A DNA stretch of 62,669 bases from a virus: IMG/VR virus record IMGVR_UViG_3300017593_001448, positions 1 to 62,669 of that record, one strand, 5' to 3'. A model generated the notes under the pieces. The model made no database searches. It was not told where the DNA came from and worked only from the letters and a program-made list of their open reading frames with translations. Below are positions 1 to 62,669 of this stretch, piece by piece. Position 1 is the first letter of the stretch. Every line of letters starts with the position of its first letter. The translations under genes were made by a program, and so were the position numbers.

Positions 1-67
1 GAAATAGGTTCGGGTTTCCCCAGGGGAGAAGAGATAGAGGAGATCCTTTGATTGCTGGCTCATATGT

Positions 68-150
68 CCAAGCATTGCATGTGAACATCCATTCAGGCAT
101 TATTCCTGTTCATGTGCTCAAGCATCATACTTAAGTATCTATTCAGGTAT
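68..150. repeat. Pair of imperfect 33-nt direct repeats
   Basis: Two copies, at 68-100 and 118-150 with a 50-base period, share CAAGCAT at the left, ATC.ATTCAGG.AT at the right and about two thirds of all bases. Between them lies a rough inverted pair (GCATGTGAACA and TGTTCATGTGC). No gene occupies 1-331. Repeats ahead of the first genes could be protein binding sites, but this is inference. Confidence 0.5.
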
Positions 151-263
151 CGCGCGCGTAATATATATTAATAAGAGGAATCTTAGAGACATGTTAACAC
201 GCAACTATGGTACAGAAGTAATACGAGTGAATACGTATGTTGTGCATCATAGCGCTAACGTTT

Positions 264-273
264 GTGTTATAAT
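264..273 (+). promoter_or_regulatory. Extended -10 promoter, candidate
   Basis: A TGTTATAAT box (TATAAT at 268-273) lies about 60 bases ahead of the first gene. The same TGTTATAAT core occurs at the other strong promoter candidates in this window. No good -35 box sits 17 bases upstream, so activity would rest on the extended -10. It would transcribe the small genes up to the terminator at 1097. Confidence 0.5.
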
Positions 274-331
274 GTATGTGCAAGCCTACGTGATAGTAGG
301 CTTGCCAACTAAATACTATTACTGGAGGAGA

Positions 332-442
332 ATGATGCGTGAATTGATAGATGCAGTCACACTGCTCATCCGGGCGTGTGGCTGGTATTGGCTATCGGTG
401 TTGGCCATCTGGCTATTCATACAATCGCTATGGGAGGGGTGA
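332..442 (+). CDS. Small membrane protein (36 aa)
   Basis: The ORF begins with two adjacent ATG codons right behind GGAGGAG and stops two bases before the next gene's ATG. It encodes a charged start (MMRELID), one long hydrophobic stretch rich in Leu, Ile, Val and Trp that should span the membrane, and a short tail. It matches no family I know. Tight spacing and a good ribosome site make translation likely. The same frame is open further upstream, but there is no ribosome site there. Confidence 0.5.
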   Translation: MMRELIDAVTLLIRACGWYWLSVLAIWLFIQSLWEG

Positions 443-443
443 C

Positions 444-875
444 ATGTTCCAGAGACGGCATTACCTTGCGATTGCGGAAGCATTGCGAGAAATCCATGAT
501 AATGACACACGTCAATTAGTTTGCTCAAAATTAGCTAGTTTGTTCGAGAAAGATAGCCCAGATTTTGACCGATTTCGTTTTGCGCTGACATGTGGATTTT
601 ATCCCACGCCAGCGGGAATGTCGGTATCTTGGGGAACATTGAAGCCAGAAGATGTGCTAGAAGCATTGTATGATACTGCGTACAATTTACTGTGTGATCT
701 GTCGCGTATCCCTGAGCCAGACGCAATTGAAAGCGATGAAACGCGCGGATACGTGATAGACGAATTATTCGATCTTCTGAACGATGTTGCTCCTCCAGGC
801 TACTATTTTGGTAGCCTGGAAGGTGACGGTGCAGATTTTGGATTCTGGCCTGTACCAGAATGGGAGGAAGCATGA
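444..875 (+). CDS. Conserved phage early protein (143 aa)
   Basis: The start ATG follows GGGAGGGG and gives a protein beginning MFQRRHYLAIAEALR. Its first ~50 residues resemble the product of the gene at 58851 (MFTRQHYRYLAGVLR), including the shared pattern DSxxFDRxRF. The C-terminal part contains APPGYYFGSLEGDGADFGFW, a Gly/aromatic motif I associate with small accessory proteins of many phages. The function is unknown. It is the middle gene of a tight three-gene unit and its TGA overlaps the next ATG. Its kinship with 58851 is part of a larger duplicated arrangement described in the findings. Confidence 0.75.
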   Translation: MFQRRHYLAIAEALREIHDNDTRQLVCSKLASLFEKDSPDFDRFRFALTCGFYPTPAGMSVSWGTLKPEDVLEALYDTAYNLLCDLSRIPEPDAIESDETRGYVIDELFDLLNDVAPPGYYFGSLEGDGADFGFWPVPEWEEA

Positions 876-1087
876 TGATAACATACCGCTTCCGAGATTG
901 CAGACAGGCACACACGTTTTACAAGTATCTCTATGATCAATCCCTAACCTTGCCAGATGTTCACGTCAACCTTGACGCGAATGATGTTCTGCTAAGTGTG
1001 ACAAGTGAGCACGCGTATAACGTAGCTGCTCGTCTTGTGCGCGATGCTATACTTGCCACGTCCATTCTCCCTGTTGCTGCGTTCTAG
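872..1087 (+). CDS. Hypothetical protein (71 aa)
   Basis: The first of two consecutive ATG codons overlaps the previous stop and is preceded by GGGAGGAAG. The protein (MMITYRFRDCRQAHTFYKYL at the start) has no motif I recognise. Short strands and helices and one Cys are all that can be seen. It is the last gene before a strong terminator, so it closes the small early operon 332-1087. Confidence 0.6.
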   Translation: MMITYRFRDCRQAHTFYKYLYDQSLTLPDVHVNLDANDVLLSVTSEHAYNVAARLVRDAILATSILPVAAF

Positions 1088-1096
1088 CTAACGAAT

Positions 1097-1130
1097 GAGA
1101 CGCATACGTGTGTATGCGTCTCTCTCTTTA
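1097..1130 (+). terminator. Rho-independent terminator
   Basis: A perfect 11-bp stem (GAGACGCATAC / GTATGCGTCTC, loop GTGT, 1097-1122) is followed by TCTCTCTTTA. It ends the operon 332-1087. Confidence 0.85.
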
Positions 1131-1776
1131 TCCCCAAGTAGAAAATTCTCTTGTAATTATCATCCTCTTCACGCAATGATCCTCACCAGCAGAATTCTCT
1201 TCCAGGAAACATGCGCACATCGCAAAACGCAGATACTATCTTCATTTTCTTTTCATCTTCCCCATCCCGCGCGTTCCCCGAAAGCGATACCTCTTGATCC
1301 TCTCGCCTTGCACCCTCTCGCTTCCCCATCCCCTGCGTGCCCGTCTCATTCTCGCGCGTAGACAACAAAACATAAAACAAATAACTGTCTGTCTCTCTGC
1401 TCACTCACTCACCCACGCTCACTCACTCAACCACGCTCACTCACCATCCCGATCTCCTCACTCACTCGCTCACTCGATCACCAGTGCCCACCACGCCCGC
1501 CACGCCCGCCTGCCACGCCCGCCACACGCCCGGTTCCTCTCCTCCCACACGCCCATGCCATCGCCAGGAGCCGTGACACACTAGTGTACGCAGACAGGCT
1601 TGCATGAACAAAGCGCGCTGGAGAATTATGTGGCATGCGCAAAAAACCCGGCGCTACCCCTCTCCCCATCCACATCATCCCTCTCAACCAACTTGACATA
1701 AAGTTACGTAGGCAGGATTGCCTCGGAACTCTCTCTCAGTTCAATTGAGGGGCATTTTTCAACTAATCCCTACTTC
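1131..1776. other. Gene-free, pyrimidine-biased low-complexity stretch
   Basis: I see no convincing gene in this region: no open frame here has a ribosome site or a protein-like composition. The plus strand is strongly C/T-biased. Between about 1395 and 1480 it is built of short CTCACTCA-type repeats, and from 1480 to 1550 of CCACGCCCGC-type repeats. Such strand asymmetry is often seen near origins or packaging regions, but the role here is unknown. Confidence 0.6.
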
Positions 1777-2094
1777 CCTTTTTATGTCCAGTTTGACAGA
1801 CCCCTGTAAAATTGCCCAAAAATACATACTTACCTTTTTATGTCCAGTTTTACAGGGCCGTCCAGCAAATAGTACTACTTTCCGGAAGGTTTTTTTGCGG
1901 GCCAGGAGGACCCATTTCGCATAACAGGGGCATTATGTCAAGAGAACCGGGGAATTCTGCAACTTTTCTTTCCACCAGTTCAGTTGAACGCACTAGTTCT
2001 CCAGTCAGTTTGTCAGTTTTACCCCCCCTTTATAGGGGGTAAAACTGACAAACTGGACTGGGGGGTGTAGTTTTGCAGTTTTACACAGTTTTAC
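1777..2094. repeat. Iteron-like repeat cluster, candidate replication origin
   Basis: The 9-mer CAGTTTTAC occurs at 1845-1853, 2014-2022, 2076-2084 and 2086-2094, inverted at 2039-2047, and with one change (CAGTTTGAC) at 1789-1797. The copies at 1789 and 1845 lie in a longer 23-base direct repeat (1777-1799 and 1833-1855). The cluster lies just beyond the 3' end of the RepA-type helicase gene (2180-3181, minus). Repeated sites beside a replication protein are typical of iteron-controlled origins, hence the proposal. Confidence 0.6.
2001..2061. repeat. Large hairpin containing the iteron motif
   Basis: The left arm 2001-2026 pairs with 2035-2061 over about 26 bp with a single bulged base. Each arm carries CAGTTTTAC and a run of C or G. 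The loop is eight bases. There is no T-run on either side, so it is not a simple terminator. It may be a dyad at the origin or a paired operator. Confidence 0.75.
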
Positions 2095-2179
2095 ACCCAC
2101 CCCTGCAAAACTGAAGAGGTCTATGCGAAGAAGGAAAAAAAGGGTTCCTCTTGTAGGATAGGTGAGAAGTAGAATCGCC

Positions 2180-3181
2180 TCACGCGAAGAGGAGGAGTGA
2201 GTTCCTGGGACCATTAGAGGAATGTATGGAGCCGTTGTCGATCATCCGCTTGGCGACTGCGGAGATGCGGCGGACTCCCACGTTGGGCAAATACTCCTTC
2301 ACGGCCTGTTGGAGCTGAGACTGGTTCATGGGGCCATCGCGGAGGACCTCGAGGATTACCTGCTCGATGGCGGCGCTACTGGAGCTGTCTATCACCGGGT
2401 TACCGTAGAACCGGGCAACTGCAAGTTCTTGTGACCCCTCCTCGTGCTCGTACACAAAGGAAGCAGAGAAAGGCTTCACGAGCACATCTCTGGACTTCGT
2501 GGCTTTGATGATAACTTCGTTTCTTCCGTCCGCCCTCTCGACAAGCAGCGCCAAGTCCAACGAGGCCTCGATGGATGAGTGCCCTCTTAGACTTTCCCCA
2601 AGCCTGCTCTTGATTCCCGATGCTTTCCTCTGGTGGTGGATGATGATCACGGCCGCGCCTGTCGACTCACACAGCCATCTGACGTTCGCCATCACGCCAG
2701 CCATCTCGGCGCTGTTCTCATCCGCGCCCCCTATCGCCACACCGAGGTTATCGATGATAATAACCTTGGCCGAGTGCGATAAGGCCCTTAACGCCATTGA
2801 TTCCACATCCGATCTTCTCGACAGATCCGGCCAGGGGGAGGGCATCACATAGTAGAACAATGGGTCATCCTCTTTCATCCCGTAGGCCCTTCCCAGGGCA
2901 GCAAACCTCTCATGCATTCTCCGGGGCCCGTTATCCAGATCGATCCACATGACAGGGGACCTCAGCGTGTCTCTCCCGGTATGGAAATGAGAATCAAGCC
3001 ACTTCTGCCCGGTGACCACACACACGCTCATGTCAGCCAGGAGGAAGGACTTAAGCGAGGAAGGCGCGCCGTACACGATGGAAAGGCTGGGGAGGGGAAA
3101 CAGCCCATCCACCACGTAGACAACAGGCGGACGCGGGGCATACGCGTCCGCTGGGGTGAAGACTCGCCAAGTGTTCTCCAT
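2180..3181 (-). CDS. RepA-type AAA/RecA-fold replicative helicase
   Basis: This 333-residue protein has a Walker A motif GAPSSLKS (residues 38-45), an acidic Walker B (VIIIDNLG) and the later VIIIHHQRK element typical of RepA/AAA_25 helicases related to RecA and DnaB. These are hexameric ATPases that load at plasmid or phage origins. The C-terminal ~60 residues look like a small winged helix (SQLQQAVKEYLPNVGVRRIS). Its ATG overlaps the stop of the HTH gene upstream. Iteron-like repeats lie just beyond its 3' end, consistent with a replication module. A DNA-repair RecA paralogue is less likely given the size and context. Confidence 0.8.
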   Translation of the reverse strand: MENTWRVFTPADAYAPRPPVVYVVDGLFPLPSLSIVYGAPSSLKSFLLADMSVCVVTGQKWLDSHFHTGRDTLRSPVMWIDLDNGPRRMHERFAALGRAYGMKEDDPLFYYVMPSPWPDLSRRSDVESMALRALSHSAKVIIIDNLGVAIGGADENSAEMAGVMANVRWLCESTGAAVIIIHHQRKASGIKSRLGESLRGHSSIEASLDLALLVERADGRNEVIIKATKSRDVLVKPFSASFVYEHEEGSQELAVARFYGNPVIDSSSSAAIEQVILEVLRDGPMNQSQLQQAVKEYLPNVGVRRISAVAKRMIDNGSIHSSNGPRNSLLLFA

Positions 3182-3378
3182 TACTCTTCAAGCAGATCTT
3201 CCGGCTTACATCCGAGCGCCTTCGCTAATCTCATCAAGGAGCTTGTCCTGAAGCTGTCTCCTCTCAACATCCTTTGAATCGTAGGGAAGCTTACCTTAGA
3301 CCTCAGGACAAGCTGCCTCCAAGAGGGTATCCCTGCCTCTCTCATCCGCTCTCTGACTTTATCTTCGCTTAGCCTCAT
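3181..3378 (-). CDS. Cro/CI-type helix-turn-helix protein (65 aa)
   Basis: The product is a compact XRE-family DNA-binding domain: PTIQRMLRGDSFRTSSLMRL fits the HTH_3 recognition region, and the end ALGCKPEDLLEE is the usual last helix of these domains. The start chosen is ATG at 3378 (MRLSEDKV), since longer in-frame versions enter the upstream oxidoreductase gene. It overlaps that gene's 3' end by 20 bases and its stop overlaps repA's ATG, so it is cotranscribed with repA and could regulate it or the origin. Confidence 0.7.
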   Translation of the reverse strand: MRLSEDKVRERMREAGIPSWRQLVLRSKVSFPTIQRMLRGDSFRTSSLMRLAKALGCKPEDLLEE

Positions 3379-4084
3379 ATATCCTCTCCAATATCCGTTG
3401 TACTTCCAACGCCTCTTCAAAAGTCGCTACTCGCGGGTCGTCTCTCAGGAAGGCTACCCACATGTCCGTGAACATCAGCTCAAATGGGACCAGCTCCCTT
3501 GCCCCATCCCGACCTATCACCCATGTCTCCCTCCTCACGGGATAGGGGTAGGCGTAATCCAGGATCATCACTGAATTCCCCTCTTCATCCACTCCCCAAA
3601 CCCGCCACCCATATTCCTCCTCTTCCGCGTTCACAGGCAGAAAGGGCCCAAGGATGTCCACGTCATGGGAGACATGATCAAGCAACAATCCCCAGGGAGG
3701 AAGGCTCTCGCGTTGCTGTATACTGATTAATGCCCTGTTTCCCCTTACCCTCTCCCTCAACAGGGGATGAAACCTCCAGTTGAACGCCACCTTGAGATCG
3801 GCAAGCTCCTCTTCACTGGAAGGCAATGGCTGGTACAAGGCGCAAAGAGGCTTCTCGCACATCACCCTCATGCCCGCTCTTAACAGGACAAGAGAGATCT
3901 CCAGGTGATACTTAGGCGGAGTGGCAACTACCCCAATGTCCCAGGGATGATCAAGCGCATCCTCAAGCCTCTTGAAGGTCGCCTCTTCCACCGGGTCCAC
4001 GGTCGCCACGCTGATGCCCAGCTTCCTGAGAATGCGCTCGTGTCTCTTCCCCGCTCTCCCTCTCCCGACGATCAACGCTCTCAT
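3359..4084 (-). CDS. Gfo/Idh/MocA-type oxidoreductase
   Basis: This 241-residue protein has an N-terminal Rossmann fold (MRALIVGRGRAGKRHERIL), the signature MCEKPL with the catalytic Lys, and a beta-sheet C-terminal domain as in glucose-fructose oxidoreductases. It is shorter than the usual 330-370 residues. Such enzymes oxidise or reduce sugar ring positions with NAD(P). It lies in a minus-strand run with an SDR and, further upstream, sugar-nucleotide enzymes, so a role in making a modified sugar is likely. The exact substrate cannot be read from the sequence. Confidence 0.8.
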   Translation of the reverse strand: MRALIVGRGRAGKRHERILRKLGISVATVDPVEEATFKRLEDALDHPWDIGVVATPPKYHLEISLVLLRAGMRVMCEKPLCALYQPLPSSEEELADLKVAFNWRFHPLLRERVRGNRALISIQQRESLPPWGLLLDHVSHDVDILGPFLPVNAEEEEYGWRVWGVDEEGNSVMILDYAYPYPVRRETWVIGRDGARELVPFELMFTDMWVAFLRDDPRVATFEEALEVQRILERIYEAKRR

Positions 4085-4088
4085 AGTC

Positions 4089-4733
4089 TCACCATATGTT
4101 CAAAAGATGTCCACCGCTCATGTCAATCACAGCCCCATTAACATGAGGGTGATCATACAGGCTGATGATGAAGCTCGCGATCTCCTGTTCTGGTATCAGG
4201 TCCCGGCTCAGGGGCCTGCTCTTCAGATATTCCATGTCCTCCGGCGAGAAGCGGATCCCCTTCATTGAGTGCTCGAATTGCCCAAGCCTCAGCGCCACAG
4301 CTCTCACGTCGGGCGCTAATTCCGCCGCCACCGCTCTCGCCAACCCTTCCAATCCTGCCTTCGCAGCCGCGTACAGAATCCTCCCCGGTCGAGGGGCGAC
4401 GGCTTGAATGCTACTGCAATACACAATCAACGCGCCCTTCTTCAGCTTCTCCTCTCTCACCAGTGCCGCTGTGGTCAGCACGGAGCCCAAGAGATGCGAG
4501 TCCAGGATGTTCACGGCCTTCTCCTCGTCAACCTCCGGTAACATCACCTTCTCCTGTACTCCCTGGGCGAATACCACGAGGTCGAATTCCCCTTCAGGCA
4601 ACTCTCTCGGGGCCCTGACATCAAACCCCGTGGCCCTACATGCCCCAATCGCTTCCCATCCCAGACCCTCTGCCGCGGCCATCATGGCCTTTCCTAGATT
4701 CCCACTGCTTCCAATTACAAGTGATCTCTTCAT
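4089..4733 (-). CDS. Short-chain dehydrogenase/reductase (SDR)
   Basis: The classical SDR pattern is present in 214 residues: nucleotide-binding GSSGNLG (residues 7-13), VVFAQG in place of NNAG, and the catalytic YAAAK after the Ser in YCSS. The start is ATG 4733, which has AGGAGGG upstream. Longer in-frame starts lack this. It sits five bases ahead of the Gfo/Idh/MocA gene. Similar SDR and oxidoreductase pairs occur in nonulosonic acid and flagellin-sugar clusters, which supports a role in sugar modification. Confidence 0.8.
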   Translation of the reverse strand: MKRSLVIGSSGNLGKAMMAAAEGLGWEAIGACRATGFDVRAPRELPEGEFDLVVFAQGVQEKVMLPEVDEEKAVNILDSHLLGSVLTTAALVREEKLKKGALIVYCSSIQAVAPRPGRILYAAAKAGLEGLARAVAAELAPDVRAVALRLGQFEHSMKGIRFSPEDMEYLKSRPLSRDLIPEQEIASFIISLYDHPHVNGAVIDMSGGHLLNIW

Positions 4734-4789
4734 GGAACCCTCCTTTGGCATCTTCATTCTATCCCCTTCCCGGAAGATCATAAAACGAC

Positions 4790-4818
4790 TTGACTAGTAT
4801 TCAATCTTGTGTTATAAT
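4790..4818 (+). promoter_or_regulatory. Strong sigma70-like promoter for the UvrD helicase
   Basis: TTGACT (4790-4795), a 17-base spacer and TATAAT (4813-4818) preceded by TGT, giving an extended -10. It points at the helicase gene starting 45 bases on, and is divergent from the SDR gene. Confidence 0.85.
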
Positions 4819-4862
4819 GAGAATGGTTGAAGGCCTCTTTCAGAAAAAAATGGAGGTTCCAA

Positions 4863-6821
4863 ATGAAACTCACCTCAGCTCAGCTTCAGGCCGTACAGGC
4901 TCCTATCCATCTCCCCGTTCGTGTCCTTGCCCCGCCGGGCTCAGGAAAGACGACCGTAATCGCGCATCGTTATGCTTATCTCGTCTCCCAGGGAGTGAGC
5001 CCGCGGGAGATTGTGGCTGTCACCTTCTCTCGCTCGATGGCGGATGAGCTTCTCTCCCGCATTCAGGTCCTTACTCCATCCGCCTACGCTCCGCAGATCT
5101 GCACGATTCATGCCCTCTGCTACCGCATACTCAACGCAGAAGGTGACAATCGCTCCGTAGCCAGGACCTGGCAGATCAAGAAGACGATTGAGGAATCCAT
5201 GCTTCAGACCTTCCTTCAGGCTGGTTGGCGTGAGATCCTCTACTGGATAGACCGCTCGAAAGCGGAAGGGATAAGGACGCAGGACGCAAGGGACTTCTTC
5301 TCCGCCATTCCGGATATCTCCCCCTATGCCTCTGACCTCGCTTACATCAGAGAGCGCTTGGATGCCTTCCTCGCTGAGAACAATCTCCTTACTTTCCCCG
5401 ACATGCTCCTGGACATCGAGACGCGTCTCCAGGACGACGAGGCCTTTCGCGCTCGCTGGCAATCCTATTTCTCCTATATCATCGTGGACGAGGGGCAGGA
5501 CACTTCAGGACAGGCCATGCGCATTCTCACCACCCTCGCCGCGCCCCAGGACCGTTTCTTCATCGTGGGTGACCCAGATCAACTTCTCTACCGTTGGTCT
5601 GGGGCTACACCTGAGGCCAATCTCTTTCAGGGTTTCGACAAGCGCTTCCCTAACGGCCTCACCATCAAGCTGGATCATAACTTCCGCTCCACGGGAAGGA
5701 TCGTTAAGGCCTCCACAGCCCTCATCTCCCACAACTACGAGCCCAAAGGCCCTTATCCACGCGCCTTCTTCAAGGAGCCCCTCTACACCGCGCCCGAGGG
5801 GAGAGAGATTGAATTCACACTATACGAAGACGAATTCCAGGAATCCAGGGGTGTTGTCTCCAAGATCAAGGAGCTCCTCGACGAGTATCAGCCTGCGGAC
5901 TTCTTCATCGGAGCTCGCACGCGTGCCCAGCTCGCTTTCCTCGAAGGGGAGCTCGTTCGGGCCAAGATTCCCTTTGTGAACGCGACCGGTTCTTCCTTCT
6001 GGAATCTCAAGCATGTTTCCGATATGGTTGCTTATCTCAAGCTCGCTCTCTTCCAGGATGATGAGGCTTTCTGTCAGGTATATGACATATCGTCCAAGCG
6101 CATGCGCCAGCCCTTTGATTCCCGAACGCGCAGAAAGGGCTCTTATTCTCCCAACCGGTGGCTGGGCAGGAAGTTCCTCGAGGCCGCGCATTATTCCTTC
6201 TCCGGCATTCATAGGGCTCTCAATTCCCGCGATGGTTGGCGTTGGCGAGAAGGGGTCGACGATCTTCTTTACATGCTGGATGAGATCAGGAGCGCGGGCA
6301 CATTCATCGGCTCCCTTGAGCTCATCAAGGATCACTATCTCGCTTATCTCTCCGCCGACGGATTCGTGCAGGAAGATGTCTCCGAGGACTCCCGAGTGGA
6401 AGATCTCAACACAGTCATTGAGATCGCGTCCACCTTCGATTCCGCACAGGCCTTTCTCAACTATGTCCAGGAATGCCGTTCCGAATCAGGCCAGTCCTCA
6501 TGGGATGGAAAAGTCGTCCTCTCTACAGTCCACCGTCTCAAGGGCATGGAGAGACGCGTTGTCTTCGGCATCGGGTGGAATGAGGGCCTTCTCCCCCACG
6601 CGTTCTCCCTTGGCTTGATCCCCAACCTGGGTGTCCTCCCCTCAGGCTCTAAGGGCAGGATAGAGGATGAGCGCTGCATCGCATTTGTCCTGGTCACGAG
6701 GGCGAAGGAGCGTGTCTATCTGTCCAGCATCAGGAAGTACCGCGACAAACCCCTTCAACCTTCTCGCTTTCTGTACGAGTTAGGAGTGTTAGAAGATGAA
6801 CAGACTCCTGAGATGCTTTGA
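4863..6821 (+). CDS. UvrD/Rep-family superfamily 1 DNA helicase
   Basis: The 652-residue protein starts MKLTSAQLQAV (Q motif) followed by Walker A APPGSGKTT (residues 23-31), the Walker B/motif II variant VDEGQDTS, motif III GDPDQLLYRW and the late motifs STVHRLKGMERRVVF and VLVTRAKERV. These define a 3'-5' SF1A helicase acting in replication or repair. The ATG at 4863 follows GGAGG and is preferred to in-frame upstream codons. The gene has its own strong promoter and is isolated among minus-strand genes, so it is probably expressed independently of the sugar cluster. Confidence 0.9.
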   Translation: MKLTSAQLQAVQAPIHLPVRVLAPPGSGKTTVIAHRYAYLVSQGVSPREIVAVTFSRSMADELLSRIQVLTPSAYAPQICTIHALCYRILNAEGDNRSVARTWQIKKTIEESMLQTFLQAGWREILYWIDRSKAEGIRTQDARDFFSAIPDISPYASDLAYIRERLDAFLAENNLLTFPDMLLDIETRLQDDEAFRARWQSYFSYIIVDEGQDTSGQAMRILTTLAAPQDRFFIVGDPDQLLYRWSGATPEANLFQGFDKRFPNGLTIKLDHNFRSTGRIVKASTALISHNYEPKGPYPRAFFKEPLYTAPEGREIEFTLYEDEFQESRGVVSKIKELLDEYQPADFFIGARTRAQLAFLEGELVRAKIPFVNATGSSFWNLKHVSDMVAYLKLALFQDDEAFCQVYDISSKRMRQPFDSRTRRKGSYSPNRWLGRKFLEAAHYSFSGIHRALNSRDGWRWREGVDDLLYMLDEIRSAGTFIGSLELIKDHYLAYLSADGFVQEDVSEDSRVEDLNTVIEIASTFDSAQAFLNYVQECRSESGQSSWDGKVVLSTVHRLKGMERRVVFGIGWNEGLLPHAFSLGLIPNLGVLPSGSKGRIEDERCIAFVLVTRAKERVYLSSIRKYRDKPLQPSRFLYELGVLEDEQTPEML

Positions 6822-7128
6822 CTTCGCTGAGTTTCAGATCTTCGATGATCCCTTCTTGAACCTGGCCTTCGCCATGATCCATTTGGCGCTTTCTGATCTC
6901 TCGGCTCCCTATCCTGAGCTGAGGGAAGACGCGATGGAGTTCTTGACCAGCGATCAGGTTTCCACGCTCACAGAAGCCCTTCACATGAATGGGTTCATTC
7001 GGAATGCTCTCGAATTGGCTGAGAGAAAGCCGCTCAAGTTCTCGCGTGCCTCTCGGGGCTCGCTCCCGGAATGGCTTCTCGCCAGAAACGCCCGGCGCCG
7101 CAGGGACAGTGCACGAATCCCTTCTTGA
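6796..7128 (+). CDS. Hypothetical protein (110 aa)
   Basis: It starts inside the end of the helicase gene behind AGGAG-like sequence. The first ~75 residues look protein-like (FDFAEFQIFDDPFLNLAFAM), but I recognise no family. The last ~30 residues are Arg-rich and overlap the 3' end of the convergent SpsF-like gene on the other strand by about 95 bases. Translational coupling to the helicase is plausible. The overlap means one of the two C-termini may be dispensable. Confidence 0.5.
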   Translation: MNRLLRCFDFAEFQIFDDPFLNLAFAMIHLALSDLSAPYPELREDAMEFLTSDQVSTLTEALHMNGFIRNALELAERKPLKFSRASRGSLPEWLLARNARRRRDSARIPS

Positions 7129-8107
7129 TCCTGTCTCCGTAAACAGTAACCAGCTCTTCGCCCTCGTGGAATCCAACCAGACAGAGCCCGGCATGGCAGA
7201 AGATCGGCTTAGATCGCTTGCCGGGCTCCATGATTTCATCGTTCCACAATACAACCCTTTGTCCCACTTGAGCTCTTGCCCACTTGTGTCTATCCTCTTG
7301 GGAGTAAGACGCGTATGGCCCTGTTCTCTCCCCTCTCTCCGCGTTGATCATCGCGATCTCTGGATTCTCGTCCAAGATCCTCAGCACGTCCAAGAGATCG
7401 GGCCAATGTCCACCAGTTTTCTTCAAGATCGCTCTCAGGAGCTCGATATCCTCCTCATAATCCACTTCAAGCCTATGTGGCCTGAAATACGCGGGAGATG
7501 GAGGTTGATGGTAGATCCTCCTCAATTCCTCTCTGTGTCTGTGGATCCACAGATCAGGATGCTCCCTCTCATCCCCGATCGCCTCTTTATCCATCCTCTC
7601 CCACAGCGATCTCCTCAAGGGGAACTCCCTTGCCCCATACACCGGCCAGACCCATGAGGGTAGGAGCCAGAAGAAGACATCTGTGCCTGTCTTGCTCATC
7701 ACTTCTGCGGCTCGACGGATGAACCTATGCTCAGGGAAGGGGCAATCTCCCAGCCCTCTCATCACGAACTCGTACCCCGGTAAGAACGCATTCATTGCCC
7801 CCACAATGCGCTTCAATACATCATTCTCTTCCCCTCTGTAGCAGGGATACCCGTGTCCATTTGCCCATTCCCAGACTGGATCATCCTCTTTCTTTTCGGT
7901 GGTCGCAATCACGACCTTACCCGCAAAGGACAGCTTCCAGGCAATCCTCTCGATGAGGGGTACCCCTCTGATCTCCATCATCACCTTGCCAGGCAATCTC
8001 TCAGATCCCATGCGCGCTGTGAGAACAATCCCTATCTTAGGGGCACGACCATCCCGGACGCGTATACCGCCTCTAATGCCTGGGCTTTTCTCCGTGCGTT
8101 TGTCCAA
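7034..8107 (-). CDS. SpsF-like cytidylyltransferase with C-terminal extension
   Basis: The N-terminal region has the nucleotidyltransferase signature IGIVLTARMGSERLPGKVM followed by ATTEKKEDD and GDCPF, as in SpsF/NeuA-type transferases that activate nonulosonic acids with CTP. Residues beyond ~260 form an extra region with CHAGLC and HCPCGAG, possibly a zinc site. The likely start is TTG at 8107, which has AGGAGGAG six bases upstream and lies inside the ATP-grasp gene's end. In context with SpsG-like, ATP-grasp and NeuB genes it would make the CMP-sugar. The linkage of the C-terminal Cys region to that function is unknown. Confidence 0.75.
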   Translation of the reverse strand: MDKRTEKSPGIRGGIRVRDGRAPKIGIVLTARMGSERLPGKVMMEIRGVPLIERIAWKLSFAGKVVIATTEKKEDDPVWEWANGHGYPCYRGEENDVLKRIVGAMNAFLPGYEFVMRGLGDCPFPEHRFIRRAAEVMSKTGTDVFFWLLPSWVWPVYGAREFPLRRSLWERMDKEAIGDEREHPDLWIHRHREELRRIYHQPPSPAYFRPHRLEVDYEEDIELLRAILKKTGGHWPDLLDVLRILDENPEIAMINAERGERTGPYASYSQEDRHKWARAQVGQRVVLWNDEIMEPGKRSKPIFCHAGLCLVGFHEGEELVTVYGDRIKKGFVHCPCGAGRFWREAIPGASPERHART

Positions 8108-9261
8108 GCCTCTCCTCCTGTCTCCCCAGTGTCTATCACAAATACCTTTCTGCTCGCTGAATCATTGAGCTTCCCAACATTCCCGTATCTCACAAACACG
8201 TGATCGGGCAGTTCTGGTTGCCCGTTCCATAGCAACCCGATCAATTTCCCACCTGGCAGTTCAGGGGAATAGCAGGCCGCGTATAGCTTTCTCTTCTTCT
8301 CCACTTTCCTCCAGTCCAACCTCTCGCCTATCGCATAGTCTAACATAAACCCCGTGATGTCTTTCCTTGGCCCCAACTTCGCCGTGTACATGTGGTCAAA
8401 CCCGCCCGAGAGCCTTGTTGCCGTCTCCAGCACCACCCATCCATACCTCGGATCATTGATGAGATCCAGCTTGAACGGCCCCTCGGTTACTCCCAGGGCC
8501 TTAGCATACTCGCTCGCGATCTCCTCTATCTCATCATCCGCTCTCCCTGGGTTCACATGCCCGGCTTCCACTCCCGGCCTGTGGAAGTATCGCTCGGCCA
8601 CGTTAATGACCCTGGCCTCCCCATCCACAATGAAAGTATCCACAGCGATCTCTGGGCCTGATAGCAGCTCCTCGACCAGTATCCTGTTATCATAGCGATT
8701 CGCTTTCCTCGCCCTCTCAATTGCACCCGGGAGATCTTCCTTCTTCCTTACGATTGTCATCCCTCGGGAGCCAGAATTGTCCGCCGCCTTTATGACACAG
8801 GGTTGGGCGCGAGAGAAGTATTTATTCCAATCCTTCCATACTTTCTCCGCAGTCATCCCGGGGCCGACCACGAGGAACCAAGGGTGGTTCTGAATATATG
8901 GGTTCGTGAGAAGTCGCATATTCACCTTGTTGGCTGCTTTGGCGGCCGCGTTCAGGGAGCAAGCTCTCAGCCCCAACCTCTCAGCTAACGCGCTTACAGT
9001 CACCCCGACATCAGCGGCAACTGTAAGCACGCCTACAATCTCCAAGCTCAACACTTCAGCCAATCTCAGATGCCCATCGATATCATATGTGCTCACATTA
9101 AAGAACGCGTCTGCCATCCTCGCGCCGGGGCAATATGGGTTCCCATCCGTCACCAGAGCCTTTAGCCCTCTTCTCTTAATCTCCTCTATCATGGGGAGCT
9201 GCATCTCCCCGCCGCCCACGAGCCATACCCAGGGAGATTTACCATGACTATCCGAAGTCAT
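8032..9261 (-). CDS. ATP-grasp carboxylate-amine/thiol ligase family protein
   Basis: This 409-residue protein has a pre-ATP-grasp N-domain (WLVGGGEMQLPMIEEIKRRG), the glycine-rich ATP-binding segment KAADNSGSRGM and later acidic metal ligands (ETATRLSGGFD). It resembles the ATP-grasp proteins found in SpsF/SpsG/NeuB sugar clusters, where the substrate is uncertain. The ATG at 9261 overlaps the stop of the SpsG-like gene (ATGA), showing translational coupling. It could ligate an amino acid or acyl group to a sugar, but that is inference. Confidence 0.75.
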   Translation of the reverse strand: MTSDSHGKSPWVWLVGGGEMQLPMIEEIKRRGLKALVTDGNPYCPGARMADAFFNVSTYDIDGHLRLAEVLSLEIVGVLTVAADVGVTVSALAERLGLRACSLNAAAKAANKVNMRLLTNPYIQNHPWFLVVGPGMTAEKVWKDWNKYFSRAQPCVIKAADNSGSRGMTIVRKKEDLPGAIERARKANRYDNRILVEELLSGPEIAVDTFIVDGEARVINVAERYFHRPGVEAGHVNPGRADDEIEEIASEYAKALGVTEGPFKLDLINDPRYGWVVLETATRLSGGFDHMYTAKLGPRKDITGFMLDYAIGERLDWRKVEKKRKLYAACYSPELPGGKLIGLLWNGQPELPDHVFVRYGNVGKLNDSASRKVFVIDTGETGGEAWTNARRKAQALEAVYASGMVVPLR

Positions 9262-10004
9262 AGCCTTCTCTCCAGCTCCTCTATTAGAGTCCAGCATCCG
9301 ATACCGTTCAACCTGTTCTCGTTCCTCCCTCTCCTTTCCAATGCCTTCACTACCTTTCCGATACTGAGTGTTTCCTTCGGGATAATCTTTGCCATCCCCA
9401 TTTTCTCCAACTCATAGGCAGTTGGCTCCAATGCTCCGTCTTTAACGATGATTTGTGGCACTCCTATTACAGCCAACTCAAGTGATACCATGCCGAACTT
9501 TACAATTGCCCCATCTGCCCATAGATGACTACCCCCTGTCCATCCATAAGGGAGGAAGTAGGCGAAATCTCTCCAGGGATAGAGAAAAGCCCGTCTTCTT
9601 CCCGGCAGAGGAAGTTTAGCTATGGCTAAAATCTCTGGCCTGATGAGTGCCCTCTCTACGCCCCCTATCCATTTCTCGCTTGGTTTCCTTGGCAACACTC
9701 CTTGCACGAGGATCAGGTCCCAGAGAGACGGGCTCAGGGGCCTTGACAGGTCAGACTCCCCGGCCAGGTATCCCTTTCTCTTTGCCTTAAGCCCGCTTGG
9801 TATGATCTCCAGTGGGTGATCCAGGAGGAACCAATCCAGTTCTATTCCCGCATCAATTGCATCATCCAACGTTGCCGTATCATCGTCGTTCCAGAATACC
9901 GTGTGCCCCGCGCCTCTGAGCACGCTCACAAGCCCTCGACTTCTGTAATAATGACCCCAGCCGTACTTCTCTCCTTTAGCGGCAGAATAAATTCCTATTT
10001 TCAT
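9258..10004 (-). CDS. SpsG/PseG-like UDP-sugar hydrolase or GT-B glycosyltransferase
   Basis: The start (MKIGIYSAAKGEKYGWGHYY) carries the GxGHxxR motif of PseG/SpsG, in which a conserved His cleaves the UDP-sugar to free the sugar for NeuB condensation. Length is 248 residues, shorter than the typical 300-340. The later segments FGMVSLELAVIGVP and NRLNGIG match the nucleotide-binding half of GT-B folds. It is coupled to the ATP-grasp gene. It would supply the sugar substrate of the NeuB-like enzyme at 16220-17050. Confidence 0.7.
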   Translation of the reverse strand: MKIGIYSAAKGEKYGWGHYYRSRGLVSVLRGAGHTVFWNDDDTATLDDAIDAGIELDWFLLDHPLEIIPSGLKAKRKGYLAGESDLSRPLSPSLWDLILVQGVLPRKPSEKWIGGVERALIRPEILAIAKLPLPGRRRAFLYPWRDFAYFLPYGWTGGSHLWADGAIVKFGMVSLELAVIGVPQIIVKDGALEPTAYELEKMGMAKIIPKETLSIGKVVKALERRGRNENRLNGIGCWTLIEELERRL

Positions 10005-10012
10005 TTTTCACC

Positions 10013-10408
10013 TCACTGAAGGCCCAACCATATCCAAGAGGGACCTGTGCACTCATCCCGGTTGAGTGCATTCTCCACGAAACGCTTGCGACTCGTCACA
10101 AAGGAAGTTATCTCCACACCATTGGCAACTACCGTGATGGCGAATTTACCGTCGGAAGTCTTAGATATGTAGTATTCCTTTCCGTTTTTACAGGAAAACT
10201 TGTGCCCGTTATGCATGTTCGCCTCGCGAGCCTTCCATGCATCTGCCCCATGACGCTCCACAGCATGGTCCCGGAGCGTCACATCAGGCATGGCGGCGAA
10301 TGGGGCGCTCATAGCAGCGAGAACCACAATGGCGAGGATCAGCAGTAATAAGCAGCCGACTCCATTGTTGGCTTCCTCATCGGGTTTGGTTGGAGCGAAT
10401 AGTCCCAT
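10013..10408 (-). CDS. Membrane-anchored hypothetical protein (131 aa)
   Basis: A short N-terminal segment is followed by one strong transmembrane helix (GCLLLLILAIVVLAAM) and an ~90-residue polar domain with two to three Cys (FSCKNGKEYYISK; DECTG). The ATG follows GGAGAAGAGG. The polar part is probably exposed on one side of the membrane. I do not recognise the family. It is followed by the sugar cluster and preceded by a series of very small membrane genes. Confidence 0.6.
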   Translation of the reverse strand: MGLFAPTKPDEEANNGVGCLLLLILAIVVLAAMSAPFAAMPDVTLRDHAVERHGADAWKAREANMHNGHKFSCKNGKEYYISKTSDGKFAITVVANGVEITSFVTSRKRFVENALNRDECTGPSWIWLGLQ

Positions 10409-10559
10409 CCTCTTCTCCTTTTAGCAAAGAAATACCGTTTTCCATTTCCTTGATTAATGCCTCTATCACTAAACTCGGAGGGGCCTCTCGATTCACGCCC
10501 TCCGCATAAGGAAGCATGTAATCGCGGAGCCACGCTATGAAATCGTCTATTCTTGACAT
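10377..10559 (-). CDS. Hypothetical small protein (60 aa)
   Basis: ATG after GAGGAGGAAACG gives MSRIDDFIAWLRDYMLPYAE, an amphipathic, probably helical protein with no recognised domain. Its 3' end overlaps the next gene by 32 bases, which suggests coupled translation. Confidence 0.55.
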   Translation of the reverse strand: MSRIDDFIAWLRDYMLPYAEGVNREAPPSLVIEALIKEMENGISLLKGEEDGTIRSNQTR

Positions 10560-10571
10560 CGTTTCCTCCTC

Positions 10572-10706
10572 TTAAAAGGGCGGAGCCACATCTGGGATAG
10601 GAGTTCCCTGAATTGCGTCTCTCCACATTCCCATGGTCCCTGCTGTAAGAAGGAAAAGGACAATGAAGAAGAGCAAGAGGAACAACAGAATCGCGAAGTC
10701 TTTCAT
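10572..10706 (-). CDS. Tiny membrane protein (44 aa)
   Basis: ATG with GGGAGGTAAA upstream gives MKDFAILLFLLLFFIVLFLL, a transmembrane helix, followed by a short polar tail ending PDVAPPF and TAA. It lies between two other small genes on the same strand. The ribosome site and hydrophobic pattern make it likely to be real, with function unknown. Confidence 0.5.
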   Translation of the reverse strand: MKDFAILLFLLLFFIVLFLLTAGTMGMWRDAIQGTPIPDVAPPF

Positions 10707-10707
10707 T

Positions 10708-10803
10708 TTACCTCCCGGGTGGTGGTCTAAAGAATATATCATATAGGAGCGAGAATATGAGCGAGATCACTATGATCAATAAGAGGGTTCCAATTATCTC
10801 CAT
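10708..10803 (-). CDS. Tiny membrane protein (31 aa)
   Basis: The ORF MEIIGTLLLIIVISLIFSLL continues to RPPPGR and a TAA just ahead of the next small gene. One membrane helix. The ribosome site is weak, and its start lies within the last codons of the 10794-11066 gene, so coupling is assumed. Three small membrane proteins in a row here is notable. Confidence 0.4.
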   Translation of the reverse strand: MEIIGTLLLIIVISLIFSLLYDIFFRPPPGR

Positions 10804-11066
10804 CGCTTCATCCCGAAATAGTAGTGTCCTCCGCGTTCCGACTTCTTCCAGTGCAGGGCCCAGAAGAGATGGTTTCTCCTTAGCGCCTCAATGATCTCCT
10901 CATTTCCGGACCATCCGGCTGTGGAGAGCCCGAGCTCGTCTCCACTTAGCTCAAAGTACCCATCTTCCGCGTATCTCCATAGCCCTCTGATGAACTCTAT
11001 GAGCCCTTGGGCATCGGAGACATCCCATTTAGCTATTCTCTCTAGTTCCTCTTCCGTCGGGTACAT
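10794..11066 (-). CDS. Hypothetical protein (90 aa)
   Basis: Start ATG 11066 (MYPTEEELERIAKWD) follows GGTGAGGAG. The protein is acidic and aromatic-rich (GLWRYAEDGYFELSGDELGL) with no recognised motif. Part of the minus-strand run 10.0-12.6 kb of small phage genes of unknown role. Confidence 0.55.
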   Translation of the reverse strand: MYPTEEELERIAKWDVSDAQGLIEFIRGLWRYAEDGYFELSGDELGLSTAGWSGNEEIIEALRRNHLFWALHWKKSERGGHYYFGMKRWR

Positions 11067-11070
11067 CTCC

Positions 11071-11655
11071 TCACCCCGGGTAGAATTCAGAATGCCAAGT
11101 GATCTCATCTCCAGATATGATAATGGCATCCGGGCAATGAAGGATAATGGGGTCCTCGTGAGTAGTTTTGTAGTCTATCTCCTCACCGTATTTCCTTGTC
11201 ACTACCCCTCTTGCCTCTGCGATGTTCTGGGCCAAGGCCATGATCATCTTAGATGGCATCTGCCAAATGTATATCTTGGGCCCGCTCTCTTTCTTCCAAC
11301 GGGAGAAGAGCTCGCCCTTGATCGCCTCGAAGCGCTTGGCTGTCTCCAATTCCTCTTTGTCAGGCTCTCCGTTGACCAAGGTGACGGCGGGCTTCCCATT
11401 CAGCATATTTACGGTCGCGCTTTCTCCTGCGCCATCGAAGGCGGTGCCCATTCCTTGAAAATAGGCGACAAAGGGGATCTTCTTCTCCGCCAAGCTTGCA
11501 AGAGCAACCATCTTCAGGTGAGGGTAGGTGAGGATGCAATGCCCATCCCTAAACTCCTGTATTGGCCTCTCAGGGAACAGCTCAAGGGCTTGTCTTAGAT
11601 CGCTCTCTCCCACGTGGAGAACTAACTCTATGTTCTCAGTTTTAGTTATAGCCAT
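11071..11655 (-). CDS. Hypothetical protein (194 aa)
   Basis: The chosen start is ATG 11655 (MAITKTENIELVLHVG) behind GAGGATTGAG, immediately after the upstream stop. The protein has alternating strands and helices without a motif I recognise. A middle section carries GMGTAFDGAGES, and a C-terminal segment FYPG ends it. Confidence 0.5.
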   Translation of the reverse strand: MAITKTENIELVLHVGESDLRQALELFPERPIQEFRDGHCILTYPHLKMVALASLAEKKIPFVAYFQGMGTAFDGAGESATVNMLNGKPAVTLVNGEPDKEELETAKRFEAIKGELFSRWKKESGPKIYIWQMPSKMIMALAQNIAEARGVVTRKYGEEIDYKTTHEDPIILHCPDAIIISGDEITWHSEFYPG

Positions 11656-11656
11656 C

Positions 11657-12022
11657 TCAATCCTCGTATCCGAATAGCTCAGTAGGCCATCCATCTGACC
11701 GTTTGGCCCCCTGGCGTGTCTTTACCTTGCCGACAGTCAGGATGTCGCCATATTCGGAGATCACGACCGCATCGTCTGGCATCTCGGGATCGTTCACGAT
11801 CACCACAGATTCTTTCCCATTCCAGTATGTGCGCAGAGGGCATTTCACATCATCTTCCCACTCATAGAGAAGGTGGGCAAACCTCTTCACCTCACACTCT
11901 GGCACTCGAAGCTCGCCCACCTTTTCCCCTCTCATCCAAATGCCGATGATCTTATGGTCACCATCATCTTTGACTTCAAGATGGGTAATCGGGGGCGCAA
12001 GACGATAGTAGCTTGTGCTCAC
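11657..12022 (-). CDS. Hypothetical protein (121 aa)
   Basis: Starts with GTG after GGAGAGTAAGCA (MSTSYYRLAPPITHLEVKDD). The rest is a beta-rich, acidic sequence with no recognised domain. It lies two bases upstream of the next gene on the same strand. Confidence 0.5.
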   Translation of the reverse strand: MSTSYYRLAPPITHLEVKDDGDHKIIGIWMRGEKVGELRVPECEVKRFAHLLYEWEDDVKCPLRTYWNGKESVVIVNDPEMPDDAVVISEYGDILTVGKVKTRQGAKRSDGWPTELFGYED

Positions 12023-12048
12023 TGCTTACTCTCCTATCAAATCTTTCG

Positions 12049-13010
<962 letters not shown>

Positions 13011-13119
13011 ACGTGAAGAGTGCTCCCGATTAGTTTACTTGCAATTTCCCTTGGCCAGAGGACTTTACTGACTGTGTATGGATGCTTTGTCCCAGTCTCG
13101 GGAATTGCTCCCCTATTGC

Positions 13120-13440
13120 AGGTTGATTCTTGTAAGTAACAGATCCCATTCTAGCTCTCATAAGGGCATGAGCTGACTGCCGGGTGAAGTGGTCCTGCTT
13201 CGCCTTCGCCAGGTTCCGGCAATCAGCCCCCAGTGGCCCGGGTCGGATTCGAACCGGCTTGTGCTCCACTAGCAGCCACGGTCTGCCGGAGCGTTAGGTC
13301 GCCGTGTTACCGCCCCGCGTGTCCCACCACGCCGCCCGGGCCATACATGGGCTGACTGACGCTTCCCACCAGCTGGCATCTTTCAAAGAATCAGCGCCAG
13401 GCAGCCCATTTACCGGGCTGAGCCATACGCACCCGCTTCG
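13120..13440 (-). ncRNA. Structured noncoding RNA region, minus strand
   Basis: No gene fits here. Read on the minus strand, several strong stems follow each other: CAGCCC/GGGCTG with a 7-base loop, CTGGC/GCCAG enclosing TCTTT/AAAGA, the tRNA-like element at 13234-13342, an 11-bp stem CTGATTGCCGG with CCGGCAGTCAG, and AGCTCAT with ATGAG. The dense pairing suggests a structured RNA rather than chance, but I cannot assign it to a known class. Confidence 0.45.
13234..13342 (-). tRNA. tRNA-like element (atypical, 109 nt)
   Basis: On the minus strand a perfect 7-bp acceptor-like stem (GGCCCGG with CCGGGCC) closes a region whose 3' part is a T-arm-like sequence GGTTCGAATCC. The length exceeds even tRNAs with long variable arms, no CCA is encoded (CTG follows the discriminator A), the T-stem has one mismatch, and no standard anticodon loop is obvious. 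A 5-bp CACGG/CCGTG stem encloses 20 bases. It may be a degenerate tRNA, an intron-containing one, or another tRNA-mimicking RNA. Confidence 0.35.
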
Positions 13441-13628
13441 CTTGAGGAATTTTCCGGCAACCAGCCCGGTTTCTCCCTTAAGTCAAATCTCTCCCAGTAG
13501 AGTTTAACCCCGAATTCCTTTGCCAATCCTCTTAGTTCTTTCGCTTCCTCTGGGAATAGTATACCTTGTTTTAGCAGGCTCAGAAAACGCATTCCCTTCT
13601 GAACAAGTAGATCATCTCCCTTCCCCAT
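13410..13628 (-). CDS. Hypothetical small protein (72 aa)
   Basis: ATG 13628 follows AGGAGACTAG and gives MGKGDDLLVQKGMRFLSLLK, with a largely helical, charged sequence after it. It overlaps the end of the methyltransferase gene by 49 bases and its own last codons run into the structured RNA region. No family recognised. Confidence 0.45.
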   Translation of the reverse strand: MGKGDDLLVQKGMRFLSLLKQGILFPEEAKELRGLAKEFGVKLYWERFDLREKPGWLPENSSSEAGAYGSAR

Positions 13629-14383
13629 ACTAGTCTCCTGTGCAGCCAACCATAGAGCTTGAAGATCCGAGGGCCAACGCGTCTCTCCAGTCTCAGTCTC
13701 GCTAAGTGGCACTTTCTCCCAAGCTCATCGTTCCCACGGTAATCAAAGCCGAGCAGGATGAACAGCTCCATAGGAAACGTCGCCCCGCGATAGACGGCTG
13801 TATAGCCGAAGAGCTTGAACAATGTCACCAGGCTTGCAGGAGTGAAATAGTTCCAGTGCCAGCGAGAAATGAACCAGTCCCCTCCCACTTTCCGTTGAAG
13901 AGGGTTGAACTCATTCGGCACAACCACCAGGATCTCCCAAGGCTTCCAGATTTTTAGCTTCTCCTCCAGGAACTTTCTTGGGTTTCGGATGTGTTCTAAC
14001 ACAAGAGCCATTCTTACAACGTCGAATTGCTTGTTCACCTTGGGGTGTTCTGGGTGGTATATCTTGGCTGACATTATCGCATTTCGACGGAGGTAGCGAG
14101 AGATCTCTGCCCCAAGTGCGTGTACTCCCTTCTTCCGCCGTAGGAAATTCACGAACCACCCAATGCCAGCGCCATAGTCAAGGACTTCTTTCACGGGCCT
14201 CATGAGCTCCCAGTTGAACTCGTAGTATGGATCCCAGAGCCCGGCTACATTTTCCTTGATCTCCTTGGTCAACCATTCCTCACTCTGGAACCCATCCTCT
14301 AAGTATTCCTCCTCGCTTACTCCTCCCTCTCTCAGCTGAAATAATCCATACTCATCTTGTATCAAGTCAGCTATCTTCGGCAT
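13580..14383 (-). CDS. Class I SAM-dependent methyltransferase
   Basis: In 267 residues, motif I is VLDYGAGIGWFVNFL, followed by EISRYL and FDVVRMALVLEHIRNPRKFL, the pattern of methyltransferase_11/UbiE-like enzymes acting on small molecules or sugars. The region VVPNEFNPLQRKV is also typical of sugar-cluster methyltransferases. The start chosen is ATG 14383 (MPKIADL); an in-frame ATG at 14401 is also possible. Its position beside the cupin, aminotransferase and NeuB genes points to sugar O- or N-methylation. Confidence 0.75.
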   Translation of the reverse strand: MPKIADLIQDEYGLFQLREGGVSEEEYLEDGFQSEEWLTKEIKENVAGLWDPYYEFNWELMRPVKEVLDYGAGIGWFVNFLRRKKGVHALGAEISRYLRRNAIMSAKIYHPEHPKVNKQFDVVRMALVLEHIRNPRKFLEEKLKIWKPWEILVVVPNEFNPLQRKVGGDWFISRWHWNYFTPASLVTLFKLFGYTAVYRGATFPMELFILLGFDYRGNDELGRKCHLARLRLERRVGPRIFKLYGWLHRRLVWGREMIYLFRRECVF

Positions 14384-14999
14384 ATCTTCCCGTCCCTTCA
14401 TCAATAGGCTTCTCGGGCAATTCCTTCGCTGTATAGGCCCACACATAGCGGATGTAACATCCCGGAGCCGCTGTCACGGCATGGAGCCCAGGCCTGATCC
14501 TGAGGACTTGACCGTCTCTTACCTTCTCAATCGCCCCATTCCCACTGGAGAGCAGAAAGCCAATTGGCTCGTCCAGCCAATTCTCGGAATAATCTAAGAA
14601 AAATAGGAATTTTTCCTCAAACCCTTCAGGCCATTTTCCATTTCTCTCAAAATGGTGTGGAGGAAATGAACTCCAGCCCGAGAGATTGATCGTCAGACCT
14701 GCCCGGAAGCCATCCAAGACTTCCGGGGGGGCTTGATAGACCACGCGGCTGAGATGCGGCCCATAACCGTTCACGTATTTTGGATTTACCATGAACTCAG
14801 GGGAAATCCTTGGTTTCCCGGAGAAAGGTTTCTCGAGGAAGGCTAAGACATCATTCTCCCTCACGGCGACTTCTCGCACGCGGTTGAATGCCTGCATGAG
14901 TACTGGTTCGTGGGTTGAGGCAAGTCTGGGTTCTCTGATGATCACGCCTGAGTACACATTCGCGATTACCCTATTTGGCCCGGAGACGATCTTTATCAT
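14367..14999 (-). CDS. IolB/KduI-like cupin isomerase
   Basis: The segment GWSSFPPHHFE resembles the metal-binding SSxPPHxH motif of IolB (5-deoxy-glucuronate isomerase), and the remainder is a bicupin-like beta fold (GQVLRIRPGLHAVTAAPG). At 210 residues it is shorter than IolB (~270). No inositol pathway lies nearby. It sits between an aminotransferase and a methyltransferase in the sugar cluster, so it may isomerise or bind a sugar intermediate. GGAGGTGAGAAG precedes the ATG. Confidence 0.6.
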   Translation of the reverse strand: MIKIVSGPNRVIANVYSGVIIREPRLASTHEPVLMQAFNRVREVAVRENDVLAFLEKPFSGKPRISPEFMVNPKYVNGYGPHLSRVVYQAPPEVLDGFRAGLTINLSGWSSFPPHHFERNGKWPEGFEEKFLFFLDYSENWLDEPIGFLLSSGNGAIEKVRDGQVLRIRPGLHAVTAAPGCYIRYVWAYTAKELPEKPIDEGTGRYAEDS

Positions 15000-15003
15000 C
15001 TTC

Positions 15004-16233
15004 TCACCTCCCTCTGAAGAGAACTACCGGCTTGTGGCTTCCATCTCCATTCATCTCGATCTCGTGAAGAACCTGCGATGCCAGCTTCGCAGTTCGATTG
15101 ACATCTCTCAGCTCATGCATTGGGGTAGGGAAATTAGGCCGATTCATCAGTATCCCGTTTTTCTTCATGAGGTAGATGAATTGTCCCTTTTGCTCATCCG
15201 TCTCGAATTCAATCAGGGATCTCTCAGGATCCCCTCTCACGGAGAAGAAGGGGAATTCCTCGGAGACCTCGCTGAGCTGTCTGATCAGCTCTATCCCTAT
15301 CATTTGAATGTGTTCCAGCTTTTTACGGTCCATTGTCTTCAGGGTTGCAATTCCGGCGGCCAAGGAGAGCGCGTCTCCAAAGGTTGTCGAGCTGATGAAC
15401 ACGGGATCGGAGCGGGAGAACCAACTTCCCAAAGCAGCGGGGAAAACCATGCAAGAGATGGGAAGCCCGTTCCCGAATCCCTTTGCAAAGCAGAGGATAT
15501 CGGCCTGGGATTCCAGCCTCTCACAGTACCCCGGAATACCGTAACGGAACCCGGTTACCACTTCATCCAGGATCAAGAAGGCGTCATGAGCATAGCAATA
15601 TTCCCTCAACGCCTCGAAGCTCGCCGGATCGAACTCAAGGGGAATCTCTACCACCACAGCCGCGGGGTTTAGGAAGCGATTGACCTTGGTGATCTCCTCG
15701 ATGCTTCCCAGGTTCATGATCCCTCCCTTGGACACGCCCCATCCTGGCCTTTGTCCCGCGATGTACCAGTCATGCCAGCCGTGGTATCCAAAAGAGAGGA
15801 CCAGTTCCCTTCTCGTCACTGCCCTCGCCAGACGCACAGCCATGTCCAGAGCGTCAGAGCCTGTTTTCCCGAAACGCACCATGACATCTTCCCGGCTTGA
15901 CGCCCCATCGATGTATGGGAAGCAGAGCTCTGCCATCATCCTGCCCAATTCCCATTCATAGAGATGCGGCAGGGAGAAGCCAAAGCAGTCATGTGTATCT
16001 CCTACCAGCCTTCGGAACTCTCGGGTCCATTCCGGGTGGTGGTAGCCAAAGAGATTTGCTCCCAAGCCTGAAACCCAGTCCAGAAACCATCGCCCCTCCT
16101 GATCCCTCACATATCCACCCTGTCCCTCGACGAGGAGGGTTGCTTCTTCACCCTCTTTCCATCCCCACATTCTTCCGTCCTTGGAGAATGTGGCGGCTGC
16201 GGGAAGAATACCGTGAAAATCAGCCCATCTCAT
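15004..16233 (-). CDS. Class III (GSA-like) PLP aminotransferase
   Basis: This 409-residue enzyme shows the fold-type I pattern of glutamate-1-semialdehyde aminomutase relatives: FGKTGSDALDMAVRLAR, YHGWHDWY, the cofactor-binding ILDEVVTGFR and the Schiff-base Lys in CFAKGFGNGLPIS. It overlaps the NeuB-like gene by 14 bases. GSA-type aminotransferases recur in nonulosonic acid and surface-sugar clusters, where they aminate a keto-sugar. This is the likely role here. Confidence 0.85.
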   Translation of the reverse strand: MRWADFHGILPAAATFSKDGRMWGWKEGEEATLLVEGQGGYVRDQEGRWFLDWVSGLGANLFGYHHPEWTREFRRLVGDTHDCFGFSLPHLYEWELGRMMAELCFPYIDGASSREDVMVRFGKTGSDALDMAVRLARAVTRRELVLSFGYHGWHDWYIAGQRPGWGVSKGGIMNLGSIEEITKVNRFLNPAAVVVEIPLEFDPASFEALREYCYAHDAFLILDEVVTGFRYGIPGYCERLESQADILCFAKGFGNGLPISCMVFPAALGSWFSRSDPVFISSTTFGDALSLAAGIATLKTMDRKKLEHIQMIGIELIRQLSEVSEEFPFFSVRGDPERSLIEFETDEQKGQFIYLMKKNGILMNRPNFPTPMHELRDVNRTAKLASQVLHEIEMNGDGSHKPVVLFRGR

Positions 16234-17050
16234 TTCTGGCCTCCTCTACGGGTCTGAGCCCGTCCTTTCCTCTTCTCGCGTACAGTCTTTCCTTTCTCTC
16301 CGCTGGCATCGGTCGTTTCACCCCGTCTCCCAAGATCTCTTCTGCTCTCATCAAGGCTGAGGAATACTCTTTGAACTCTTTGGGAGTGAACGCGAAGGGG
16401 CCCCAATCAGGCGGTGGGTCTTCCGACCATTCTTCTTGGAAACGAAAGTGATGCTCGAAGTATTGATAGCCCAGAGCTCTGGCCAGCATTGCGGCTTCTG
16501 GGCTTGTGGTATGGTCCGAGAGCCCAATTGACTCCACGTGCTTCTTGAACGGGAGAATCGCCCTGAGGTTATAGTCTTCAGGTCTAGCGGGATAAGCGCT
16601 GACGCATTGAAACAGGATGATCTTCTTTGCTCCTCCTTCTCTCGCCCACTTGATGGCTTGGAAGACTTCGGGGACCGTGGCTGCTCCCGTGCTGATCGCC
16701 ACCGGAAGCCCTATATTGCTCACCGCCTTGATGAGCTTCTCATTCGTGATGTCTCCGGATGCTATCTTGAGAACGGAGACATAGGATGCGGCTTCTCTGG
16801 CTGATTCCGGGTCGAAGACGGATGCCCAAAGCCTGCTCTTGTCCAGCCCAGAGAGCCACTTTGGATTGAACTCAAATGGCTTCAGTCTTTCGACATATTT
16901 CGGTAACGCGTAGAGCTTCTCCGCTTTAAAGATCTGTACTTTCGCGATCTGAGCAACTTCCAACGCTTTCCGTACGGCCAACAGCGGATTCTCCGGTGGG
17001 AAGTTGGTCCCGATTTCAGCGATTAAATACACCTTCTTCCTCCAATACAT
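16220..17050 (-). CDS. NeuB-type nonulosonic acid synthase
   Basis: The protein has the NeuB N-terminal pattern VYLIAEIGTNF, then KVQIFKAEKLY, FDPESA, LKIASGDITN and ISTGAATVPEV, and GLSDHTTSPEAA near the C-terminus. These are the TIM-barrel landmarks of enzymes condensing phosphoenolpyruvate with a 6-carbon amino sugar to give sialic, legionaminic or pseudaminic acid. At ~276 residues it keeps the barrel and lacks most of the SAF (antifreeze-like) C-terminal domain. The start at 17050 (MYWRKKVYLIAEIG) is preferred; an in-frame start at 17080 is possible. It is coupled to the dehydratase gene before it. Confidence 0.85.
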   Translation of the reverse strand: MYWRKKVYLIAEIGTNFPPENPLLAVRKALEVAQIAKVQIFKAEKLYALPKYVERLKPFEFNPKWLSGLDKSRLWASVFDPESAREAASYVSVLKIASGDITNEKLIKAVSNIGLPVAISTGAATVPEVFQAIKWAREGGAKKIILFQCVSAYPARPEDYNLRAILPFKKHVESIGLSDHTTSPEAAMLARALGYQYFEHHFRFQEEWSEDPPPDWGPFAFTPKEFKEYSSALMRAEEILGDGVKRPMPAERKERLYARRGKDGLRPVEEARNEMG

Positions 17051-17948
17051 GCCTGAATTTTTCCAGGACTTCTTCACCACTCATCTTCTCTGCGGTCTCC
17101 GATGAGTACACCTTCCTGTTCGGAGAAGAGCTCTTGTTCACCAAGGAGAACCCATCTCTGATCTCGATCACTTCTTCGAAGACGGAAACCAAGGATTCAT
17201 GGAGCTTCTCGCCGGACCTTAGCGACATGGGCTCTATGTTCGGGGAGATAGCTTGGGCAAGGTCGAGAATATCCACAGCCTTGAGCCCGCTTGGCACTAA
17301 TACCCCTCCTATGGGGTTCTCCGCGAGGCTCTTTACCATCTTCGCGTCCTCCCTTAACGAGAGTACGAATCGCGTTGGGTGAGTGCCAAATCTCCCGAGG
17401 CTTACCCTCAAGGGTAACCCCTTCTTCTTCCTTCTCAGCCAAACCCTCAGCACGGATCCCCGGGAGTCGAGCACATTTCCCAGACGAAGGACTGTGAAGA
17501 CGGACTTACTTGTCTGCCCCTGTGCCCATCTCCAGGCGTGCTCAGCCATAGCCTTGGAAAGCCCATAGAAGTTCACAGGATCTACGGCTTTGTCCGAAGA
17601 GATCAAGATCGCTTGGGGCACTTCCAGTTCCAGACATGTCTCTGCCACAATGAAGGAGCCCAAGGCATTCACCCTCAAGTATGGCTGAGGATCCCTCTCT
17701 CCAGCGCCTAAGTGTTTCAAAGCTGCGGCATGAATTACCACGTCAGGCCTTACGCGCTTGATCGCCATCTTGAAGGCATGTCTATTGCAAATGTTGCCGA
17801 CTATGAACTCTATCCTTGGGAAGCGTTCAGCTAGAGCGGAGTGCTTTAGAGGGTCTCTCGAATAGACGAAGATCTCGGAGTCGAAGCTCAGCTCGGCAAA
17901 CGCGATACCGAATGAGCCTGCTCCACCGGTGATAAGAAAGCGCCGCAT
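17016..17948 (-). CDS. PseB/CapD-like NAD-dependent sugar nucleotide 4,6-dehydratase
   Basis: The 310-residue protein has the extended SDR start FLITGGAGSFG, then HAAALKH and SSDKAVDPVNFYGLSKAMAE, the signature of polysaccharide biosynthesis dehydratases (PF02719; UDP-GlcNAc 4,6-dehydratase, inverting or not). This would be the first step of the sugar cluster, feeding the aminotransferase. The ATG follows AAGGAGGAAG. It is the promoter-proximal gene of the minus-strand run. Confidence 0.85.
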   Translation of the reverse strand: MRRFLITGGAGSFGIAFAELSFDSEIFVYSRDPLKHSALAERFPRIEFIVGNICNRHAFKMAIKRVRPDVVIHAAALKHLGAGERDPQPYLRVNALGSFIVAETCLELEVPQAILISSDKAVDPVNFYGLSKAMAEHAWRWAQGQTSKSVFTVLRLGNVLDSRGSVLRVWLRRKKKGLPLRVSLGRFGTHPTRFVLSLREDAKMVKSLAENPIGGVLVPSGLKAVDILDLAQAISPNIEPMSLRSGEKLHESLVSVFEEVIEIRDGFSLVNKSSSPNRKVYSSETAEKMSGEEVLEKFRHVLEEEGVFNR

Positions 17949-17969
17949 GGCTTCCTCCTTTCTAAGTCA

Positions 17970-17978
17970 AGTATATCA
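17970..17978 (-). promoter_or_regulatory. Candidate extended -10 promoter for the sugar cluster
   Basis: On the minus strand TGATATACT (TATACT at 17975-17970) lies about 22 bases ahead of the dehydratase ATG. There is no clear -35 box. It would drive the genes running leftwards from 17948. Confidence 0.35.
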
Positions 17979-18009
17979 CAAGGGATGGTGATAGGAAAAA
18001 AATAAGGTC

Positions 18010-18038
18010 TTGCAAAAGTCGCCTTTTTGTGCTAAGAT
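18010..18038 (+). promoter_or_regulatory. Sigma70-like promoter of the rightward late operon
   Basis: TTGCAA (18010-18015), a 17-base spacer and TAAGAT (18033-18038) preceded by TGC. It points at the giant fusion gene and the head genes behind it. It is divergent from the sugar-cluster promoter. Confidence 0.7.
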
Positions 18039-18054
18039 TATTGCGAAGGCCCGC

Positions 18055-18088
18055 GCGGAGACCTTAAGAGGTTTCCGCATTTTCTTTT
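18055..18088 (+). terminator. Leader terminator/attenuator hairpin
   Basis: A 9-bp stem GCGGAGACC (18055-18063) with GGTTTCCGC (18070-18078), loop TTAAGA, is followed by ATTTTCTTTT. It lies between the promoter at 18010 and the first gene at 18104, so it may attenuate the operon or require antitermination. Confidence 0.65.
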
Positions 18089-18103
18089 GCCAGAGAAGGG
18101 GTA

Positions 18104-21100
18104 ATGAGGGAAGCTGCGCTTGCTTACTTGGTGAGGGATGGGAAAATCTTGTTAGTTCAGCGGAAATTCCCTCCTCGTAAATGGTCCCCTCCTGGTGGGT
18201 ATGTTGAAGAAGGGGAAACTCCGGAAGAGGCGGCCAGGCGCGAGTCGGAGGAAGAAGCAGGCATTCAGCCCGGCAGGTTGATTCGAAGGCTCCCGGACTG
18301 GAAGGGGATTCACCAGTTCTTGTTCTCTGTGCCCTCCGATGCAAAGCCGAGAGCTGGAGAGGAAGTCTTTCACACGCGTTGGTTTCCATTGAGCGAACTG
18401 GATGAGGTGGATATGTCTCCTGATCCTTCTGAGGTCTTGCCTCTTTTGAAGGCTCAATTCAGGGAGAAGGAGCTCTCTGAATTACTCGAAGAGCTTCCCG
18501 AAGAGGTGGTGATCATCCCCGACTTCCTCTCCGTCTCCGGCGGATTTGTCTACGCCTCTGACCGGGAGCCGAACGACATTGACTTGATCACACGCGCTTT
18601 TTACCTTCTTCCGGAAGGGGCCCGGCTCAAGCTTCAGCGGATGTTCGGGGCTCTTGCAAAGGTTCCTGTCCATTGGGTGCCGGAAGAGGTCGGACCCATC
18701 TGGGCATATGCTCCGTTCTATGATCTGGTTGCTCGCAAGAAGAGGAAGATCGAGATCCGTGAGCTTCAAGAGCCGGAGATTGACGCCCTTCTCTACAAGG
18801 CAGTCGAAATCCATGACGCTCGCAAGATCAAGCCTGGGAAGCCCATTGCTCACTATCACACCGGCGGTGAATTCTACACGGGCGACGAGGATGCGCTCTG
18901 GGACAAGTGGGTGTCCAGGGCATTGGATCATGGAACAAAGGTTCTAGTCCAACAGAAGTTCGACGGATATAGATTTATTTGTGAAAGATGGAACGATCAT
19001 CTTGCTGTCTTCTCCGACAAGGGCTTTGATCGCTCGAAAGTCTTTCCTGGGCTGAAGGACGCGCTTCCTCCCGGCGAGTACATCATTGACACGGAGTTCA
19101 TGCAGCTTAACAAGCCAGGTGGCGAGCCAGTTCAGCGCTGGGAGATGGCATGGATGGGAGGGGGAGACGAGCCGCCTGATCCGTTCCCTCCTATTCGCAT
19201 TGGCATTCATGACATCATGTGGCTGAACGGGAAGAACGTCGCCCTTGAGCCATATACCAAGCGCCTTGAGCTGCTCCATAAGCTCTTTCCTAAGCCCTAT
19301 CGCAAGGGCAAATACGAGTTCAAAGTTGCTGAAACCAAGGTCGTCACGGATCGCAAGTCTCTCGATGAGGCCCTTCAATGGGCGAAGACTCGCCCTGGGT
19401 CAGAGGGCGCGATGCTCAAGTATGCTGACTTCATCTACCAGCCTAAGACGATCGCGGAGGTGGCAAAGTACAAGAACGCGATCGAGGTTGATTGCGCGAT
19501 TATCGGCTGGAGGAAGGTCATCGCGGGGAAACCTGCCCACGAGCATTGGACCAGAGAGGAAGCCTTCAAGCATCTGAAGGAGCAGCTTGCCAAGTCAAAC
19601 ACTTACATCTTCCGCGTCGCGATCAAGGATGGAGACAAGTGGGTTCCTCTCGAGGCGGACAAGAAGCTGACGGCCAGGGACCTCAAGCTCGATTGGGATG
19701 AGGAGAGGCAGCGATGGGTGGGGACAGATGATCCCAAGCTCTGGCATATGTGCCCAGGTTTCCCTCAGCGGAAAGAGGGCGAGTACGCGTATGCTAACAC
19801 TTATGCCCTCCGCGTGGATCCGGGAGTTCTCAAGTGTGGTCTTGTGATCACCGTTGCCCCGGTGAAGTTCAGGCCCTTTAAGAAGGATGATGGGTCCATT
19901 GGGTACGCCTGGATGTTCCCACGGGCTAAGAACCTGAAGTTCAACAAAGCCCCTGTCGCTCAGCTCAAGAATGTCCTGAGGGCGTTTGGTAATCCCACGC
20001 CCGAGGAGAAGGCCGAGAAGAAGGTCCCTCCATCCGGCCCCAGGAATGCGAGACTGGTTATCATCGGGGATGGACCAGGGAGAACGGAAGAGGAAACTGG
20101 CATCCCATTCTCTGGTCCTTCAGGGAAGTTTCTGAAGGAGATGATGCGCGAGATCGGGTTAGATCCTGATGAGGTTCTATTTGCAAATGTCTATCAAGTA
20201 AGGGCAGACAAGCTCAATAGAGAGGATATTCAGCAACATGGAAAGGAGATTATCAGCTGGCTGGATAGGCTTCCCAACGTCCAATCTGTGCTTGTCCTCT
20301 CTGAGTTAGCTGCTTATGCCTTAACCGGTAAGCGGGAGAGGATCTCAGACCTTCGTTCAAAGAAGCACCATCGGGGAGATTATGATCTCTTCATCTCCTT
20401 CCATCCCGCAGCCGTTATGAGGACAGGACAGAAGAAATCAAAGCTCTATCCCCTTCTCCGCCAGGATCTCATCAGAGCGGCAAAGGCAGCGGGGCTTATT
20501 GAGAAAGCGGAGAGCCCGGTCCAGAACCCAGCTTTCTACCCAGATGAAAACAAGCCTCATAAGTTCGTTGTTCAGGCTCATTGGAGAGGGAGAAGCGTCC
20601 ACTTGGACGTTCGCCTTCAGCTGAACCATATCCTTGAGGGATGGACGGTCGCTGTTCAGACGAAGAACGTTAAAGAGCCCGTCCTCACCTTAGAACAAGC
20701 CAAACAAGCTTTCAAGGATCCTGATAACTGGAAGTTCGACTGGGAGAAGAACGAGATCCCTCCACGGCGAGTGAGGACTACAATTAAGGGGAAGCCAAGG
20801 GAAGTCATCAGGCCGGGTAATCTGCGGGCTTTCCCAAAGAAGGCGGAGATCCCGGAGCAATGGCTTAACATAGAAGGAGCCACCCGCAAGCCTGATCCCG
20901 GTGAAGCTCCTCCTGTTGGAGGGACAAAGAACTATCCAGGCGTGTTTCATATCGTCGACAAGGGGGCTGTGGAGTTTGGGGCGAGAAAACCTTGGTTCTT
21001 CGAGTATTTCTTCCACGGTAAGCGCTTGAGAGGACGATGGGTCTTCCGGGCTGTGCCTAGAAGGGTTGAGAAGATCATCCTCCCACCAGGTGTCAAGGAG

Positions 21101-21337
21101 GAAGAAGCCCGATCTCCATTCTACTGGGTGATGATGAAACCAATCGACCAAACGCCCTATGTTCTCAGCGATGACGCGATCAAGAAAGGTTGGCTGCCAC
21201 CCAAGGGAGTATCAGCCCTACCGAAGGCCATTCGTGATAAGGTGCCAAAGGATCTGCGTTACTGGGAGGTCTCAGGAAAGGAAGCCTTGCAGAGAAGGGA
21301 AGCCCTGGTGAAAAAGCTTAGAGAGGCTCGGGGTTGA
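18104..21337 (+). CDS. Giant fusion: NUDIX, nucleotidyltransferase-like, ATP-dependent DNA ligase, uracil-DNA glycosylase, LigD 3'-phosphoesterase
   Basis: This 1077-residue protein joins at least four DNA-repair modules. Residues ~1-110 are a NUDIX hydrolase with the full box GGYVEEGETPEEAARRESEE (from residue 31). Residues ~135-200 resemble a nucleotidyltransferase (GGFVYASDREPNDIDL). Residues ~245-480 form an ATP-dependent DNA ligase with the adenylation motif KFDGYR (Lys285) and later EGAMLK and KYKN. Residues ~648-800 are a family 4/5-like uracil-DNA glycosylase (VIIGDGPGRTEEETGIPFSG; FHPAAV). Residues ~816-1075 match the LigD 3'-phosphoesterase domain (HKFVVQAHWRGRSVHLDVRL). Together they could sanitise nucleotides, excise uracil, clean 3' ends and seal nicks. 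Its stop overlaps the next gene. Confidence 0.85.
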   Translation: MREAALAYLVRDGKILLVQRKFPPRKWSPPGGYVEEGETPEEAARRESEEEAGIQPGRLIRRLPDWKGIHQFLFSVPSDAKPRAGEEVFHTRWFPLSELDEVDMSPDPSEVLPLLKAQFREKELSELLEELPEEVVIIPDFLSVSGGFVYASDREPNDIDLITRAFYLLPEGARLKLQRMFGALAKVPVHWVPEEVGPIWAYAPFYDLVARKKRKIEIRELQEPEIDALLYKAVEIHDARKIKPGKPIAHYHTGGEFYTGDEDALWDKWVSRALDHGTKVLVQQKFDGYRFICERWNDHLAVFSDKGFDRSKVFPGLKDALPPGEYIIDTEFMQLNKPGGEPVQRWEMAWMGGGDEPPDPFPPIRIGIHDIMWLNGKNVALEPYTKRLELLHKLFPKPYRKGKYEFKVAETKVVTDRKSLDEALQWAKTRPGSEGAMLKYADFIYQPKTIAEVAKYKNAIEVDCAIIGWRKVIAGKPAHEHWTREEAFKHLKEQLAKSNTYIFRVAIKDGDKWVPLEADKKLTARDLKLDWDEERQRWVGTDDPKLWHMCPGFPQRKEGEYAYANTYALRVDPGVLKCGLVITVAPVKFRPFKKDDGSIGYAWMFPRAKNLKFNKAPVAQLKNVLRAFGNPTPEEKAEKKVPPSGPRNARLVIIGDGPGRTEEETGIPFSGPSGKFLKEMMREIGLDPDEVLFANVYQVRADKLNREDIQQHGKEIISWLDRLPNVQSVLVLSELAAYALTGKRERISDLRSKKHHRGDYDLFISFHPAAVMRTGQKKSKLYPLLRQDLIRAAKAAGLIEKAESPVQNPAFYPDENKPHKFVVQAHWRGRSVHLDVRLQLNHILEGWTVAVQTKNVKEPVLTLEQAKQAFKDPDNWKFDWEKNEIPPRRVRTTIKGKPREVIRPGNLRAFPKKAEIPEQWLNIEGATRKPDPGEAPPVGGTKNYPGVFHIVDKGAVEFGARKPWFFEYFFHGKRLRGRWVFRAVPRRVEKIILPPGVKEEEARSPFYWVMMKPIDQTPYVLSDDAIKKGWLPPKGVSALPKAIRDKVPKDLRYWEVSGKEALQRREALVKKLREARG

Positions 21338-22584
21338 TGGACTGGAGGATTGTACTGGGCAAAGCGGAAGACTGGGCAGTATCCTACCAAGGTGAGCCAT
21401 TTCACGCTTTGCTGTGTGATCCACCATATGAGCTAGGGTTTATGGGCAAAGATTGGGATCGGTCGGGAGTTGCTTTCAAATCGGAGACATGGGCGGCGTT
21501 AGCCGAGCATCTGCACCCCGGCGCGTTTGGCATGGCGTTCGCATCGGCAAGGGGCTGGCATAGGTTGGCTGTAGCGATCGAGGATGCAGGTCTGCGAATC
21601 CATCCATCCATATTTGGGTGGACCTATGGGAGTGGATTCCCAAAAGCGACGCGGATTAGCGCCGATGGCAAAAGTGGGGCTTGGGAAGGCTATCGCTACG
21701 GCTTACAAGCATTGAAGCCTGCCCTGGAGCCAATCATCGTCTTTCAGAAGCCATACGAGGGCAAGCCCGTGGATAGCATTACTGAGACGGGCGCAGGAGC
21801 ACTGTGGATCGATGGGGCGAGAATTGAATTCGAGGAGGGTGGAACCCTTGCTAGCAATCCATCTTTGAGAGAGAAGATAACTGGTGGCAACGGTGGACAC
21901 ATCAGTGCCCATAAGATTAATAGGAGATTTAGTGTTCCGCACGAGGATGGTCGCTGGCCCGCGAACTTGGTACTTGACAGTGAAGCTGCCAAGCGATTAG
22001 ATGAAATGAGCAGACTAGGTAAAAGCGGCACAGCGGTTAGACGAAATGTTGGACGCAGCGTGAAGGCAAGGATTCAGTTTGCGAAGGGTAACAAGGGTGC
22101 TGAAATGCGAGGGGATATAAGCTATGGCGATTCTGGTGGCACATCTCGCTTCTTCTTCCGCTATCAGTGGGAAGAGCTGAACAGCGTTGATCCGCTGTTC
22201 TATTGTCCGAAGGCAAGCAGAAGGGAGCGAGATGCGGGGCTGGGAGAATTTCCTGCTAAACGAGCCGGGAGCTTGCAGGGAACACATGATGGCTCGATGA
22301 AGACAGGGAGTGGGAATGAGCGGAATCCATTTTACAGGAATTCCCATCCTACTGTTAAGCCGATCAAGCTTTGCAAATGGCTTGCAACGCTACTTTTACC
22401 ACCAGCAGAATATGCACCGAGGCGTCTTCTCGTGCCATTCTCGGGTGTGGGAAGTGAGATGATCGGTGCCGGTCTTGCAGGCTGGGACTTTGTCTTGGGA
22501 ATCGAGATTGAGCAAGAATATGTTGACATTGCTGAAGCCAGACTCTCATATTGGTTAGCACAACCTCAACTAGTAAGGGTGTAG
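21337..22584 (+). CDS. DNA methyltransferase, N6-adenine or N4-cytosine (DPPY)
   Basis: In 415 residues the catalytic motif CDPPYELGFMGKDWD comes near the N-terminus and the SAM-binding FSGVGSEMIGAGLAGWDFVL near the C-terminus, the order seen in beta-type amino-methyltransferases. The ATG overlaps the previous stop (TGATG). The insert between the motifs is long and may be the target recognition region. No partner restriction enzyme is visible, so it probably protects phage DNA from host nucleases or marks it for packaging or replication. Confidence 0.85.
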   Translation: MDWRIVLGKAEDWAVSYQGEPFHALLCDPPYELGFMGKDWDRSGVAFKSETWAALAEHLHPGAFGMAFASARGWHRLAVAIEDAGLRIHPSIFGWTYGSGFPKATRISADGKSGAWEGYRYGLQALKPALEPIIVFQKPYEGKPVDSITETGAGALWIDGARIEFEEGGTLASNPSLREKITGGNGGHISAHKINRRFSVPHEDGRWPANLVLDSEAAKRLDEMSRLGKSGTAVRRNVGRSVKARIQFAKGNKGAEMRGDISYGDSGGTSRFFFRYQWEELNSVDPLFYCPKASRRERDAGLGEFPAKRAGSLQGTHDGSMKTGSGNERNPFYRNSHPTVKPIKLCKWLATLLLPPAEYAPRRLLVPFSGVGSEMIGAGLAGWDFVLGIEIEQEYVDIAEARLSYWLAQPQLVRV

Positions 22585-22587
22585 CTC

Positions 22588-23412
22588 ATGCGGTATGTCC
22601 TTCAGCGTCATTGGTGGAAAGGGCAAATAGTTATTCGTTGGGGTCCGTCATCCCAGCACTATGACCTCCGTATTCAGGAAGGGCCTAAGAAGTATTGGCA
22701 TCTCGTGATGAACGGGGATCCGAGAAAGGGCCCTGTGGTTGGATATGAGAAACCGATGCGCGGGCCATACGTTACAGACATCAAGGGCAACAAGGTTAAT
22801 GTCATGACCCTCAAGGGCCGTGTTCAGTTGAAGCCTAGGACGCCAGCCAACCCGACGAAGGAGACGCCTGCCTACTTGGAGACTCTGGAATCAGGGGAGG
22901 CGGAGTGGTTGGAGCGAGGCAGGGAAATCGCCAAACTTAAGATGGGCAAGTATGTCCTCTTCCTCCGCCGCGAATCTCCAGACTCTCCATTCTGGGAAGT
23001 CTCCCTCTCTCAGGGTCCAAAGGTCGAGAAGTCCTGGGAAGCCGAGATCCTGAAATCGGATGACGAGAAGCAGCTCATTTACGGGGTCGTCATGAAGCCA
23101 GATGTCCCCGATTCTCAGGGAGATGTGGCAAGCAGAGAGGAGATCGAGGAAGCCGCTCACGTTTATCTCGAGAAGTCGAGATTCATTGACTATCGTCATG
23201 AGAAGGTTCTTCCTCAGTCTTCCGCGATTCCCGTGGAATCATACATCGCCCCTGTGGACTTTGAGATGAACGGGAGAAAGGTTCCAGCTGGCTCATGGGT
23301 GATGGTCACCCACATCAAGGACCCCAAGATATGGAAGGAGGTGAAGGAAGGGCTGATAAAGAGCTATTCCATCCGTGGCTTCGGCACGCGGATTCCAGAA
23401 GGAGGTGATTGA
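22588..23412 (+). CDS. XkdF-like prohead protease fused to a LigD phosphoesterase-like domain
   Basis: Residues ~165-272 match the XkdF putative phage serine protease family: YGVVMKPDVPDSQGDVASRE, EIEEAAHVYL, DYRHEK, VESYIAPVDF and SYSIRGFG. It precedes scaffold and capsid genes, as maturation proteases do. Residues ~1-100 (RYVLQRHWWKGQIVIRWG; HYDLRIQEG; KYWHLV) resemble the LigD phosphoesterase fold and so parallel the end of the giant fusion two genes upstream. The combination is unusual. Whether the N-domain is catalytic is unclear. Confidence 0.75.
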   Translation: MRYVLQRHWWKGQIVIRWGPSSQHYDLRIQEGPKKYWHLVMNGDPRKGPVVGYEKPMRGPYVTDIKGNKVNVMTLKGRVQLKPRTPANPTKETPAYLETLESGEAEWLERGREIAKLKMGKYVLFLRRESPDSPFWEVSLSQGPKVEKSWEAEILKSDDEKQLIYGVVMKPDVPDSQGDVASREEIEEAAHVYLEKSRFIDYRHEKVLPQSSAIPVESYIAPVDFEMNGRKVPAGSWVMVTHIKDPKIWKEVKEGLIKSYSIRGFGTRIPEGGD

Positions 23413-24341
23413 TGACGAAACGGAAATTCAGGCTAAAAGACATTGATGTACTGTCTGTCGGCTTAGTCCCAAGAGGGGCAAACCAAGAGGAGTTTTTCCT
23501 CTTAAAATCGGATGAAGGAGGTGGCGAAATGCCGGAGGATTTTGAGGAACTCGATCTCACGCCTGAGACTGAGGAGATCGAAGAGGAGGTCGAGAAGGTG
23601 GAGGAAGGGGAGAATCTTCTTCAACGTCTCGCCCATTTGCTCTTGAGGGAAGCGGAGACGGAGAAGGCGACCCCCTCCAAGGAAGTTCAGGAAGCGGCTA
23701 AGCAGGCTCTGGCTGCCCTGAATAAGATCCCGCTTCCCCCAGGTCTGGGGTTGGCGAATGTCAAGAAGTACCTCGCTGACCTCGCCGCGGGTAAGGCTGG
23801 CTATGGCTACCCGAAGTATGGCTACCCTGAGAAGTATGGGTATCCAGAGCCAGCGAAGAAGGAAAGTGAGGAAATGGAGAAATCAGGTCTACCTAAAGAG
23901 GTTGAGGAAAAGCTGGAGATCCTCGAGAAGGCCAATGAGGATTTGAAGGCTCGCTTGGAGAAGGCCGAGCAAGAGGCTCAGCGGGAGCGGGACGAGCGTC
24001 GAAAGCAAGAGCTCCTGGAGAAAGCCCAGCGCTTTGTCGCCATCCCTGGCAAGCCGGATGAGCTGGCTGATTTCCTCTTCTGGCTAGAGAAGCAGGGTGA
24101 GGAAGGCCAGGAGAAGGCTGAGTGGATCACAGGGCTTCTGAAGGCCGCGGATCATCAGCTCGTGGACGCGGGTCTGTTCCAGGAGGTCGGCTCTTCGGTT
24201 GCCCCCAAGGAGCGCACGGCCTTGGAGAAAGCTGAGCAAATCTCTAAAGAGCAGAACATCCCGTTCGCTGAGGCTATTCTTCAGCTCTCCCCGGAGGAGC
24301 AGCAGGAGCTCTTGGAAGAGCGACGGGAGAAAGGGAGGTAA
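23412..24341 (+). CDS. Capsid scaffold/assembly protein
   Basis: The start MTKRKFRLKDIDVLSVGLVP is of a type often found fused to or just after XkdF-like proteases (IDVLSVGLVPRGANQEEF). The rest is very acidic and predicted coiled-coil (EEIEEEVEKVEEGE; a long heptad stretch from ~160-205), with a Gly/Tyr-rich repeat (YGYPKYGYPEKYGYP) in the middle. Scaffold proteins share this composition. The ATG overlaps the protease stop and has AGGAGGTGATTG upstream. Assignment is by position and composition. Confidence 0.65.
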   Translation: MTKRKFRLKDIDVLSVGLVPRGANQEEFFLLKSDEGGGEMPEDFEELDLTPETEEIEEEVEKVEEGENLLQRLAHLLLREAETEKATPSKEVQEAAKQALAALNKIPLPPGLGLANVKKYLADLAAGKAGYGYPKYGYPEKYGYPEPAKKESEEMEKSGLPKEVEEKLEILEKANEDLKARLEKAEQEAQRERDERRKQELLEKAQRFVAIPGKPDELADFLFWLEKQGEEGQEKAEWITGLLKAADHQLVDAGLFQEVGSSVAPKERTALEKAEQISKEQNIPFAEAILQLSPEEQQELLEERREKGR

Positions 24342-24344
24342 GAG

Positions 24345-24749
24345 ATGGCTTACGAATCTGGATTCTCTTGGGATCTAGGGATCCTATCCGCCTCCGGTGA
24401 TTTGTCGGACAAGCAGTACCATTTCGTCGAGCTCGCCAACACGGAGGGGTATGTTCGCGCCGCAACTGGCGCTTCCGGTCCCATGCCAATTGGCGTGCTT
24501 CAGAATGACCCGGAGGACGGGGAGGAGGCCCAAGTACGCATCCTGGGTGTTACTCAGGTCTATGCTAACGCGGCATCTGCGATCAATGTCGGTGATTTCG
24601 TGACCAGCGGGTCTGATGGGCAGGCGATCCTGGCGACAGGGAGCCCGATGGCAGGAATGGCCCTGAACGCCTTGGCCAGTGGCTCTGGCGTTCTGATCAG
24701 CGTCTTGCTCTTCCCTGCTGGAGTTCGCTTGACTGATAACACGCCGTGA
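24345..24749 (+). CDS. Capsid decoration (cement) protein
   Basis: A 134-residue beta-rich protein (ISVLLFPAG; PMPIGVLQNDPEDGEEAQVR) resembling small decoration proteins of the DUF2190 type that stabilise heads. It lies 15 bases ahead of the major capsid gene with GGGAGGTAAG in front of its ATG. Position before the major capsid protein is a standard signature. Confidence 0.7.
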   Translation: MAYESGFSWDLGILSASGDLSDKQYHFVELANTEGYVRAATGASGPMPIGVLQNDPEDGEEAQVRILGVTQVYANAASAINVGDFVTSGSDGQAILATGSPMAGMALNALASGSGVLISVLLFPAGVRLTDNTP

Positions 24750-24763
24750 GGGAGGTGATTTAA

Positions 24764-25681
24764 ATGGCTAGGCCAACCCGAAATGATGTTCATCTGAACG
24801 CGGCGCTTACGAACATCTCCATCGCGTATAAGAATCCCTCTTATATCGCGGAGCAGGTGTTCCCTGTGGTGCGCGTTCAGAAGCAGTCAGACTATTACTT
24901 CATCTTTGATGCGGGAGCATGGTTCCGGGATGAGGTTCAGGTTCGAGCCCCAGGGACAAGGGCTGCTCGGGCTGATTACTCGATCTCGACCGCATCCTAT
25001 GTCTGCGTCACTTACGCCATCGCGAAGGGCGTGCCGGACGAGGTGCGCGAGAACGCGGACGCTCCTTTGAAGCCGGATGTCGAAGCCACGCAATTCGTGA
25101 CTGACCAGCTCCTGCGTGCGCAAGAGCGACGCGTAGCCGCTTTGATTACCGGCTCTGCGAACTGGGCATATGCTGCATCACCAACCACCCAGTGGACCTC
25201 GGATACTTCTGATCCCCTGGGGGACATCGAGGCCGCAAAGGATGAGGTGGTCCAGCGTATCGGCCGCGTGCCCAACACGATGGTGATCAGCTATGAGGTG
25301 TGGCGCTATCTCAAGAATCACCCTGATCTCCTGGACCGGCTGAAATATACGAACCCGACCGGGGTGATCACCCCTGAGCAAGCCAGGACCTTATTCGGTG
25401 TGGACCGGTTGCTCATCGGCGCTGCGCTCTATGATTCGGCGAAGGAAGGCCAGTCAGCCAGCCGGGCCTATATCTGGGGCGACGCGGCATGGGTCGGGTA
25501 CGTCCCCGAGAATCCCGCCCTGATGATTCCCGCTGCTGGGTACATCCTGGAGTGGAAGACTCGTCAGGTACGGACCTTCCGCGAGGAGCAGGAGTATCAG
25601 GACGTGATTGAAGCTGAACACAGCGTGGATGAGGTGATCACAGCCTCCGATGCTGGCGCGGTGATCTATAACGCGGTATGA
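24764..25681 (+). CDS. Major capsid protein
   Basis: In 305 residues the order fits HK97-fold/phage-E-type coat proteins: an N-terminal arm (NAALTNISIAYKNPSYIAEQ), FPVVRVQKQSDYYFIFD, a long helix (FVTDQLLRAQERRVAALI), PNTMVISYEVWRYLKNHPDL and a C-terminal core with VGYVPENPALMIPAAGY. The gene has a strong GGGAGGTG and follows protease, scaffold and decoration genes. It is likely the most expressed gene of the operon. Confidence 0.85.
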   Translation: MARPTRNDVHLNAALTNISIAYKNPSYIAEQVFPVVRVQKQSDYYFIFDAGAWFRDEVQVRAPGTRAARADYSISTASYVCVTYAIAKGVPDEVRENADAPLKPDVEATQFVTDQLLRAQERRVAALITGSANWAYAASPTTQWTSDTSDPLGDIEAAKDEVVQRIGRVPNTMVISYEVWRYLKNHPDLLDRLKYTNPTGVITPEQARTLFGVDRLLIGAALYDSAKEGQSASRAYIWGDAAWVGYVPENPALMIPAAGYILEWKTRQVRTFREEQEYQDVIEAEHSVDEVITASDAGAVIYNAV

Positions 25682-25742
25682 GTGTGAAGTGACCTCCCTT
25701 AATTGGCCGGTGAGGTAAACAATCCTGACCGGGAGGAAATGA

Positions 25743-26078
25743 ATGGCGAAGATCTTTGTCCAGAAATTTCCCGTAGTGTGGCAGGCTTCAGGAAGCTTGC
25801 CCGCATCGGGATCAATTAGCAGTGGATCTGTTATCTCTAATGGGTACGCCCGTCTTATCGGCATATTCATTGCCAGCGCGAGCGTTGACAGCCTTCGCGT
25901 CTTGCAGTCCGCTGACCAGGGCGCGAATTGGGACTATTGGACCGATTACGCGCCCTCTGCTTGTTCTGGGAGTGCATTCTCGATTGAAATAGTTGGCAAT
26001 GCGGTTAAGATTGAGTACCGGAATGGATCTGACGTGGCGAATGAGTACAGAACTCTTTGGCAACTGAGGCCGGTTTAA
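25743..26078 (+). CDS. Hypothetical virion-associated protein (111 aa)
   Basis: A beta-rich protein (SGSISSGSVISNGYARLIGIF; ADQGANWDYWTDYAP) whose pattern suggests a small lectin- or decoration-like fold, lying between capsid and connector genes. Start ATG 25743 follows CGGGAGGAAATGA. No firm family. Confidence 0.55.
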   Translation: MAKIFVQKFPVVWQASGSLPASGSISSGSVISNGYARLIGIFIASASVDSLRVLQSADQGANWDYWTDYAPSACSGSAFSIEIVGNAVKIEYRNGSDVANEYRTLWQLRPV

Positions 26079-26080
26079 CT

Positions 26081-26599
26081 ATGGCTTACGCAAGCACGAG
26101 CAACGTTGCTGCCCTTTGCGCAACTTTGCTGGAGGGAGAGGCAGACTTCAGCGCGTCCACCTCGCCGACCAGTGCTCAAGTGGAGTCCTTTCTCTCCTCC
26201 GGCTGTGGGCTCATCGAGGGAATACTCATAGACTTGGGCTATGATCCTCCTCCCGCGTCCACGACGATAGCTTACTCGATTCTGAGTCATCTTAATGCGA
26301 TTTACGGCGCGGCAATGGCCGAGCTATCCCTAATGAATACCTCTCTTACCCCCGAAGAGAGGACGCGTGCGGAATATCTTGAGTCCTTATTCTGGCGGGA
26401 AGTGGAAAGGTTAAAGGGCATGGACTTATCCAGTATGGGGTTGACAAGGGCCTCAAGGGGTGTGCTCTATGCAGGCGGGATCAGTCAGTCGGATAAGCAC
26501 TCTTATGACAAAGATACTGATCGCGTTGAGCCCAGATTCCGGCGAGGCCAGTTTGCCTTCCCCGAGACCATCCGCGCGTGGGAGATCACAGCTTCTTGA
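26081..26599 (+). CDS. Head-tail connector/adaptor protein
   Basis: The protein (MAYASTSNVAALCATLLEGE) is 172 residues and largely helical, with segments resembling gp6-type connector proteins (TSAQVESFLSSGCGLIEGIL; SHLNAIYGAAMAE). It lies right after the capsid region, where this class is expected. I assign it by position and helical content only. The preferred start is ATG 26081, three bases after the previous stop. Confidence 0.55.
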   Translation: MAYASTSNVAALCATLLEGEADFSASTSPTSAQVESFLSSGCGLIEGILIDLGYDPPPASTTIAYSILSHLNAIYGAAMAELSLMNTSLTPEERTRAEYLESLFWREVERLKGMDLSSMGLTRASRGVLYAGGISQSDKHSYDKDTDRVEPRFRRGQFAFPETIRAWEITAS

Positions 26600-26653
26600 C
26601 AGCTTGTTTTGCATTATCAGCCTTGTGAGCTAACATTCAAGGAGGAGGTGATA

Positions 26654-26731
26654 ATGCGAAGGATCAGATTGAGGAGGTGCACTGGGCAGTTCTGTTCGGG
26701 CAGCGCTTTCCGAGAGGAGGGCAACCAATGA
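26654..26731 (+). CDS. Possible micro-protein (25 aa), leader of the glycosyltransferase
   Basis: AGGAGGAGGTGATA precedes an ATG giving MRRIRLRRCTGQFCSGSAFR and ending GNQ. Its TGA overlaps the glycosyltransferase ATG at 26728 (ATGA). It is basic with two Cys. It could be a translated leader that couples to the next gene, or a small peptide in its own right. Confidence 0.4.
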   Translation: MRRIRLRRCTGQFCSGSAFREEGNQ

Positions 26732-27955
26732 GAGTTGCCTTCATCTACTCGGATTCGCCGCTCGAATGGAACTGCTCTAGACATAACTGAGTGGCGGATG
26801 AAAGCCCCCGCGGATGCTATGAATCGCACTCCGGGCTGGCACGCGAAGCTCATTCATGTCTCGGGATTCCTTGAGTTCCTGAACCCGGTCACGCAGGACT
26901 GGGTAGCGCCTGCTGACGTGATCGTCTTCCAAAGGAATGCCATCTCTCAGGGAGCCATCGACGCTATCCAGTACTGGCAGGGCATGGGCAAGCCAGTGAT
27001 CATAGACCTGGATGATGCCTATCACATCCTGCCTTGGAGCAACCCTGCCCACAAGTTCTGGATTGAGAGGGAGAATGGGGAGGCGCTCGTCTGGTTGGAG
27101 AGGGCTTTGTCCATTGCGGATGCGCTTACATCTCCCTCTCGCGTGATCCTTTCCGACTGGAGCCATGTAGTACCAGGGTACCATATTCAGAACTTTGCCA
27201 GGCGTGAGTGGTGGGAGAATCTTCCAGCGAGAGAGGAGATCAAACGGAGATTTGGGGTTGAAGGAAAGGTAGTCATCGGCTGGGGAGGGTCGGTCTCGCA
27301 CTATGACTCCTGGTGGGGGTCTGGCATCCGGGAGGCAGCATGGATCATCGCCTCTCGTCACCCTGAAGTCATATGGATGATCTGTGGTAATGATCCCCGG
27401 ATAGCTGATCAACTCCCTGTCCCGAAGGAACAGAAGATAGCAGTCCGCGGTGTTCCCCCTCAAGACTGGCCCAAGATTGTGAGGGGGTTTGACATCGGCG
27501 TGGCTCCCCTCTTCGGCCCCTATGACCAAAGGAGGTCATGGATCAAGGGGCTGGAATACCTGCTGGGAGGAGTGCCCTGGGTCGGGACAAGGGGTGAGGT
27601 ATACAGGGATTTGGAAGGCCTCGGGATCTTAATCAGGAACTCCACCGAGGAATGGGTGTCAGCCTTGGAATTCTTGCTCTCACACAGGGAACAGGCACAA
27701 CGTGATGCGGAGGAAAAACGTGAGTTCGCGTCGCAGTGGTTCATCGACCAGCAGCTCGGAAGATACGAGACAGTCTACCGAGAAATCAAGCAACGGTTCC
27801 AAGCGAAAAGGGGAAGGCTCCCGGGCCTCTTCTACATCAACTGGGTCCCAGAACCCGGAAGAGATCCTGAGCACGCCATTACGATCACTACAAACCCTGT
27901 TGGAGACCTTCCCAAGGTTTCGGGATATCCCCGTGGCTCAGAGCTTGCTGTATGA
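26728..27955 (+). CDS. Glycosyltransferase (GT-B, group 1-like) with an apparent +1 frameshift
   Basis: From 26728 the frame reads MRVAFIYSDSPLEWNCSRHN, a typical GT-B start with a good GAGGAGG site, then hits TGA at 26788. Skipping one base brings the reading into the long frame continuing EWRMKAPADAMNR to 27955. The body has GT-B landmarks (VVIGWGGSVSHYDSWWG; VRGVPPQDWPKIVRGFDIGV; APLFGPYDQRRSWIKGLEYLL, cut short here). The two halves fit a single enzyme of ~410 residues. Either a programmed +1 shift at the TGA or a mutation explains the break. Its position between connector and tail genes suggests it sugar-modifies virion parts or DNA. The C-terminus may also be frameshifted (see findings). 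Confidence 0.75.
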
Positions 27956-27985
27956 ACTAGTTCAGATCGTGTACGGAAGGGAAGA

Positions 27986-29074
27986 ATGAGGGTCTTGATC
28001 TCAGGAGGGCCAGCGTTTGAGAAGATCGCGAGGGCCATTCGGGCTGACGAATACGTCACTCTATTCCCTCAGATCGCAAAGGCGCTTCACGATCTGGACT
28101 TGAAAGTGGTGGATCTCTCCTCAATGGTCTCGCCTGGCGAGTTCAGGGAGATATGGAGGTATCTCCATGCCGTTGCTTCTTCCGTGGACGACATGGACCC
28201 GGAGCTATCAGGGTATGTGCTTTCTCGGATTCCACAGATCCTACCATTCGTCATCGGTTTAGACAAGGCTAAACCGGATGCAGTTGTCCTCCACAATGAT
28301 GTGGAGCCTGTGACAAAATTGGCTGCATTGTGGGCCAGGGAGAGGGATGTGCCGTGTATCCATGTCCCGCACGCGATCTATTTTGATGATCCTTGGAAGG
28401 ATGAGGATGACGTGCATGGTGTAGTGACCGCTCAGAGTCTCGCCGCAGCCTCTCCTTTTCAAGCAGAATGGTATCGCGTGAGATCTAAGGACTTGGAGAT
28501 CACAATCACGGGAGCTCCTCGCTGGGACTGGATTGCAAGATGGAGGGTCTCGAAGAAACGGGCCAGAGAGCTCCTTCGGATTCCTGATGACAGAGTTGTT
28601 ATCACATATGCAACCTCTTGGGGGCAGAAGACATCGAGAAAAGGGGCAAGGGTCGACCCGACGGACGCATTCCTTGAGTTCTTGGAGGATATGAAGGGGA
28701 AGCCCGTGCGTCTGATCGCAAAGGTGCACCCTTCCGATGCGAGAGGAAGAAGGTTCGTGAAGCCGCTGACAGAGAGTGGAATCCCGGCTATCCTCACCCA
28801 AGCTCACTTGCCGTATGTTTTGACGGCGTCAGACTATCTGGTTGCCTTTGGCCCTAGCAATATCCTGCTTGAGGCCGCTGCGCTGGGAGTGCCGGGGGTT
28901 TGTCACAAGGCCGTTTTCCCACATCCAAGCATCTTTTCTACGGAGAGGGTGATATTCGAGGAACTTCTCTCTCTGCGCCCTGATTTTCTCGATTTGATTC
29001 CAACTTTTATGGGGCCCCTGGATGGAAGGGCAGCGGACAGGGTGGCTTCATTAGTAAGGGGAAAAGTCTCATGA
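27986..29074 (+). CDS. Second glycosyltransferase-like protein (GT-B, CDP-glycerol transferase-like)
   Basis: This 362-residue protein has an N-terminal Rossmann-like domain (MRVLISGGPAFEKIARAI), PDAVVLHNDVEP and IHVPHAIYF in the middle, then a second half with ITGAPRWDWIARW, YATSWGQKTSR, AKVHPSD and the acidic/Gly loop VAFGPSNILLEAAALGVPGV. This resembles the CDP-glycerol glycerophosphotransferase and UDP-GlcNAc epimerase GT-B folds. It overlaps the neck gene after it (ATGA). With the glycosyltransferase before it, it likely modifies structural components. Confidence 0.65.
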   Translation: MRVLISGGPAFEKIARAIRADEYVTLFPQIAKALHDLDLKVVDLSSMVSPGEFREIWRYLHAVASSVDDMDPELSGYVLSRIPQILPFVIGLDKAKPDAVVLHNDVEPVTKLAALWARERDVPCIHVPHAIYFDDPWKDEDDVHGVVTAQSLAAASPFQAEWYRVRSKDLEITITGAPRWDWIARWRVSKKRARELLRIPDDRVVITYATSWGQKTSRKGARVDPTDAFLEFLEDMKGKPVRLIAKVHPSDARGRRFVKPLTESGIPAILTQAHLPYVLTASDYLVAFGPSNILLEAAALGVPGVCHKAVFPHPSIFSTERVIFEELLSLRPDFLDLIPTFMGPLDGRAADRVASLVRGKVS

Positions 29075-29505
29075 ACATTCAGATCTCATACAAGCTCCAC
29101 GGGATAGAGGCTTGGAAGGAGTTCTTCAAAACTCCCATCTCGGAAGATATTGATCCTGAGATATACAGAGCCGGTCAGGTTCTATGGAGGCTTGTCAGAT
29201 CGGAAGCGCCTGTAAGGACAGGGAAGCTGAGAAATTCCATCTTCTTGCGCTTTCGCGGGCCCAGGAGCTTCCTCATCGGTGAAGGGGTTGACTACGGGAT
29301 CTACGTGCGGAGGGGGACAAGAGCTCACATCATCAGGCCTCGGGAGAAAAAGGCGCTCTGGTGGCCTGGTTTGCCCCATCCTGTTGCCATCGTTCACCAT
29401 CCGGGCACGAGGCCCAATGATTACATGGCAAGAGCGCTAGAGAGGTTCTCCTTGCCATCCATAGGGAGGAGGATCATAGACCGGATTAAAAGGAGAGACC
29501 CCTGA
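29071..29505 (+). CDS. HK97 gp10-like neck/tail completion protein
   Basis: This 144-residue protein contains LWRLVRSEAPVRTGKLRNSI and VDYGIYVRRGTRAH, the pattern of HK97 gp10 family proteins that act in head-tail joining, plus YMARALERF near the end. Its ATG overlaps the previous stop, and it is followed by the terminator-like gene. Confidence 0.75.
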   Translation: MNIQISYKLHGIEAWKEFFKTPISEDIDPEIYRAGQVLWRLVRSEAPVRTGKLRNSIFLRFRGPRSFLIGEGVDYGIYVRRGTRAHIIRPREKKALWWPGLPHPVAIVHHPGTRPNDYMARALERFSLPSIGRRIIDRIKRRDP

Positions 29506-29921
29506 TGGGCGAGGCACTGGAAATCTCAGATGCCTTGGTTTCGTTACTTCAATCAACCCTGGGATCCCGAAACGTCTCCAATCGAACTTATGGGATCTTG
29601 GGGCGAAGGAAGAACTGGGCAGCGATCGTGGAGCTGAGGGCTTGTGACGTGGTGAAGCATCAGCTTCACTCCTTCGCCCGACATTGGACCTTCAGGGTGG
29701 CGATCTACATAAACGACTCTGGAGATCCGGGAAGGACGATGACGAACATCCTCTCCGCCACAGATCTCGCTTTGGAAGCCCTCCTCGGCGATCCCACAAT
29801 CGGAGGAACGGTGAACCAGATTGAGGAGATAGAGGTCAGCAGAAATCCGGGAGAGTCCTTGGAGCTCAGCGGACGATTATGGATCCCGGTTTATTTAGAT
29901 ATCACAGCAGTTAAGTTCTGA
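29505..29921 (+). CDS. Tail terminator-like protein
   Basis: A 138-residue alpha/beta protein (VSLLQSTLGSRNVSNRTYGI; TFRVAIYINDSGDP) lying between gp10-like and tail tube genes, the standard place of the tail terminator. Family features are weak, so the call rests on position. ATG overlaps the previous stop (TGATG). Confidence 0.6.
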   Translation: MGEALEISDALVSLLQSTLGSRNVSNRTYGILGRRKNWAAIVELRACDVVKHQLHSFARHWTFRVAIYINDSGDPGRTMTNILSATDLALEALLGDPTIGGTVNQIEEIEVSRNPGESLELSGRLWIPVYLDITAVKF

Positions 29922-29933
29922 TGGGAGGTTATC

Positions 29934-30356
29934 ATGGGGAAGATTACAGCTTCGGCGGTCTCTCTGTACGTTGAGGATGCCTCAGGAGCCAGCCAATCCA
30001 TCTCTGGTTTGGGCAATTCGATCACGCTTTCTTGGTCCAGCGATGCTCCTGAAGTCACCGCGTTCGGGAACACCACACGAGAGCGATTGCCAAACGGGTT
30101 GAAGGATTGGGAGTTGTCCTTTGACGGGTTCTACGACCCGGAATCGGACAGCATCGATGACATCTTGTCCGGTATCTTGGGAGGCGCGACTGTCATTCAG
30201 TTAGGGCCCGCGGGCTCCAGTGCCAGCGACCCCAAGTTCACGGCGAGCGGCATCTTGACATCCTATGAAATCGGGATCGCATTGGAAGACGCGCTCACGG
30301 TCTCCGCAACCTTTACGGCCAGGTCTGGCAGCATGACCAGGGGGACATGGTCATGA
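29934..30356 (+). CDS. Major tail tube protein
   Basis: 140 residues, beta-rich, with Ser/Gly-rich start (SGLGNSITLSWSSDAPEVTA) and NTTRERLPNGLKDWELSFDG, fitting siphovirus tail tube proteins. It lies directly ahead of the tail chaperones and tape measure. GGGAGGTTATC precedes the ATG. Confidence 0.75.
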   Translation: MGKITASAVSLYVEDASGASQSISGLGNSITLSWSSDAPEVTAFGNTTRERLPNGLKDWELSFDGFYDPESDSIDDILSGILGGATVIQLGPAGSSASDPKFTASGILTSYEIGIALEDALTVSATFTARSGSMTRGTWS

Positions 30357-30664
30357 GGAAACTCCCAGTAAAACTAAAGAAGATTGAACTGACTGGCGAG
30401 TACGAGGGATGGGAACTCACCATGCGGGTGAATCCTCCCTTTTTCGTCTTTGACCAGATTCAATCGGGAGAAGTTGACCAAATACTGGACGCGCTGGGCT
30501 TAATTACCACGGAATGGAACTTCGTTGACGAGAATGGAGAGCCAATGCCGCCGCCGTCCAAGGAGTCCTATCGCTTGCTGCCCTATGATCTGGTTCTGGA
30601 GATCGTGGATAAGTTCACGAGCGAGGTAACCTCTTTACTCCCAAAATCAGAAGACAAATCATAG
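30353..30664 (+). CDS. Tail assembly chaperone, short product (gpG-like)
   Basis: ATG 30353 overlaps the tail tube stop. The 103-residue acidic protein (MRKLPVKLKKIELTGEYEGW) ends at TAG 30662. Near its end lies the slippery site CCCAAAA, giving a longer product. Phage lambda gpG/gpGT-type chaperones load the tape measure protein and share this layout. Confidence 0.8.
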   Translation: MRKLPVKLKKIELTGEYEGWELTMRVNPPFFVFDQIQSGEVDQILDALGLITTEWNFVDENGEPMPPPSKESYRLLPYDLVLEIVDKFTSEVTSLLPKSEDKS

Positions 30665-30867
30665 CGGCAGCCTGGGTAGACGCGCCCGCGCCTTGGATCC
30701 TTGTGAAAGCCCAGCTCTGCAAAACCTTTGGCTGGACCCCAAGCCAACTCGCAGAGGAAGATGCAGCCGAAGTCTTACAGATGAGCAGGGCATTGGCTCT
30801 CTTTGAGAACACTCTGTCTAAGAAAGCAGAAGTTCATGCTCGGCTTCATAGAGCCAGGAGAAGGTAG
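30353..30867 (+). CDS. Tail assembly chaperone, -1 frameshift product (gpGT-like)
   Basis: A -1 slip at 30640-30646 joins the first ~98 codons to the frame reading KIRRQIIAAAWVDAPAPWIL and onward (LVKAQLCKTFGWTPSQLAEE, QMSRALALFEN) to TAG 30865, ~171 residues. The second part is protein-like, matches the usual T domain of tail chaperones, has no start codon with ribosome site of its own, and ends directly before the GTG of the tape measure gene. Confidence 0.85.
30640..30646 (+). promoter_or_regulatory. Programmed -1 ribosomal frameshift site
   Basis: The heptamer C CCA AAA is in the correct phase (CCA at 30641-30643, AAA at 30644-30646) for simultaneous tRNA slippage by one base backwards. 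The zero frame ends 16 bases later at TAG 30662-30664. Confidence 0.85.
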
Positions 30868-33411
30868 GTGCCAAGGACTTCAATTTTAGTCGAAGTTTTG
30901 GCCAAGGATAGAGCCTCAGGCATTCTTGGGAAAATCGGAAGGAACCTGGGAGACATCGGTAAGATCGCAGCCGGTGTAGGCCTTGCGCGCCTCGCAGAGG
31001 AAGGCATCAGGGCTGGGGCCGGACTTGTGAAGTCCACTCTTGCTCAAGCGGGTGCTTATCAGCTTGAGCAGGCAAGCCTGAAGAACCTCCTCGCGGTTTC
31101 CGAGATGTTTGATTCCGCGCAATGGGAGCAAGTGAAAGTTGGGACCAAAGTCGCAAGGCTGACGGACAAACAGCGAGAGGCTCTTCAGAAGCACCGAACG
31201 AATGTAAAGAAGTATTCCGCTAACTTAGAGTTGCTGAATGCCAAGATCCAAGAGCAAGCTCAGCGCGTTTGGGAGATGAAGAACAAGTGGACGGAACAGG
31301 GGCTTGCTTACAAAACCGCGGTTGCCCGTCTCAACCAGATGAACGTTCAGCGTGATATCCTCTCCGAAAAACTTGAGGATGAGAAGGCTGCGGTTAAGAA
31401 GCTCCAGGCACAGGAAGGCAAGCAAGTTCCGATCTACCGACGCAATCTGAAGTTTACGCTCTCTTACAGCAAGGCGGTCGAAGAGAACAGCGAGGAATTC
31501 AAGGAACTCTGGAAGAACATCAAGAAGATGGCGATCACCCGGGGCGTGGATTACCGAACTATTTCCCAGATGTATCAGTACGGCCTCGCGACGGGTGTTC
31601 CCCTTGAAACGCTTAAGGAGCTGGTCCCGCTGACAGTCGACTGGGCCGTGGCCACAGGCAAGTCACAGGTTGAGGTCAAGCATATTGGTAAGGCTCTAGG
31701 CGACGTGGCATCCAGAGGTCATTTGGCCGCGCAGGAGATCTATCAGTTCGCGAACGTTAATATCCCGTTGCAGAAACTTCTGGCTCAGAAGCTCGGGATC
31801 ACGACGGACGAGCTGATGGACCTTGTGCGCAAGGGCGCGATACCAGCCTCGCTGGTATTTGAGACCTTGAACAGCTTCTTCCAGCCTTTCACCGAAGCAG
31901 CGGAAGATGTTTCAGAGACCCTCCCTCGGGCCACAGAAGGGTTCAAGGAGCTTGTAAAAATCAACTTGGCCGAGGCTCTTTCACCAGCCAGTGATGCCTT
32001 GGCTGGCTTCGTGAAATGGCTTACCGATATAGCCCAGAAGACCGGTGCTTTTGACAAGATCAAGGGTGCTGTGAAAAGTGTAGCGGACTGGTTTGCGGAC
32101 TTGCTTGACAAAATGAAACCAGTCATAGCTGCTTTTCTCTCCGGCTTTGAAGAAGGTGGTCTGTTCGTCGGTGTTCTCTCTGCCATCCAGACGATAATCT
32201 CCCCAGGGGCGTTTGAGCAACTCACCGAGCTTCTGGGCAATCTTGGTCAGACCTTCCACGACATCGGGGAGTTTATTAGGGATAACTTCATGCCAGCAAT
32301 CCAAGGAGTCACAGATAATCTCCCGAGCTTGGAGCAGATCCTGGGGTTCATCAATGATCACTGGGGAGATTTCGATGCTGGTATCAAAGCGGTAGTAGCT
32401 GCGATTGCAGCTGCTGGGATTGCAGCCTTAATTGGGGGGATTGTCTCTGCAATCACTTCTCTGGCAACCAGCATAGGCGGCATCATCTTGATCGTAGGGA
32501 TCCTTGCTGGCCTATGGACTGAATTCGGCGATGATATTATGAACTGGGCGTCGAATGTCTGGTACGGGACTCTCCTTCCTGCATTTGAGGACGCGAAGAA
32601 GGCGATCTCGACCTTCGCTACTAACGCAGTAAACTGGGTCACAGGGGCTTTCACCTCAATCGGGAATTTCATAAGCGGCGCAGTGAATACGATCACAGAA
32701 CCGTTGCTCGGTCTGTACTCCTTCCTATCAGAGACTTTTGGCCCTTACTTGTCCGCTTGGGTTGGGATGTGGGAAAGCATTGGAGGATTCCTAGTCTCAG
32801 TCGGGGGCCTCGCCCTTACCCTTGCTGAAAACATGGGAGGCTTGCTAGCCATTCTAGCGGAAAAGGGATGGGAGGCATATAAAACCTACCTAAACACGGT
32901 AAAGGACGTAATTGAGAAATATGTTGTTCCAGCCTTTCAGAAATTCTACTCTTGGGTCCGCGATGCGATAGACCTGATCGGAAAAGCGACAGGAATCGGC
33001 GGGGTTGGCGGCCTCACAAAAGACTTTGAGGGTTTGAGAGACGTTCTTAATTACCTCATCCAAAACGTCTTTGATCCAGTCTCTAAGTTCTTCGATGGCT
33101 TGGCAAGCAAGGTAGACGCCGCAAAGGATGCCCTCAAGAAATTTGGGGTAAGCAAGGAAATAGAGCCCGGCTCACCATCCCCCTTGGAACTCTCCATTCG
33201 GGGGATCAATGCCGCTTTTGAAGATCTTGCCACCACCTTACGGTCTCCCGGCTTTATGAGCCCTGTTTCATCTCCGGTCCCCATTGCCTCTGGACCAACC
33301 TACAATGTGGTGGTAAACGTCAGCGGTGGATCACCGGAAGGGGTCCATGAGGCCGCCTACTCCGCGGTGATTCAGGCATTCCAAGAACTTGAAGCGCAGT
33401 TGAGGGTATGA
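30868..33411 (+). CDS. Tape measure protein
   Basis: The 847-residue protein starts with GTG right behind the chaperone stop. It has the N-terminal phage_tape-like region (SILVEVLAKDRASGILGKIG), a long coiled-coil stretch, a typical tape domain (ISQMYQYGLATGVPLETLKE, then ASRGHLAAQEIYQF), hydrophobic helices (AAIAAAGIAALIGGIVSA) around 510-550 and a C-terminal PTYNVVVNVSG. Its length implies a tail of ordinary siphovirus size, about 120-130 nm by the usual ~1.5 A per residue. Confidence 0.9.
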   Translation: MPRTSILVEVLAKDRASGILGKIGRNLGDIGKIAAGVGLARLAEEGIRAGAGLVKSTLAQAGAYQLEQASLKNLLAVSEMFDSAQWEQVKVGTKVARLTDKQREALQKHRTNVKKYSANLELLNAKIQEQAQRVWEMKNKWTEQGLAYKTAVARLNQMNVQRDILSEKLEDEKAAVKKLQAQEGKQVPIYRRNLKFTLSYSKAVEENSEEFKELWKNIKKMAITRGVDYRTISQMYQYGLATGVPLETLKELVPLTVDWAVATGKSQVEVKHIGKALGDVASRGHLAAQEIYQFANVNIPLQKLLAQKLGITTDELMDLVRKGAIPASLVFETLNSFFQPFTEAAEDVSETLPRATEGFKELVKINLAEALSPASDALAGFVKWLTDIAQKTGAFDKIKGAVKSVADWFADLLDKMKPVIAAFLSGFEEGGLFVGVLSAIQTIISPGAFEQLTELLGNLGQTFHDIGEFIRDNFMPAIQGVTDNLPSLEQILGFINDHWGDFDAGIKAVVAAIAAAGIAALIGGIVSAITSLATSIGGIILIVGILAGLWTEFGDDIMNWASNVWYGTLLPAFEDAKKAISTFATNAVNWVTGAFTSIGNFISGAVNTITEPLLGLYSFLSETFGPYLSAWVGMWESIGGFLVSVGGLALTLAENMGGLLAILAEKGWEAYKTYLNTVKDVIEKYVVPAFQKFYSWVRDAIDLIGKATGIGGVGGLTKDFEGLRDVLNYLIQNVFDPVSKFFDGLASKVDAAKDALKKFGVSKEIEPGSPSPLELSIRGINAAFEDLATTLRSPGFMSPVSSPVPIASGPTYNVVVNVSGGSPEGVHEAAYSAVIQAFQELEAQLRV

Positions 33412-34487
33412 TGAAGACGAGAATTTGGCAAGCTGGATTCGAGACGAGGGACACGGATGAATTTCCCGAAAGAGATCTCAACCAACAAGTAGTCTCATCC
33501 GCCTCGGCTAAGACCGGAAGTTTTGCACTCAGACTGGTGGCGGAATCATCTGATCGTTATGGTGTGGTGCCTGGCCTCTCGGCAAGTCATGTCCAAGTCG
33601 GTATGCAATATCTCAAGGCCGGAACGATTTCGGACTCGGGTGTGGGCGTGACCCCATGTCCCTACCTTGTCAGGTTCTTTTCCGAGGATGGTGCATGGAT
33701 TGGTGGCGTAAGGCTCTCTCCTACGAATGTCTTCTTCTTAGACATTAACGGAAGCCAGGTGGCAACTGGGTCAACTTATCTTGGCACAGAGACAGGCGTG
33801 GATGGATACCGCCATGTTGGAATTGACTTCATGGTGAACGCATCCGGCTGGCTAGCGTTGTACCTTGATGGCCGACTTGAGGCCTATTACTCTGGTGATA
33901 CAACTATTGCGGGTTCCAAGGTCTCTCGAGTTTATATCCCTTATCTGCTTTCAAACTCTATAGGAGCTTATCACTACCTGGACGATATCTACATTGATCA
34001 AGTTGATGGGGCTTCCACGATGGAATGTCCTGACGATCTCAGGTTCTTGCCAATCGTTGCCAGTACTCCCGGAGCAAGTGCTAATTGGGATGTAGTCGGA
34101 GCCTCGGTGAACGTGGAAGCGGTGGATGATTGGGGCTTCGGAAAAGCAGATGATGACTCGACATATGTCAGCTCTTCTGTGGCAAGCACGATTGACTTCT
34201 ACTTCGGCAACTGGATCATGGAAGGCACAATCCCGGCATCAAACATTATCAATGCCTTGATCGTCCAGGCGAGAGCATTGAAGACAAATGCTGCCGCATC
34301 AACTCAGCTTAAGCTCGCGGTGAGACGCGCTAGCCCATCAGCTGTAAGTTATAGTGATGGAAAGGACCTGGAATCCTCTTATGGCATCGTCTGGCACCGG
34401 TTCACCGAGGACCCATATACAGGTAGCCCGTGGGAGGATTACGAGGATCTCAATGAGACTGAATTTGGGATAAAGCCCGAGCCATGA
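33408..34487 (+). CDS. Tail protein with LamG/concanavalin-like fold (359 aa)
   Basis: Overlaps the tape measure stop (ATGA). The middle has GYRHVGIDFMVNASGWLALY followed by LDGRLEAYYSGDT and HYLDDIYIDQVDG, the pattern of LamG-type lectin domains. Distal tail proteins often carry such carbohydrate-binding domains. The exact role in the baseplate is unknown. Confidence 0.55.
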   Translation: MMKTRIWQAGFETRDTDEFPERDLNQQVVSSASAKTGSFALRLVAESSDRYGVVPGLSASHVQVGMQYLKAGTISDSGVGVTPCPYLVRFFSEDGAWIGGVRLSPTNVFFLDINGSQVATGSTYLGTETGVDGYRHVGIDFMVNASGWLALYLDGRLEAYYSGDTTIAGSKVSRVYIPYLLSNSIGAYHYLDDIYIDQVDGASTMECPDDLRFLPIVASTPGASANWDVVGASVNVEAVDDWGFGKADDDSTYVSSSVASTIDFYFGNWIMEGTIPASNIINALIVQARALKTNAAASTQLKLAVRRASPSAVSYSDGKDLESSYGIVWHRFTEDPYTGSPWEDYEDLNETEFGIKPEP

Positions 34488-35062
34488 GCACGAGAGTAAC
34501 CGCGGTTGAGAGCCTAGTAGAAATCGAACACAAGGACGGCGTGAATGTCACCGCGGCTGAGTCCTTAGTTGAGATTGAGCCGGGGGTAGCTGTCTTCTCG
34601 ACAGCGCTACTCGGGTATGTTGAGATCGAGCATAATCCCCGTGTGCGAGTTTCCGCTCTCATGGGGTACGTCGAGATCGGGCCAAGGCCTATCTCGCCGA
34701 GCACATTCACAATAAATGGGGAGATACCCCCTTACTATGCGAGACCAGACAGGAAGCATCCACCGGTTCTGAGATATCCATCTCCGAAGAAGATGGTTTG
34801 GCCGGGAGAACCCGTCAGGGCTGTTGGCTTACCATATGCTGAAATAGGGAGAAGCTGGATAAATCAAGAGGGGATAGACTGGTGGCTGGACCTTTTTGGT
34901 TCCTCGCCCTACATCGATGCTTCCGTTACTCTCTATGATCCCTTTGAGAACGGCTGGGTGTCGGGAAGCTGCCATGTCTGGAGGCCAACCTTTATGCCAA
35001 AAGAGAACCTCTACGCCGAATTTGTGATCAAGTTAACGGGGATTGAGAAATGTTCCGAGTGA
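34484..35062 (+). CDS. Distal tail protein with four internal repeats
   Basis: The first ~70 residues are four tandem repeats of about 17 residues (core ESLVEIEH, ESLVEIEP, GYVEIEH, GYVEIGP). The rest (GRSWINQEGIDWWLDLFGSS, SCHVWRPTFM) is clearly similar to the next gene's product (GRRWISQEGLDWWFSFFSSH, ALMWFPEF), so the two are paralogues in tandem. Their genes overlap by 13 bases. Probably a baseplate/tail-tip ring component. Confidence 0.6.
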   Translation: MSTRVTAVESLVEIEHKDGVNVTAAESLVEIEPGVAVFSTALLGYVEIEHNPRVRVSALMGYVEIGPRPISPSTFTINGEIPPYYARPDRKHPPVLRYPSPKKMVWPGEPVRAVGLPYAEIGRSWINQEGIDWWLDLFGSSPYIDASVTLYDPFENGWVSGSCHVWRPTFMPKENLYAEFVIKLTGIEKCSE

Positions 35063-35415
35063 ACTCAAACGTGCCGCCGAGCTATGCGTATCCAAGCATA
35101 ATTCATCCTCCTGTTTTAGTCATGCCGGGGGGCACAAAGGAACGCGGGACCAGAATCCCCACCAGAGTCTTGCCGAAGTATGAATTCGCCGTAGGGAGAA
35201 GGTGGATCAGCCAAGAAGGGCTCGATTGGTGGTTTTCCTTCTTCTCCTCTCACATGGAACTCTACACTCAAGTTGATGTCACCTTTTACAGGCCAGAGGA
35301 AGACGATTGGGTCACCGGAAGCGCCTTGATGTGGTTCCCTGAATTTGGGCGGGAGACGATTTCCACCTGCATTTTCTCTAATTTCTCAGTTCGCTTTACA
35401 GCTGTGGAGATTTGA
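35050..35415 (+). CDS. Paralogue of the preceding distal tail protein (121 aa)
   Basis: Shares SYAYPSIIHPPVL-type start and the WISQEGLDWW, VTFYRP and ALMWFPEF segments with the 34484 product's C-terminal half. It lacks the N-terminal repeats. A tandem duplication followed by divergence is the simplest explanation. Confidence 0.6.
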   Translation: MFRVNSNVPPSYAYPSIIHPPVLVMPGGTKERGTRIPTRVLPKYEFAVGRRWISQEGLDWWFSFFSSHMELYTQVDVTFYRPEEDDWVTGSALMWFPEFGRETISTCIFSNFSVRFTAVEI

Positions 35416-35416
35416 G

Positions 35417-37735
35417 ATGCTACATGCAATCCAGTCCTCCAGAACGGGAATGCAGGAAAGCCAGAGCATTGAGCTGGCAGCCAGACGGATTGCCTTTGAT
35501 ATTTCAGTCTTTGTGGGGCCGACCTTGGAACACTGGCCAGAAGGTCTACGCTTCCATTGGAATCAATCTCCTCCCTCGCTCTTGGACTGGGAAGGGGAAC
35601 TTGCTTCCGGCTTCACCTCCACTTCCTCTTCTGTAGATCTTGTTGATGCCTCGGACTTGCCCGATTCCGGGATGGTATGGGTAAACGGTCATCCGGTAGC
35701 TTATGAGGATAAGTCGGGCAATTCTCTGACAAGCTTGCATGTCCTGGATACCGAGAGCTGGTCTGCCGATTCCGGGGATCCGGTGCGTGTATTTTGGCCC
35801 CTTTCCGAGTACCATCATTCGGATGTCTCCCTTTCCGCTAATCTGCGTGGCAGGGTCTTTCGATGGGACGGGCAACTCTCCTTCTTCGAGTTACCCAAGA
35901 GGTTTTTCTCAAGCGATTTCTCAATTGCCGTCATACGCAGGAAATGGATAGACGGCTCATGGACGCCTCGACACCTCTGGTTCATGGGATGGATCTCCGA
36001 GGTCTCTATCCAGAAGGACTACTTGGATGTCGCCGACGTGAAGATCAAGGTTGAGGGACTGAGCTATAAGCTCGCAAATTCTGCTGCTCCTGAGCTGTCT
36101 CGTGGCTCGGTTCCTGGAGGAGGTGGAGGTAGCCCCGGTGGGCATCAGCCGACATCTGTGGCTGGCGTCTCCACGCGTGCCTCCTCTGTCCTGGTAGACA
36201 AGTACTTAGAGGCGGATTCAGATGACTGGGAATTGGGCGAGCCCGCCTCGGTGGATTCCGATAACGTTGTAGACGGTAACTTGGATACGGTCTGGATCTC
36301 CAATGGCGAGCCCAATAATATCTCTTGGGAGGATCCCAATCCCCTGAAAACCGGCTTCATCGATGAGGTTTTCATGCGGCCTTGGCCTGGATTTGGGCCA
36401 GAGTACCAGTGGTTCAGGATTTGGATAATTGGCCCCACCCTGATCTCGCAACTCCGAATTTATAACGACCAAACTCAATACAGCGGAGGGGATCCATCTG
36501 GGTTTTACCTTGATCTGGCTGACTCAGCGATGGCGGATCAGGTGGTCAAGCAGAAGCCAATTATCCTCTGCAAGAACATCACAGCCTTCCGGTCCGCCTT
36601 TGATCCCCAGGATGTCCCCGTTATCGAGTGGAGTTCCCTGCGTGGCGCGTCCAGGAATGCAAGGAGCTTTACCCTCTCTCAAGGGGATGGATTCCTATAT
36701 ATTCGCACGAAGTATGCTGGCTTCAACGATGGGGTAGCCTGGGGTGGCGGATCTGGGAATCCTCCCGACTTTCATCTTGGCTTCTGGTCCGGCCCCTGGG
36801 TTCCTTTGCCCGCGAGGGGACATGCGATCAGGAGATTCCCCGCAGGTCAAGACACGGACACTTCAGCGGACTGGCGAGAAGAACCTTCGCCTGCTCCCGG
36901 TGAATATCGGGGAAAGCCAAGGGAGAATTCAGAGGATGCCGAGTGGATTGCCGCAGATCTCGGTGAGATGGAGTGGGAGCTAGGGCAAGATTTGGCTGCC
37001 GATCCAAACGATCCAGCGGACGGAGAAATTCAAATTAACCTGGAAGGCAAGGCTGATACAAGCGGGCTTGATAACTCGGGAATCATCCGCGTTGGGACAG
37101 AACTCATCCAGTATTCCGGGAGGACAAATCAAACGATCACGGGAGTGAAAAGAGGGGTACATGGCACTCAACCCTCCGTTCATCATGAAGGGGAGTCGGT
37201 TTACCTGCTTGAGAATGGCGTGGCTACCAGGGCCAGAAAGATCTCTTCCATCCGGTTCATCCGTAAGGAAGGCCTTTGGCCTGTCCCCTACATGGCACGG
37301 ATGTTCGTCTCTAAGTTCCCGTCTCCTCGTTTCCCTCCCACGGAGAACTGGCAGCTTGACTGGGGAAACCAGGTGAGGGCATGGACCAGAACCCTTCAGC
37401 ACATAAAAACAGCTGATTTCCCCGACGGGAAGAGGATCCGCTGGGTCATGTTCATCATCGACCAGATGGGCGCGATTGTCGGCAGGACCATTCGATCTTA
37501 CACCAGCACGGATGTGATTGAGGTAGTTCCCAATCGCTGGTACTCAAAGATGCCGAATATCGGCCAGATCAGCGTAGGGGAATTCAGGGTGGAATACACG
37601 AAGAACGGGAACTTTCTGGAGCTATCCGAGACCATTGGCCCTATCGAGATGCATGAAAAAGTGGTATACTTAGGAGGAAGGGCCAGATTAAATGAGATAG
37701 AATTCACCCAGAGCAATATCTGGAGCGAGAGATAA
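35417..37735 (+). CDS. Large tail/baseplate protein (772 aa)
   Basis: The start ATG 35417 (MLHAIQSSRTGMQESQSIEL) comes two bases after the previous stop. The protein is beta-rich with Trp-containing strands, a Gly-rich linker (PGGGGGSPGG near 240) and an SF-type tail-hub region (GTELIQYSGRTNQTITGVKR). I assign it to the tail tip by size, composition and position. There is no catalytic motif I can identify. Confidence 0.6.
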   Translation: MLHAIQSSRTGMQESQSIELAARRIAFDISVFVGPTLEHWPEGLRFHWNQSPPSLLDWEGELASGFTSTSSSVDLVDASDLPDSGMVWVNGHPVAYEDKSGNSLTSLHVLDTESWSADSGDPVRVFWPLSEYHHSDVSLSANLRGRVFRWDGQLSFFELPKRFFSSDFSIAVIRRKWIDGSWTPRHLWFMGWISEVSIQKDYLDVADVKIKVEGLSYKLANSAAPELSRGSVPGGGGGSPGGHQPTSVAGVSTRASSVLVDKYLEADSDDWELGEPASVDSDNVVDGNLDTVWISNGEPNNISWEDPNPLKTGFIDEVFMRPWPGFGPEYQWFRIWIIGPTLISQLRIYNDQTQYSGGDPSGFYLDLADSAMADQVVKQKPIILCKNITAFRSAFDPQDVPVIEWSSLRGASRNARSFTLSQGDGFLYIRTKYAGFNDGVAWGGGSGNPPDFHLGFWSGPWVPLPARGHAIRRFPAGQDTDTSADWREEPSPAPGEYRGKPRENSEDAEWIAADLGEMEWELGQDLAADPNDPADGEIQINLEGKADTSGLDNSGIIRVGTELIQYSGRTNQTITGVKRGVHGTQPSVHHEGESVYLLENGVATRARKISSIRFIRKEGLWPVPYMARMFVSKFPSPRFPPTENWQLDWGNQVRAWTRTLQHIKTADFPDGKRIRWVMFIIDQMGAIVGRTIRSYTSTDVIEVVPNRWYSKMPNIGQISVGEFRVEYTKNGNFLELSETIGPIEMHEKVVYLGGRARLNEIEFTQSNIWSER

Positions 37736-38397
37736 TGTCAGATAATCCATCCGATCTGATAAAAAGCCTGCTTGTGGATTACTTTGGTTTGCCTGAGGAC
37801 TGGCTGATTTATCAACGCGTCTCCGTCCCCGGCCTTAAGGAATACTCGATCACGAACACTACTTACCTTCAGGCCATCAGTGATCTCTGTGAGAAATTCG
37901 GATTCTTTCTCGTGGAACTGCCAGACTCCACACTTCAGCTCGTTCAAGACCCTTGGTATGCGAGGGATGTAGGCGGGCTGATCATCCAATGGGAATGGAC
38001 AAGGGATAATTCCATCGTCTCCGAGATTAAATTCGAACCCAATCCTAATTACACGGGGGCAAAGGTCAAGGTCACTGACCCGGGAACAGGCCAGACTCGT
38101 GAGTTTGGGAACCCGGAGGGAGTGCCACACAGGGGGAGGATCTATGATGGAGGGGAGTTCATTGCTCCTCTCTCCAATGGCCCACTATTGGCACTTGCAG
38201 CTTATTTCAAGGCACATAGCACTCGTGCATGGAAGGTGGAACCGGTTGGGCTTATAGACTACATGTGGGGATTTCAGCTGCACAGCATAAATTGGGAAGA
38301 ACTGGAAGGAACAGGCGTGATTACGAGCATTCGGGTGACTGAAGGGCCAAACAACTATTCCGCTCAGATAGGGTTAGAAGAGCTGAAAGTAGCTTAG
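37735..38397 (+). CDS. Tail hub/baseplate component (220 aa)
   Basis: ATG overlaps the previous stop (TAATG). Residues around 50-130 (YLQAISDLCEKFGFFLVELP; NYTGAKVKVTDPGTGQTREF) fit tail-hub proteins that follow large tail-tip proteins. Assignment mostly by position. Confidence 0.5.
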   Translation: MSDNPSDLIKSLLVDYFGLPEDWLIYQRVSVPGLKEYSITNTTYLQAISDLCEKFGFFLVELPDSTLQLVQDPWYARDVGGLIIQWEWTRDNSIVSEIKFEPNPNYTGAKVKVTDPGTGQTREFGNPEGVPHRGRIYDGGEFIAPLSNGPLLALAAYFKAHSTRAWKVEPVGLIDYMWGFQLHSINWEELEGTGVITSIRVTEGPNNYSAQIGLEELKVA

Positions 38398-38407
38398 GGA
38401 GGGAAGA

Positions 38408-38860
38408 ATGCCACTGAGTCAGGGATATGTTATCAGAGCACCGGACACCACAGGGGATCAGATAAAGACATATCAAGATGGTTCCTTGCATATCCAAACC
38501 GTCTTGATCGCGGATGACTCCGGCAGCCCAATGGGAGTTGGCTCAAATCCTTTGTTGGCCAAGGGGTTGACCGAGCCTGCATTCCTGCTTAACTCCTCGG
38601 GCTCCGAGCAGGCATTGACCGCGGGTTCCACAACCGTGACTGCGGGAAGTTTTCATGCCGCCACGACTCATGTGCTCTGGACCGCGGATGAGCCCTTCCG
38701 GGCAGGCTTCATCTCCCCACCGGCTTCCAACCTGGGCCACTACTTTCCGGCTGGCTCCGAGGGGATTTGGGATGTCAGCTTGTTTGGTTCCGCCTCATTC
38801 ATCAGGGCGGGCTCGGCGGATGCTCAAATCTATGTAACGCCTTTGATTTGGTCGCCATGA
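38408..38860 (+). CDS. Hypothetical tail protein (150 aa)
   Basis: A Gly/Ser-rich beta protein (QTVLIADDSGSPMGVGSNPL; AGFISPPASNLGHYFPAGSE) between hub and fibre genes. It has no family I recognise. A small tail fibre or decoration subunit is plausible. Confidence 0.5.
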   Translation: MPLSQGYVIRAPDTTGDQIKTYQDGSLHIQTVLIADDSGSPMGVGSNPLLAKGLTEPAFLLNSSGSEQALTAGSTTVTAGSFHAATTHVLWTADEPFRAGFISPPASNLGHYFPAGSEGIWDVSLFGSASFIRAGSADAQIYVTPLIWSP

Positions 38861-39876
38861 CAGTTGAGCTGGATGTCTTAGCACGCAGGATCGCGGAGAT
38901 CTTGCGCAAGAGAATAGACCGAAGGATTCCAGTTTCGAGCAACTTGGTCGTTCGGGAGGTGTACAGAGACTCGACCGGCCAGGCTTATGCCGCCGCGGTC
39001 GATATTGGCGAGGGAACACCTCAGTACGTGACTGTTCCCTATGGAGCCCAGATCTCCCCTGGCACACAGATCATGGCGGTGAACTATGGGACAGATTCTA
39101 ATCCCTACTGGGTGATGATCAGCGCGAAGACGGGCTTTGAGACTCCCGGCGTGATGGTCTTCCCTGAAGATACGGTGATCGGGTCCGCATCCTTCCACAA
39201 GGGAGATGCTATCTTTGGCCGAGCAGACAAGTCCTACTTGCTCTACGAGGCCTCTGAGGGGGACATCAGCGCTTATTCCGGGTCGGATCCTGTGCTTCGC
39301 CTTTTGTCTGGTTCGGGAAAGGTAATCTCCGAGAGATCTGGGAGCACCATCGCGGAGTTCGGGGAGACGGAAGCCGGTTGGGGCTTGGGGATAGGGCTGG
39401 ACCTCGTTCTCTTCCAGGCTGTTCTGTCTGGGTCTCAGTTTGAGATCACGCTATCGAATGGGAACACTTTAATCTATGATTCCAGTGGGTCGATAGCTGG
39501 TGCGCTTCTCGGAAGGTCTGGGAGCTTTCAGGATTTTGGAAACCTGGAGAAAGGAACCGGCTTTCTGGGTGAGTACCCGGCTCACATGCTTAGCAGCAGT
39601 GGTAAAGTCCTCCTGAGGAGCGGAAGCGAAATCTGGATGAGCTTGTCCTCTTCCGGGATAGACTCACTCAGGCTGGCCTTCTGGCCTTCCGCAAGCGAGG
39701 ATGCGGTAACGAAAGAGTATGTTGATTCCAGAACCGCCTCTGCGCCTGGGCCAGGGTATTTTCAAGTGAGCGTTGGCTCTGGGAGCTTTCAAGCCTTACG
39801 GCCCTTGTTGAACGCGTCTGGGCAATGGTTAATAGAGGAGAACTCATTCTTGTTGTTGATGGCAGACGAGAGATAA
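38857..39876 (+). CDS. Tail fibre protein (339 aa)
   Basis: The preferred start is ATG 38857 (MTVELDVLARRIAEILRKR), overlapping the previous stop. The body has many SGSG-type beta turns (LSGSGKVISERSGSTIAEFG; LGRSGSFQDFGN) typical of repetitive fibre shafts, and a terminal part (FWPSASEDAVTKEYVDSRTA) shared by tail fibre N-domains. Likely a structural fibre. Confidence 0.6.
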   Translation: MTVELDVLARRIAEILRKRIDRRIPVSSNLVVREVYRDSTGQAYAAAVDIGEGTPQYVTVPYGAQISPGTQIMAVNYGTDSNPYWVMISAKTGFETPGVMVFPEDTVIGSASFHKGDAIFGRADKSYLLYEASEGDISAYSGSDPVLRLLSGSGKVISERSGSTIAEFGETEAGWGLGIGLDLVLFQAVLSGSQFEITLSNGNTLIYDSSGSIAGALLGRSGSFQDFGNLEKGTGFLGEYPAHMLSSSGKVLLRSGSEIWMSLSSSGIDSLRLAFWPSASEDAVTKEYVDSRTASAPGPGYFQVSVGSGSFQALRPLLNASGQWLIEENSFLLLMADER

Positions 39877-39889
39877 GAGGGGTGATCGA

Positions 39890-41377
39890 ATGGCTGAAGT
39901 GAGGCATGGTTATCTCACGACCGCAGAGGGGATTCATATCCCATACCAATGGGAATTTGCCAGCGCCTCGGAGCGTGAGTCTGCATCAGGTTTGACAAGC
40001 CATGATGAGGGAAAGCTCGCGAGGCAGATGGATGATGATTCCATCTGGATGCTTATTGATGCATCCGGGGTATTATGGAAATACGTAGGTGGAAATGCAG
40101 GATCACTCGCGGGAAGGACAATTGACTCTTCAGAACCAAGCGACCACGATGTACTGATGTGGAACGCCAGCGCGTCGGAATGGCAACCGTCTGGCAGTGT
40201 TTTGCTGCTTGACCAAGCCTCACCCCAGACCATAGAGAATGGCATTCCCCTGCTCCCTCAGTCAGCCGGCTCGTTTTCAGCCTCAGACCAGATTGTGAAT
40301 AAAGCCTATGTTGACTCGGTATCAAGCAACGGTGGTGGAGGCGGGAGCTATCCCCTGGCCGACCATATCGTGGCCTCAGAGGGTGGCACTGCTTCTACTA
40401 TCTCCGATGCTTTAGCAGCAGCCAGTACCGGTGAATCTATCTTCATCGCGGCGGGAAAGTATGAGGAGAACATTACAGTCTCAAGTCCTCTGAAGATCTT
40501 CGGCATCGGGTGGAGCGCGTGTATTTATGGTGCGAGTTCAGCTGCCACGGTGACGATCACTGGCGCGTCAGTATTGATCGAAGGCCTTCAAGTCGAGAAT
40601 GAGGGGGCTTGTCCTTTGCTCGATTTGCAGGGTGCTGAACCGATTGTAAGAGACATGCGACTAGTTGGTGGGAAGTATGGAATTTACATCAATGGCGCGA
40701 CCAAGGCGGTCATTGAGAGGAACTTCATTCAGGGACAATCCGATAACGGCATATGGGGAAATAATGGGAGTGGCTCTGCTAGGATATCATTTAACGTAAT
40801 CAGAGACACTTCAGGACATGGCATTGCGGGAGATGCGACGGAGTTCTCGGACTCCATCTTCAAAGAGAACAGAATAGAGCACACGAACTCTGGAATCCGG
40901 CTATGGGGTGGTGGAAGGGTCATCATAGAGGGCAACTCGATCAATCATCCTGGTGAGTATGGCATCTATGGCTATCAGACCGGAAGCATGATCGTTGCAA
41001 ATAATCAAGTTTTCGACTCCACCAACCGGGGAATCTCATTAGATAATTGCGGAGAATCAAGGGTTGCCCAAAACAGCGTGAGGCGAGGAAACAGTGATGG
41101 CATCTACGTCCGTGGTTCACATACTCAGATTCACGGGAATGAGGTTCGGAGCTGCAATGGAGACGGAATAGAACTATACGGGATCTTAGCTCAGAGTGGA
41201 TTTCAGATCACTGGTAACTTCATTGCGGATAACGGCGGATATGGAATCGAGCTCGGGAATACAAGCACTTGCAATGTCTTGGTGCATGGTAATGTCTTGA
41301 AAGGGAATTCTTCTGGCTCAATCAATCACGACACAGGAACGGAGAATGTGATCATCTCAGATAATTTAGTGTACTAG
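39890..41377 (+). CDS. Tail spike/fibre with right-handed beta-helix
   Basis: 495 residues. After an N-terminal region related to fibre domains (VNKAYVDS), residues ~180-480 contain beta-helix repeats (IRDTSGHGIAGDATEFSDSI; GVSG-like turns; NSVRRGNSDGIYVRGSHTQI). Beta-helix spikes often bind or cut polysaccharides; catalytic residues cannot be assigned. RBS GAGGGGTGATCG. Confidence 0.7.
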   Translation: MAEVRHGYLTTAEGIHIPYQWEFASASERESASGLTSHDEGKLARQMDDDSIWMLIDASGVLWKYVGGNAGSLAGRTIDSSEPSDHDVLMWNASASEWQPSGSVLLLDQASPQTIENGIPLLPQSAGSFSASDQIVNKAYVDSVSSNGGGGGSYPLADHIVASEGGTASTISDALAAASTGESIFIAAGKYEENITVSSPLKIFGIGWSACIYGASSAATVTITGASVLIEGLQVENEGACPLLDLQGAEPIVRDMRLVGGKYGIYINGATKAVIERNFIQGQSDNGIWGNNGSGSARISFNVIRDTSGHGIAGDATEFSDSIFKENRIEHTNSGIRLWGGGRVIIEGNSINHPGEYGIYGYQTGSMIVANNQVFDSTNRGISLDNCGESRVAQNSVRRGNSDGIYVRGSHTQIHGNEVRSCNGDGIELYGILAQSGFQITGNFIADNGGYGIELGNTSTCNVLVHGNVLKGNSSGSINHDTGTENVIISDNLVY

Positions 41378-41392
41378 TTAGGGAGGAGAGAA

Positions 41393-41857
41393 TTGCCTAG
41401 GATAAGTTTCCCATTCCGCCTCAGCTGCGCGTATGGGGAGATGTACACATCTGAAAACTCATCCCCTCAGTCCATACCCGCTGGGTCAGGTTGGACAAAG
41501 CTCACTTCTTGGACAGACGACGGATCATCAAGCGATATGATCGCCAGTGCTTTTACTGGGCAGATTGAGGTATTGAAAGATGGACTAAGTATCATCACGG
41601 CCACGCTCTCGATCTCAAGTGGGACAAACAATGTGGTCTTTGATTTCTGCGTCCATGCTAACGGCTCGCCGATCAACAACTTGTTTGTGCGAAGGAAGGT
41701 TTCCGTGGCTGGTGATGTGGGCGCGTTATCGATCACCGGGATAGCAGAACTCTCTGCTTCTTCAGTCGTGGATCTGAGAGTGAGACACGACCATAGCTCG
41801 GCTGTGGACTTGACGGTGGAATACGGGAACTTGAACCTCGTCTGCTTGGAGAAGTGA
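41393..41857 (+). CDS. C1q/TNF-like fibre tip protein (154 aa)
   Basis: Starts with TTG behind AGGGAGGAGAG. The sequence (SGWTKLTSWTDDG; STLSISSG-like; FCVHANGSPINNLFVRRKVS; LSASSVVDLRVRHD) has the jelly-roll pattern of C1q-like trimerisation/receptor-binding domains that cap fibres. It follows a beta-helix fibre. Confidence 0.55.
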   Translation: MPRISFPFRLSCAYGEMYTSENSSPQSIPAGSGWTKLTSWTDDGSSSDMIASAFTGQIEVLKDGLSIITATLSISSGTNNVVFDFCVHANGSPINNLFVRRKVSVAGDVGALSITGIAELSASSVVDLRVRHDHSSAVDLTVEYGNLNLVCLEK

Positions 41858-41858
41858 T

Positions 41859-42143
41859 ATGAGGAGGAAGTTTGACTTTCCGAAAGCAGCATCGGCGTTA
41901 CAATCCTCGTTTACAGTCGGTGCCAGTATAGTTCAGGTGGCAAGCCCGCGTGATTACAGGGCGGAGATCGCGATTTGTAACAACGGAGCGGAGGTCGCGT
42001 ATATCCTATATTCCGAGAGTGCCGCTTCGTCTGATGGCCTTCCCCTTTCTCCATCTTCCCTCTTTAGGGAAGAGAAATGGAACGGGCCAGTGTACGCGAT
42101 CGCTTCGGGAAGCACTGAACTGAGAGTGGTGGAGTTACTATGA
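41859..42143 (+). CDS. Small fibre-associated protein (94 aa)
   Basis: MRRKFDFPKAASALQSSFTV starts a beta-rich protein (VAYILYSESAASSDGLPLSP). It lies between two fibre genes, one base after a stop and overlapping the next ATG. A small fibre chaperone or adaptor is possible. I do not know the family. Confidence 0.5.
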   Translation: MRRKFDFPKAASALQSSFTVGASIVQVASPRDYRAEIAICNNGAEVAYILYSESAASSDGLPLSPSSLFREEKWNGPVYAIASGSTELRVVELL

Positions 42144-43510
42144 GTGACGATATCGTGTTTGCCCCTAAATGGGCAAGATCAAGACTGATGCCAAGGCCGT
42201 CCAACGTCATTATAGTGGCAAAGGATGGTCCCGCGCACGCAAGAACCATTTCTCATGCCATGAGTCTGGTTGAGAACCCCAGCGCGGATAATCCGTGGCT
42301 GATCCAAGTAATGCCCGGGACTTATGAGGAGGATTCATTCATCCGCCTGAGAACAGGTGTCACGATCATGGGAGTGGGCGGGATAGAATGGCAGTCAGGC
42401 CAACCTTTGGTTACGATCAAGACAAAAGGGTGTATCGACTACTCATCATTCTTGCTTGGTGAAGGTGGCAACCTCATTGGAGTGAACCTCGACGTAGATG
42501 CAAATCACTTGGATGCTTCTGCTATCCAAGCAGTGTATCTGACCGGAGAAACCACCATTCTCGGGTGCTATATCCACGTTCATGGCTCATCAGACAAGGA
42601 TGCTTATGCCATTTTCTCCAAAGGTTCCGGCAGTGAGGGTTGGATCGTTAACTCATACATCTTAAATGAGGTTTTTGGTTCCGGGGATCACTGGGGAATC
42701 TACAACGACGCGGATGGTTGGATAAAGATTTTCCAGAGCACGATAGAAGTGAGCTATGCCACGGCAATTGGCGTGGAAACCGACAACCATTCCAGTATGA
42801 CTCAACTTCATCACTCCACTGTGATCGTCCCAAGCGGGCAAAAGAATGCAATAGCAGGACGGGCTCTTTACGCTTATGACGTTTCCTGGACAGACTCAGC
42901 TGGCTTCTCCGGAACTGTAGAAGAATATGGCTTGGCTGCTTCCGATCGAGCCGGGAAGATGCCAAGTGACATGTACTCTCGGCTTGCTTCCGGCACCAGT
43001 GGGTCATTTCATGGAACTGACGCCGAAGTACAAGTAAACGGTGGCATTATTACTGATATAACAAGTGGCTCTTATGGTGGCGCGATAACAAATATCGGAG
43101 CAAGGGTCTACAGGAACTCATCACAGGCCCTCGCGAGCGGAAGCGAGGATCCGATCTCATTCACGGCTGCCAGATGGGACACCGACAATATATGGGACTC
43201 GGCATCTCCCACTAAATTCACAATAAACACTGATGGTGTATATCTGATAGTTGGAAACCTGAGATTCGAGGCGCACGACAATGGACAGAGACAGGCTGGA
43301 ATCATCTTGAATGGCTCAACTTACCTGACGATCGATAAAGCATTGAATGAAGGATCCGGTGGAGCAGTTGATCTGAATCCCGCAGCCGTTTACCAGCTCT
43401 CGGAAGGCGATTACGTAGAACTGTATGCCTATCAGAATTCTGGAGTAACTCTAAACGTGGTCCGATTAGAGAATTGCTCCCCGGAGTTCACGATTCAAAA
43501 GGTGGGATAG
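42140..43510 (+). CDS. Tail fibre: beta-helix domain plus C1q-like tip (456 aa)
   Basis: Start (MSDDIVFAPKWARSRLMPRP) and the pectinesterase-like segments (ARTISHAMSLVENPSADNPW; IQVMPGTYEEDSF) match the next gene. The C-terminal ~130 residues (FTAARWDTDNIWDSASPTKF; INTDGVYLIVG) are a C1q-like jelly roll, similar in type to the 41393 product. It probably binds the host surface. Confidence 0.65.
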   Translation: MSDDIVFAPKWARSRLMPRPSNVIIVAKDGPAHARTISHAMSLVENPSADNPWLIQVMPGTYEEDSFIRLRTGVTIMGVGGIEWQSGQPLVTIKTKGCIDYSSFLLGEGGNLIGVNLDVDANHLDASAIQAVYLTGETTILGCYIHVHGSSDKDAYAIFSKGSGSEGWIVNSYILNEVFGSGDHWGIYNDADGWIKIFQSTIEVSYATAIGVETDNHSSMTQLHHSTVIVPSGQKNAIAGRALYAYDVSWTDSAGFSGTVEEYGLAASDRAGKMPSDMYSRLASGTSGSFHGTDAEVQVNGGIITDITSGSYGGAITNIGARVYRNSSQALASGSEDPISFTAARWDTDNIWDSASPTKFTINTDGVYLIVGNLRFEAHDNGQRQAGIILNGSTYLTIDKALNEGSGGAVDLNPAAVYQLSEGDYVELYAYQNSGVTLNVVRLENCSPEFTIQKVG

Positions 43511-43523
43511 GAGGAGGTTAGTA

Positions 43524-44438
43524 ATGTCAAATGAAATCCGCTTTGCTTCAAGGTGGGATCGCTCGCGGTTCATGCCAAAGCCTGACAATGTTCTGGTGGT
43601 TGCAAAGAAGGGGAGAGCGCACGCGAGGACGATTACCGAGGCGCTGGCGATGGTGGAGAACCCGAGCAGCGATAACCCGTGGGTGATTCAGGTCGCGCCA
43701 GGGATATACAAGGAACGTTTTACCCTTCCCAACCATACTTGGGTCGTCGGTATGGCATCCGGCCTTTTCTGGGGGAGCGTCGTGATAGAGCTCCCTGACG
43801 CCTCCGGTCCTCTGATCACGGTGCCAGAAACCGGTTGCGGACTACAGAACCTTGTGCTTCACGTAGCAACTGATATGGACTATGGATCATCGGATTTCAA
43901 CTTGGTTTTAGTCACTGGATTCTTATATACATATAAAGTCAACGCCTTTTTCTACGGTGATAACGGCAATGAAGTAGCATTGCTGATGTTGGATGGCGGC
44001 TACTTAAGATCGGCGATGTCGCTATGGCAAACAAGCGTTACTGGAGCATCGCTTCAGTCTTCCATAAGAGCGAGAAACTCCGGCGGAATATTCGAGGTAT
44101 CTGATTACGTCGTGACGTACGGAACGGCGAAAGCCATCTTCGTGGAATCCACCGCTGGCACTGGGCGAATAGTTCATACACACGTAAAGACACAGAGCGG
44201 CAATATAGCTCTACAAGCTGATGGCACTGTGTGGTGCGAGGACTTCACGTGGGAGAACGGCACAGTTCAGGGTTCTGGTTATCATGAGGAGCAGCTTGCA
44301 TCAGACACGCGCCACGGTTGGATGAGCAAGGAGAAGTTCGCACAACTCAACGCTGGCTCTGGTATCTCCGGTACGTTCACAACGAACGACGGCAAGACGA
44401 TCACGGTGCAAGACGGGATCATCACGCAAATAGCGTGA
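43524..44438 (+). CDS. Second beta-helix tail fibre, paralogue of the preceding one
   Basis: Shares MSNEIRFASRWDRSRFMPKP, ARTITEALAMVENPSSDNPW and IQVAPGIYKERF with the 42140 product but lacks the C1q tip and ends with a short beta region (GISGTFTTNDGKTI). RBS GGAGGTTAGTA. Tandem fibre paralogues can widen host range. Confidence 0.65.
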   Translation: MSNEIRFASRWDRSRFMPKPDNVLVVAKKGRAHARTITEALAMVENPSSDNPWVIQVAPGIYKERFTLPNHTWVVGMASGLFWGSVVIELPDASGPLITVPETGCGLQNLVLHVATDMDYGSSDFNLVLVTGFLYTYKVNAFFYGDNGNEVALLMLDGGYLRSAMSLWQTSVTGASLQSSIRARNSGGIFEVSDYVVTYGTAKAIFVESTAGTGRIVHTHVKTQSGNIALQADGTVWCEDFTWENGTVQGSGYHEEQLASDTRHGWMSKEKFAQLNAGSGISGTFTTNDGKTITVQDGIITQIA

Positions 44439-44476
44439 TAAATGGGATCATCACCGCGATCAGCTAGGAGGACAAG

Positions 44477-44692
44477 ATGTTGCTATTCGAGCTTTTGGCA
44501 AAGGTGACACCGCTACCTATGCCGCTGTGTACCACTCCAACGCCAACGCCGACACCCACGCCTACCCCACCCGGGACAGTTGTCACGCTATCCCATTTGT
44601 CGGCACATAGCATGGGGATTGATCTAGCTCCTTTGGCTGTCATCATAATAGCTCTGATACTGGTGGGAGCCTTATGGAAAAGAAGGCAGTGA
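44477..44692 (+). CDS. Membrane protein with Thr-Pro linker (71 aa)
   Basis: An N-terminal hydrophobic segment, a (TP)n linker encoded by near-identical CCAACG/CCACGC triplets (PTPTPTPTPTPPG) and a C-terminal membrane helix (LAVIIIALILVGALWKRRQ). Possibly a lysis-associated or surface protein. Its end overlaps the lipoprotein gene. Confidence 0.5.
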   Translation: MLLFELLAKVTPLPMPLCTTPTPTPTPTPTPPGTVVTLSHLSAHSMGIDLAPLAVIIIALILVGALWKRRQ

Positions 44693-46038
44693 TCCTTGCC
44701 CTTCTCTTGTTGCTGCTCGGCTGTCATCATCCTACAACGGAAGAATGGAAGATGGTCTATCCCCTGAACTCCGAAGTCAGGCTGAATCCGGAATGGATCC
44801 CGGTTGGCAGGCATGTAGAAGTGACATGGAAGGAGGTCAACCCGAGGCCGGGAAAATTCGACTTCCACAAGATCAAGCCCGATCGACAAACAATGCTTAT
44901 CGTTCAGATCGCGGGCCATGATACGAAAAGGGGAACACTGGTAAATTACTCGCCTGACTGGATAGGAAGGGAGTACGTTCTGAGGCCTGACGGGTGTCGT
45001 AGTGCTCACGTCCCCGCGTATGACGATCCTGTCTGGCAGGCTGCCTTCAGTGAGATGGTACAGGCATTGGGGGAAGAGTTCGCAGGGAAGGTAGCCGGGG
45101 TGTGGTTGGGCTTGGGAATTGACGGTGAGACTCAGCCCGCGAAGAGAATAGGAAGGTGTGATTACCTCGAAGAGCTGGATAAGGTCCTGCCTTGTGACAA
45201 GTACCTTAGCTTCCTCGACTTCGCCATGCAGGAATACAGGAAGGCTTTTCCCCGCGATAGGCTCCTCGTTCAACCACTGCCCTCCGCGTGCTATGGCAAG
45301 TCCGGCTTTCTCACACGCAGCATAATCATCTCCCGTGCAGAGAGCTTGGGGATCGGGTACAAGGCGAATGGGCTCATGCCTGATAGCCCGATAGCCAAGG
45401 GATACAAGAACGGCAAGGGCTGGGGCATGTTTGAAATTGGGGACAGGTTAAAGGGAAGAGTGCCGGTAGCTTATGAGCCCGCTTATTCCGCGCCCGTAGG
45501 GGAAGATGATGCACTGGAGTATGGATACTGGATGATTCACGGGGCCTTGGCTCATGGGGCTGATTTCATCGCGGTTCAGAGACAGTGGGTCGAGGTCTTA
45601 AACAGGGAGCCTGATGTCTGGAGATTGGCCTGGGATGTATGGCATGGCGAGGGGGAGTTTATCCTCTTCCGGGATGCGGAGTGCGAGCCTCAGATCTGGA
45701 CACATCTAGGTGCTGGCTGTGATCCCGGCGACTGGGAAGTGGGGATACACAGGGTATCGGGAGGAGTCAGAGAATTCAATGTGGGGCCTTCCCCCTATGG
45801 GCGTCAGGCTCGTTGTCTCCTTCCTGGCGACAAGATGAGTTTGGTTCGCGTAGCACACAATGAGTCTCCTTCTTCCTATCGTATCTGGGTGATTGGCCGC
45901 GGGGCGAGCGCGTTGGTGGTGAATGATACCCCTTATCCCATTGAGAGAAGATGGAGTGTGATAGAAGTTAAGGAGTTCCCATCGCGTCTTACTGTGGTGG
46001 GTGGTAAGGCGTGTATACACAAGATCTCCTCGCCATAG
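44674..46038 (+). CDS. Lipoprotein with glycoside hydrolase-like TIM barrel
   Basis: The signal peptide MEKKAVILALLLLLLGC has a lipobox-like end with Cys after LLLLG. The rest (VTWKEVNPRPGKFDFHKIKP; GVWLGLGIDGETQ; HGADFIAVQRQWVEVLNREP) resembles GH42/GH-like TIM-barrel enzymes that begin W-x-E-P-x-x-G-x-F. Typical acid catalysts cannot be assigned safely. A phage lipoprotein anchored to the membrane could alter the host surface or exclude other phages. Confidence 0.6.
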   Translation: MEKKAVILALLLLLLGCHHPTTEEWKMVYPLNSEVRLNPEWIPVGRHVEVTWKEVNPRPGKFDFHKIKPDRQTMLIVQIAGHDTKRGTLVNYSPDWIGREYVLRPDGCRSAHVPAYDDPVWQAAFSEMVQALGEEFAGKVAGVWLGLGIDGETQPAKRIGRCDYLEELDKVLPCDKYLSFLDFAMQEYRKAFPRDRLLVQPLPSACYGKSGFLTRSIIISRAESLGIGYKANGLMPDSPIAKGYKNGKGWGMFEIGDRLKGRVPVAYEPAYSAPVGEDDALEYGYWMIHGALAHGADFIAVQRQWVEVLNREPDVWRLAWDVWHGEGEFILFRDAECEPQIWTHLGAGCDPGDWEVGIHRVSGGVREFNVGPSPYGRQARCLLPGDKMSLVRVAHNESPSSYRIWVIGRGASALVVNDTPYPIERRWSVIEVKEFPSRLTVVGGKACIHKISSP

Positions 46039-46049
46039 GGAGGAAGAGC

Positions 46050-46247
46050 TTGAACACTTCTGATCTCGTCGATCTGTTGGGGCACATTGGAGATCTTTCT
46101 TTCCCGATGATCATCTCGATCTTCCTACTCTTGAAGCTTGACAGAACGTTACAAGAATTAGAGCGGGAGATGGGGGAGATGAAGAAGGAATGGGCTGAGC
46201 TAAAGGAGATCATGCTCTTGAAGAATGGCATAAGGAGGACAAAGTGA
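46050..46247 (+). CDS. Small membrane protein, holin-like (65 aa)
   Basis: TTG start behind AGGGAGGA gives MNTSDLVDLLGHIGDLSFPM followed by ISIFLLLKLDRTLQELEREM, a membrane helix and an amphipathic coiled region. The arrangement of short start, one hydrophobic segment and coiled tail is like YvrJ/BhlA-type small holin-related proteins. Overlaps the next gene. Confidence 0.5.
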   Translation: MNTSDLVDLLGHIGDLSFPMIISIFLLLKLDRTLQELEREMGEMKKEWAELKEIMLLKNGIRRTK

Positions 46248-46555
46248 TCCTGCTGACAGATGGGATGATAGTTCTGGTGTTCCTCGCTGGCATCGCCTTC
46301 TTCTCCGCATCCATGTTTAACAGATTGCGCGGGCTCAGGCTGGAGATCAATTCCATGCGCAGGGACTTGCTGGAGGTAATGGATGGTAATCTCATCTACA
46401 TTGGCGATCACGTTGACGATCATACTGGCGGGGGAAGCGCCGGTCAGCCTGATGGGCGTAGAGGGCTCTACTTCAGTGGCCTGGGTTATGCGAAACCGGA
46501 TGGAGAGGAACATGCCGGTTATCCAGGCCTTCTACGGTCGCGGAACGCCAAATGA
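46244..46555 (+). CDS. Membrane-anchored coiled protein, lysis region (103 aa)
   Basis: Starts GTG. Residues ~6-24 are a membrane helix (DGMIVLVFLAGIAFFSASMF) followed by a coiled stretch (LRLEINSMRRDLLEVMDGN). The last ~50 residues lie over the next gene in another frame and are of low complexity. The layout resembles inner-membrane spanin or holin partners, but only the first ~50 residues look selected. Confidence 0.45.
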   Translation: MILLTDGMIVLVFLAGIAFFSASMFNRLRGLRLEINSMRRDLLEVMDGNLIYIGDHVDDHTGGGSAGQPDGRRGLYFSGLGYAKPDGEEHAGYPGLLRSRNAK

Positions 46556-46955
46556 GAGTGAGAGTGAAATCATAGACTGGGTGTTCTCCCCCTCTCCGCC
46601 CCCTGACCCGACGGGAGGGGCTCTTTGGGTCATGAGCCTGCAGGACAAGCTGAGGTGGGGCTTCCCGGAAGCCGATTTTGTGGTAAAATCAAATGGGTTC
46701 GAGCTTCATTTTTACCGATCCAGTCCGTTTCGGAGGGTGAGTCATGACATTCCAAGAGTTTCTATTTTACCTGGAGAGCGAGGGCGTGAACGCCGCGATC
46801 GGCGTCATCTGGTCTATTCTCCTGGAGCTGTTTCCCGGCTGGGCGCGGGTGAAACCGCGAGTGAAGAGGCTATTCACGATGCTACTCTGCTTTGTGATCC
46901 CGCTGGCCGCGGCGTGCATCGGTGCCTGGATGGGGTATCAATCCTGGGGTTTTGA
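46383..46955 (+). CDS. SleB-like cell wall hydrolase (endolysin candidate)
   Basis: The product starts with a signal-like hydrophobic stretch, then GEAPVSL, VEGSTSVAWVMRNRMER and EIIDWVFSPSPPPDPTGGAL, the pattern of SleB/hydrolase_2 cell-wall hydrolases (GEA...AVAWVxxNR). About 120 residues look like the enzyme; the last ~70 overlap the following membrane gene in another frame and look unselected. It lies nested between membrane genes, in a lysis cluster. RBS GGAGG. Confidence 0.55.
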   Translation: MVISSTLAITLTIILAGEAPVSLMGVEGSTSVAWVMRNRMERNMPVIQAFYGRGTPNESESEIIDWVFSPSPPPDPTGGALWVMSLQDKLRWGFPEADFVVKSNGFELHFYRSSPFRRVSHDIPRVSILPGERGRERRDRRHLVYSPGAVSRLGAGETASEEAIHDATLLCDPAGRGVHRCLDGVSILGF

Positions 46956-47040
46956 GCAGACGTTCTGGCCTGCTCTGCGAGCTGGATTCCTGGCCTTCTG
47001 GACCAGTCAGGGAGTACATGCTTTCAAGATGAGGAATTGA
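46744..47040 (+). CDS. Holin-like membrane protein (98 aa)
   Basis: MTFQEFLFYLESEGVNAAIG begins a protein with three hydrophobic stretches (IGVIWSILLELFPGW; LLCFVIPLAAACIGAW; LRAGFLAFWTSQG), a positively charged loop (RVKPRVKRLF) and a short end. This size and pattern fit a phage holin. RBS GGAGGGTGAG. Overlaps the endolysin candidate's tail. Confidence 0.6.
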   Translation: MTFQEFLFYLESEGVNAAIGVIWSILLELFPGWARVKPRVKRLFTMLLCFVIPLAAACIGAWMGYQSWGFEQTFWPALRAGFLAFWTSQGVHAFKMRN

Positions 47041-47041
47041 T

Positions 47042-48613
47042 ATGACTCCGAATACTGAGGAAACAGTTTCGGAAGGGCGTGATGAGGCCCAGCTAAAGAG
47101 CACTGAATTCCGAGAGCTTGGCTCCTCCGGCTTGAGGGAGTTCGGCGGGAAGATCTGGGAAGAGAGGCTGAGGGAGCTGAGAGGGTTATCGGGCCGCGTC
47201 TTGCTGCGGGAGATGAGGCTCAATGACCCCGTGATCGCGGCTGTCTTCTCTGCGATTGAGAACTCGCTCAGGCAGGTAGACTGGCGCGTCTCTCCTGCAT
47301 CCGAGAGCCCAGAGGATAGAGAGGCTGCGGAATTTCTTGAGTCCTGCCTCGTGGATATGTCCTTCACCTTTTCCGATACCATGCAGTTTATCCTCCAGAT
47401 GCTGGAGCAGGGGTTTTCGCTCCTAGAGATCGTCTACAAGAGGCGTCTGGGACCTGATGCGGATCCCAAGTCGAGGTTTTCCGATGGGAGGATCGGGTGG
47501 AGGAAGTGGGCACCCAGGCCAGCGGAGACAATTGTGGGATGGGAATTTGATGAGGCTGGCGGGATACAGGGCGCTGTGCAGAGGCTGCCGGATGGACGAG
47601 AGGTGACCATTCCCATAGAGAAGGCGTTATTGTTCCGCACAACCGTCGCGCCTGCCAACTCTCCTGAGGGCTTACCTATCCATAGGGCCATGTACACATC
47701 CTGGTGGTACACGCAGAATATCCAGGAGATTGAGGGGATTGGGATCGAGAGAGACCTGGCTGGCATCCCTGTGGTTTATCTGGGGAATGATTGCTCCCTT
47801 CAAGGCCCCAACTCGGACTATGAGAAGGCGAAGGAATTGGTTGTCAATCTGAGGAATGACGAGCAGGTTGGGGTCGTGATCCCCAAGCCGAAGCTGGGGA
47901 CAGCTTCCCCCGGTGAGGGGATGTTGCTTGAGCTGTTGTCCACGGGCGGGAGAAGGCAACACAATACCTCAGAGATCATCGAGAGATACGACAAGAGGAA
48001 AGTGCTGTCCGTCTTGGCTCAGTTCATCATGTTGGGCATGGAGCGTGTGGGGTCTTATGCGCTGGCTCAGGTGCAAGGGGACTTGTTCACAATGGCAATC
48101 ACGGCCTGGCTGAACGGCATCGCGGACACGATCAATCGGTTCGCAGTCCCCAGGCTTTTCAGGTACAATCATTTTCCAGGGATCACCGGCTTGCCTGAGC
48201 TGAGGGCGTCAACGATTGGCATCCCGAATTTGAGGGAGTTGGCCGAGTATGTGAACCTGTTGACGAATTCGCAGCTCTTGACTCCTGACGAGGACTTGGA
48301 GAGGTATCTGAGACAGGTAGCCAGATTACCCAGGCCTGGGAAAGAGATTGAGAAGCCACGTGTATCTCCAGCACAGAGTTCAATAGAGCTCAGACGAATT
48401 ATCTTGGCGTTGAGGGCAGCGCAGGATATTGGAGCTGTGACGCCGGAACAGGTGAGAAACGCGGTTCGCCCCTCCCTGGAGAGGTTTATGACCTCCATAG
48501 GGAGAGGCGAAGAGCTTAAAAGGAGGGTTCAAGAGAAGTGGGAGGATGAGGACTTCCTGGACTGGCTGGAGAATGAAATCGAGAGCCTCGATGACGGTGG
48601 GACTGAAGATTAG
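47042..48613 (+). CDS. Portal protein (DUF935/Mu gp29-like)
   Basis: The 523-residue protein contains LLREMRLNDPVIAAVFSAIE, QVDWRVSPASESPEDREAAE, ILQMLEQGFSLLEIVYKRR and GWEFDEAGGIQGAVQRLPDG, matching DUF935-type portal proteins. The portal forms the head vertex through which DNA enters. It lies 21 kb from the capsid gene and after the lysis genes, an unusual place. Its stop overlaps the end of the convergent gene at 48610. Confidence 0.8.
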   Translation: MTPNTEETVSEGRDEAQLKSTEFRELGSSGLREFGGKIWEERLRELRGLSGRVLLREMRLNDPVIAAVFSAIENSLRQVDWRVSPASESPEDREAAEFLESCLVDMSFTFSDTMQFILQMLEQGFSLLEIVYKRRLGPDADPKSRFSDGRIGWRKWAPRPAETIVGWEFDEAGGIQGAVQRLPDGREVTIPIEKALLFRTTVAPANSPEGLPIHRAMYTSWWYTQNIQEIEGIGIERDLAGIPVVYLGNDCSLQGPNSDYEKAKELVVNLRNDEQVGVVIPKPKLGTASPGEGMLLELLSTGGRRQHNTSEIIERYDKRKVLSVLAQFIMLGMERVGSYALAQVQGDLFTMAITAWLNGIADTINRFAVPRLFRYNHFPGITGLPELRASTIGIPNLRELAEYVNLLTNSQLLTPDEDLERYLRQVARLPRPGKEIEKPRVSPAQSSIELRRIILALRAAQDIGAVTPEQVRNAVRPSLERFMTSIGRGEELKRRVQEKWEDEDFLDWLENEIESLDDGGTED

Positions 48614-48990
48614 TCCTCCCAAGTGACCAAGTACCACTCTCCCCCTGACGGACGGGTCTCCACCTTTGTGATTTTCCCCCGATGAAGGTTGGAGGCCCGT
48701 CTCGCGTCTTCCTCGGTCTCGCATACCGCCGTCTTGAGGCCTGTCTTCTGAGCAGCCAGCATCACCGCGGCGACAGAATGATAGCAGGTTGAGTACTTGG
48801 AACCCTCGCACTCTCTTCCAGAGGGATTTCGGCGACAGAAGGTAACGATCTTCCCATCCCTCCGCAGGATGTCCACAATGTACCTTCTCCCCTCATGTCC
48901 AGGGACCTCAACGGAAGTCACTCGACCGGATTGATCATAGGCTCTCACTCGGGCGAACTCCAAGACATTCTTCGCTGATCTCTTGTTCAT
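48610..48990 (-). CDS. SWIM-type zinc-finger-like protein (126 aa)
   Basis: Residues near 55-85 read FCRRNPSGRECEGSKYSTCY then H, giving C-x8-C-x7-C-x-H, close to the CxC...CxH pattern of SWIM zinc fingers. Start ATG 48990 (MNKRSAKNVLEFARV) follows GGGAGGAG. It has its own strong promoter and is transcribed alone. A DNA- or protein-binding regulator is likely. Confidence 0.6.
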   Translation of the reverse strand: MNKRSAKNVLEFARVRAYDQSGRVTSVEVPGHEGRRYIVDILRRDGKIVTFCRRNPSGRECEGSKYSTCYHSVAAVMLAAQKTGLKTAVCETEEDARRASNLHRGKITKVETRPSGGEWYLVTWED

Positions 48991-49014
48991 CTTGATCTCC
49001 TCCCTTCTGGCCCT

Positions 49015-49043
49015 ATTATAACATGAACTCATTAGTTTGTCAA
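49015..49043 (-). promoter_or_regulatory. Strong minus-strand promoter for the SWIM-like gene
   Basis: On the minus strand TTGACA (49043-49038), a 17-base spacer and TATAAT (49020-49015) with TG ahead of it. The spacer contains AACT...AGTT, a short dyad shared in type with the promoters at 58777 and 59486. Confidence 0.85.
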
Positions 49044-49050
49044 GACTGAA

Positions 49051-49079
49051 TTCCCAATCTCGGCATTTTGTGTTATAAT
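49051..49079 (+). promoter_or_regulatory. Plus-strand promoter for the 49097 gene
   Basis: TGTTATAAT (TATAAT at 49074-49079) right ahead of the next gene. The -35 (TTCCCA at 49051) is weak, but the extended -10 is perfect. Divergent from the promoter at 49015. Confidence 0.6.
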
Positions 49080-49096
49080 AGGGGAGGAGGTGGACT

Positions 49097-49405
49097 ATGG
49101 GCGGAGTATTGACGGTTTATCTGAGAGACTTGCCGCAGGATGAGATACCGGAAGCCAGAAAATTTTTGAATGAGTTAGCGGGACAAATTGGGTATTATTC
49201 CGCTGCTGGCCCGAAAGCGGGAAAGGGAAGTTTAGGACCAGCGATTAGAGGGCTGTACTCGGGGGAGGTGGCGATGGTGCCGGTGTCCGATGAGCTCAGA
49301 CCGGCGATTATTCTCTTACGGAGAAGGGCAGGAGACAATCAGGCAATGAAGGAACTGGCCGACATCCTGGAGAGAGCATTGGAGAGGCAAAAGAAAGCAT
49401 TATGA
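49097..49405 (+). CDS. Hypothetical protein (102 aa)
   Basis: RBS GGAGGAGG is followed by MGGVLTVYLRDLPQDEIPEA. The protein is a small alpha/beta protein with a Lys/Gly-rich loop (AAGPKAGKGSLGPAI) and a helical end (MKELADILERALERQKKAL). I do not recognise it. It is alone on the plus strand with its own promoter and overlaps the convergent Gre-like gene by a few bases. Confidence 0.6.
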   Translation: MGGVLTVYLRDLPQDEIPEARKFLNELAGQIGYYSAAGPKAGKGSLGPAIRGLYSGEVAMVPVSDELRPAIILLRRRAGDNQAMKELADILERALERQKKAL

Positions 49406-49837
49406 TACTTCCAAGATCTCTACATCTACCTCTCCATCTGGCACTTTTGCCCTGATTTTCTCCCCTTCTCTCCTCCCTATGATCGCCTTGCCGATCGGGG
49501 ATTGGGTTGAGAGCACTGATACGCCATCAACCACCTTCCCGCCATGATCGGCAAGGATGATGTAGGGGGATGGTTGATCCCCGTCTATGGACAGCGTAAC
49601 GAAAGAGCCTAGAGAGATCACCCCTTGGTTCCTCTCCCCCAACTCACTCAGCTTCTCTATCAAGTCATCCATGCTTTTGAGTTGAGCCTCAAGGATCTCG
49701 CACTCAAGCGCCCATTCCTCGCGCTGGGTGTCATAGCGAGATTGCATTTTCCCTTCCATAGCATTCCTGGTCTCTATGGCTGCGCGTAGTGATGCCTCAA
49801 TCTCACCCCTTCTTCGCTTTAGCTCGTCGAGATTCAT
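49400..49837 (-). CDS. GreA/GreB-like transcript cleavage factor homologue
   Basis: The N-terminal ~80 residues are a coiled coil with the acidic/basic turn SRYDTQREE, analogous to the coiled-coil tip of Gre factors that enters the polymerase channel. The C-terminal part (GSFVTLSIDG; STQSPIGKAIIGRREGEKIR) matches the FKBP-like domain of GreA/GreB with its SPIGKAxxG signature. Length 145 is close to GreA (~158). It may modify host RNA polymerase for phage transcription. Confidence 0.75.
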   Translation of the reverse strand: MNLDELKRRRGEIEASLRAAIETRNAMEGKMQSRYDTQREEWALECEILEAQLKSMDDLIEKLSELGERNQGVISLGSFVTLSIDGDQPSPYIILADHGGKVVDGVSVLSTQSPIGKAIIGRREGEKIRAKVPDGEVDVEILEVS

Positions 49838-50762
49838 TTCTCACCTCGTCAAAGGATCCTTCAGCCAATTGCCTGCAGGCCTCGCTGACTAGGAAATCCT
49901 GTACTGGCATGAGGACAGGATTGTCTGACCTGTGGAGACAGAGGCGGATGTAGTACCCATCTTGGTGCTTCTCCATACGCAGACCGTAGAACTTCTCCAT
50001 GCATTGATCTCGTAACGGGCAGTCATCACAGATCGCCGGGAGATACAGATCCCTGATCAGCTTGGCCTCTAAGGTATACCCGCCAAGTGAGTAAATCTCC
50101 GTGTAGCTGCTATGACAACATCTCAGCTTATTACTTATCTTCTCCGCGCCTAAGCCGTCCAAGATCCACCGGATTGCACCCTCGGACTCCGGGCAATTGA
50201 GATCGTTCAGTAACCGGACTTTCACTCCAATAGCCCTGCAATAGCCGATCACACCTACCACCCGATCTCGATCATAGTCTGAAGATACTACGGTGTTCAC
50301 CTTGACATCCAGGCCGAGAGAGAGGGCGAGATCTATTGCCTTCAACTCCCTCTCCAATTGCCTGGTGGCCCACCTCAAGCTCCTGTTGACCTGTGTCTTC
50401 CATAGGCTCTCAGGAGAAAGGGAATGCAGGCTGAAGTTCACACCCTTCAGACCCGTGTTTGCAAGAGCGGGCAGCATGCTTGTCCCCGTTCCCACACTCG
50501 TCATCTTGACCACATAACCAGAAGAGACAAGAGCTTCTGTGACCGCAGGCAAATCTCGAAGAAGTGTTGGCTCCCCACCAGTGAGATGGACCTCGCTGAT
50601 CCCCAGCGCGTCGGTGAGAGAAGAGAGAGCATCCAATAGGCCATCATCAGGCCTGACATCAAGGATTGCCCCACTGCCCCTTCTCCCCGTGCCCTCATTA
50701 TGGCACCATTTACACGCCCACGCGCACCGATCCGTCACCTTCAGGCGAACACTCCCTATCAT
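49803..50762 (-). CDS. Radical SAM protein, MoaA-like
   Basis: The 319-residue enzyme has the CX3CX2C iron-sulfur motif at Cys13, 17 and 20 (TDRCAWACKWCHNEG), the glycine-rich HLTGGEPTLL, and a C-terminal Cys set (LRCCHSS; ICDDCPLRDQC; RLCLH) as in MoaA/SPASM-type twitch domains. The CHNEG element is like archaeal MoaA. No other molybdopterin genes are visible, so its role may instead be in modifying nucleotides or a peptide. ATGA overlap with the kinase gene. Confidence 0.8.
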   Translation of the reverse strand: MIGSVRLKVTDRCAWACKWCHNEGTGRRGSGAILDVRPDDGLLDALSSLTDALGISEVHLTGGEPTLLRDLPAVTEALVSSGYVVKMTSVGTGTSMLPALANTGLKGVNFSLHSLSPESLWKTQVNRSLRWATRQLERELKAIDLALSLGLDVKVNTVVSSDYDRDRVVGVIGYCRAIGVKVRLLNDLNCPESEGAIRWILDGLGAEKISNKLRCCHSSYTEIYSLGGYTLEAKLIRDLYLPAICDDCPLRDQCMEKFYGLRMEKHQDGYYIRLCLHRSDNPVLMPVQDFLVSEACRQLAEGSFDEVRNESRRAKAKKG

Positions 50763-51304
50763 AGTAACTTCCTTAGCACGGCATCTGCGGTTTCCCGCGC
50801 TGTTAGGTGCGTTGAATCAATCTCCATAAGCCCAGGGAAAGAATGATAAAGCCTGTCAACAGCTTTCATGAGATCTCCATCGCCTTCTATATGGGCATCT
50901 GGGACATCCATCTTCCTTCTGCTCCTGAGCCTGCGAAGGCGCTCCTCTTCAGAGCAGGTAAGAAGAATGGTAACATCAGGCTGAACGATCCCGAGTACAT
51001 CCTCGTCTATCGCCCAGCCGCCGGGGTTCAGGGCGCGATGATAAACTTGAGTAGAGAGAATGTAGCGATCACATACCACGTCACGCCCGCCTCTCAGAAC
51101 CTTCTTTATGCGCTCAGAGACGACGATATCCCCGACCAAGTAGTACATGTATCGGGCAACCGGAGAGCCATCCTCGACCAGAGAGCGCAGGTGTCGAATG
51201 TCCTCCGGAGGGGTGATGAAATAAACTGCATTGAGATAGCCAGCTAACAAGCGGCTCACCGTAGTCTTTCCTACACCGTCCAGGCCCTCAATAGCGATAA
51301 ACAT
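50759..51304 (-). CDS. Thymidylate kinase-like P-loop kinase
   Basis: The start FIAIEGLDGVGKTTVSRLLA is the dTMP kinase P-loop (Gly7-Thr14), with CDRYILSTQVYH (DRY loop) and LLTCSEEERLRRLRSRR (lid). 181 residues, a little shorter than Tmk (~205). It would make dTDP for DNA synthesis. Overlaps the radical SAM gene (ATGA). Confidence 0.8.
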   Translation of the reverse strand: MFIAIEGLDGVGKTTVSRLLAGYLNAVYFITPPEDIRHLRSLVEDGSPVARYMYYLVGDIVVSERIKKVLRGGRDVVCDRYILSTQVYHRALNPGGWAIDEDVLGIVQPDVTILLTCSEEERLRRLRSRRKMDVPDAHIEGDGDLMKAVDRLYHSFPGLMEIDSTHLTARETADAVLRKLL

Positions 51305-51689
51305 TCTCTATGATCCTCTTGCATTTCCTGCACATGTCAGGCGTGATCTTAAACGGCTCGAACACCACGTCGGAGGGAGAAGAGCTCGGAAAGTGAGAAT
51401 ACGGCGAAATCCCGCAAAGGATCCCCAGCGACGGGGAGAAGACATGCATCTTGCTCCTTCTCCCATCTGCATACTCCCAAGAAGCATTGGACAGCAACCC
51501 CATCTCAAGATCCCATAGAAGCTGAAAAGCCTTGTAGTTGGGGGCTGATCGCGCCCATTGAGAAAAGAGTTTGTCTGGCTCCTCTCTCGACTTCAAGAGG
51601 AGAGCAGACAAAGCGGTCTTCCCGGGGCCTTCAAATTCCGGGTAGGCAATGCGGAAGGACTCAAGAGCTACTTTTGCCGGTATCCTCAA
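51288..51689 (-). CDS. Hypothetical protein (133 aa)
   Basis: The best start is TTG 51689, with GGGAGG six bases upstream. A longer TTG start at 51725 has its GGGGAG too close. The protein is helical with a C-terminal CRKCKRIIENVY, a possible zinc knuckle. It overlaps the kinase gene by 17 bases. Its place among recombination genes suggests a DNA role, but I see no motif. Confidence 0.5.
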   Translation of the reverse strand: MRIPAKVALESFRIAYPEFEGPGKTALSALLLKSREEPDKLFSQWARSAPNYKAFQLLWDLEMGLLSNASWEYADGRRSKMHVFSPSLGILCGISPYSHFPSSSPSDVVFEPFKITPDMCRKCKRIIENVYRY

Positions 51690-52431
51690 GTAATGCCTCC
51701 CATGCCCCTTGAACGTCTTGGGCAATCTCCCCTAAGTCCTTCCCTAGCCTCTCTTGGATCCCCGCCCCATCCAAGCCCAGCTCTTCCTGTGCCTTTGCGA
51801 GCAGCTCAGCCAAGTTGCGAGGAGGGCCCGAAGGAAGCTCCGGCATGGATACCACACTCTCTTCCTCGCTCACCACCCGATAGCTGGCATCTACGTAAGG
51901 GGCCGTATCCTCGAAGATGGGAAGAGCGATACCTGTGGCCTCCACCCCAGCTCGCCGAATGGCCTTCGTGATCGCCGCCATCACCCGGTCCCCAAGGTTC
52001 ACGGGCTTCCAGTCCCCGGATCGCATCCTCTCATACCATTCCCCATCCTCGTATCGGAACCAGATGACGGCCTCGTTGGAGAACTCCGAGCCGTCACGAA
52101 ACTTGATGATCCCCTTGACCCGGACGTAAGGTTCATCTGGAGAGGGGAAGTGGATGATCTCGTAATTCGTGCTCTGGAGACCACGAACATCGTTGTGCAA
52201 GCGCCAGCGAATTCCATGCGCGTTGACGAAGAAGTGCAAGCCTCCCCGGCGATTGCGAATCACATTCACACCCGTGAGAGGAAGAAGGTGCATCTTCGCC
52301 AGCTCCACCGCGGCCTGCAATCCCTCGCGAGTGAGAGGGGTCTCGCTCTGAACGAGATTGGCAATCTTGTCCAATGGTTGGTTGTATTGCGCCTCAAGCA
52401 TCAATCTCACAGGATTTTTTTCTTCACTCAT
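51661..52431 (-). CDS. RecT-like single-strand annealing protein
   Basis: The N-terminal half reads AAVELAKMHLLPLTGVNVIR followed by GGLHFFVNAHGIRWRLHND, close to the RecT pattern (A...GLxPLxG...; G...), and NLGDRVMAAITKAIRRAGVE resembles the KTAIRRA helix. RecT proteins anneal complementary strands during phage recombination. The next genes encode a Cas4/RecB-like nuclease and an XPF-type nuclease, as expected for an annealing/exonuclease pair. Evidence is by motif likeness only. Confidence 0.55.
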   Translation of the reverse strand: MSEEKNPVRLMLEAQYNQPLDKIANLVQSETPLTREGLQAAVELAKMHLLPLTGVNVIRNRRGGLHFFVNAHGIRWRLHNDVRGLQSTNYEIIHFPSPDEPYVRVKGIIKFRDGSEFSNEAVIWFRYEDGEWYERMRSGDWKPVNLGDRVMAAITKAIRRAGVEATGIALPIFEDTAPYVDASYRVVSEEESVVSMPELPSGPPRNLAELLAKAQEELGLDGAGIQERLGKDLGEIAQDVQGAWEALLEDTGKSSS

Positions 52432-52606
52432 CCTGTACCTCCTTGAGGATTTCCAAGAAGTATTCAGTGGCTATTCGGCCATATTCCTCTGGGGATTCGG
52501 GGATCTCACTCATAAATCGCTCTGGCTCTTCTTGGTATCTGCGCCACCACTCCCTAAAAACTAGCTCTATGCCGCTGAGCGTCACAAAGATACTTTGGTT
52601 ATTCAC
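52424..52606 (-). CDS. Hypothetical small acidic protein (60 aa)
   Basis: Starts GTG after GGAGAACAGA (MNNQSIFVTLSGIELVFREW), with an acidic helical tail. It overlaps both neighbours by a few bases, which indicates coupled translation in the recombination operon. Confidence 0.5.
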   Translation of the reverse strand: MNNQSIFVTLSGIELVFREWWRRYQEEPERFMSEIPESPEEYGRIATEYFLEILKEVQDE

Positions 52607-53328
52607 TCTGTTCTCCTACAAACATGATAGAATCTGCAATATTCAGAGTTGCATAGGAAATGATCCGGGTTAGCCGGGAAAAGCTCTTGATCAATCATTC
52701 TCGCTACGGGCTTGAGCGTATTCTCCAGCACCCACGAGAGAAAGCCTTCATCCTCTGCCTGGGGAACATGCTGGACCTCAAGCCTTGGGACTCTCTCCTT
52801 TCTGATCAGCCAATAGTTAACCCTCGTGGGGCCACCGGAAAGAAGGGCATAGAAAGCTGCCTGAAGAAGGGAGCCTCCACGGGAGCGAGGGGAAACCAGC
52901 TTGAAGTCTATGATTTGCCCTCTCCACATGGCATCAACTACCCCAATGAGCTCTATGCCCTCTATCTCTCTCTTGAGGACAAGCTCTGAGACCACAGGCC
53001 CTTTTAACTCCTTGAGCACGAGGTCAACGGCTTGGGTAAGCCAGAGATCCATGCCCGCGAGATCGGCCCCTTTGAGAATTATCCCGTTCCAGGTGGATTC
53101 CTTGTGAAGGGGATGGGGAGAAAGCTCTTCACCGGACAATAGCTTCTCGATGGATTCCCTGACAGTAGGCCCTACTTCCTTGCCCTCTGATAGGGCGAGA
53201 TGAATCGTGTGGTGGAGAATGGAGCCCATAGCGAGAGGGAGAGTAATGGGGCCTTTGACGCCCTGGCTTTTGTACCACACGCGCCTTGGGCAGATGAGAT
53301 AATCTGATACCGTAGAATAAGAGATCAT
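52603..53328 (-). CDS. Cas4/RecB-like exonuclease with Fe-S Cys cluster
   Basis: The start MISYSTVSDYLICPRRVWYK is the Cas4/RecB hallmark, with Cys13 and a C-terminal CNSEYCRFYHVC giving four Cys for an iron-sulfur cluster. The PD-(D/E)XK core is seen in LIGVVDAMWRGQIIDFKLVS. ATG 53328 overlaps the stop of the XPF-like gene (ATGA). A longer frame exists upstream, but it lies within that gene. Probably a DNA end-processing exonuclease in recombination. Confidence 0.8.
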   Translation of the reverse strand: MISYSTVSDYLICPRRVWYKSQGVKGPITLPLAMGSILHHTIHLALSEGKEVGPTVRESIEKLLSGEELSPHPLHKESTWNGIILKGADLAGMDLWLTQAVDLVLKELKGPVVSELVLKREIEGIELIGVVDAMWRGQIIDFKLVSPRSRGGSLLQAAFYALLSGGPTRVNYWLIRKERVPRLEVQHVPQAEDEGFLSWVLENTLKPVARMIDQELFPANPDHFLCNSEYCRFYHVCRRTE

Positions 53329-53981
53329 GTCAAAAACTCTTTCGCCTTCTGGATCGTCCTTCTTCCCAACCCCTTCACCTTGGAAGCCTTTCCCGAAAGG
53401 ATGGCGTCTATGGCGGCATATGGGCTCTTGTATTCCCTCATCAGCTCCCTTGCCCTCTCTATCCCTATGCCCGGCAGTTGAGCCAAAAACCATATCTCTT
53501 GGCTTACCGGAGTGAGAGGATCAGGGGCAGAGGGAGGGACGCCAACAGGCTCCTTCTCAAGGTAATGGAAAAGATGCCTGATCACTTCAGGTAGATCTCT
53601 CTCCCCGATCTCAAGCACCGCTACCCCGGACAGCTGGATGCGGAGAAGAGCCATGCGCACGGACCACAAGTTCCAACCCGTGGTAAACCCTCCCACCTTC
53701 ACCTTGCCCTCCCTCGTGGGGTAAAGGTGGCCCGTGATGAGGATGAGGGATCTTGGGCATTCGTCCCTCATCCTCATCGCCTGCTGAAAGAGCCTGCCAT
53801 CTGAGAGGGAGGAGAGAAGGTCAGAGGGAGTCTTGCGCTCGATGAGCATCCTACGGTTGTTGCGCTCGATGAGGATGTCGCCCGCGCTCATCTCCTTGAC
53901 GATCAGCTCCTCCCCCTTTGGTGCCCCGAGAGCTACCTCTATGGCTATCTCCCTCGGCTCCCGGGAGTCTACAACGATCAT
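53325..53981 (-). CDS. XPF/Mus81-family structure-specific nuclease
   Basis: The ERCC4 nuclease motif is clear: VDSRE (4-8), AGDILIERNN and LIERKTPSDL (ERK 48-50), followed by a C-terminal helix-hairpin-helix pair (LAQLPGIGIERARELMREY; KVKGLGRRTIQKAKEFL). These enzymes cut branched or flapped DNA. 218 residues, close to archaeal Hef/XPF minimal forms. Confidence 0.85.
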   Translation of the reverse strand: MIVVDSREPREIAIEVALGAPKGEELIVKEMSAGDILIERNNRRMLIERKTPSDLLSSLSDGRLFQQAMRMRDECPRSLILITGHLYPTREGKVKVGGFTTGWNLWSVRMALLRIQLSGVAVLEIGERDLPEVIRHLFHYLEKEPVGVPPSAPDPLTPVSQEIWFLAQLPGIGIERARELMREYKSPYAAIDAILSGKASKVKGLGRRTIQKAKEFLT

Positions 53982-54226
53982 TCCTCTGCCTTCTCAAACT
54001 TGTCACAGAGATTACCGGCGATTATGAACATGGTGATCGCCATCATCTCCTTCTGCTTTTCTTCCTCGGACAAGTCCGTTTTCAGGATCGCGCCGAGGAC
54101 GACATTAGGCACCAGAAGGGTTTGGACCCTGACGAGCGCCTCCGAGACCGGGCACTCGTCGCTATGGGCACAATTGAAGCAAGAGCGCTTGGCATCTAAA
54201 CCCTTGGGGGTTCCATCATTCCCCAT
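53978..54226 (-). CDS. Cys-containing hypothetical protein (82 aa)
   Basis: An N-terminal SCFNCAHSDECPVSE offers three Cys and a His for zinc, and a further Cys comes at the end (GNLCDKFEK). The middle is helical. Possibly a zinc ribbon DNA-binding protein. It overlaps both neighbouring genes. Confidence 0.55.
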   Translation of the reverse strand: MGNDGTPKGLDAKRSCFNCAHSDECPVSEALVRVQTLLVPNVVLGAILKTDLSEEEKQKEMMAITMFIIAGNLCDKFEKAEE

Positions 54227-54752
54227 TGCTCACCACCTTCAGGGCCTCCTGGGGATCATACCCCATAGCTTCCACGGTCTTCATGAAGGTTTCTTCGCCC
54301 TGCTGCTTGTACAGCTGCTTGAGGAGCTCGATTGCAGCCGGGTCGGTGATCGAGTTCTCGAAGGGAGGATGATCCTTCTCCTCTTCCCCCACGTCCTTGA
54401 GGAGCTCGATCTCATTAGGGTAGACTTTCGTCACCACGGGCTCGGTCCATGTGCGATCCTCGCCGCGGATGTTTCCTGACTTCTCGATCTCCTCGATCTT
54501 GACGAACTGGCCAACAAGCTCCTCCGCGTTCTCGATGTCCTCGCCGCGAGCCTTATTGAAGCTGGTGACGAACTTCATCCATTTGGAGCTAGCGCGGGAG
54601 GATGGCTTGAACCACCAACGCCGCTGGAATTCCTCCGCGGGGATGGGATCAAGGCGAACTTCCACCTGCTCGCCATATTCTCCCTCGACCAACTCGACCG
54701 CGCTTATCTGACCGTAGACGACAACTGGCTCAGGTTTAACAGGGATCTGCAT
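54216..54752 (-). CDS. Probable ssDNA-binding protein (OB-like), by context
   Basis: The first ~100 residues are beta-rich (VVVYGQISAVELVEGEYGEQ) with charged and aromatic strands (RRWWFKPSSRAS) and the tail is very acidic (GEEEKDHPP), both typical of phage SSB-like proteins. The position in a recombination operon with RecT- and Cas4-like genes supports it. There is no firm family match. Confidence 0.45.
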   Translation of the reverse strand: MQIPVKPEPVVVYGQISAVELVEGEYGEQVEVRLDPIPAEEFQRRWWFKPSSRASSKWMKFVTSFNKARGEDIENAEELVGQFVKIEEIEKSGNIRGEDRTWTEPVVTKVYPNEIELLKDVGEEEKDHPPFENSITDPAAIELLKQLYKQQGEETFMKTVEAMGYDPQEALKVVSNGE

Positions 54753-54755
54753 TTC

Positions 54756-55079
54756 TCACTCTCCTATTCTCTCCAGGTCAAGCACGATGTCGGCTGACCA
54801 TTGATATCGCTTGTCGGGCGCTATCGCCCATGTAATTATGGGGAGCCTTCCCCACTTCTTCAAGATCGCCACCACCAGGGCCACCGCGAGCACAGGGTGG
54901 CCAGGGATGGCAATGACGACATCATCGCTCATGTGTTCTAAGATCTCATCCGCTAGCTCTTCCGCGCCTTCCCTTATCGCGCTCACCCAATCGGAGCTTA
55001 TGAAGGGAGGCGGAATGGAATAAATCACCTCTATGTTCTCGCCTGAAACTTTGTGTCCTGAAACGTTGATGACTTTCAT
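54756..55079 (-). CDS. Csx15-like ring-nuclease candidate (107 aa)
   Basis: ATG 55079 overlaps the previous stop. The start MKVINVSGHKVSGENIEVIY resembles the NFSGHPL-type start of Csx15 CRISPR ring nucleases, and the middle GHPVLAVALVVAILKKWGRL then PIITW resembles their conserved PGL..AAALL.ELHGR.G.FP region. Such proteins degrade cyclic oligoadenylates of type III CRISPR systems. In a phage this would act as an anti-CRISPR. This is a motif-level resemblance, not proof. The protein could be another Rossmann-like small protein. Confidence 0.5.
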   Translation of the reverse strand: MKVINVSGHKVSGENIEVIYSIPPPFISSDWVSAIREGAEELADEILEHMSDDVVIAIPGHPVLAVALVVAILKKWGRLPIITWAIAPDKRYQWSADIVLDLERIGE

Positions 55080-55435
55080 TCCATCTCTATCTCCTTCCAC
55101 GATTTGGTGTAGAATCCTCTCTCCGTGAGCATAATTCCGATGTCCCCATCTCGGAACCAGATGTCAGATGGCAGAGACTCAGCCCATTCCTTTGTGGCCT
55201 TCGCAAGCTCCCTTCTCGCAGGCTTGAGCTTTTCCTTTGCCTCGGAGATCTTCCTTGTATATTCCTGGGATGCATTGAGATAATCGATGTATTCCTGGGG
55301 ATTCTCGATCTTAGAGGGGCATTTGGGCTCTGAGAGTGAATCAAGGAGATGATCGAACTCTCGCTTCGCGGCCCTCATGGCATCGAGAGCCTCATGAGCC
55401 CTTGAGATGATCTTTTGAACTTCCTGTGCTTCCAT
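55076..55435 (-). CDS. Coiled-coil hypothetical protein (119 aa)
   Basis: The start ATG 55435 (MEAQEVQKIISRAHEALDAM) has AAGGGAGGGAAAG upstream and is preferred to the longer in-frame start. The product is mostly coiled-coil with a beta end (DIWFRDGDIGIMLTERGFYT). It is the first gene of the minus-strand operon 48-55 kb. Confidence 0.55.
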   Translation of the reverse strand: MEAQEVQKIISRAHEALDAMRAAKREFDHLLDSLSEPKCPSKIENPQEYIDYLNASQEYTRKISEAKEKLKPARRELAKATKEWAESLPSDIWFRDGDIGIMLTERGFYTKSWKEIEME

Positions 55436-55505
55436 CTTTCCCTCCCTTTCTTTTTTCTTTGGGGTCACCCAAAGCATAACATATTCCAAGGGGGTTGGAA
55501 AACAG

Positions 55506-55514
55506 TGTTATAAT
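55506..55514 (+). promoter_or_regulatory. Extended -10 promoter for the terminase genes
   Basis: TGTTATAAT (TATAAT at 55509-55514) lies 19 bases ahead of the terminase operon's first ATG. No good -35 is visible at 17 bases. Confidence 0.6.
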
Positions 55515-55532
55515 GACAGTAGGAGGTGAGAG

Positions 55533-56078
55533 ATGAATTTTGACGAGAGCCAGTTCCCGATAAAGCCCTTGTGGTCCCAACAACCATCGGAGCCGAATGG
55601 AGCATATGGGATATTCAAGGCCTACATGCTCTTACCAGAGGGGAAGAGATCTCTGAAGAGGGCATACCATAGATATCTGGAGATGCAGGGGAAGAAGCCC
55701 GCTAACCCCGGTGGCGATCTGGCGAATCTGGCGAAAGTGTGGAAATGGGAAGAAAGGGCCAAGTTGTATGATGCTTACCGTCTGAAGCAAGCGGACGCGG
55801 AATGGATAGACAGAGAGGTGGAGCTGAGGGAACAAATGTTCCTCGCGGGCTCTCTGTTGTTCGACAAGGCGATAGAGGCGCTGAAGGGTGTGGAGCCAGA
55901 GAAGATCCCGTTGCCATTGATCCCCAAGTATCTCGACATGGCTGTGAAGCTCATGGAGAGGGCGAAGCCAAATCTCGATAAAGAGGCCCTTGACACGATT
56001 CTTCAATCTTTACCGCCGGAGAGGAAGAGAAGAGTTCTCACGATCCTGATGGCCAAACTCACGGAGACGATAGAATGA
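55533..56078 (+). CDS. Terminase small subunit (TerS-like)
   Basis: 181 residues, mostly helical, with an N-terminal region that could be a helix-turn-helix (SLKRAYHRYLEMQGKKPAN) and a coiled middle (WIDREVELREQMFLAGSLLF). It lies two genes ahead of the large subunit, the classic place. Strong AGGAGGTGAG. The DNA-binding role is inferred from position. Confidence 0.65.
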   Translation: MNFDESQFPIKPLWSQQPSEPNGAYGIFKAYMLLPEGKRSLKRAYHRYLEMQGKKPANPGGDLANLAKVWKWEERAKLYDAYRLKQADAEWIDREVELREQMFLAGSLLFDKAIEALKGVEPEKIPLPLIPKYLDMAVKLMERAKPNLDKEALDTILQSLPPERKRRVLTILMAKLTETIE

Positions 56079-56341
56079 AAGGGTATCGCGAGCAACATGG
56101 CTGCCATGATTGCAAGCATGTCTTCAAGATGTATGACTGGGATGAATGCACCACCTATTATTGCACCTACGGCGCGCCGCCTCGCCCACCTTGTGGAAGT
56201 GTAGCGATGGATGAGACTTGGGACTGCGAGGGATTTGAAGAAGGATTGGAAAACTGGCTCAAATGGGCAGAGCCGCGACAGGTGAAGGCGTGGGGCATCT
56301 GTGACAAGTACGAGCCGGAGGCAGAGGATGCCGATCGGTAA
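56075..56341 (+). CDS. Cys-rich small protein between terminase genes (88 aa)
   Basis: MKGYREQHGCHDCKHVFKMY then DECTTYYCTYG, PPCGSV, TWDCEGF and ICDKYEP give eight or nine Cys in pairs, indicating one or two zinc or Fe-S sites. It overlaps the TerL gene by 14 bases. Possibly packaging-related, but no family is known to me. Confidence 0.6.
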   Translation: MKGYREQHGCHDCKHVFKMYDWDECTTYYCTYGAPPRPPCGSVAMDETWDCEGFEEGLENWLKWAEPRQVKAWGICDKYEPEAEDADR

Positions 56342-57899
56342 GGAGATCTTGGACTTACTGGACGATGAGAGCATTGCTGAATTGGCAATGCTGCTTTCTG
56401 ATCCCGAGAGGCTTTTAGATGACAGGCTGCCTGACGACCCTTTGGAATTCATCAGGGATGTCCTGGGGGTCAAGCTCTGGGATGGGCAGGAGCAGATCGT
56501 CGAATCTGTGGCGAAGAACAGGTTCACGACTGTAGAGACCGGGCATGGTGTGGGGAAATCCTTCGCCGCGGCCTGCATCGCCGTGTGGTTCTTGAGCGTT
56601 CACCCGGATGCGATCTTGATCACGACCGCGCCAACCGCCAACCTGGTATCGAACATCCTCTGGCGACATATCAGGACATTGCACAGAAGGGCGAAGAAGA
56701 GGCTGCCAGGGCGCGTCCTGGAAACACCTCGTTGGGAGATATCTTCTTCATGGTATGGCATTGGAATATCCCCTCGCAGGGAGAGGAAGAGGGAGCATGG
56801 GGCGCTGGACTTTACCGCTCTCCAGGGCTTCCATGCGCCTAAGCTCTTGGCGATCATCGATGAGGCTGGTGGTGTGCCGGAGGAGATCTTTGAGACGGTA
56901 GAGTCCCTGGTGGCCTCTGAGCAATCCAGGCTGTTGGTTATTGGGAACCCCGTCGGGCAATCAGGGCCCTTCTACCAGACGACAAGAGGGGGGCAATATA
57001 ACCACATCAGGATCTCCTGTCTGGACCATCCGAACGTCAAGTTCCGGCGGGAGCTCATCCCGGGGGCGGTGAGCTATCAGTGGGTGCTGGAGCGATTCAG
57101 GAAATGGGGCATTCCCTGCAAGTCCGATGAGCCTGGTGCCATACAGTTCGCGGGCAAGTTTTGGAAGCCGACCCCGATACTGATGGCGAGAGTATTGGGG
57201 ATCCCGCCGGAGGAGACGGAAGATAAGCTAGTTGCGCTTCAGTGGCTGGAGAACGCGCATAACCTGGAGTTTCAGCCCGGGAGACCGAGGGTGCTGGCTG
57301 TCGATCCTGCGCACGGTGGGGGAGCTCAAACTGCAATCGTGTTGAGGGAAGGGAAGAAGATCGTCGGGATCTGGAGGAGGGACTTTGGAAGGATAGAGGA
57401 CATCGTGAGATTTACCAGAGGGCTTGCGATCAGGCATGATGTGGATTCCGTTGCCGTGGATGGGATTGGTGTGGGAGCTGGAGTGGTTGATGGGTTAAGA
57501 AGGGAAGGCTTGCGGGTGATTGATGTCAACTTCTCGAAGCCCGCGAGGAAGAGGAACAGGTTTGCCAACATGAGGTCGGAGCTCTTCTGGGAATTGAGGG
57601 AAGCAATCCGCAAAGAGGAGTTGGAGCTCCCTCGAGATGAGATGCTGGATGCGGAGATCAGCGTCCTTCGCTATGATTTTGATAGCCAGGGTCGGATCTG
57701 GATGCCGCCAAAGGAGGGATTCGAGATCGATTTGGGAAGAAGCTTGGACTCAGTGGATGCCTTGGCGATGACCTTCATTCGAAGGGAAACGGTTGTAGAA
57801 GAAGGGGAAGAGAGAAGGGAGAGACTGATAGAGCTCAGCCAGCCGTCCCGGTGGCTTGTCCAGGCCCCGAAGAGAAGATCGAGATGGCGTCTGGCATAA
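56328..57899 (+). CDS. Terminase large subunit (TerL)
   Basis: The ATPase shows Walker A TGHGVGKS (71-78), Walker B LLAIIDEA (173-180) and the nuclease domain VDPAHGGGAQTA, VDGIGVGAGV and DSVDALAMTF near the end. 523 residues, the normal size. It packages DNA into the prohead. ATG 56328 overlaps the previous gene. Its stop codon is the first three bases of a repeat described next. Confidence 0.9.
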   Translation: MPIGKEILDLLDDESIAELAMLLSDPERLLDDRLPDDPLEFIRDVLGVKLWDGQEQIVESVAKNRFTTVETGHGVGKSFAAACIAVWFLSVHPDAILITTAPTANLVSNILWRHIRTLHRRAKKRLPGRVLETPRWEISSSWYGIGISPRRERKREHGALDFTALQGFHAPKLLAIIDEAGGVPEEIFETVESLVASEQSRLLVIGNPVGQSGPFYQTTRGGQYNHIRISCLDHPNVKFRRELIPGAVSYQWVLERFRKWGIPCKSDEPGAIQFAGKFWKPTPILMARVLGIPPEETEDKLVALQWLENAHNLEFQPGRPRVLAVDPAHGGGAQTAIVLREGKKIVGIWRRDFGRIEDIVRFTRGLAIRHDVDSVAVDGIGVGAGVVDGLRREGLRVIDVNFSKPARKRNRFANMRSELFWELREAIRKEELELPRDEMLDAEISVLRYDFDSQGRIWMPPKEGFEIDLGRSLDSVDALAMTFIRRETVVEEGEERRERLIELSQPSRWLVQAPKRRSRWRLA

Positions 57900-57965
57900 A
57901 AATTTCCCAGAATTTTGTCGGGATTTTCATTTTGGCAATTACCCTTTTCGGAAATTTGGAAATCC
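57897..57965. repeat. Repeat R1, copy a
   Basis: Begins at the TerL stop and matches 62321-62389. The two share TAAAAATTT, then CAGAATTTTGT, GATTTT, ATTT and, around 45 bases in, ACC and CGG elements. Identity is highest over the first 30 bases. See the finding on circularity. Confidence 0.7.
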
Positions 57966-58353
57966 AGGGCGATGATGGATTCTGAATTGCGAAGCTTGGC
58001 TTCTGATAGTGCGTTTAATTGAGCTCGCTTTTCTATCTTCTTGCTGCGCCCTCTTGGTTTCTGGATTGCCTGGATGTCTGGGCCAAACGGCCAATCACTT
58101 GATGGATGGCGAGCTAATACGCAAACCTCCGTAACTTTTGCCCTTCAGTTGGCCCCCCCTCGCTTCAATCCACTGAGGAAAAAAGCTGGTTGTCTTTCAG
58201 TATCTCGCTTATCTTCTTTCAACCCTTTCCCTCCCCCGGAAAACACTCCTGTTCCGCTTTCTGGCGTCGATTGTTCATTACTGGCTAAGAATTTTTTTTC
58301 AGTTGGAGCGGTGAAGATTGCCCTCGGCGGCCACAACTTCCGACCGCCCCTCG

Positions 58354-58377
58354 CGCGGGCCCGTGAGCCGGGCCGCG
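58354..58377. repeat. GC-rich hairpin before R2
   Basis: CGCGG (58354) pairs with CCGCG (58373-58377), and CCCG (58360) with CGGG (58369-58372), with one bulged G and loop TGAGC. No T-run follows, so it is not a terminator. Confidence 0.6.
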
Positions 58378-58402
58378 GAAATAGGTTCGAGTTTCCCCAT
58401 CG
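58378..58402. repeat. Repeat R2, copy b (copy a is at the window start, 1-25)
   Basis: GAAATAGGTTCGAGTTTCCCC here and GAAATAGGTTCGGGTTTCCCC at positions 1-21 differ by one base. The order R1, R2, then the MFxRxHY gene occurs twice if the ends are joined. Confidence 0.7.
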
Positions 58403-58776
58403 CGAAATGATTTCCTCCCATCTCGATGAACGTATGCTCATGTGGATATACAAACACTTGCTTAAGGTTCTTCCCGCAAGCATTTTCCTTTGCCCCAACG
58501 ACTGCATGAAGTTTATCTTGCCCCGCGGGAGACTGGAAAATTCGCTTGCCGGTCGAGGGGCGGAGGGGTTTTGGGTTAAGCGTTTTGGGTTCTGCTTAAC
58601 TCGAGGGGTTACAGGGCTTTTCAATGTTCTAGCATTTCCACTACCATCCGCCGTCAAGCCCTGGGATAGGGGCCGTCGAGTACGGGGCGCGTGAGGTTGA
58701 TCACCTGGTTATCGTTGGCTTGGTGCGGATAGAGAAGCCCTCTGTTGGACTTTTTTGATAAGGGATTAGGAAGGGG

Positions 58777-58805
58777 TTGACAAACCGAGGGGTTTCTGTT
58801 AGATT
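58777..58805 (+). promoter_or_regulatory. Strong promoter for the 58851-59442 genes
   Basis: TTGACA (58777-58782), 17 bases, TAGATT (58800-58805). The spacer carries AAACC GAGG GGTTT, a dyad between the boxes. A GGGGCG/CGCCCC hairpin follows in the leader, then AAAAAAAGGGAGGGT before the ATG. Confidence 0.8.
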
Positions 58806-58850
58806 GAAGGGGGCGAGATACGCCCCAATACAAAAAAAGGGAGGGTGAAA

Positions 58851-59084
58851 ATGTTCACAAGACAACACTACAGGTATCTGGCGGGAGTGCTTAGGGACCA
58901 GTTGGGGTTTCTAAGCGCAGAGGACTATTGGCGGGTGGTGGAAGTCATCGCGGATGCGCTCTCGAGGGACAGTGAGCGTTTTGATCGTTCCCGGTTCCTC
59001 GAGGAATGTTGGGACCGCACCGATTCAGAAAGAACGGAAGTCTTTCTGAAGATGTTTCTGTTCAGGGAGGCGAGCCATGACTAA
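58851..59084 (+). CDS. Conserved small phage protein (77 aa), paralogue of the 444 gene
   Basis: MFTRQHYRYLAGVLRDQLGF and the pattern DSERFDRSRFLEECW match the N-terminal part of the 444-875 product. A strong leader (AAAAAAAGGGAGGGTGAAA) precedes ATG. Unknown function; possibly an early regulator. Confidence 0.7.
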   Translation: MFTRQHYRYLAGVLRDQLGFLSAEDYWRVVEVIADALSRDSERFDRSRFLEECWDRTDSERTEVFLKMFLFREASHD

Positions 59085-59442
59085 AGACGAGATTGAGCGG
59101 CTTTGGAGGGAAGTCTACCTTATAGACGGCCTGGGCTTAGCGGATTTTCTCAATGATCTTATGCCCGGGCCTGATGGGAAAATATGGCGGGCATCCCGGT
59201 ACGGGGAAGTCTTGTACGCCCCGAATGGATGGGCCTTCTCTCGCTGGGACAAATGGCGTGAGAACGTAGCTTACTATTTCGATGCCTTCACTGAAGCTAA
59301 TAATGAAGGACCAAACCTAAGCTACGATGAGGCCCTGGACGTCCTAGTGTTTGCCCTTGCCCGGATAACGCTCCCGCCGGGCGTGAGAGAGGGATGTATT
59401 GAACATATCCCCAAAGGGTACGAGAATTTCCTCTTTATGTGA
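59077..59442 (+). CDS. Hypothetical protein (121 aa)
   Basis: Overlaps the previous gene by eight bases. MTKDEIERLWREVYLIDGLG begins an acidic, Trp-rich alpha/beta protein with no known domain. Cotranscribed with the 58851 gene. Confidence 0.6.
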   Translation: MTKDEIERLWREVYLIDGLGLADFLNDLMPGPDGKIWRASRYGEVLYAPNGWAFSRWDKWRENVAYYFDAFTEANNEGPNLSYDEALDVLVFALARITLPPGVREGCIEHIPKGYENFLFM

Positions 59443-59448
59443 GGCCTT

Positions 59449-59504
59449 AATCTCGTGAGTTTTGTCATAGCTAAATAATTGACTATTGACAAACTCACGA
59501 GATT
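59449..59504 (+). promoter_or_regulatory. Operator-like inverted repeat over the ubiquitin-like operon promoter
   Basis: AATCTCGTGAGTTTTGTCA (59449-59467) is repeated inverted as TTGACAAACTCACGAGATT (59486-59504), separated by 18 bases. The right arm covers the -35 box and spacer of the promoter below, so it is a likely repressor site, or a hairpin in a transcript coming from upstream. Confidence 0.75.
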
Positions 59505-59514
59505 GTGTTAGAAT
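59486..59514 (+). promoter_or_regulatory. Strong promoter of the ubiquitin-like operon
   Basis: TTGACA (59486-59491), exactly 17 bases, TAGAAT (59509-59514), with TGT before the -10. It lies ~50 bases ahead of the ubiquitin-like gene. A GCTGGG/CCCAGC hairpin and AAAAAAAGGGAGGGT follow in the leader. Confidence 0.85.
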
Positions 59515-59565
59515 GAGGGCGGCTGGGAAATCCCCAGCAAAGTCATAAAAAAAGGGAGGGTTCAA

Positions 59566-59793
59566 ATGTGGACAGTTGAGCAGAAAGCGAGCATTATCCA
59601 CATGGACGGTTGGACGGAAGAGGTTGATCCCGGCACCAACTTCCGGGAGGCGGTCACAGGGGCGGCCAAGCGAGACGGGCTCAAGACGTTCCGGGTTATC
59701 CTAAACGGTGAGGTCATTGAGCCTGGGGACGCCCCGGAAACGCTCAAGGCCGGTGACACAGTGGAGATCAAGGTCTATGACGTGGCGGGCTGA
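59566..59793 (+). CDS. Ubiquitin-like (ThiS/MoaD/Prok_Ub) protein, 75 aa
   Basis: The length, the beta-grasp-like pattern (FREAVTGAAKRDG; VILNGEVIEPGDAPETLKAG; DTVEIKVYDVAG) and the exposed C-terminal Gly are those of small ubiquitin-like proteins such as ThiS, MoaD and the PRTRC/Prok_Ub family. The end is VAG rather than the usual GG. It heads an operon with E2-like, E1-like and JAB proteins, which strongly supports a ubiquitin-like conjugation role over sulfur transfer. RBS GGGAGGG. Confidence 0.8.
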   Translation: MWTVEQKASIIHMDGWTEEVDPGTNFREAVTGAAKRDGLKTFRVILNGEVIEPGDAPETLKAGDTVEIKVYDVAG

Positions 59794-59843
59794 TATGCCC
59801 GCCGATCACGGGGCGAGAGTTGACTCTCGCCCCTTTTCTCTTT
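59784..59843 (+). terminator. Tandem hairpins with T-run between the Ubl and E2-like genes
   Basis: GGCGGGC (59784) pairs with GCCCGCC, then GGGGCGAGAGT (59810-59820) pairs with ACTCTCGCCCC (59823-59833), followed by TTTTCTCTTT. As the genes around it form one operon, it is probably a partial terminator that leaves the ubiquitin-like protein in excess over its enzymes. Confidence 0.8.
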
Positions 59844-59855
59844 AGGGAGGGTCAA

Positions 59856-61019
59856 ATGAAAAGATATACTCTCCAGTATCGGTTCGGTGAGGAATATGTC
59901 CTCTTGGCCATGCGAGCAAATAACCGAGTCCCGGCACTGAAGGCCGCCGGGTTCACTTTTGAGCAGGCGGCTGGCTTGGCGGAAGAAGTCGGGCTGCGGA
60001 TGGACAATTCTCCTTACTTGCGACCAGAGACAAGAAGTAAGCTGAATATAGATTTGCTCTGGGACCACGAAAGCTGGGGCTCTGTCGAGGTCCACTTCTC
60101 AATCCAGGAGCAACTTGAGCTCCTGGAAGAGATCAAGAATGCCCAATTCCGCCTGGCGAGAAAGCTGGCGGAACGGGGGGTTTTGATCCTAATCTCTGTT
60201 GAACCAGAAAGCGATTGCCCTCAAGAAGTGCTCGAGAAAATCCTCGAGCTTGGGTTAGGGAAAAATGTAGAGAATGCCATCGAGGCGGTTCTCGCCAGCG
60301 CGCGAGAGGAGAAGCGCGAGCAGGGGGCCTTCTTGGTCACGGGAGATTCAGTTTTTGAGCTAAGATTCCTGGGCAAGACTTCCATTGCTTCCCCTTCAGT
60401 CCTCGCAAAGACTGAAGGGGAGATCAGGGCAGCCGCGGAAGCTGCTCTTCATGCCGCGGGGGAGACGTTGGAGCGCCTTTTCCGATCCGCGATCGATAGG
60501 ATGCGGGAGAGACAGTCGGAGCGCCTGGACCAGTTCTCAGAAAGCGCGGCTTCTCTCGCGGGGATTGATGCCTATGTAGGGCGGTATTACGGTTCCTACC
60601 AGGCCATTCTTCCTTTCCACTACGCCCCTAAGTTCTATAGGAAACACAATCGTAGATACAAGATTCACCCGGACGATCAGAGGTTGCTGGCAACGGATAC
60701 ACACATTCGGGTGACATGGTCGCCCGACGGCCCTTGGTCAATATCCTTGGGCGACGTGGTATCCGGCGAGTGGGAGCCGCTGCGTCACTATCATACGATG
60801 GGCGACTATGACTGCCTAGGGACGTACTCACCAGGCGAGATCAGAAACGCCCAGGATTTGATCCGCGTGAGGGATGAAGTAGAGATTCTACTTCAGGAGA
60901 TTAACTGGGATAGCATAGCAGACAGCGATCCCGCGGATATGCCCCTGACGGCTGAGGAAATTGAGGAACGCATGGAACCCGTGGAAAATACAGGGGAGGG
61001 CGACTTATGGACAACATAA
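59856..61019 (+). CDS. E2-like candidate protein of the ubiquitin-like operon (387 aa)
   Basis: I do not recognise the N-terminal ~230 residues (MKRYTLQYRFGEEYVLLAM; long coiled part AAAEAALHAAGETLERLFRS). The C-terminal region has beta strands (THIRVTWSPDGPWSISLG) followed by LRHYHTMGDYDCLGTYSPG: His311, His313 and Cys320. This resembles the HPx...G..CLG motif around the catalytic Cys of E2 enzymes and prokaryotic E2-like families. Gene order Ubl, this gene, E1, JAB fits an E2. Start ATG 59856 follows AGGGAGGG. The catalytic role is a hypothesis. Confidence 0.6.
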   Translation: MKRYTLQYRFGEEYVLLAMRANNRVPALKAAGFTFEQAAGLAEEVGLRMDNSPYLRPETRSKLNIDLLWDHESWGSVEVHFSIQEQLELLEEIKNAQFRLARKLAERGVLILISVEPESDCPQEVLEKILELGLGKNVENAIEAVLASAREEKREQGAFLVTGDSVFELRFLGKTSIASPSVLAKTEGEIRAAAEAALHAAGETLERLFRSAIDRMRERQSERLDQFSESAASLAGIDAYVGRYYGSYQAILPFHYAPKFYRKHNRRYKIHPDDQRLLATDTHIRVTWSPDGPWSISLGDVVSGEWEPLRHYHTMGDYDCLGTYSPGEIRNAQDLIRVRDEVEILLQEINWDSIADSDPADMPLTAEEIEERMEPVENTGEGDLWTT

Positions 61020-61600
61020 TTCTCCAGAGACAGAGGGAGCTTGATTTGAACACTGACCACCGCTTGTTGATCGTCGGCTGCGGTGGTGTTGGAAGTTGGG
61101 CAGCGATTTTCGCTGCCTTGTCTGGGGTCAAGACCTTGATCTTGCTTGACCCTGATACTCTCGAGCTTCACAATATGAACCGCCTCCCATTCTCGCCCGA
61201 GGATGTGGGGCGGAAGAAAGTGCACGTCTTAAGGGACTATATCGTGGGGTTGCGCCCCGACATAGAGATATATGCGATTCCTGCATCTTTCTCGCCCCTC
61301 GCGCTCTCCAGCTTCTCGATCACAACCGCTATCGACGCAACCGACAACTTACGCGCCCAGAGGGAAGTCTCTCTCTGGGCAGAGGCAAAAGGGGTTAGAT
61401 ATGTGCGTGCAGGATACAATGGCACGCATATAACTGTCTCTGGCCGGGGCCCCGTGTGGGCAACGGAGGACAACCCGGAGGGATATGATATTGTCCCCTC
61501 GTGGGCGGTTCCTGCGGCCATAGCGGGGGCCTTGGCCGTTGCTAAGATAGAAAAGTATCCTTCCCTGGAAGTTTCTAATGACATAGGAGGCTTGAAATGA
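61007..61600 (+). CDS. E1/ThiF-like adenylating enzyme
   Basis: Of 197 residues, GCGGVG (24-29) is the nucleotide-binding loop, LDPDTLELHNMNRL (48-60) matches the DxDxxxxxNxNR motif, and AIDATDN (108-114) the metal/substrate Asp. It would adenylate the Ubl C-terminus. Only one Cys (25, in the loop) is present, so the usual catalytic Cys that forms a thioester is missing. The gene overlaps the E2-like gene by 13 bases and its stop overlaps the JAB gene. Confidence 0.85.
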   Translation: MDNIILQRQRELDLNTDHRLLIVGCGGVGSWAAIFAALSGVKTLILLDPDTLELHNMNRLPFSPEDVGRKKVHVLRDYIVGLRPDIEIYAIPASFSPLALSSFSITTAIDATDNLRAQREVSLWAEAKGVRYVRAGYNGTHITVSGRGPVWATEDNPEGYDIVPSWAVPAAIAGALAVAKIEKYPSLEVSNDIGGLK

Positions 61601-62193
61601 TAATTAACAGAGGTAACACATGGCGAAAAATTAAGCCGGTTGTCCCAAAGGATGAGTATTGGGACTCTGGCATCACAGAGAGTTATGGCGGCTGCGCCAA
61701 GTTGGGCGAGCCAGTCGTGATTGTCTCGTGGGAGGCGCAGAAAAAGGTTCAGACGCTCTGTGAGGCCATGGGCAACACAGAGTGGCTTGCGTATCTCGTG
61801 GGGGCGCAAGAAGGCGCAGGATTCTACATTGCCGACCTGCTAGTCCCCGAACAAGAAGTCACAGCCGCGAGCGTTCACGTAGTCGATCATCCCCCGTTGG
61901 AGAATGTAATTGGTGTATTACATTCTCATCATAACATGGGGAGTTTCTTCTCTAAGACCGACGACGACTTTGTGAACGCAAACCATGCCATTTCGGTCGT
62001 CGTATCAAAGGACGGCTGGAAGGGGACCGCGAGGATTGAAGCGCCCTGTGGCGAGCTAATCCGGTTTCTCGACGTTACCTTTGAGTTCGAGGAGCCGGAA
62101 GTCGAGGGCCTGGACAGGTGGACAGAAGACGCCCTCGGGAAGATCAAAAACCGCATTCTACCTTATGCGCCCCCATTCCTCCCACTAACCTGA
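61597..62193 (+). CDS. JAB/JAMM metallopeptidase (deubiquitinase-like)
   Basis: The zinc motif is complete: Glu62, then HSHHNMGSFFSKTD with His109 and His111, Ser119 and Asp122 (E...HxH-x7-S-x2-D). The fold region GVLHSHH follows a beta strand (NVIGVL). Such peptidases remove ubiquitin-like modifiers or trim their tails. It is the last gene of the operon and is followed by a strong terminator. Confidence 0.9.
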   Translation: MIINRGNTWRKIKPVVPKDEYWDSGITESYGGCAKLGEPVVIVSWEAQKKVQTLCEAMGNTEWLAYLVGAQEGAGFYIADLLVPEQEVTAASVHVVDHPPLENVIGVLHSHHNMGSFFSKTDDDFVNANHAISVVVSKDGWKGTARIEAPCGELIRFLDVTFEFEEPEVEGLDRWTEDALGKIKNRILPYAPPFLPLT

Positions 62194-62211
62194 ACCCCAC
62201 AAGAGAGAACG

Positions 62212-62247
62212 AGAGAGAGGATTCAGACGATCCTCTCTCTTTTTTTT
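62212..62247 (+). terminator. Rho-independent terminator of the ubiquitin-like operon
   Basis: An 11-bp perfect stem (62212-62222 with 62230-62240), loop TCAGACG, followed by a run of eight T. Confidence 0.9.
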
Positions 62248-62320
62248 ATCCCCCTTTCGACAAGAAAAGCTGGTAATGTATAAACGAGTAAGCAAATAGG
62301 CTTGGTAAGGTTCAGCCCGC

Positions 62321-62389
62321 TAAAAATTTTTCAGAATTTTGTTCAGATTTTTATTTCAAAATTTACCTTTCGGGGAAATAGAGGAAATA
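62321..62389. repeat. Repeat R1, copy b
   Basis: Same element as 57897-57965: TAAAAATTT, CAGAATTTTGT, GATTTT, ATTT in the same order. It lies between the ubiquitin-like operon and the window end. The two copies flank the 58-62 kb module. Confidence 0.7.
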
Positions 62390-62669
62390 GGGAAGGGGCT
62401 GAAGGTAGCCCAGAGAAGAAGCGCTGGGGATGAGGAGTGAGGGATAGAGAGAGAATAGCTAGCAAAGAAGGGAAAGAAAAAAGGAGGGCTTGGCTGTGGA
62501 ATCGAGAGTCTCCTCGTTTTCCTGAACAGCCCCAGGAGCCACGGAGAGGCGCTCTAAGGGGCCTTTCTATTGGGGGATACATAAATGTATCTAAGAGAGA
62601 GAAAAGCCCCGTAGAACGGCTCTCTGTGGCTCTAAGGGGCATTCTAGGGGGGAATCCAGGACCCAGGGG
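62390..62669. other. Gene-free, purine-biased stretch with inverted repeats
   Basis: No gene is seen. The plus strand is G/A-biased up to 62510, opposite to the C/T bias near 1.1-1.6 kb. Toward the end there are two direct copies of GCTCTAAGGGGC (62551, 62629), an inverted pair GAGCCACGGAGAG (62536) with CTCTCTGTGGCTC (62620), and the central dyad listed next. They form one symmetric structure of about 97 bases. Confidence 0.6.
62576..62591. repeat. Perfect dyad GATACAT/ATGTATC
   Basis: GATACAT, AA, ATGTATC lies at the centre of the larger inverted arrangement 62536-62632. It could be an operator or the tip of a cruciform. Confidence 0.65.

Follow-up and report, generated by a model that had tools for sequence, protein, structure and literature searches.

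We consider it likely that the window (the whole 62,669-nucleotide stretch of viral DNA analyzed here) encodes a minimal ubiquitin-like (Ubl) conjugation system of the virus itself, reversible by a JAMM protease, in which an E1 lacking the catalytic Cys would charge the E2 directly, and that this system probably serves DNA replication. Its four genes code, in this order, for the Ubl, an E2-like protein, an E1/ThiF enzyme and a JAB protease; they span 59566-62193 and all lie on the + strand. The features of this region are as follows:

59449..59462, + strand: left arm of an operator-like dyad, AATCTCGTGAGTTT, a perfect 14-bp inverted repeat
59491..59504, - strand: right arm of the dyad, overlapping the promoter
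59486..59514, + strand: predicted promoter of sigma-70 type, TTGACA-17-TAGAAT, its -10 extended by TG (a consensus match, 11/12)
59566..59793, + strand: Ubl, 75 aa, C-terminus YDVAG (ThiS match at 0.0015; viral relatives)
59810..59833, + strand: terminator-like hairpin in the Ubl-E2 gap (stem of 10 bp, 8 of them G-C, followed by a T-rich tail)
59856..61019, + strand: E2-like protein, 387 aa (N-terminus specific to the window, a coiled coil, and a UBC-like domain at the C-terminus)
60501..60974, + strand: UBC-like domain, residues 216-373, aligned to ubiquitin E2s with Z up to 6.5
60786..60815, + strand: putative E2 active-site segment H311-Y-H313...C320 (the clade's E2s have HYH, or QYH in one lineage, together with C[WL]G)
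61007..61600, + strand: E1/ThiF adenylyltransferase, 197 aa, without catalytic Cys
61499..61501, + strand: Ser165 codon (within P-S-W; all E1s of the clade have this Ser), close to where the catalytic Cys was lost
61597..62193, + strand: JAMM/JAB metalloprotease, 198 aa
61921..61962, + strand: JAMM motif HSHHNMGSFFSKTD (HxH-x7-S-x2-D)
62211..62241, + strand: terminator-like hairpin with T tract, at the operon end

The initial annotation had placed an operon of these four genes at 59449-62247, and the four reading frames, the one predicted promoter with its operator-like dyad and the closing terminator-like hairpin were all recovered there. It had also described the genes as overlapping, which holds for E2/E1 (13 nt) and E1/JAB (4 nt) and for no other pair, Ubl and E2 being separated by 62 nt. 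The promoter is the best scoring of its region. The arms of the dyad lie 28 nt apart and their pair is unique in the window; since no second copy exists elsewhere in it, we do not propose a regulon. All four genes are preceded by a strong Shine-Dalgarno sequence, and their codon-position GC resembles that of the genes for portal and terminase in the same phage. The hairpin in the Ubl-E2 gap, absent from the initial annotation, has a counterpart at the same place in 14 of 19 loci, against 17 of 100 other gaps (Fisher p 2e-6); it is probably an attenuator and, as this comparison suggests, may well keep the Ubl in excess over the enzymes.

The four genes were found together, in the same order and on the same strand, in all of the 38 distinct viruses (window included) that harbor them, so that the cassette is no chance set of reading frames; the possibility, considered beforehand, that the four homologues never occur together is contradicted by these loci. 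Single-protein searches of phages and viral contigs revealed no close relatives, and the family was reached only by means of JAMM-motif patterns and alignments. Two ThiF matches in the phage collection, a Salmonella contig carrying the host thiamine operon and a MoaA/MoeB-type contig, were discarded as irrelevant, and a BFVD search gave no informative match. We found no description of E1/E2/JAB/Ubl operons on phages in a search that left preprints and most subscription journals outside, so a prior description is possible; a paper on jumbo phages (PMC7824862) describes none.

In 34 of the 38 viruses (one of them, L059, counted through its duplicate L126), clamp-loader and sliding-clamp genes lie directly upstream of the cassette. 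They were recognized as gp44 (AAA/Gp44_lid), gp62 (PF16790, 1.1e-10) and the clamp (phrog_223 processivity factor, 3.8e-8), the last identified through PHROGs, a sequence search of the PDB having returned nothing for it. The T4-type gp44-gp62-gp45 set is thus a neighbor of the cassette in most relatives; the window is the exception, HMM searches detecting no homologue of these genes anywhere in it, and its cassette adjoins the terminase, an accessory position. For this reason the window was not assigned to the clamp-linked viral cassette clade, which has gp44-gp62-clamp directly upstream. Related cassettes stand in other contexts (crAss-like primase, Sak4 AAA_24, DnaB), and crAss-like phages, among them the cultured crAss001 (gp76-79), have a sister arrangement within their replication module. 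Because such cassettes recur inside the replication modules of several phage groups, the most likely role of the cassette would be in viral DNA replication or repair. For the window phage this role is assigned by homology, and it is there that the proposal is weakest, since the clamp and clamp-loader neighbors are absent. It can also be speculated, although we regard this as rather unlikely, that the substrates are the phage replisome and above all the neighboring sliding clamp, which would make of the Cys-less-E1 path a virus-exclusive counterpart of PCNA ubiquitylation/SUMOylation; crAss-like phages would follow the same logic.

Bacterial ubiquitin-like systems have been studied mostly as host defences, and the initial annotation had proposed that the set counters defence or excludes rival phages. 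In this case, the Ubl would be placed on immune proteins of the host or on proteins of rival phages; alternatively, the JAMM protease would remove tags applied by the host. Examples of Ubl systems in anti-phage defence are the conjugation of the CBASS cGAS (PMC10097602) and Bil, which the Borg paper (PMC12660748) cites as blocking phage assembly; moreover, the accessory position beside the terminase would fit such a function. However, hardly any cellular genome contains the cassette (2 of 84,980, both of them virus-like contigs, obtained in a second scan after a first one that came back empty), its placement in replication modules is conserved in most relatives, and a full set with its own Ubl exceeds the needs of a de-conjugating countermeasure. 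We therefore favour DNA metabolism over defence, given the near-absence from cells and the replication-module placement, and hold counter-defence and superinfection exclusion to be improbable, though worth keeping in view.

The sequence of the 387-aa protein matched no family in the Pfam scan, and profile searches against UBC families and the PDB gave no match. The signature that the initial annotation had noticed is present (H311-Y-H313...D319-C320-x-G322, that is HYH-x6-Cys320), with C320, Y312, H313, G322, N350 and S353 invariant among the E2s; YH..C[W/L]G is kept by all of them, and HYH by all except one lineage (L144/L147), which has QYH. More generally, HxH...C[LYWFM]G occurs in 42 of 69 large reading frames directly upstream of a JAB gene versus 3 of 180 others. 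The AlphaFold model of the C-terminal domain has a pLDDT mostly of 81-93, and Foldseek against the PDB placed UFC1 and UbcH7 at the top (E 0.2-0.5). In two runs of VIA-align re-ranking, which only re-orders Foldseek matches and whose Z values below 8 can reflect a common arrangement, all 50 rows were ubiquitin E2s, with best Z of 6.5 and 6.4; the window model scored 5.7-6.5 over about 120 residues and that of a relative (L138) 5.3-6.4. With the L138 model, Foldseek did not rank E2s first. No lack of an RWD/UBC fold around Cys320 emerged from these comparisons; the predicted UBC (E2) fold is favoured, not proven.

A different role for this protein, which we judge unlikely, is that of a scaffold in DNA replication in which HYH..C binds a metal; the E1 would then conjugate the Ubl by itself, or there would be no conjugation. 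The H-x-H-x(2-10)-C pattern is like a zinc ligand set, there is no UBC match at the sequence level, and the distance from HYH to Cys ranges from 2 to about 10 residues among the E2s, a variability that makes a metal site possible. Against this, the succession of beta-meander, HYH/Cys and helix is that of UBC (in the L138 model, the Cys-to-helix spacing is 13), and the gene always lies between those for Ubl and E1.

The remaining three proteins bear out what had been read from the sequence. The 75-residue Ubl, a putative beta-grasp modifier whose reading frame ends in DVAG, matched ThiS (PF02597) at E=0.0015, under the Pfam cut-off, and its profile matched SUMO chains at E 0.02; its identity to 18 viral relatives is 32-46%, with a conserved AG tail. 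The Gly is terminal or near-terminal in most members, and the share of relatives in which residues follow it lies between a minority and half; none do in the window. Two features of the tail count against a conjugation role, the single Gly (AG instead of GG) and the few relatives (L144/L147, L145/L152, L151, L160/L161 and L177) that have no Gly at or close to the end. The JAB protein matched Prok-JAB (PF14464) at E=1.2e-6, over the Pfam cut-off, and possesses the entire E...HxH-x7-S-x2-D signature, all the metal-binding residues being present (E62, H109, H111, S119, D122). The E1 matched ThiF (PF00899) at E=1.4e-24 and, in the PDB, Uba1, MccB, MoeB and ThiF at 1e-15 to 1e-19. It has the features of the adenylyltransferase superfamily (GxGGxG, DxD, NxNR and the Lys and Asp residues); R8-Q9, GxGGxG, D48/D50, N56, R59, K71 and D113 are invariant in 18 E1s, and N58 nearly so. 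Its sole Cys, Cys25, lies within the GxGGxG loop, so that a canonical ubiquitin-type E1, with a thioester-forming Cys, was ruled out; the initial annotation had already noted the missing catalytic Cys. The catalytic column holds a Cys in none of the 18 E1s of the clade versus 81 of 86 related phage E1s; ThiF, too, has one there. In the tree, the window E1 falls inside a wider clade (branch 100/99), within which its place is left unresolved.

A MoeB-like E1 and a ThiS/MoaD-type Ubl might instead belong to a sulfur-carrier system with JAMM processing, in which the 387-aa protein is an acceptor or scaffold and which might yield a thiolated nucleotide, tRNA or cofactor. Such systems have a C-terminal GG and linked cofactor genes or a sulfur donor; the window Ubl ends in AG. 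The resemblance of the Cys-less E1 to MoeB, ThiS as the top Pfam match of the Ubl, the 387-aa protein without a UBC sequence match, and the JAB genes accompanying predicted sulfur-transfer operons (PMC1779556) are all in agreement with this idea. Nevertheless, we consider it quite improbable: neither the gene order nor the scanned neighbors include a sulfurtransferase or other sulfur donor, HYH..C[WL]G is conserved and all the structure rows are E2s, and the related crAss/Sak4-type E1s carry C[ST]xK[HQ][TS], like the ubiquitin E1 motif. That Ser165 (P-S-W) replaces the Cys as an oxyester nucleophile before the Ubl passes to the E2 is very doubtful, since this residue, although invariant in the 18 E1s and near the Cys column of the related phage E1s and ThiF, stands a few residues off that column (mostly R or T in type A E1s) and is absent from the near relatives L038, L092 and L097.

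In the conjugation system that we propose, the E1, whose adenylation residues are present, would adenylate the C-terminal Gly of the Ubl. With no catalytic Cys in the E1, the most likely nucleophile for a direct attack on the Ubl-adenylate would be Cys320 in the E2-like protein, much as MoeB passes its adenylate to another nucleophile. The E2 would then move the Ubl onto target amines; no E3 was found. The intact JAMM protease might trim those Ubls that carry residues past the Gly, the window Ubl needing no such step, and might also strip the tag from the targets.

The kinship with Bil or PRTRC raised by the initial annotation was not borne out by the features tested. We take row 6d of Iyer 2006 to be PRTRC. 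This type likewise encodes, on separate genes, a small Ubl with terminal Gly, a JAB, an E1 of the ThiF type and an E2-like protein that bears a Cys; its E2s, however, have a downstream instead of an upstream His, Arg and Trp are conserved in the JAB-N domain of its JAB, and the set is completed by an alpha-helical protein (PMC1779556), whereas the window has HYH upstream of the Cys, a short JAB N-terminal region and no fifth gene. Scores below the NCBIfam cut-offs (PRTRC_ThiF 24.4 bits versus 144.75; PRTRC_A 18.3 versus 101.8) led, together with the upstream HYH and the missing fifth gene, to the rejection of PRTRC membership. BilABCD, too, consists of four genes (Ubl, E2, JAB, E1), with two Ubl domains in BilA, the CEHH motif in BilB and, in BilD, a pseudodimeric E1 with IAD/AAD and a Cys domain (Cys417) (PMC11354881); membership was rejected against this description, the window having a single Ubl, HYH...C and an E1 of 197 aa that lacks the catalytic Cys, but no tandem Ubl, Cys domain or CEHH. 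CBASS Cap2/Cap3 and the 6A/6B fusions share the E1/E2/JAB logic in bacteria-phage conflict, but E2 and E1 are fused there, and a dedicated Ubl is not among the components of the basic sets (PMC1779556). The window has one gene for E1 and another for E2, along with a Ubl of its own, and the PADLOC E1-E2 matches reach the E1 part only; since the two are not one polypeptide, this membership was rejected as well.

The crAss-like cassette (crAss001 gp79-gp76; cr128_1; FpV4) also comprises a Ubl, an HxH...C protein, a JAMM (HSHxxMxxFFSxTD) and a ThiF. Unlike the window, it has the order Ubl-E2-JAB-E1, its E1 keeps a catalytic-type Cys (C330-SYKQT in gp76) and its Ubl extends past ..KSG. Its products are annotated as ThiF/metalloprotease or hypothetical only. 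Profile-profile comparison of the clade E2s with the crAss/Sak4-type ones gave E 0.13-0.43, with the best local alignment at or beside the HxH..C segment; since this is not significant, we do not claim homology between them.

The window cassette, being neither Bil nor PRTRC, is a new variant. The Ubl/E2-like/E1/JAMM cassette is almost restricted to viruses, and from its placement a function in genome replication can be predicted. This suggests that some viruses tag proteins reversibly, with a system of their own, while their genomes replicate. Two questions arise, whether a ubiquitin relay is possible without an E1 thioester and whether the tagging of PCNA in eukaryotes has a parallel in phages that tag replication proteins of their own. 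Two cultured phages, crAss001 of Bacteroides intestinalis and FpV4 of Flavobacterium psychrophilum, carry related cassettes.

The four genes that the initial annotation had read as a conjugation operon do occur together: in all the 38 distinct viruses sharing the type A organization of the window (Ubl-E2-E1-JAB), gene order and strand are identical (this set, which includes the window, was brought to its full size by alignment-based E2 and E1 scans, and viruses were considered distinct when their E1s were <90% similar). The type B order (Ubl-E2-JAB-E1) recurs widely among crAss-like phages as well as in another group, which harbors Sak4 and DnaB genes. More generally, the JAMM DNA pattern HSHxxMxxFFSxTD was retrieved in at least 120 viral contigs, at least 105 of which also embed a ThiF-type E1; therefore, phages commonly carry paired JAMM and E1 genes. 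A scan of 84,980 cellular species genomes found the type A cassette on only two contigs; the first matches an IMG/VR contig in size (27,887 bp) and in the coordinates of the locus, the second harbors clamp loader, clamp, and cassette together, and both were taken as viral sequence in MAGs. In four loci (L134, L137, L175, and L190), opposite-strand genes of a single family (206-278 aa, cluster c47) lie between the cassette genes; they resemble mobile insertions and leave the cassette order intact. One locus (L167) retains E1 and JAB, with Ubl and E2 absent and TnpB-like and HNH-like genes upstream.

The four ORFs, the promoter, the dyad, and the terminator previously described are all present in the window, and all four genes possess strong ribosome-binding sites and a codon-position GC like that of the phage structural genes. 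The overlap attributed to the genes does not hold for Ubl and E2, which stand 62 nt apart, and this gap contains the following feature:

59810-59833, G+C-rich hairpin with a T-rich tail

Since a plain scan of the window revealed no excess of terminator-like sites over shuffled sequence (6 seen vs. 5.6 expected), the significance of this hairpin rests on the relatives. A terminator-like hairpin, different in sequence in each case, occupies the Ubl/E2 gap in 14 of 19 loci (13 of 18 relatives, plus the window itself), compared with 17/100 other same-strand gaps of the same loci (Fisher p 2e-6) and 16/950 shuffles. We read it as a conserved device that probably provides Ubl in excess over the enzyme. 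A second strong extended -10 promoter (58777-58805, TTGACA-17-TAGATT) lies upstream of the two small genes just preceding the operon.

The window E1 clearly has the ThiF fold and retains the adenylation residues; its profile matches Uba1, MccB, MoeB, and ThiF in the PDB, and it would adenylate the Ubl. The absence of its catalytic Cys, already pointed out from the sequence, extends to the whole group: the column occupied by Cys184 in ThiF holds Cys in 0/18 type A E1s vs. 81/86 non-type-A phage E1s (Fisher p 5e-16, to be read as a clade-wide difference, given that related sequences are not independent). In the latter, this Cys is embedded in a C[ST]xK[HQ][TS] setting that resembles the ubiquitin E1 motif. 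The simplest mechanism for a Cys-less E1 would be the direct attack of the E2 Cys on the Ubl-adenylate, by which the E2 would be charged. According to a rival explanation, an oxyester might form on Ser165 of the E1, a residue invariant in type A and located a few residues downstream of the Cys column.

In the direct-attack mechanism, the attacking residue would be Cys320 of the 387-aa protein, which did not match any family in family-profile searches. The AlphaFold model, based on 19 aligned sequences, is confident for a C-terminal domain that spans about residues 216-373 and is preceded by a coiled coil; the N-terminus has low confidence, and its first part is window-specific. The best Foldseek matches of this model in the PDB were the E2 enzymes UFC1 and UbcH7 (E 0.2-0.5), and re-ranking with VIA-align gave ubiquitin E2s in 50 of 50 rows (Z 5.7-6.5, about 120 residues). 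With the E2 domain model of the relative L138 (pLDDT 86.7), VIA-align gave E2s only (best Z 6.4), which Foldseek itself placed low. Thus, the models favor, without proving it, a UBC fold for the C-terminal domain. Type A E2s share an HYH (in one lineage, QYH) and, downstream of it across a spacer of 2 to about 10 residues, C-W/L-G; in type B, HxH...C-x-G occurs in 42 of the 69 large genes directly upstream of JAB vs. 3 of 180 other same-size ORFs, these three also coming from JAB loci. Since the profile comparison of type A and type B E2s revealed no significant similarity, we describe them as sharing a motif, their homology being unproven. Two cassettes (L150 and L186) contain two E2 genes in succession (329 and 248 aa).

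The window Ubl, ThiS-like at low significance, does end in VAG. In several aligned relatives, the Ubl tail extends 1-4 residues beyond the Gly at which the window Ubl stops, and crAss001 gp79 has a long extension after Ubl ..KKIKSG. On the basis of these tails and extensions, precursor maturation by the JAMM is predicted for the relatives and crAss-like phages whose Ubls have them; the window Ubl itself does not require it. C-terminal extensions fused after ..SG were observed in three crAss-like Ubls (L003, 1602-2207; L010, 6380-7021; L191, 2432-3109). The window JAMM is canonical, its metal-binding residues being complete as initially reported (E62, H109, H111, S119, and D122), and it might catalyze de-conjugation of the Ubl that the cassette would conjugate to its targets.

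If it works as we infer, the cassette would act as Bil, PRTRC, and E1-E2 systems do. By the features tested, it differs from Bil in its single Ubl, minimal E1, and different E2 motif, and from PRTRC (row 6d) in that the E2 His lies on the opposite side of the Cys, the fifth gene is missing, and the scores fall far below the PRTRC cut-offs; nor is it one of the E1-E2 fusion systems. What Iyer 2006 (PMC1779556) describes in phages is limited to the tail-assembly Ubl with JAB. No prior account of phage-borne E1/E2/JAB/Ubl operons was found in the literature searched, and we do not claim a first report because preprints and most subscription papers fell outside the search. A third arrangement (L089, L099, L101, L104, and L115), composed of a small gene, a protein of about 215-255 aa (cluster c16), JAB, and E1, is possibly nearer to PRTRC.

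A further question concerns the role of the cassette, which lies directly behind a T4-like clamp loader and clamp in 34 of the 38 distinct type A viruses (33 counted directly; L059, truncated at its locus, through its qualifying duplicate L126). The loader was recognized by AAA with Gp44_lid and Phage_clamp_A (E 1.1e-10), the clamp as a PHROG processivity factor (3.8e-8). Of the four exceptions, L171 and L179 have neighbors that were read from sequence as a RepA-like ATPase, an SSB-like protein, and a Cas4-like nuclease. Type B cassettes are also found in replication modules, those of crAss-like phages with primase, those of the other group with AAA_24/Sak4 plus a DnaB-type helicase. The recurrence of this placement across relatives suggests that the cassette acts in DNA replication or repair, without pinpointing a substrate; however, early genes are often co-located anyway. 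This role is least supported for the window phage, since HMM searches of the window revealed no clamp or clamp-loader homologue and the cassette lies beside the terminase, close to the contig end.

The window record (62,669 bp, classed linear, no end repeats found) belongs to a tailed phage with Mu-type portal, tape measure, major head protein, and terminase genes. A single 1077-aa ORF (18104-21337) joins NUDIX (PF00293, 2.6e-23), ATP-dependent DNA ligase (PF01068, 2e-15), and uracil-DNA glycosylase (PF03167, 8.7e-21); unless it results from an assembly error, such a triple fusion is unusual. The protein encoded at 22588-23409 matches both a head maturation protease and a PHROG named DNA methyltransferase. 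On the minus strand, a gene run including ATP-grasp and class-III aminotransferase genes (8035-16233) looks like a small biosynthetic cluster carried by the phage. Lastly, two small ORFs at opposite record ends (444-875 and 58845-59442) have, by eye, similar N-terminal and FDR.RF patterns and look like diverged copies of one another.
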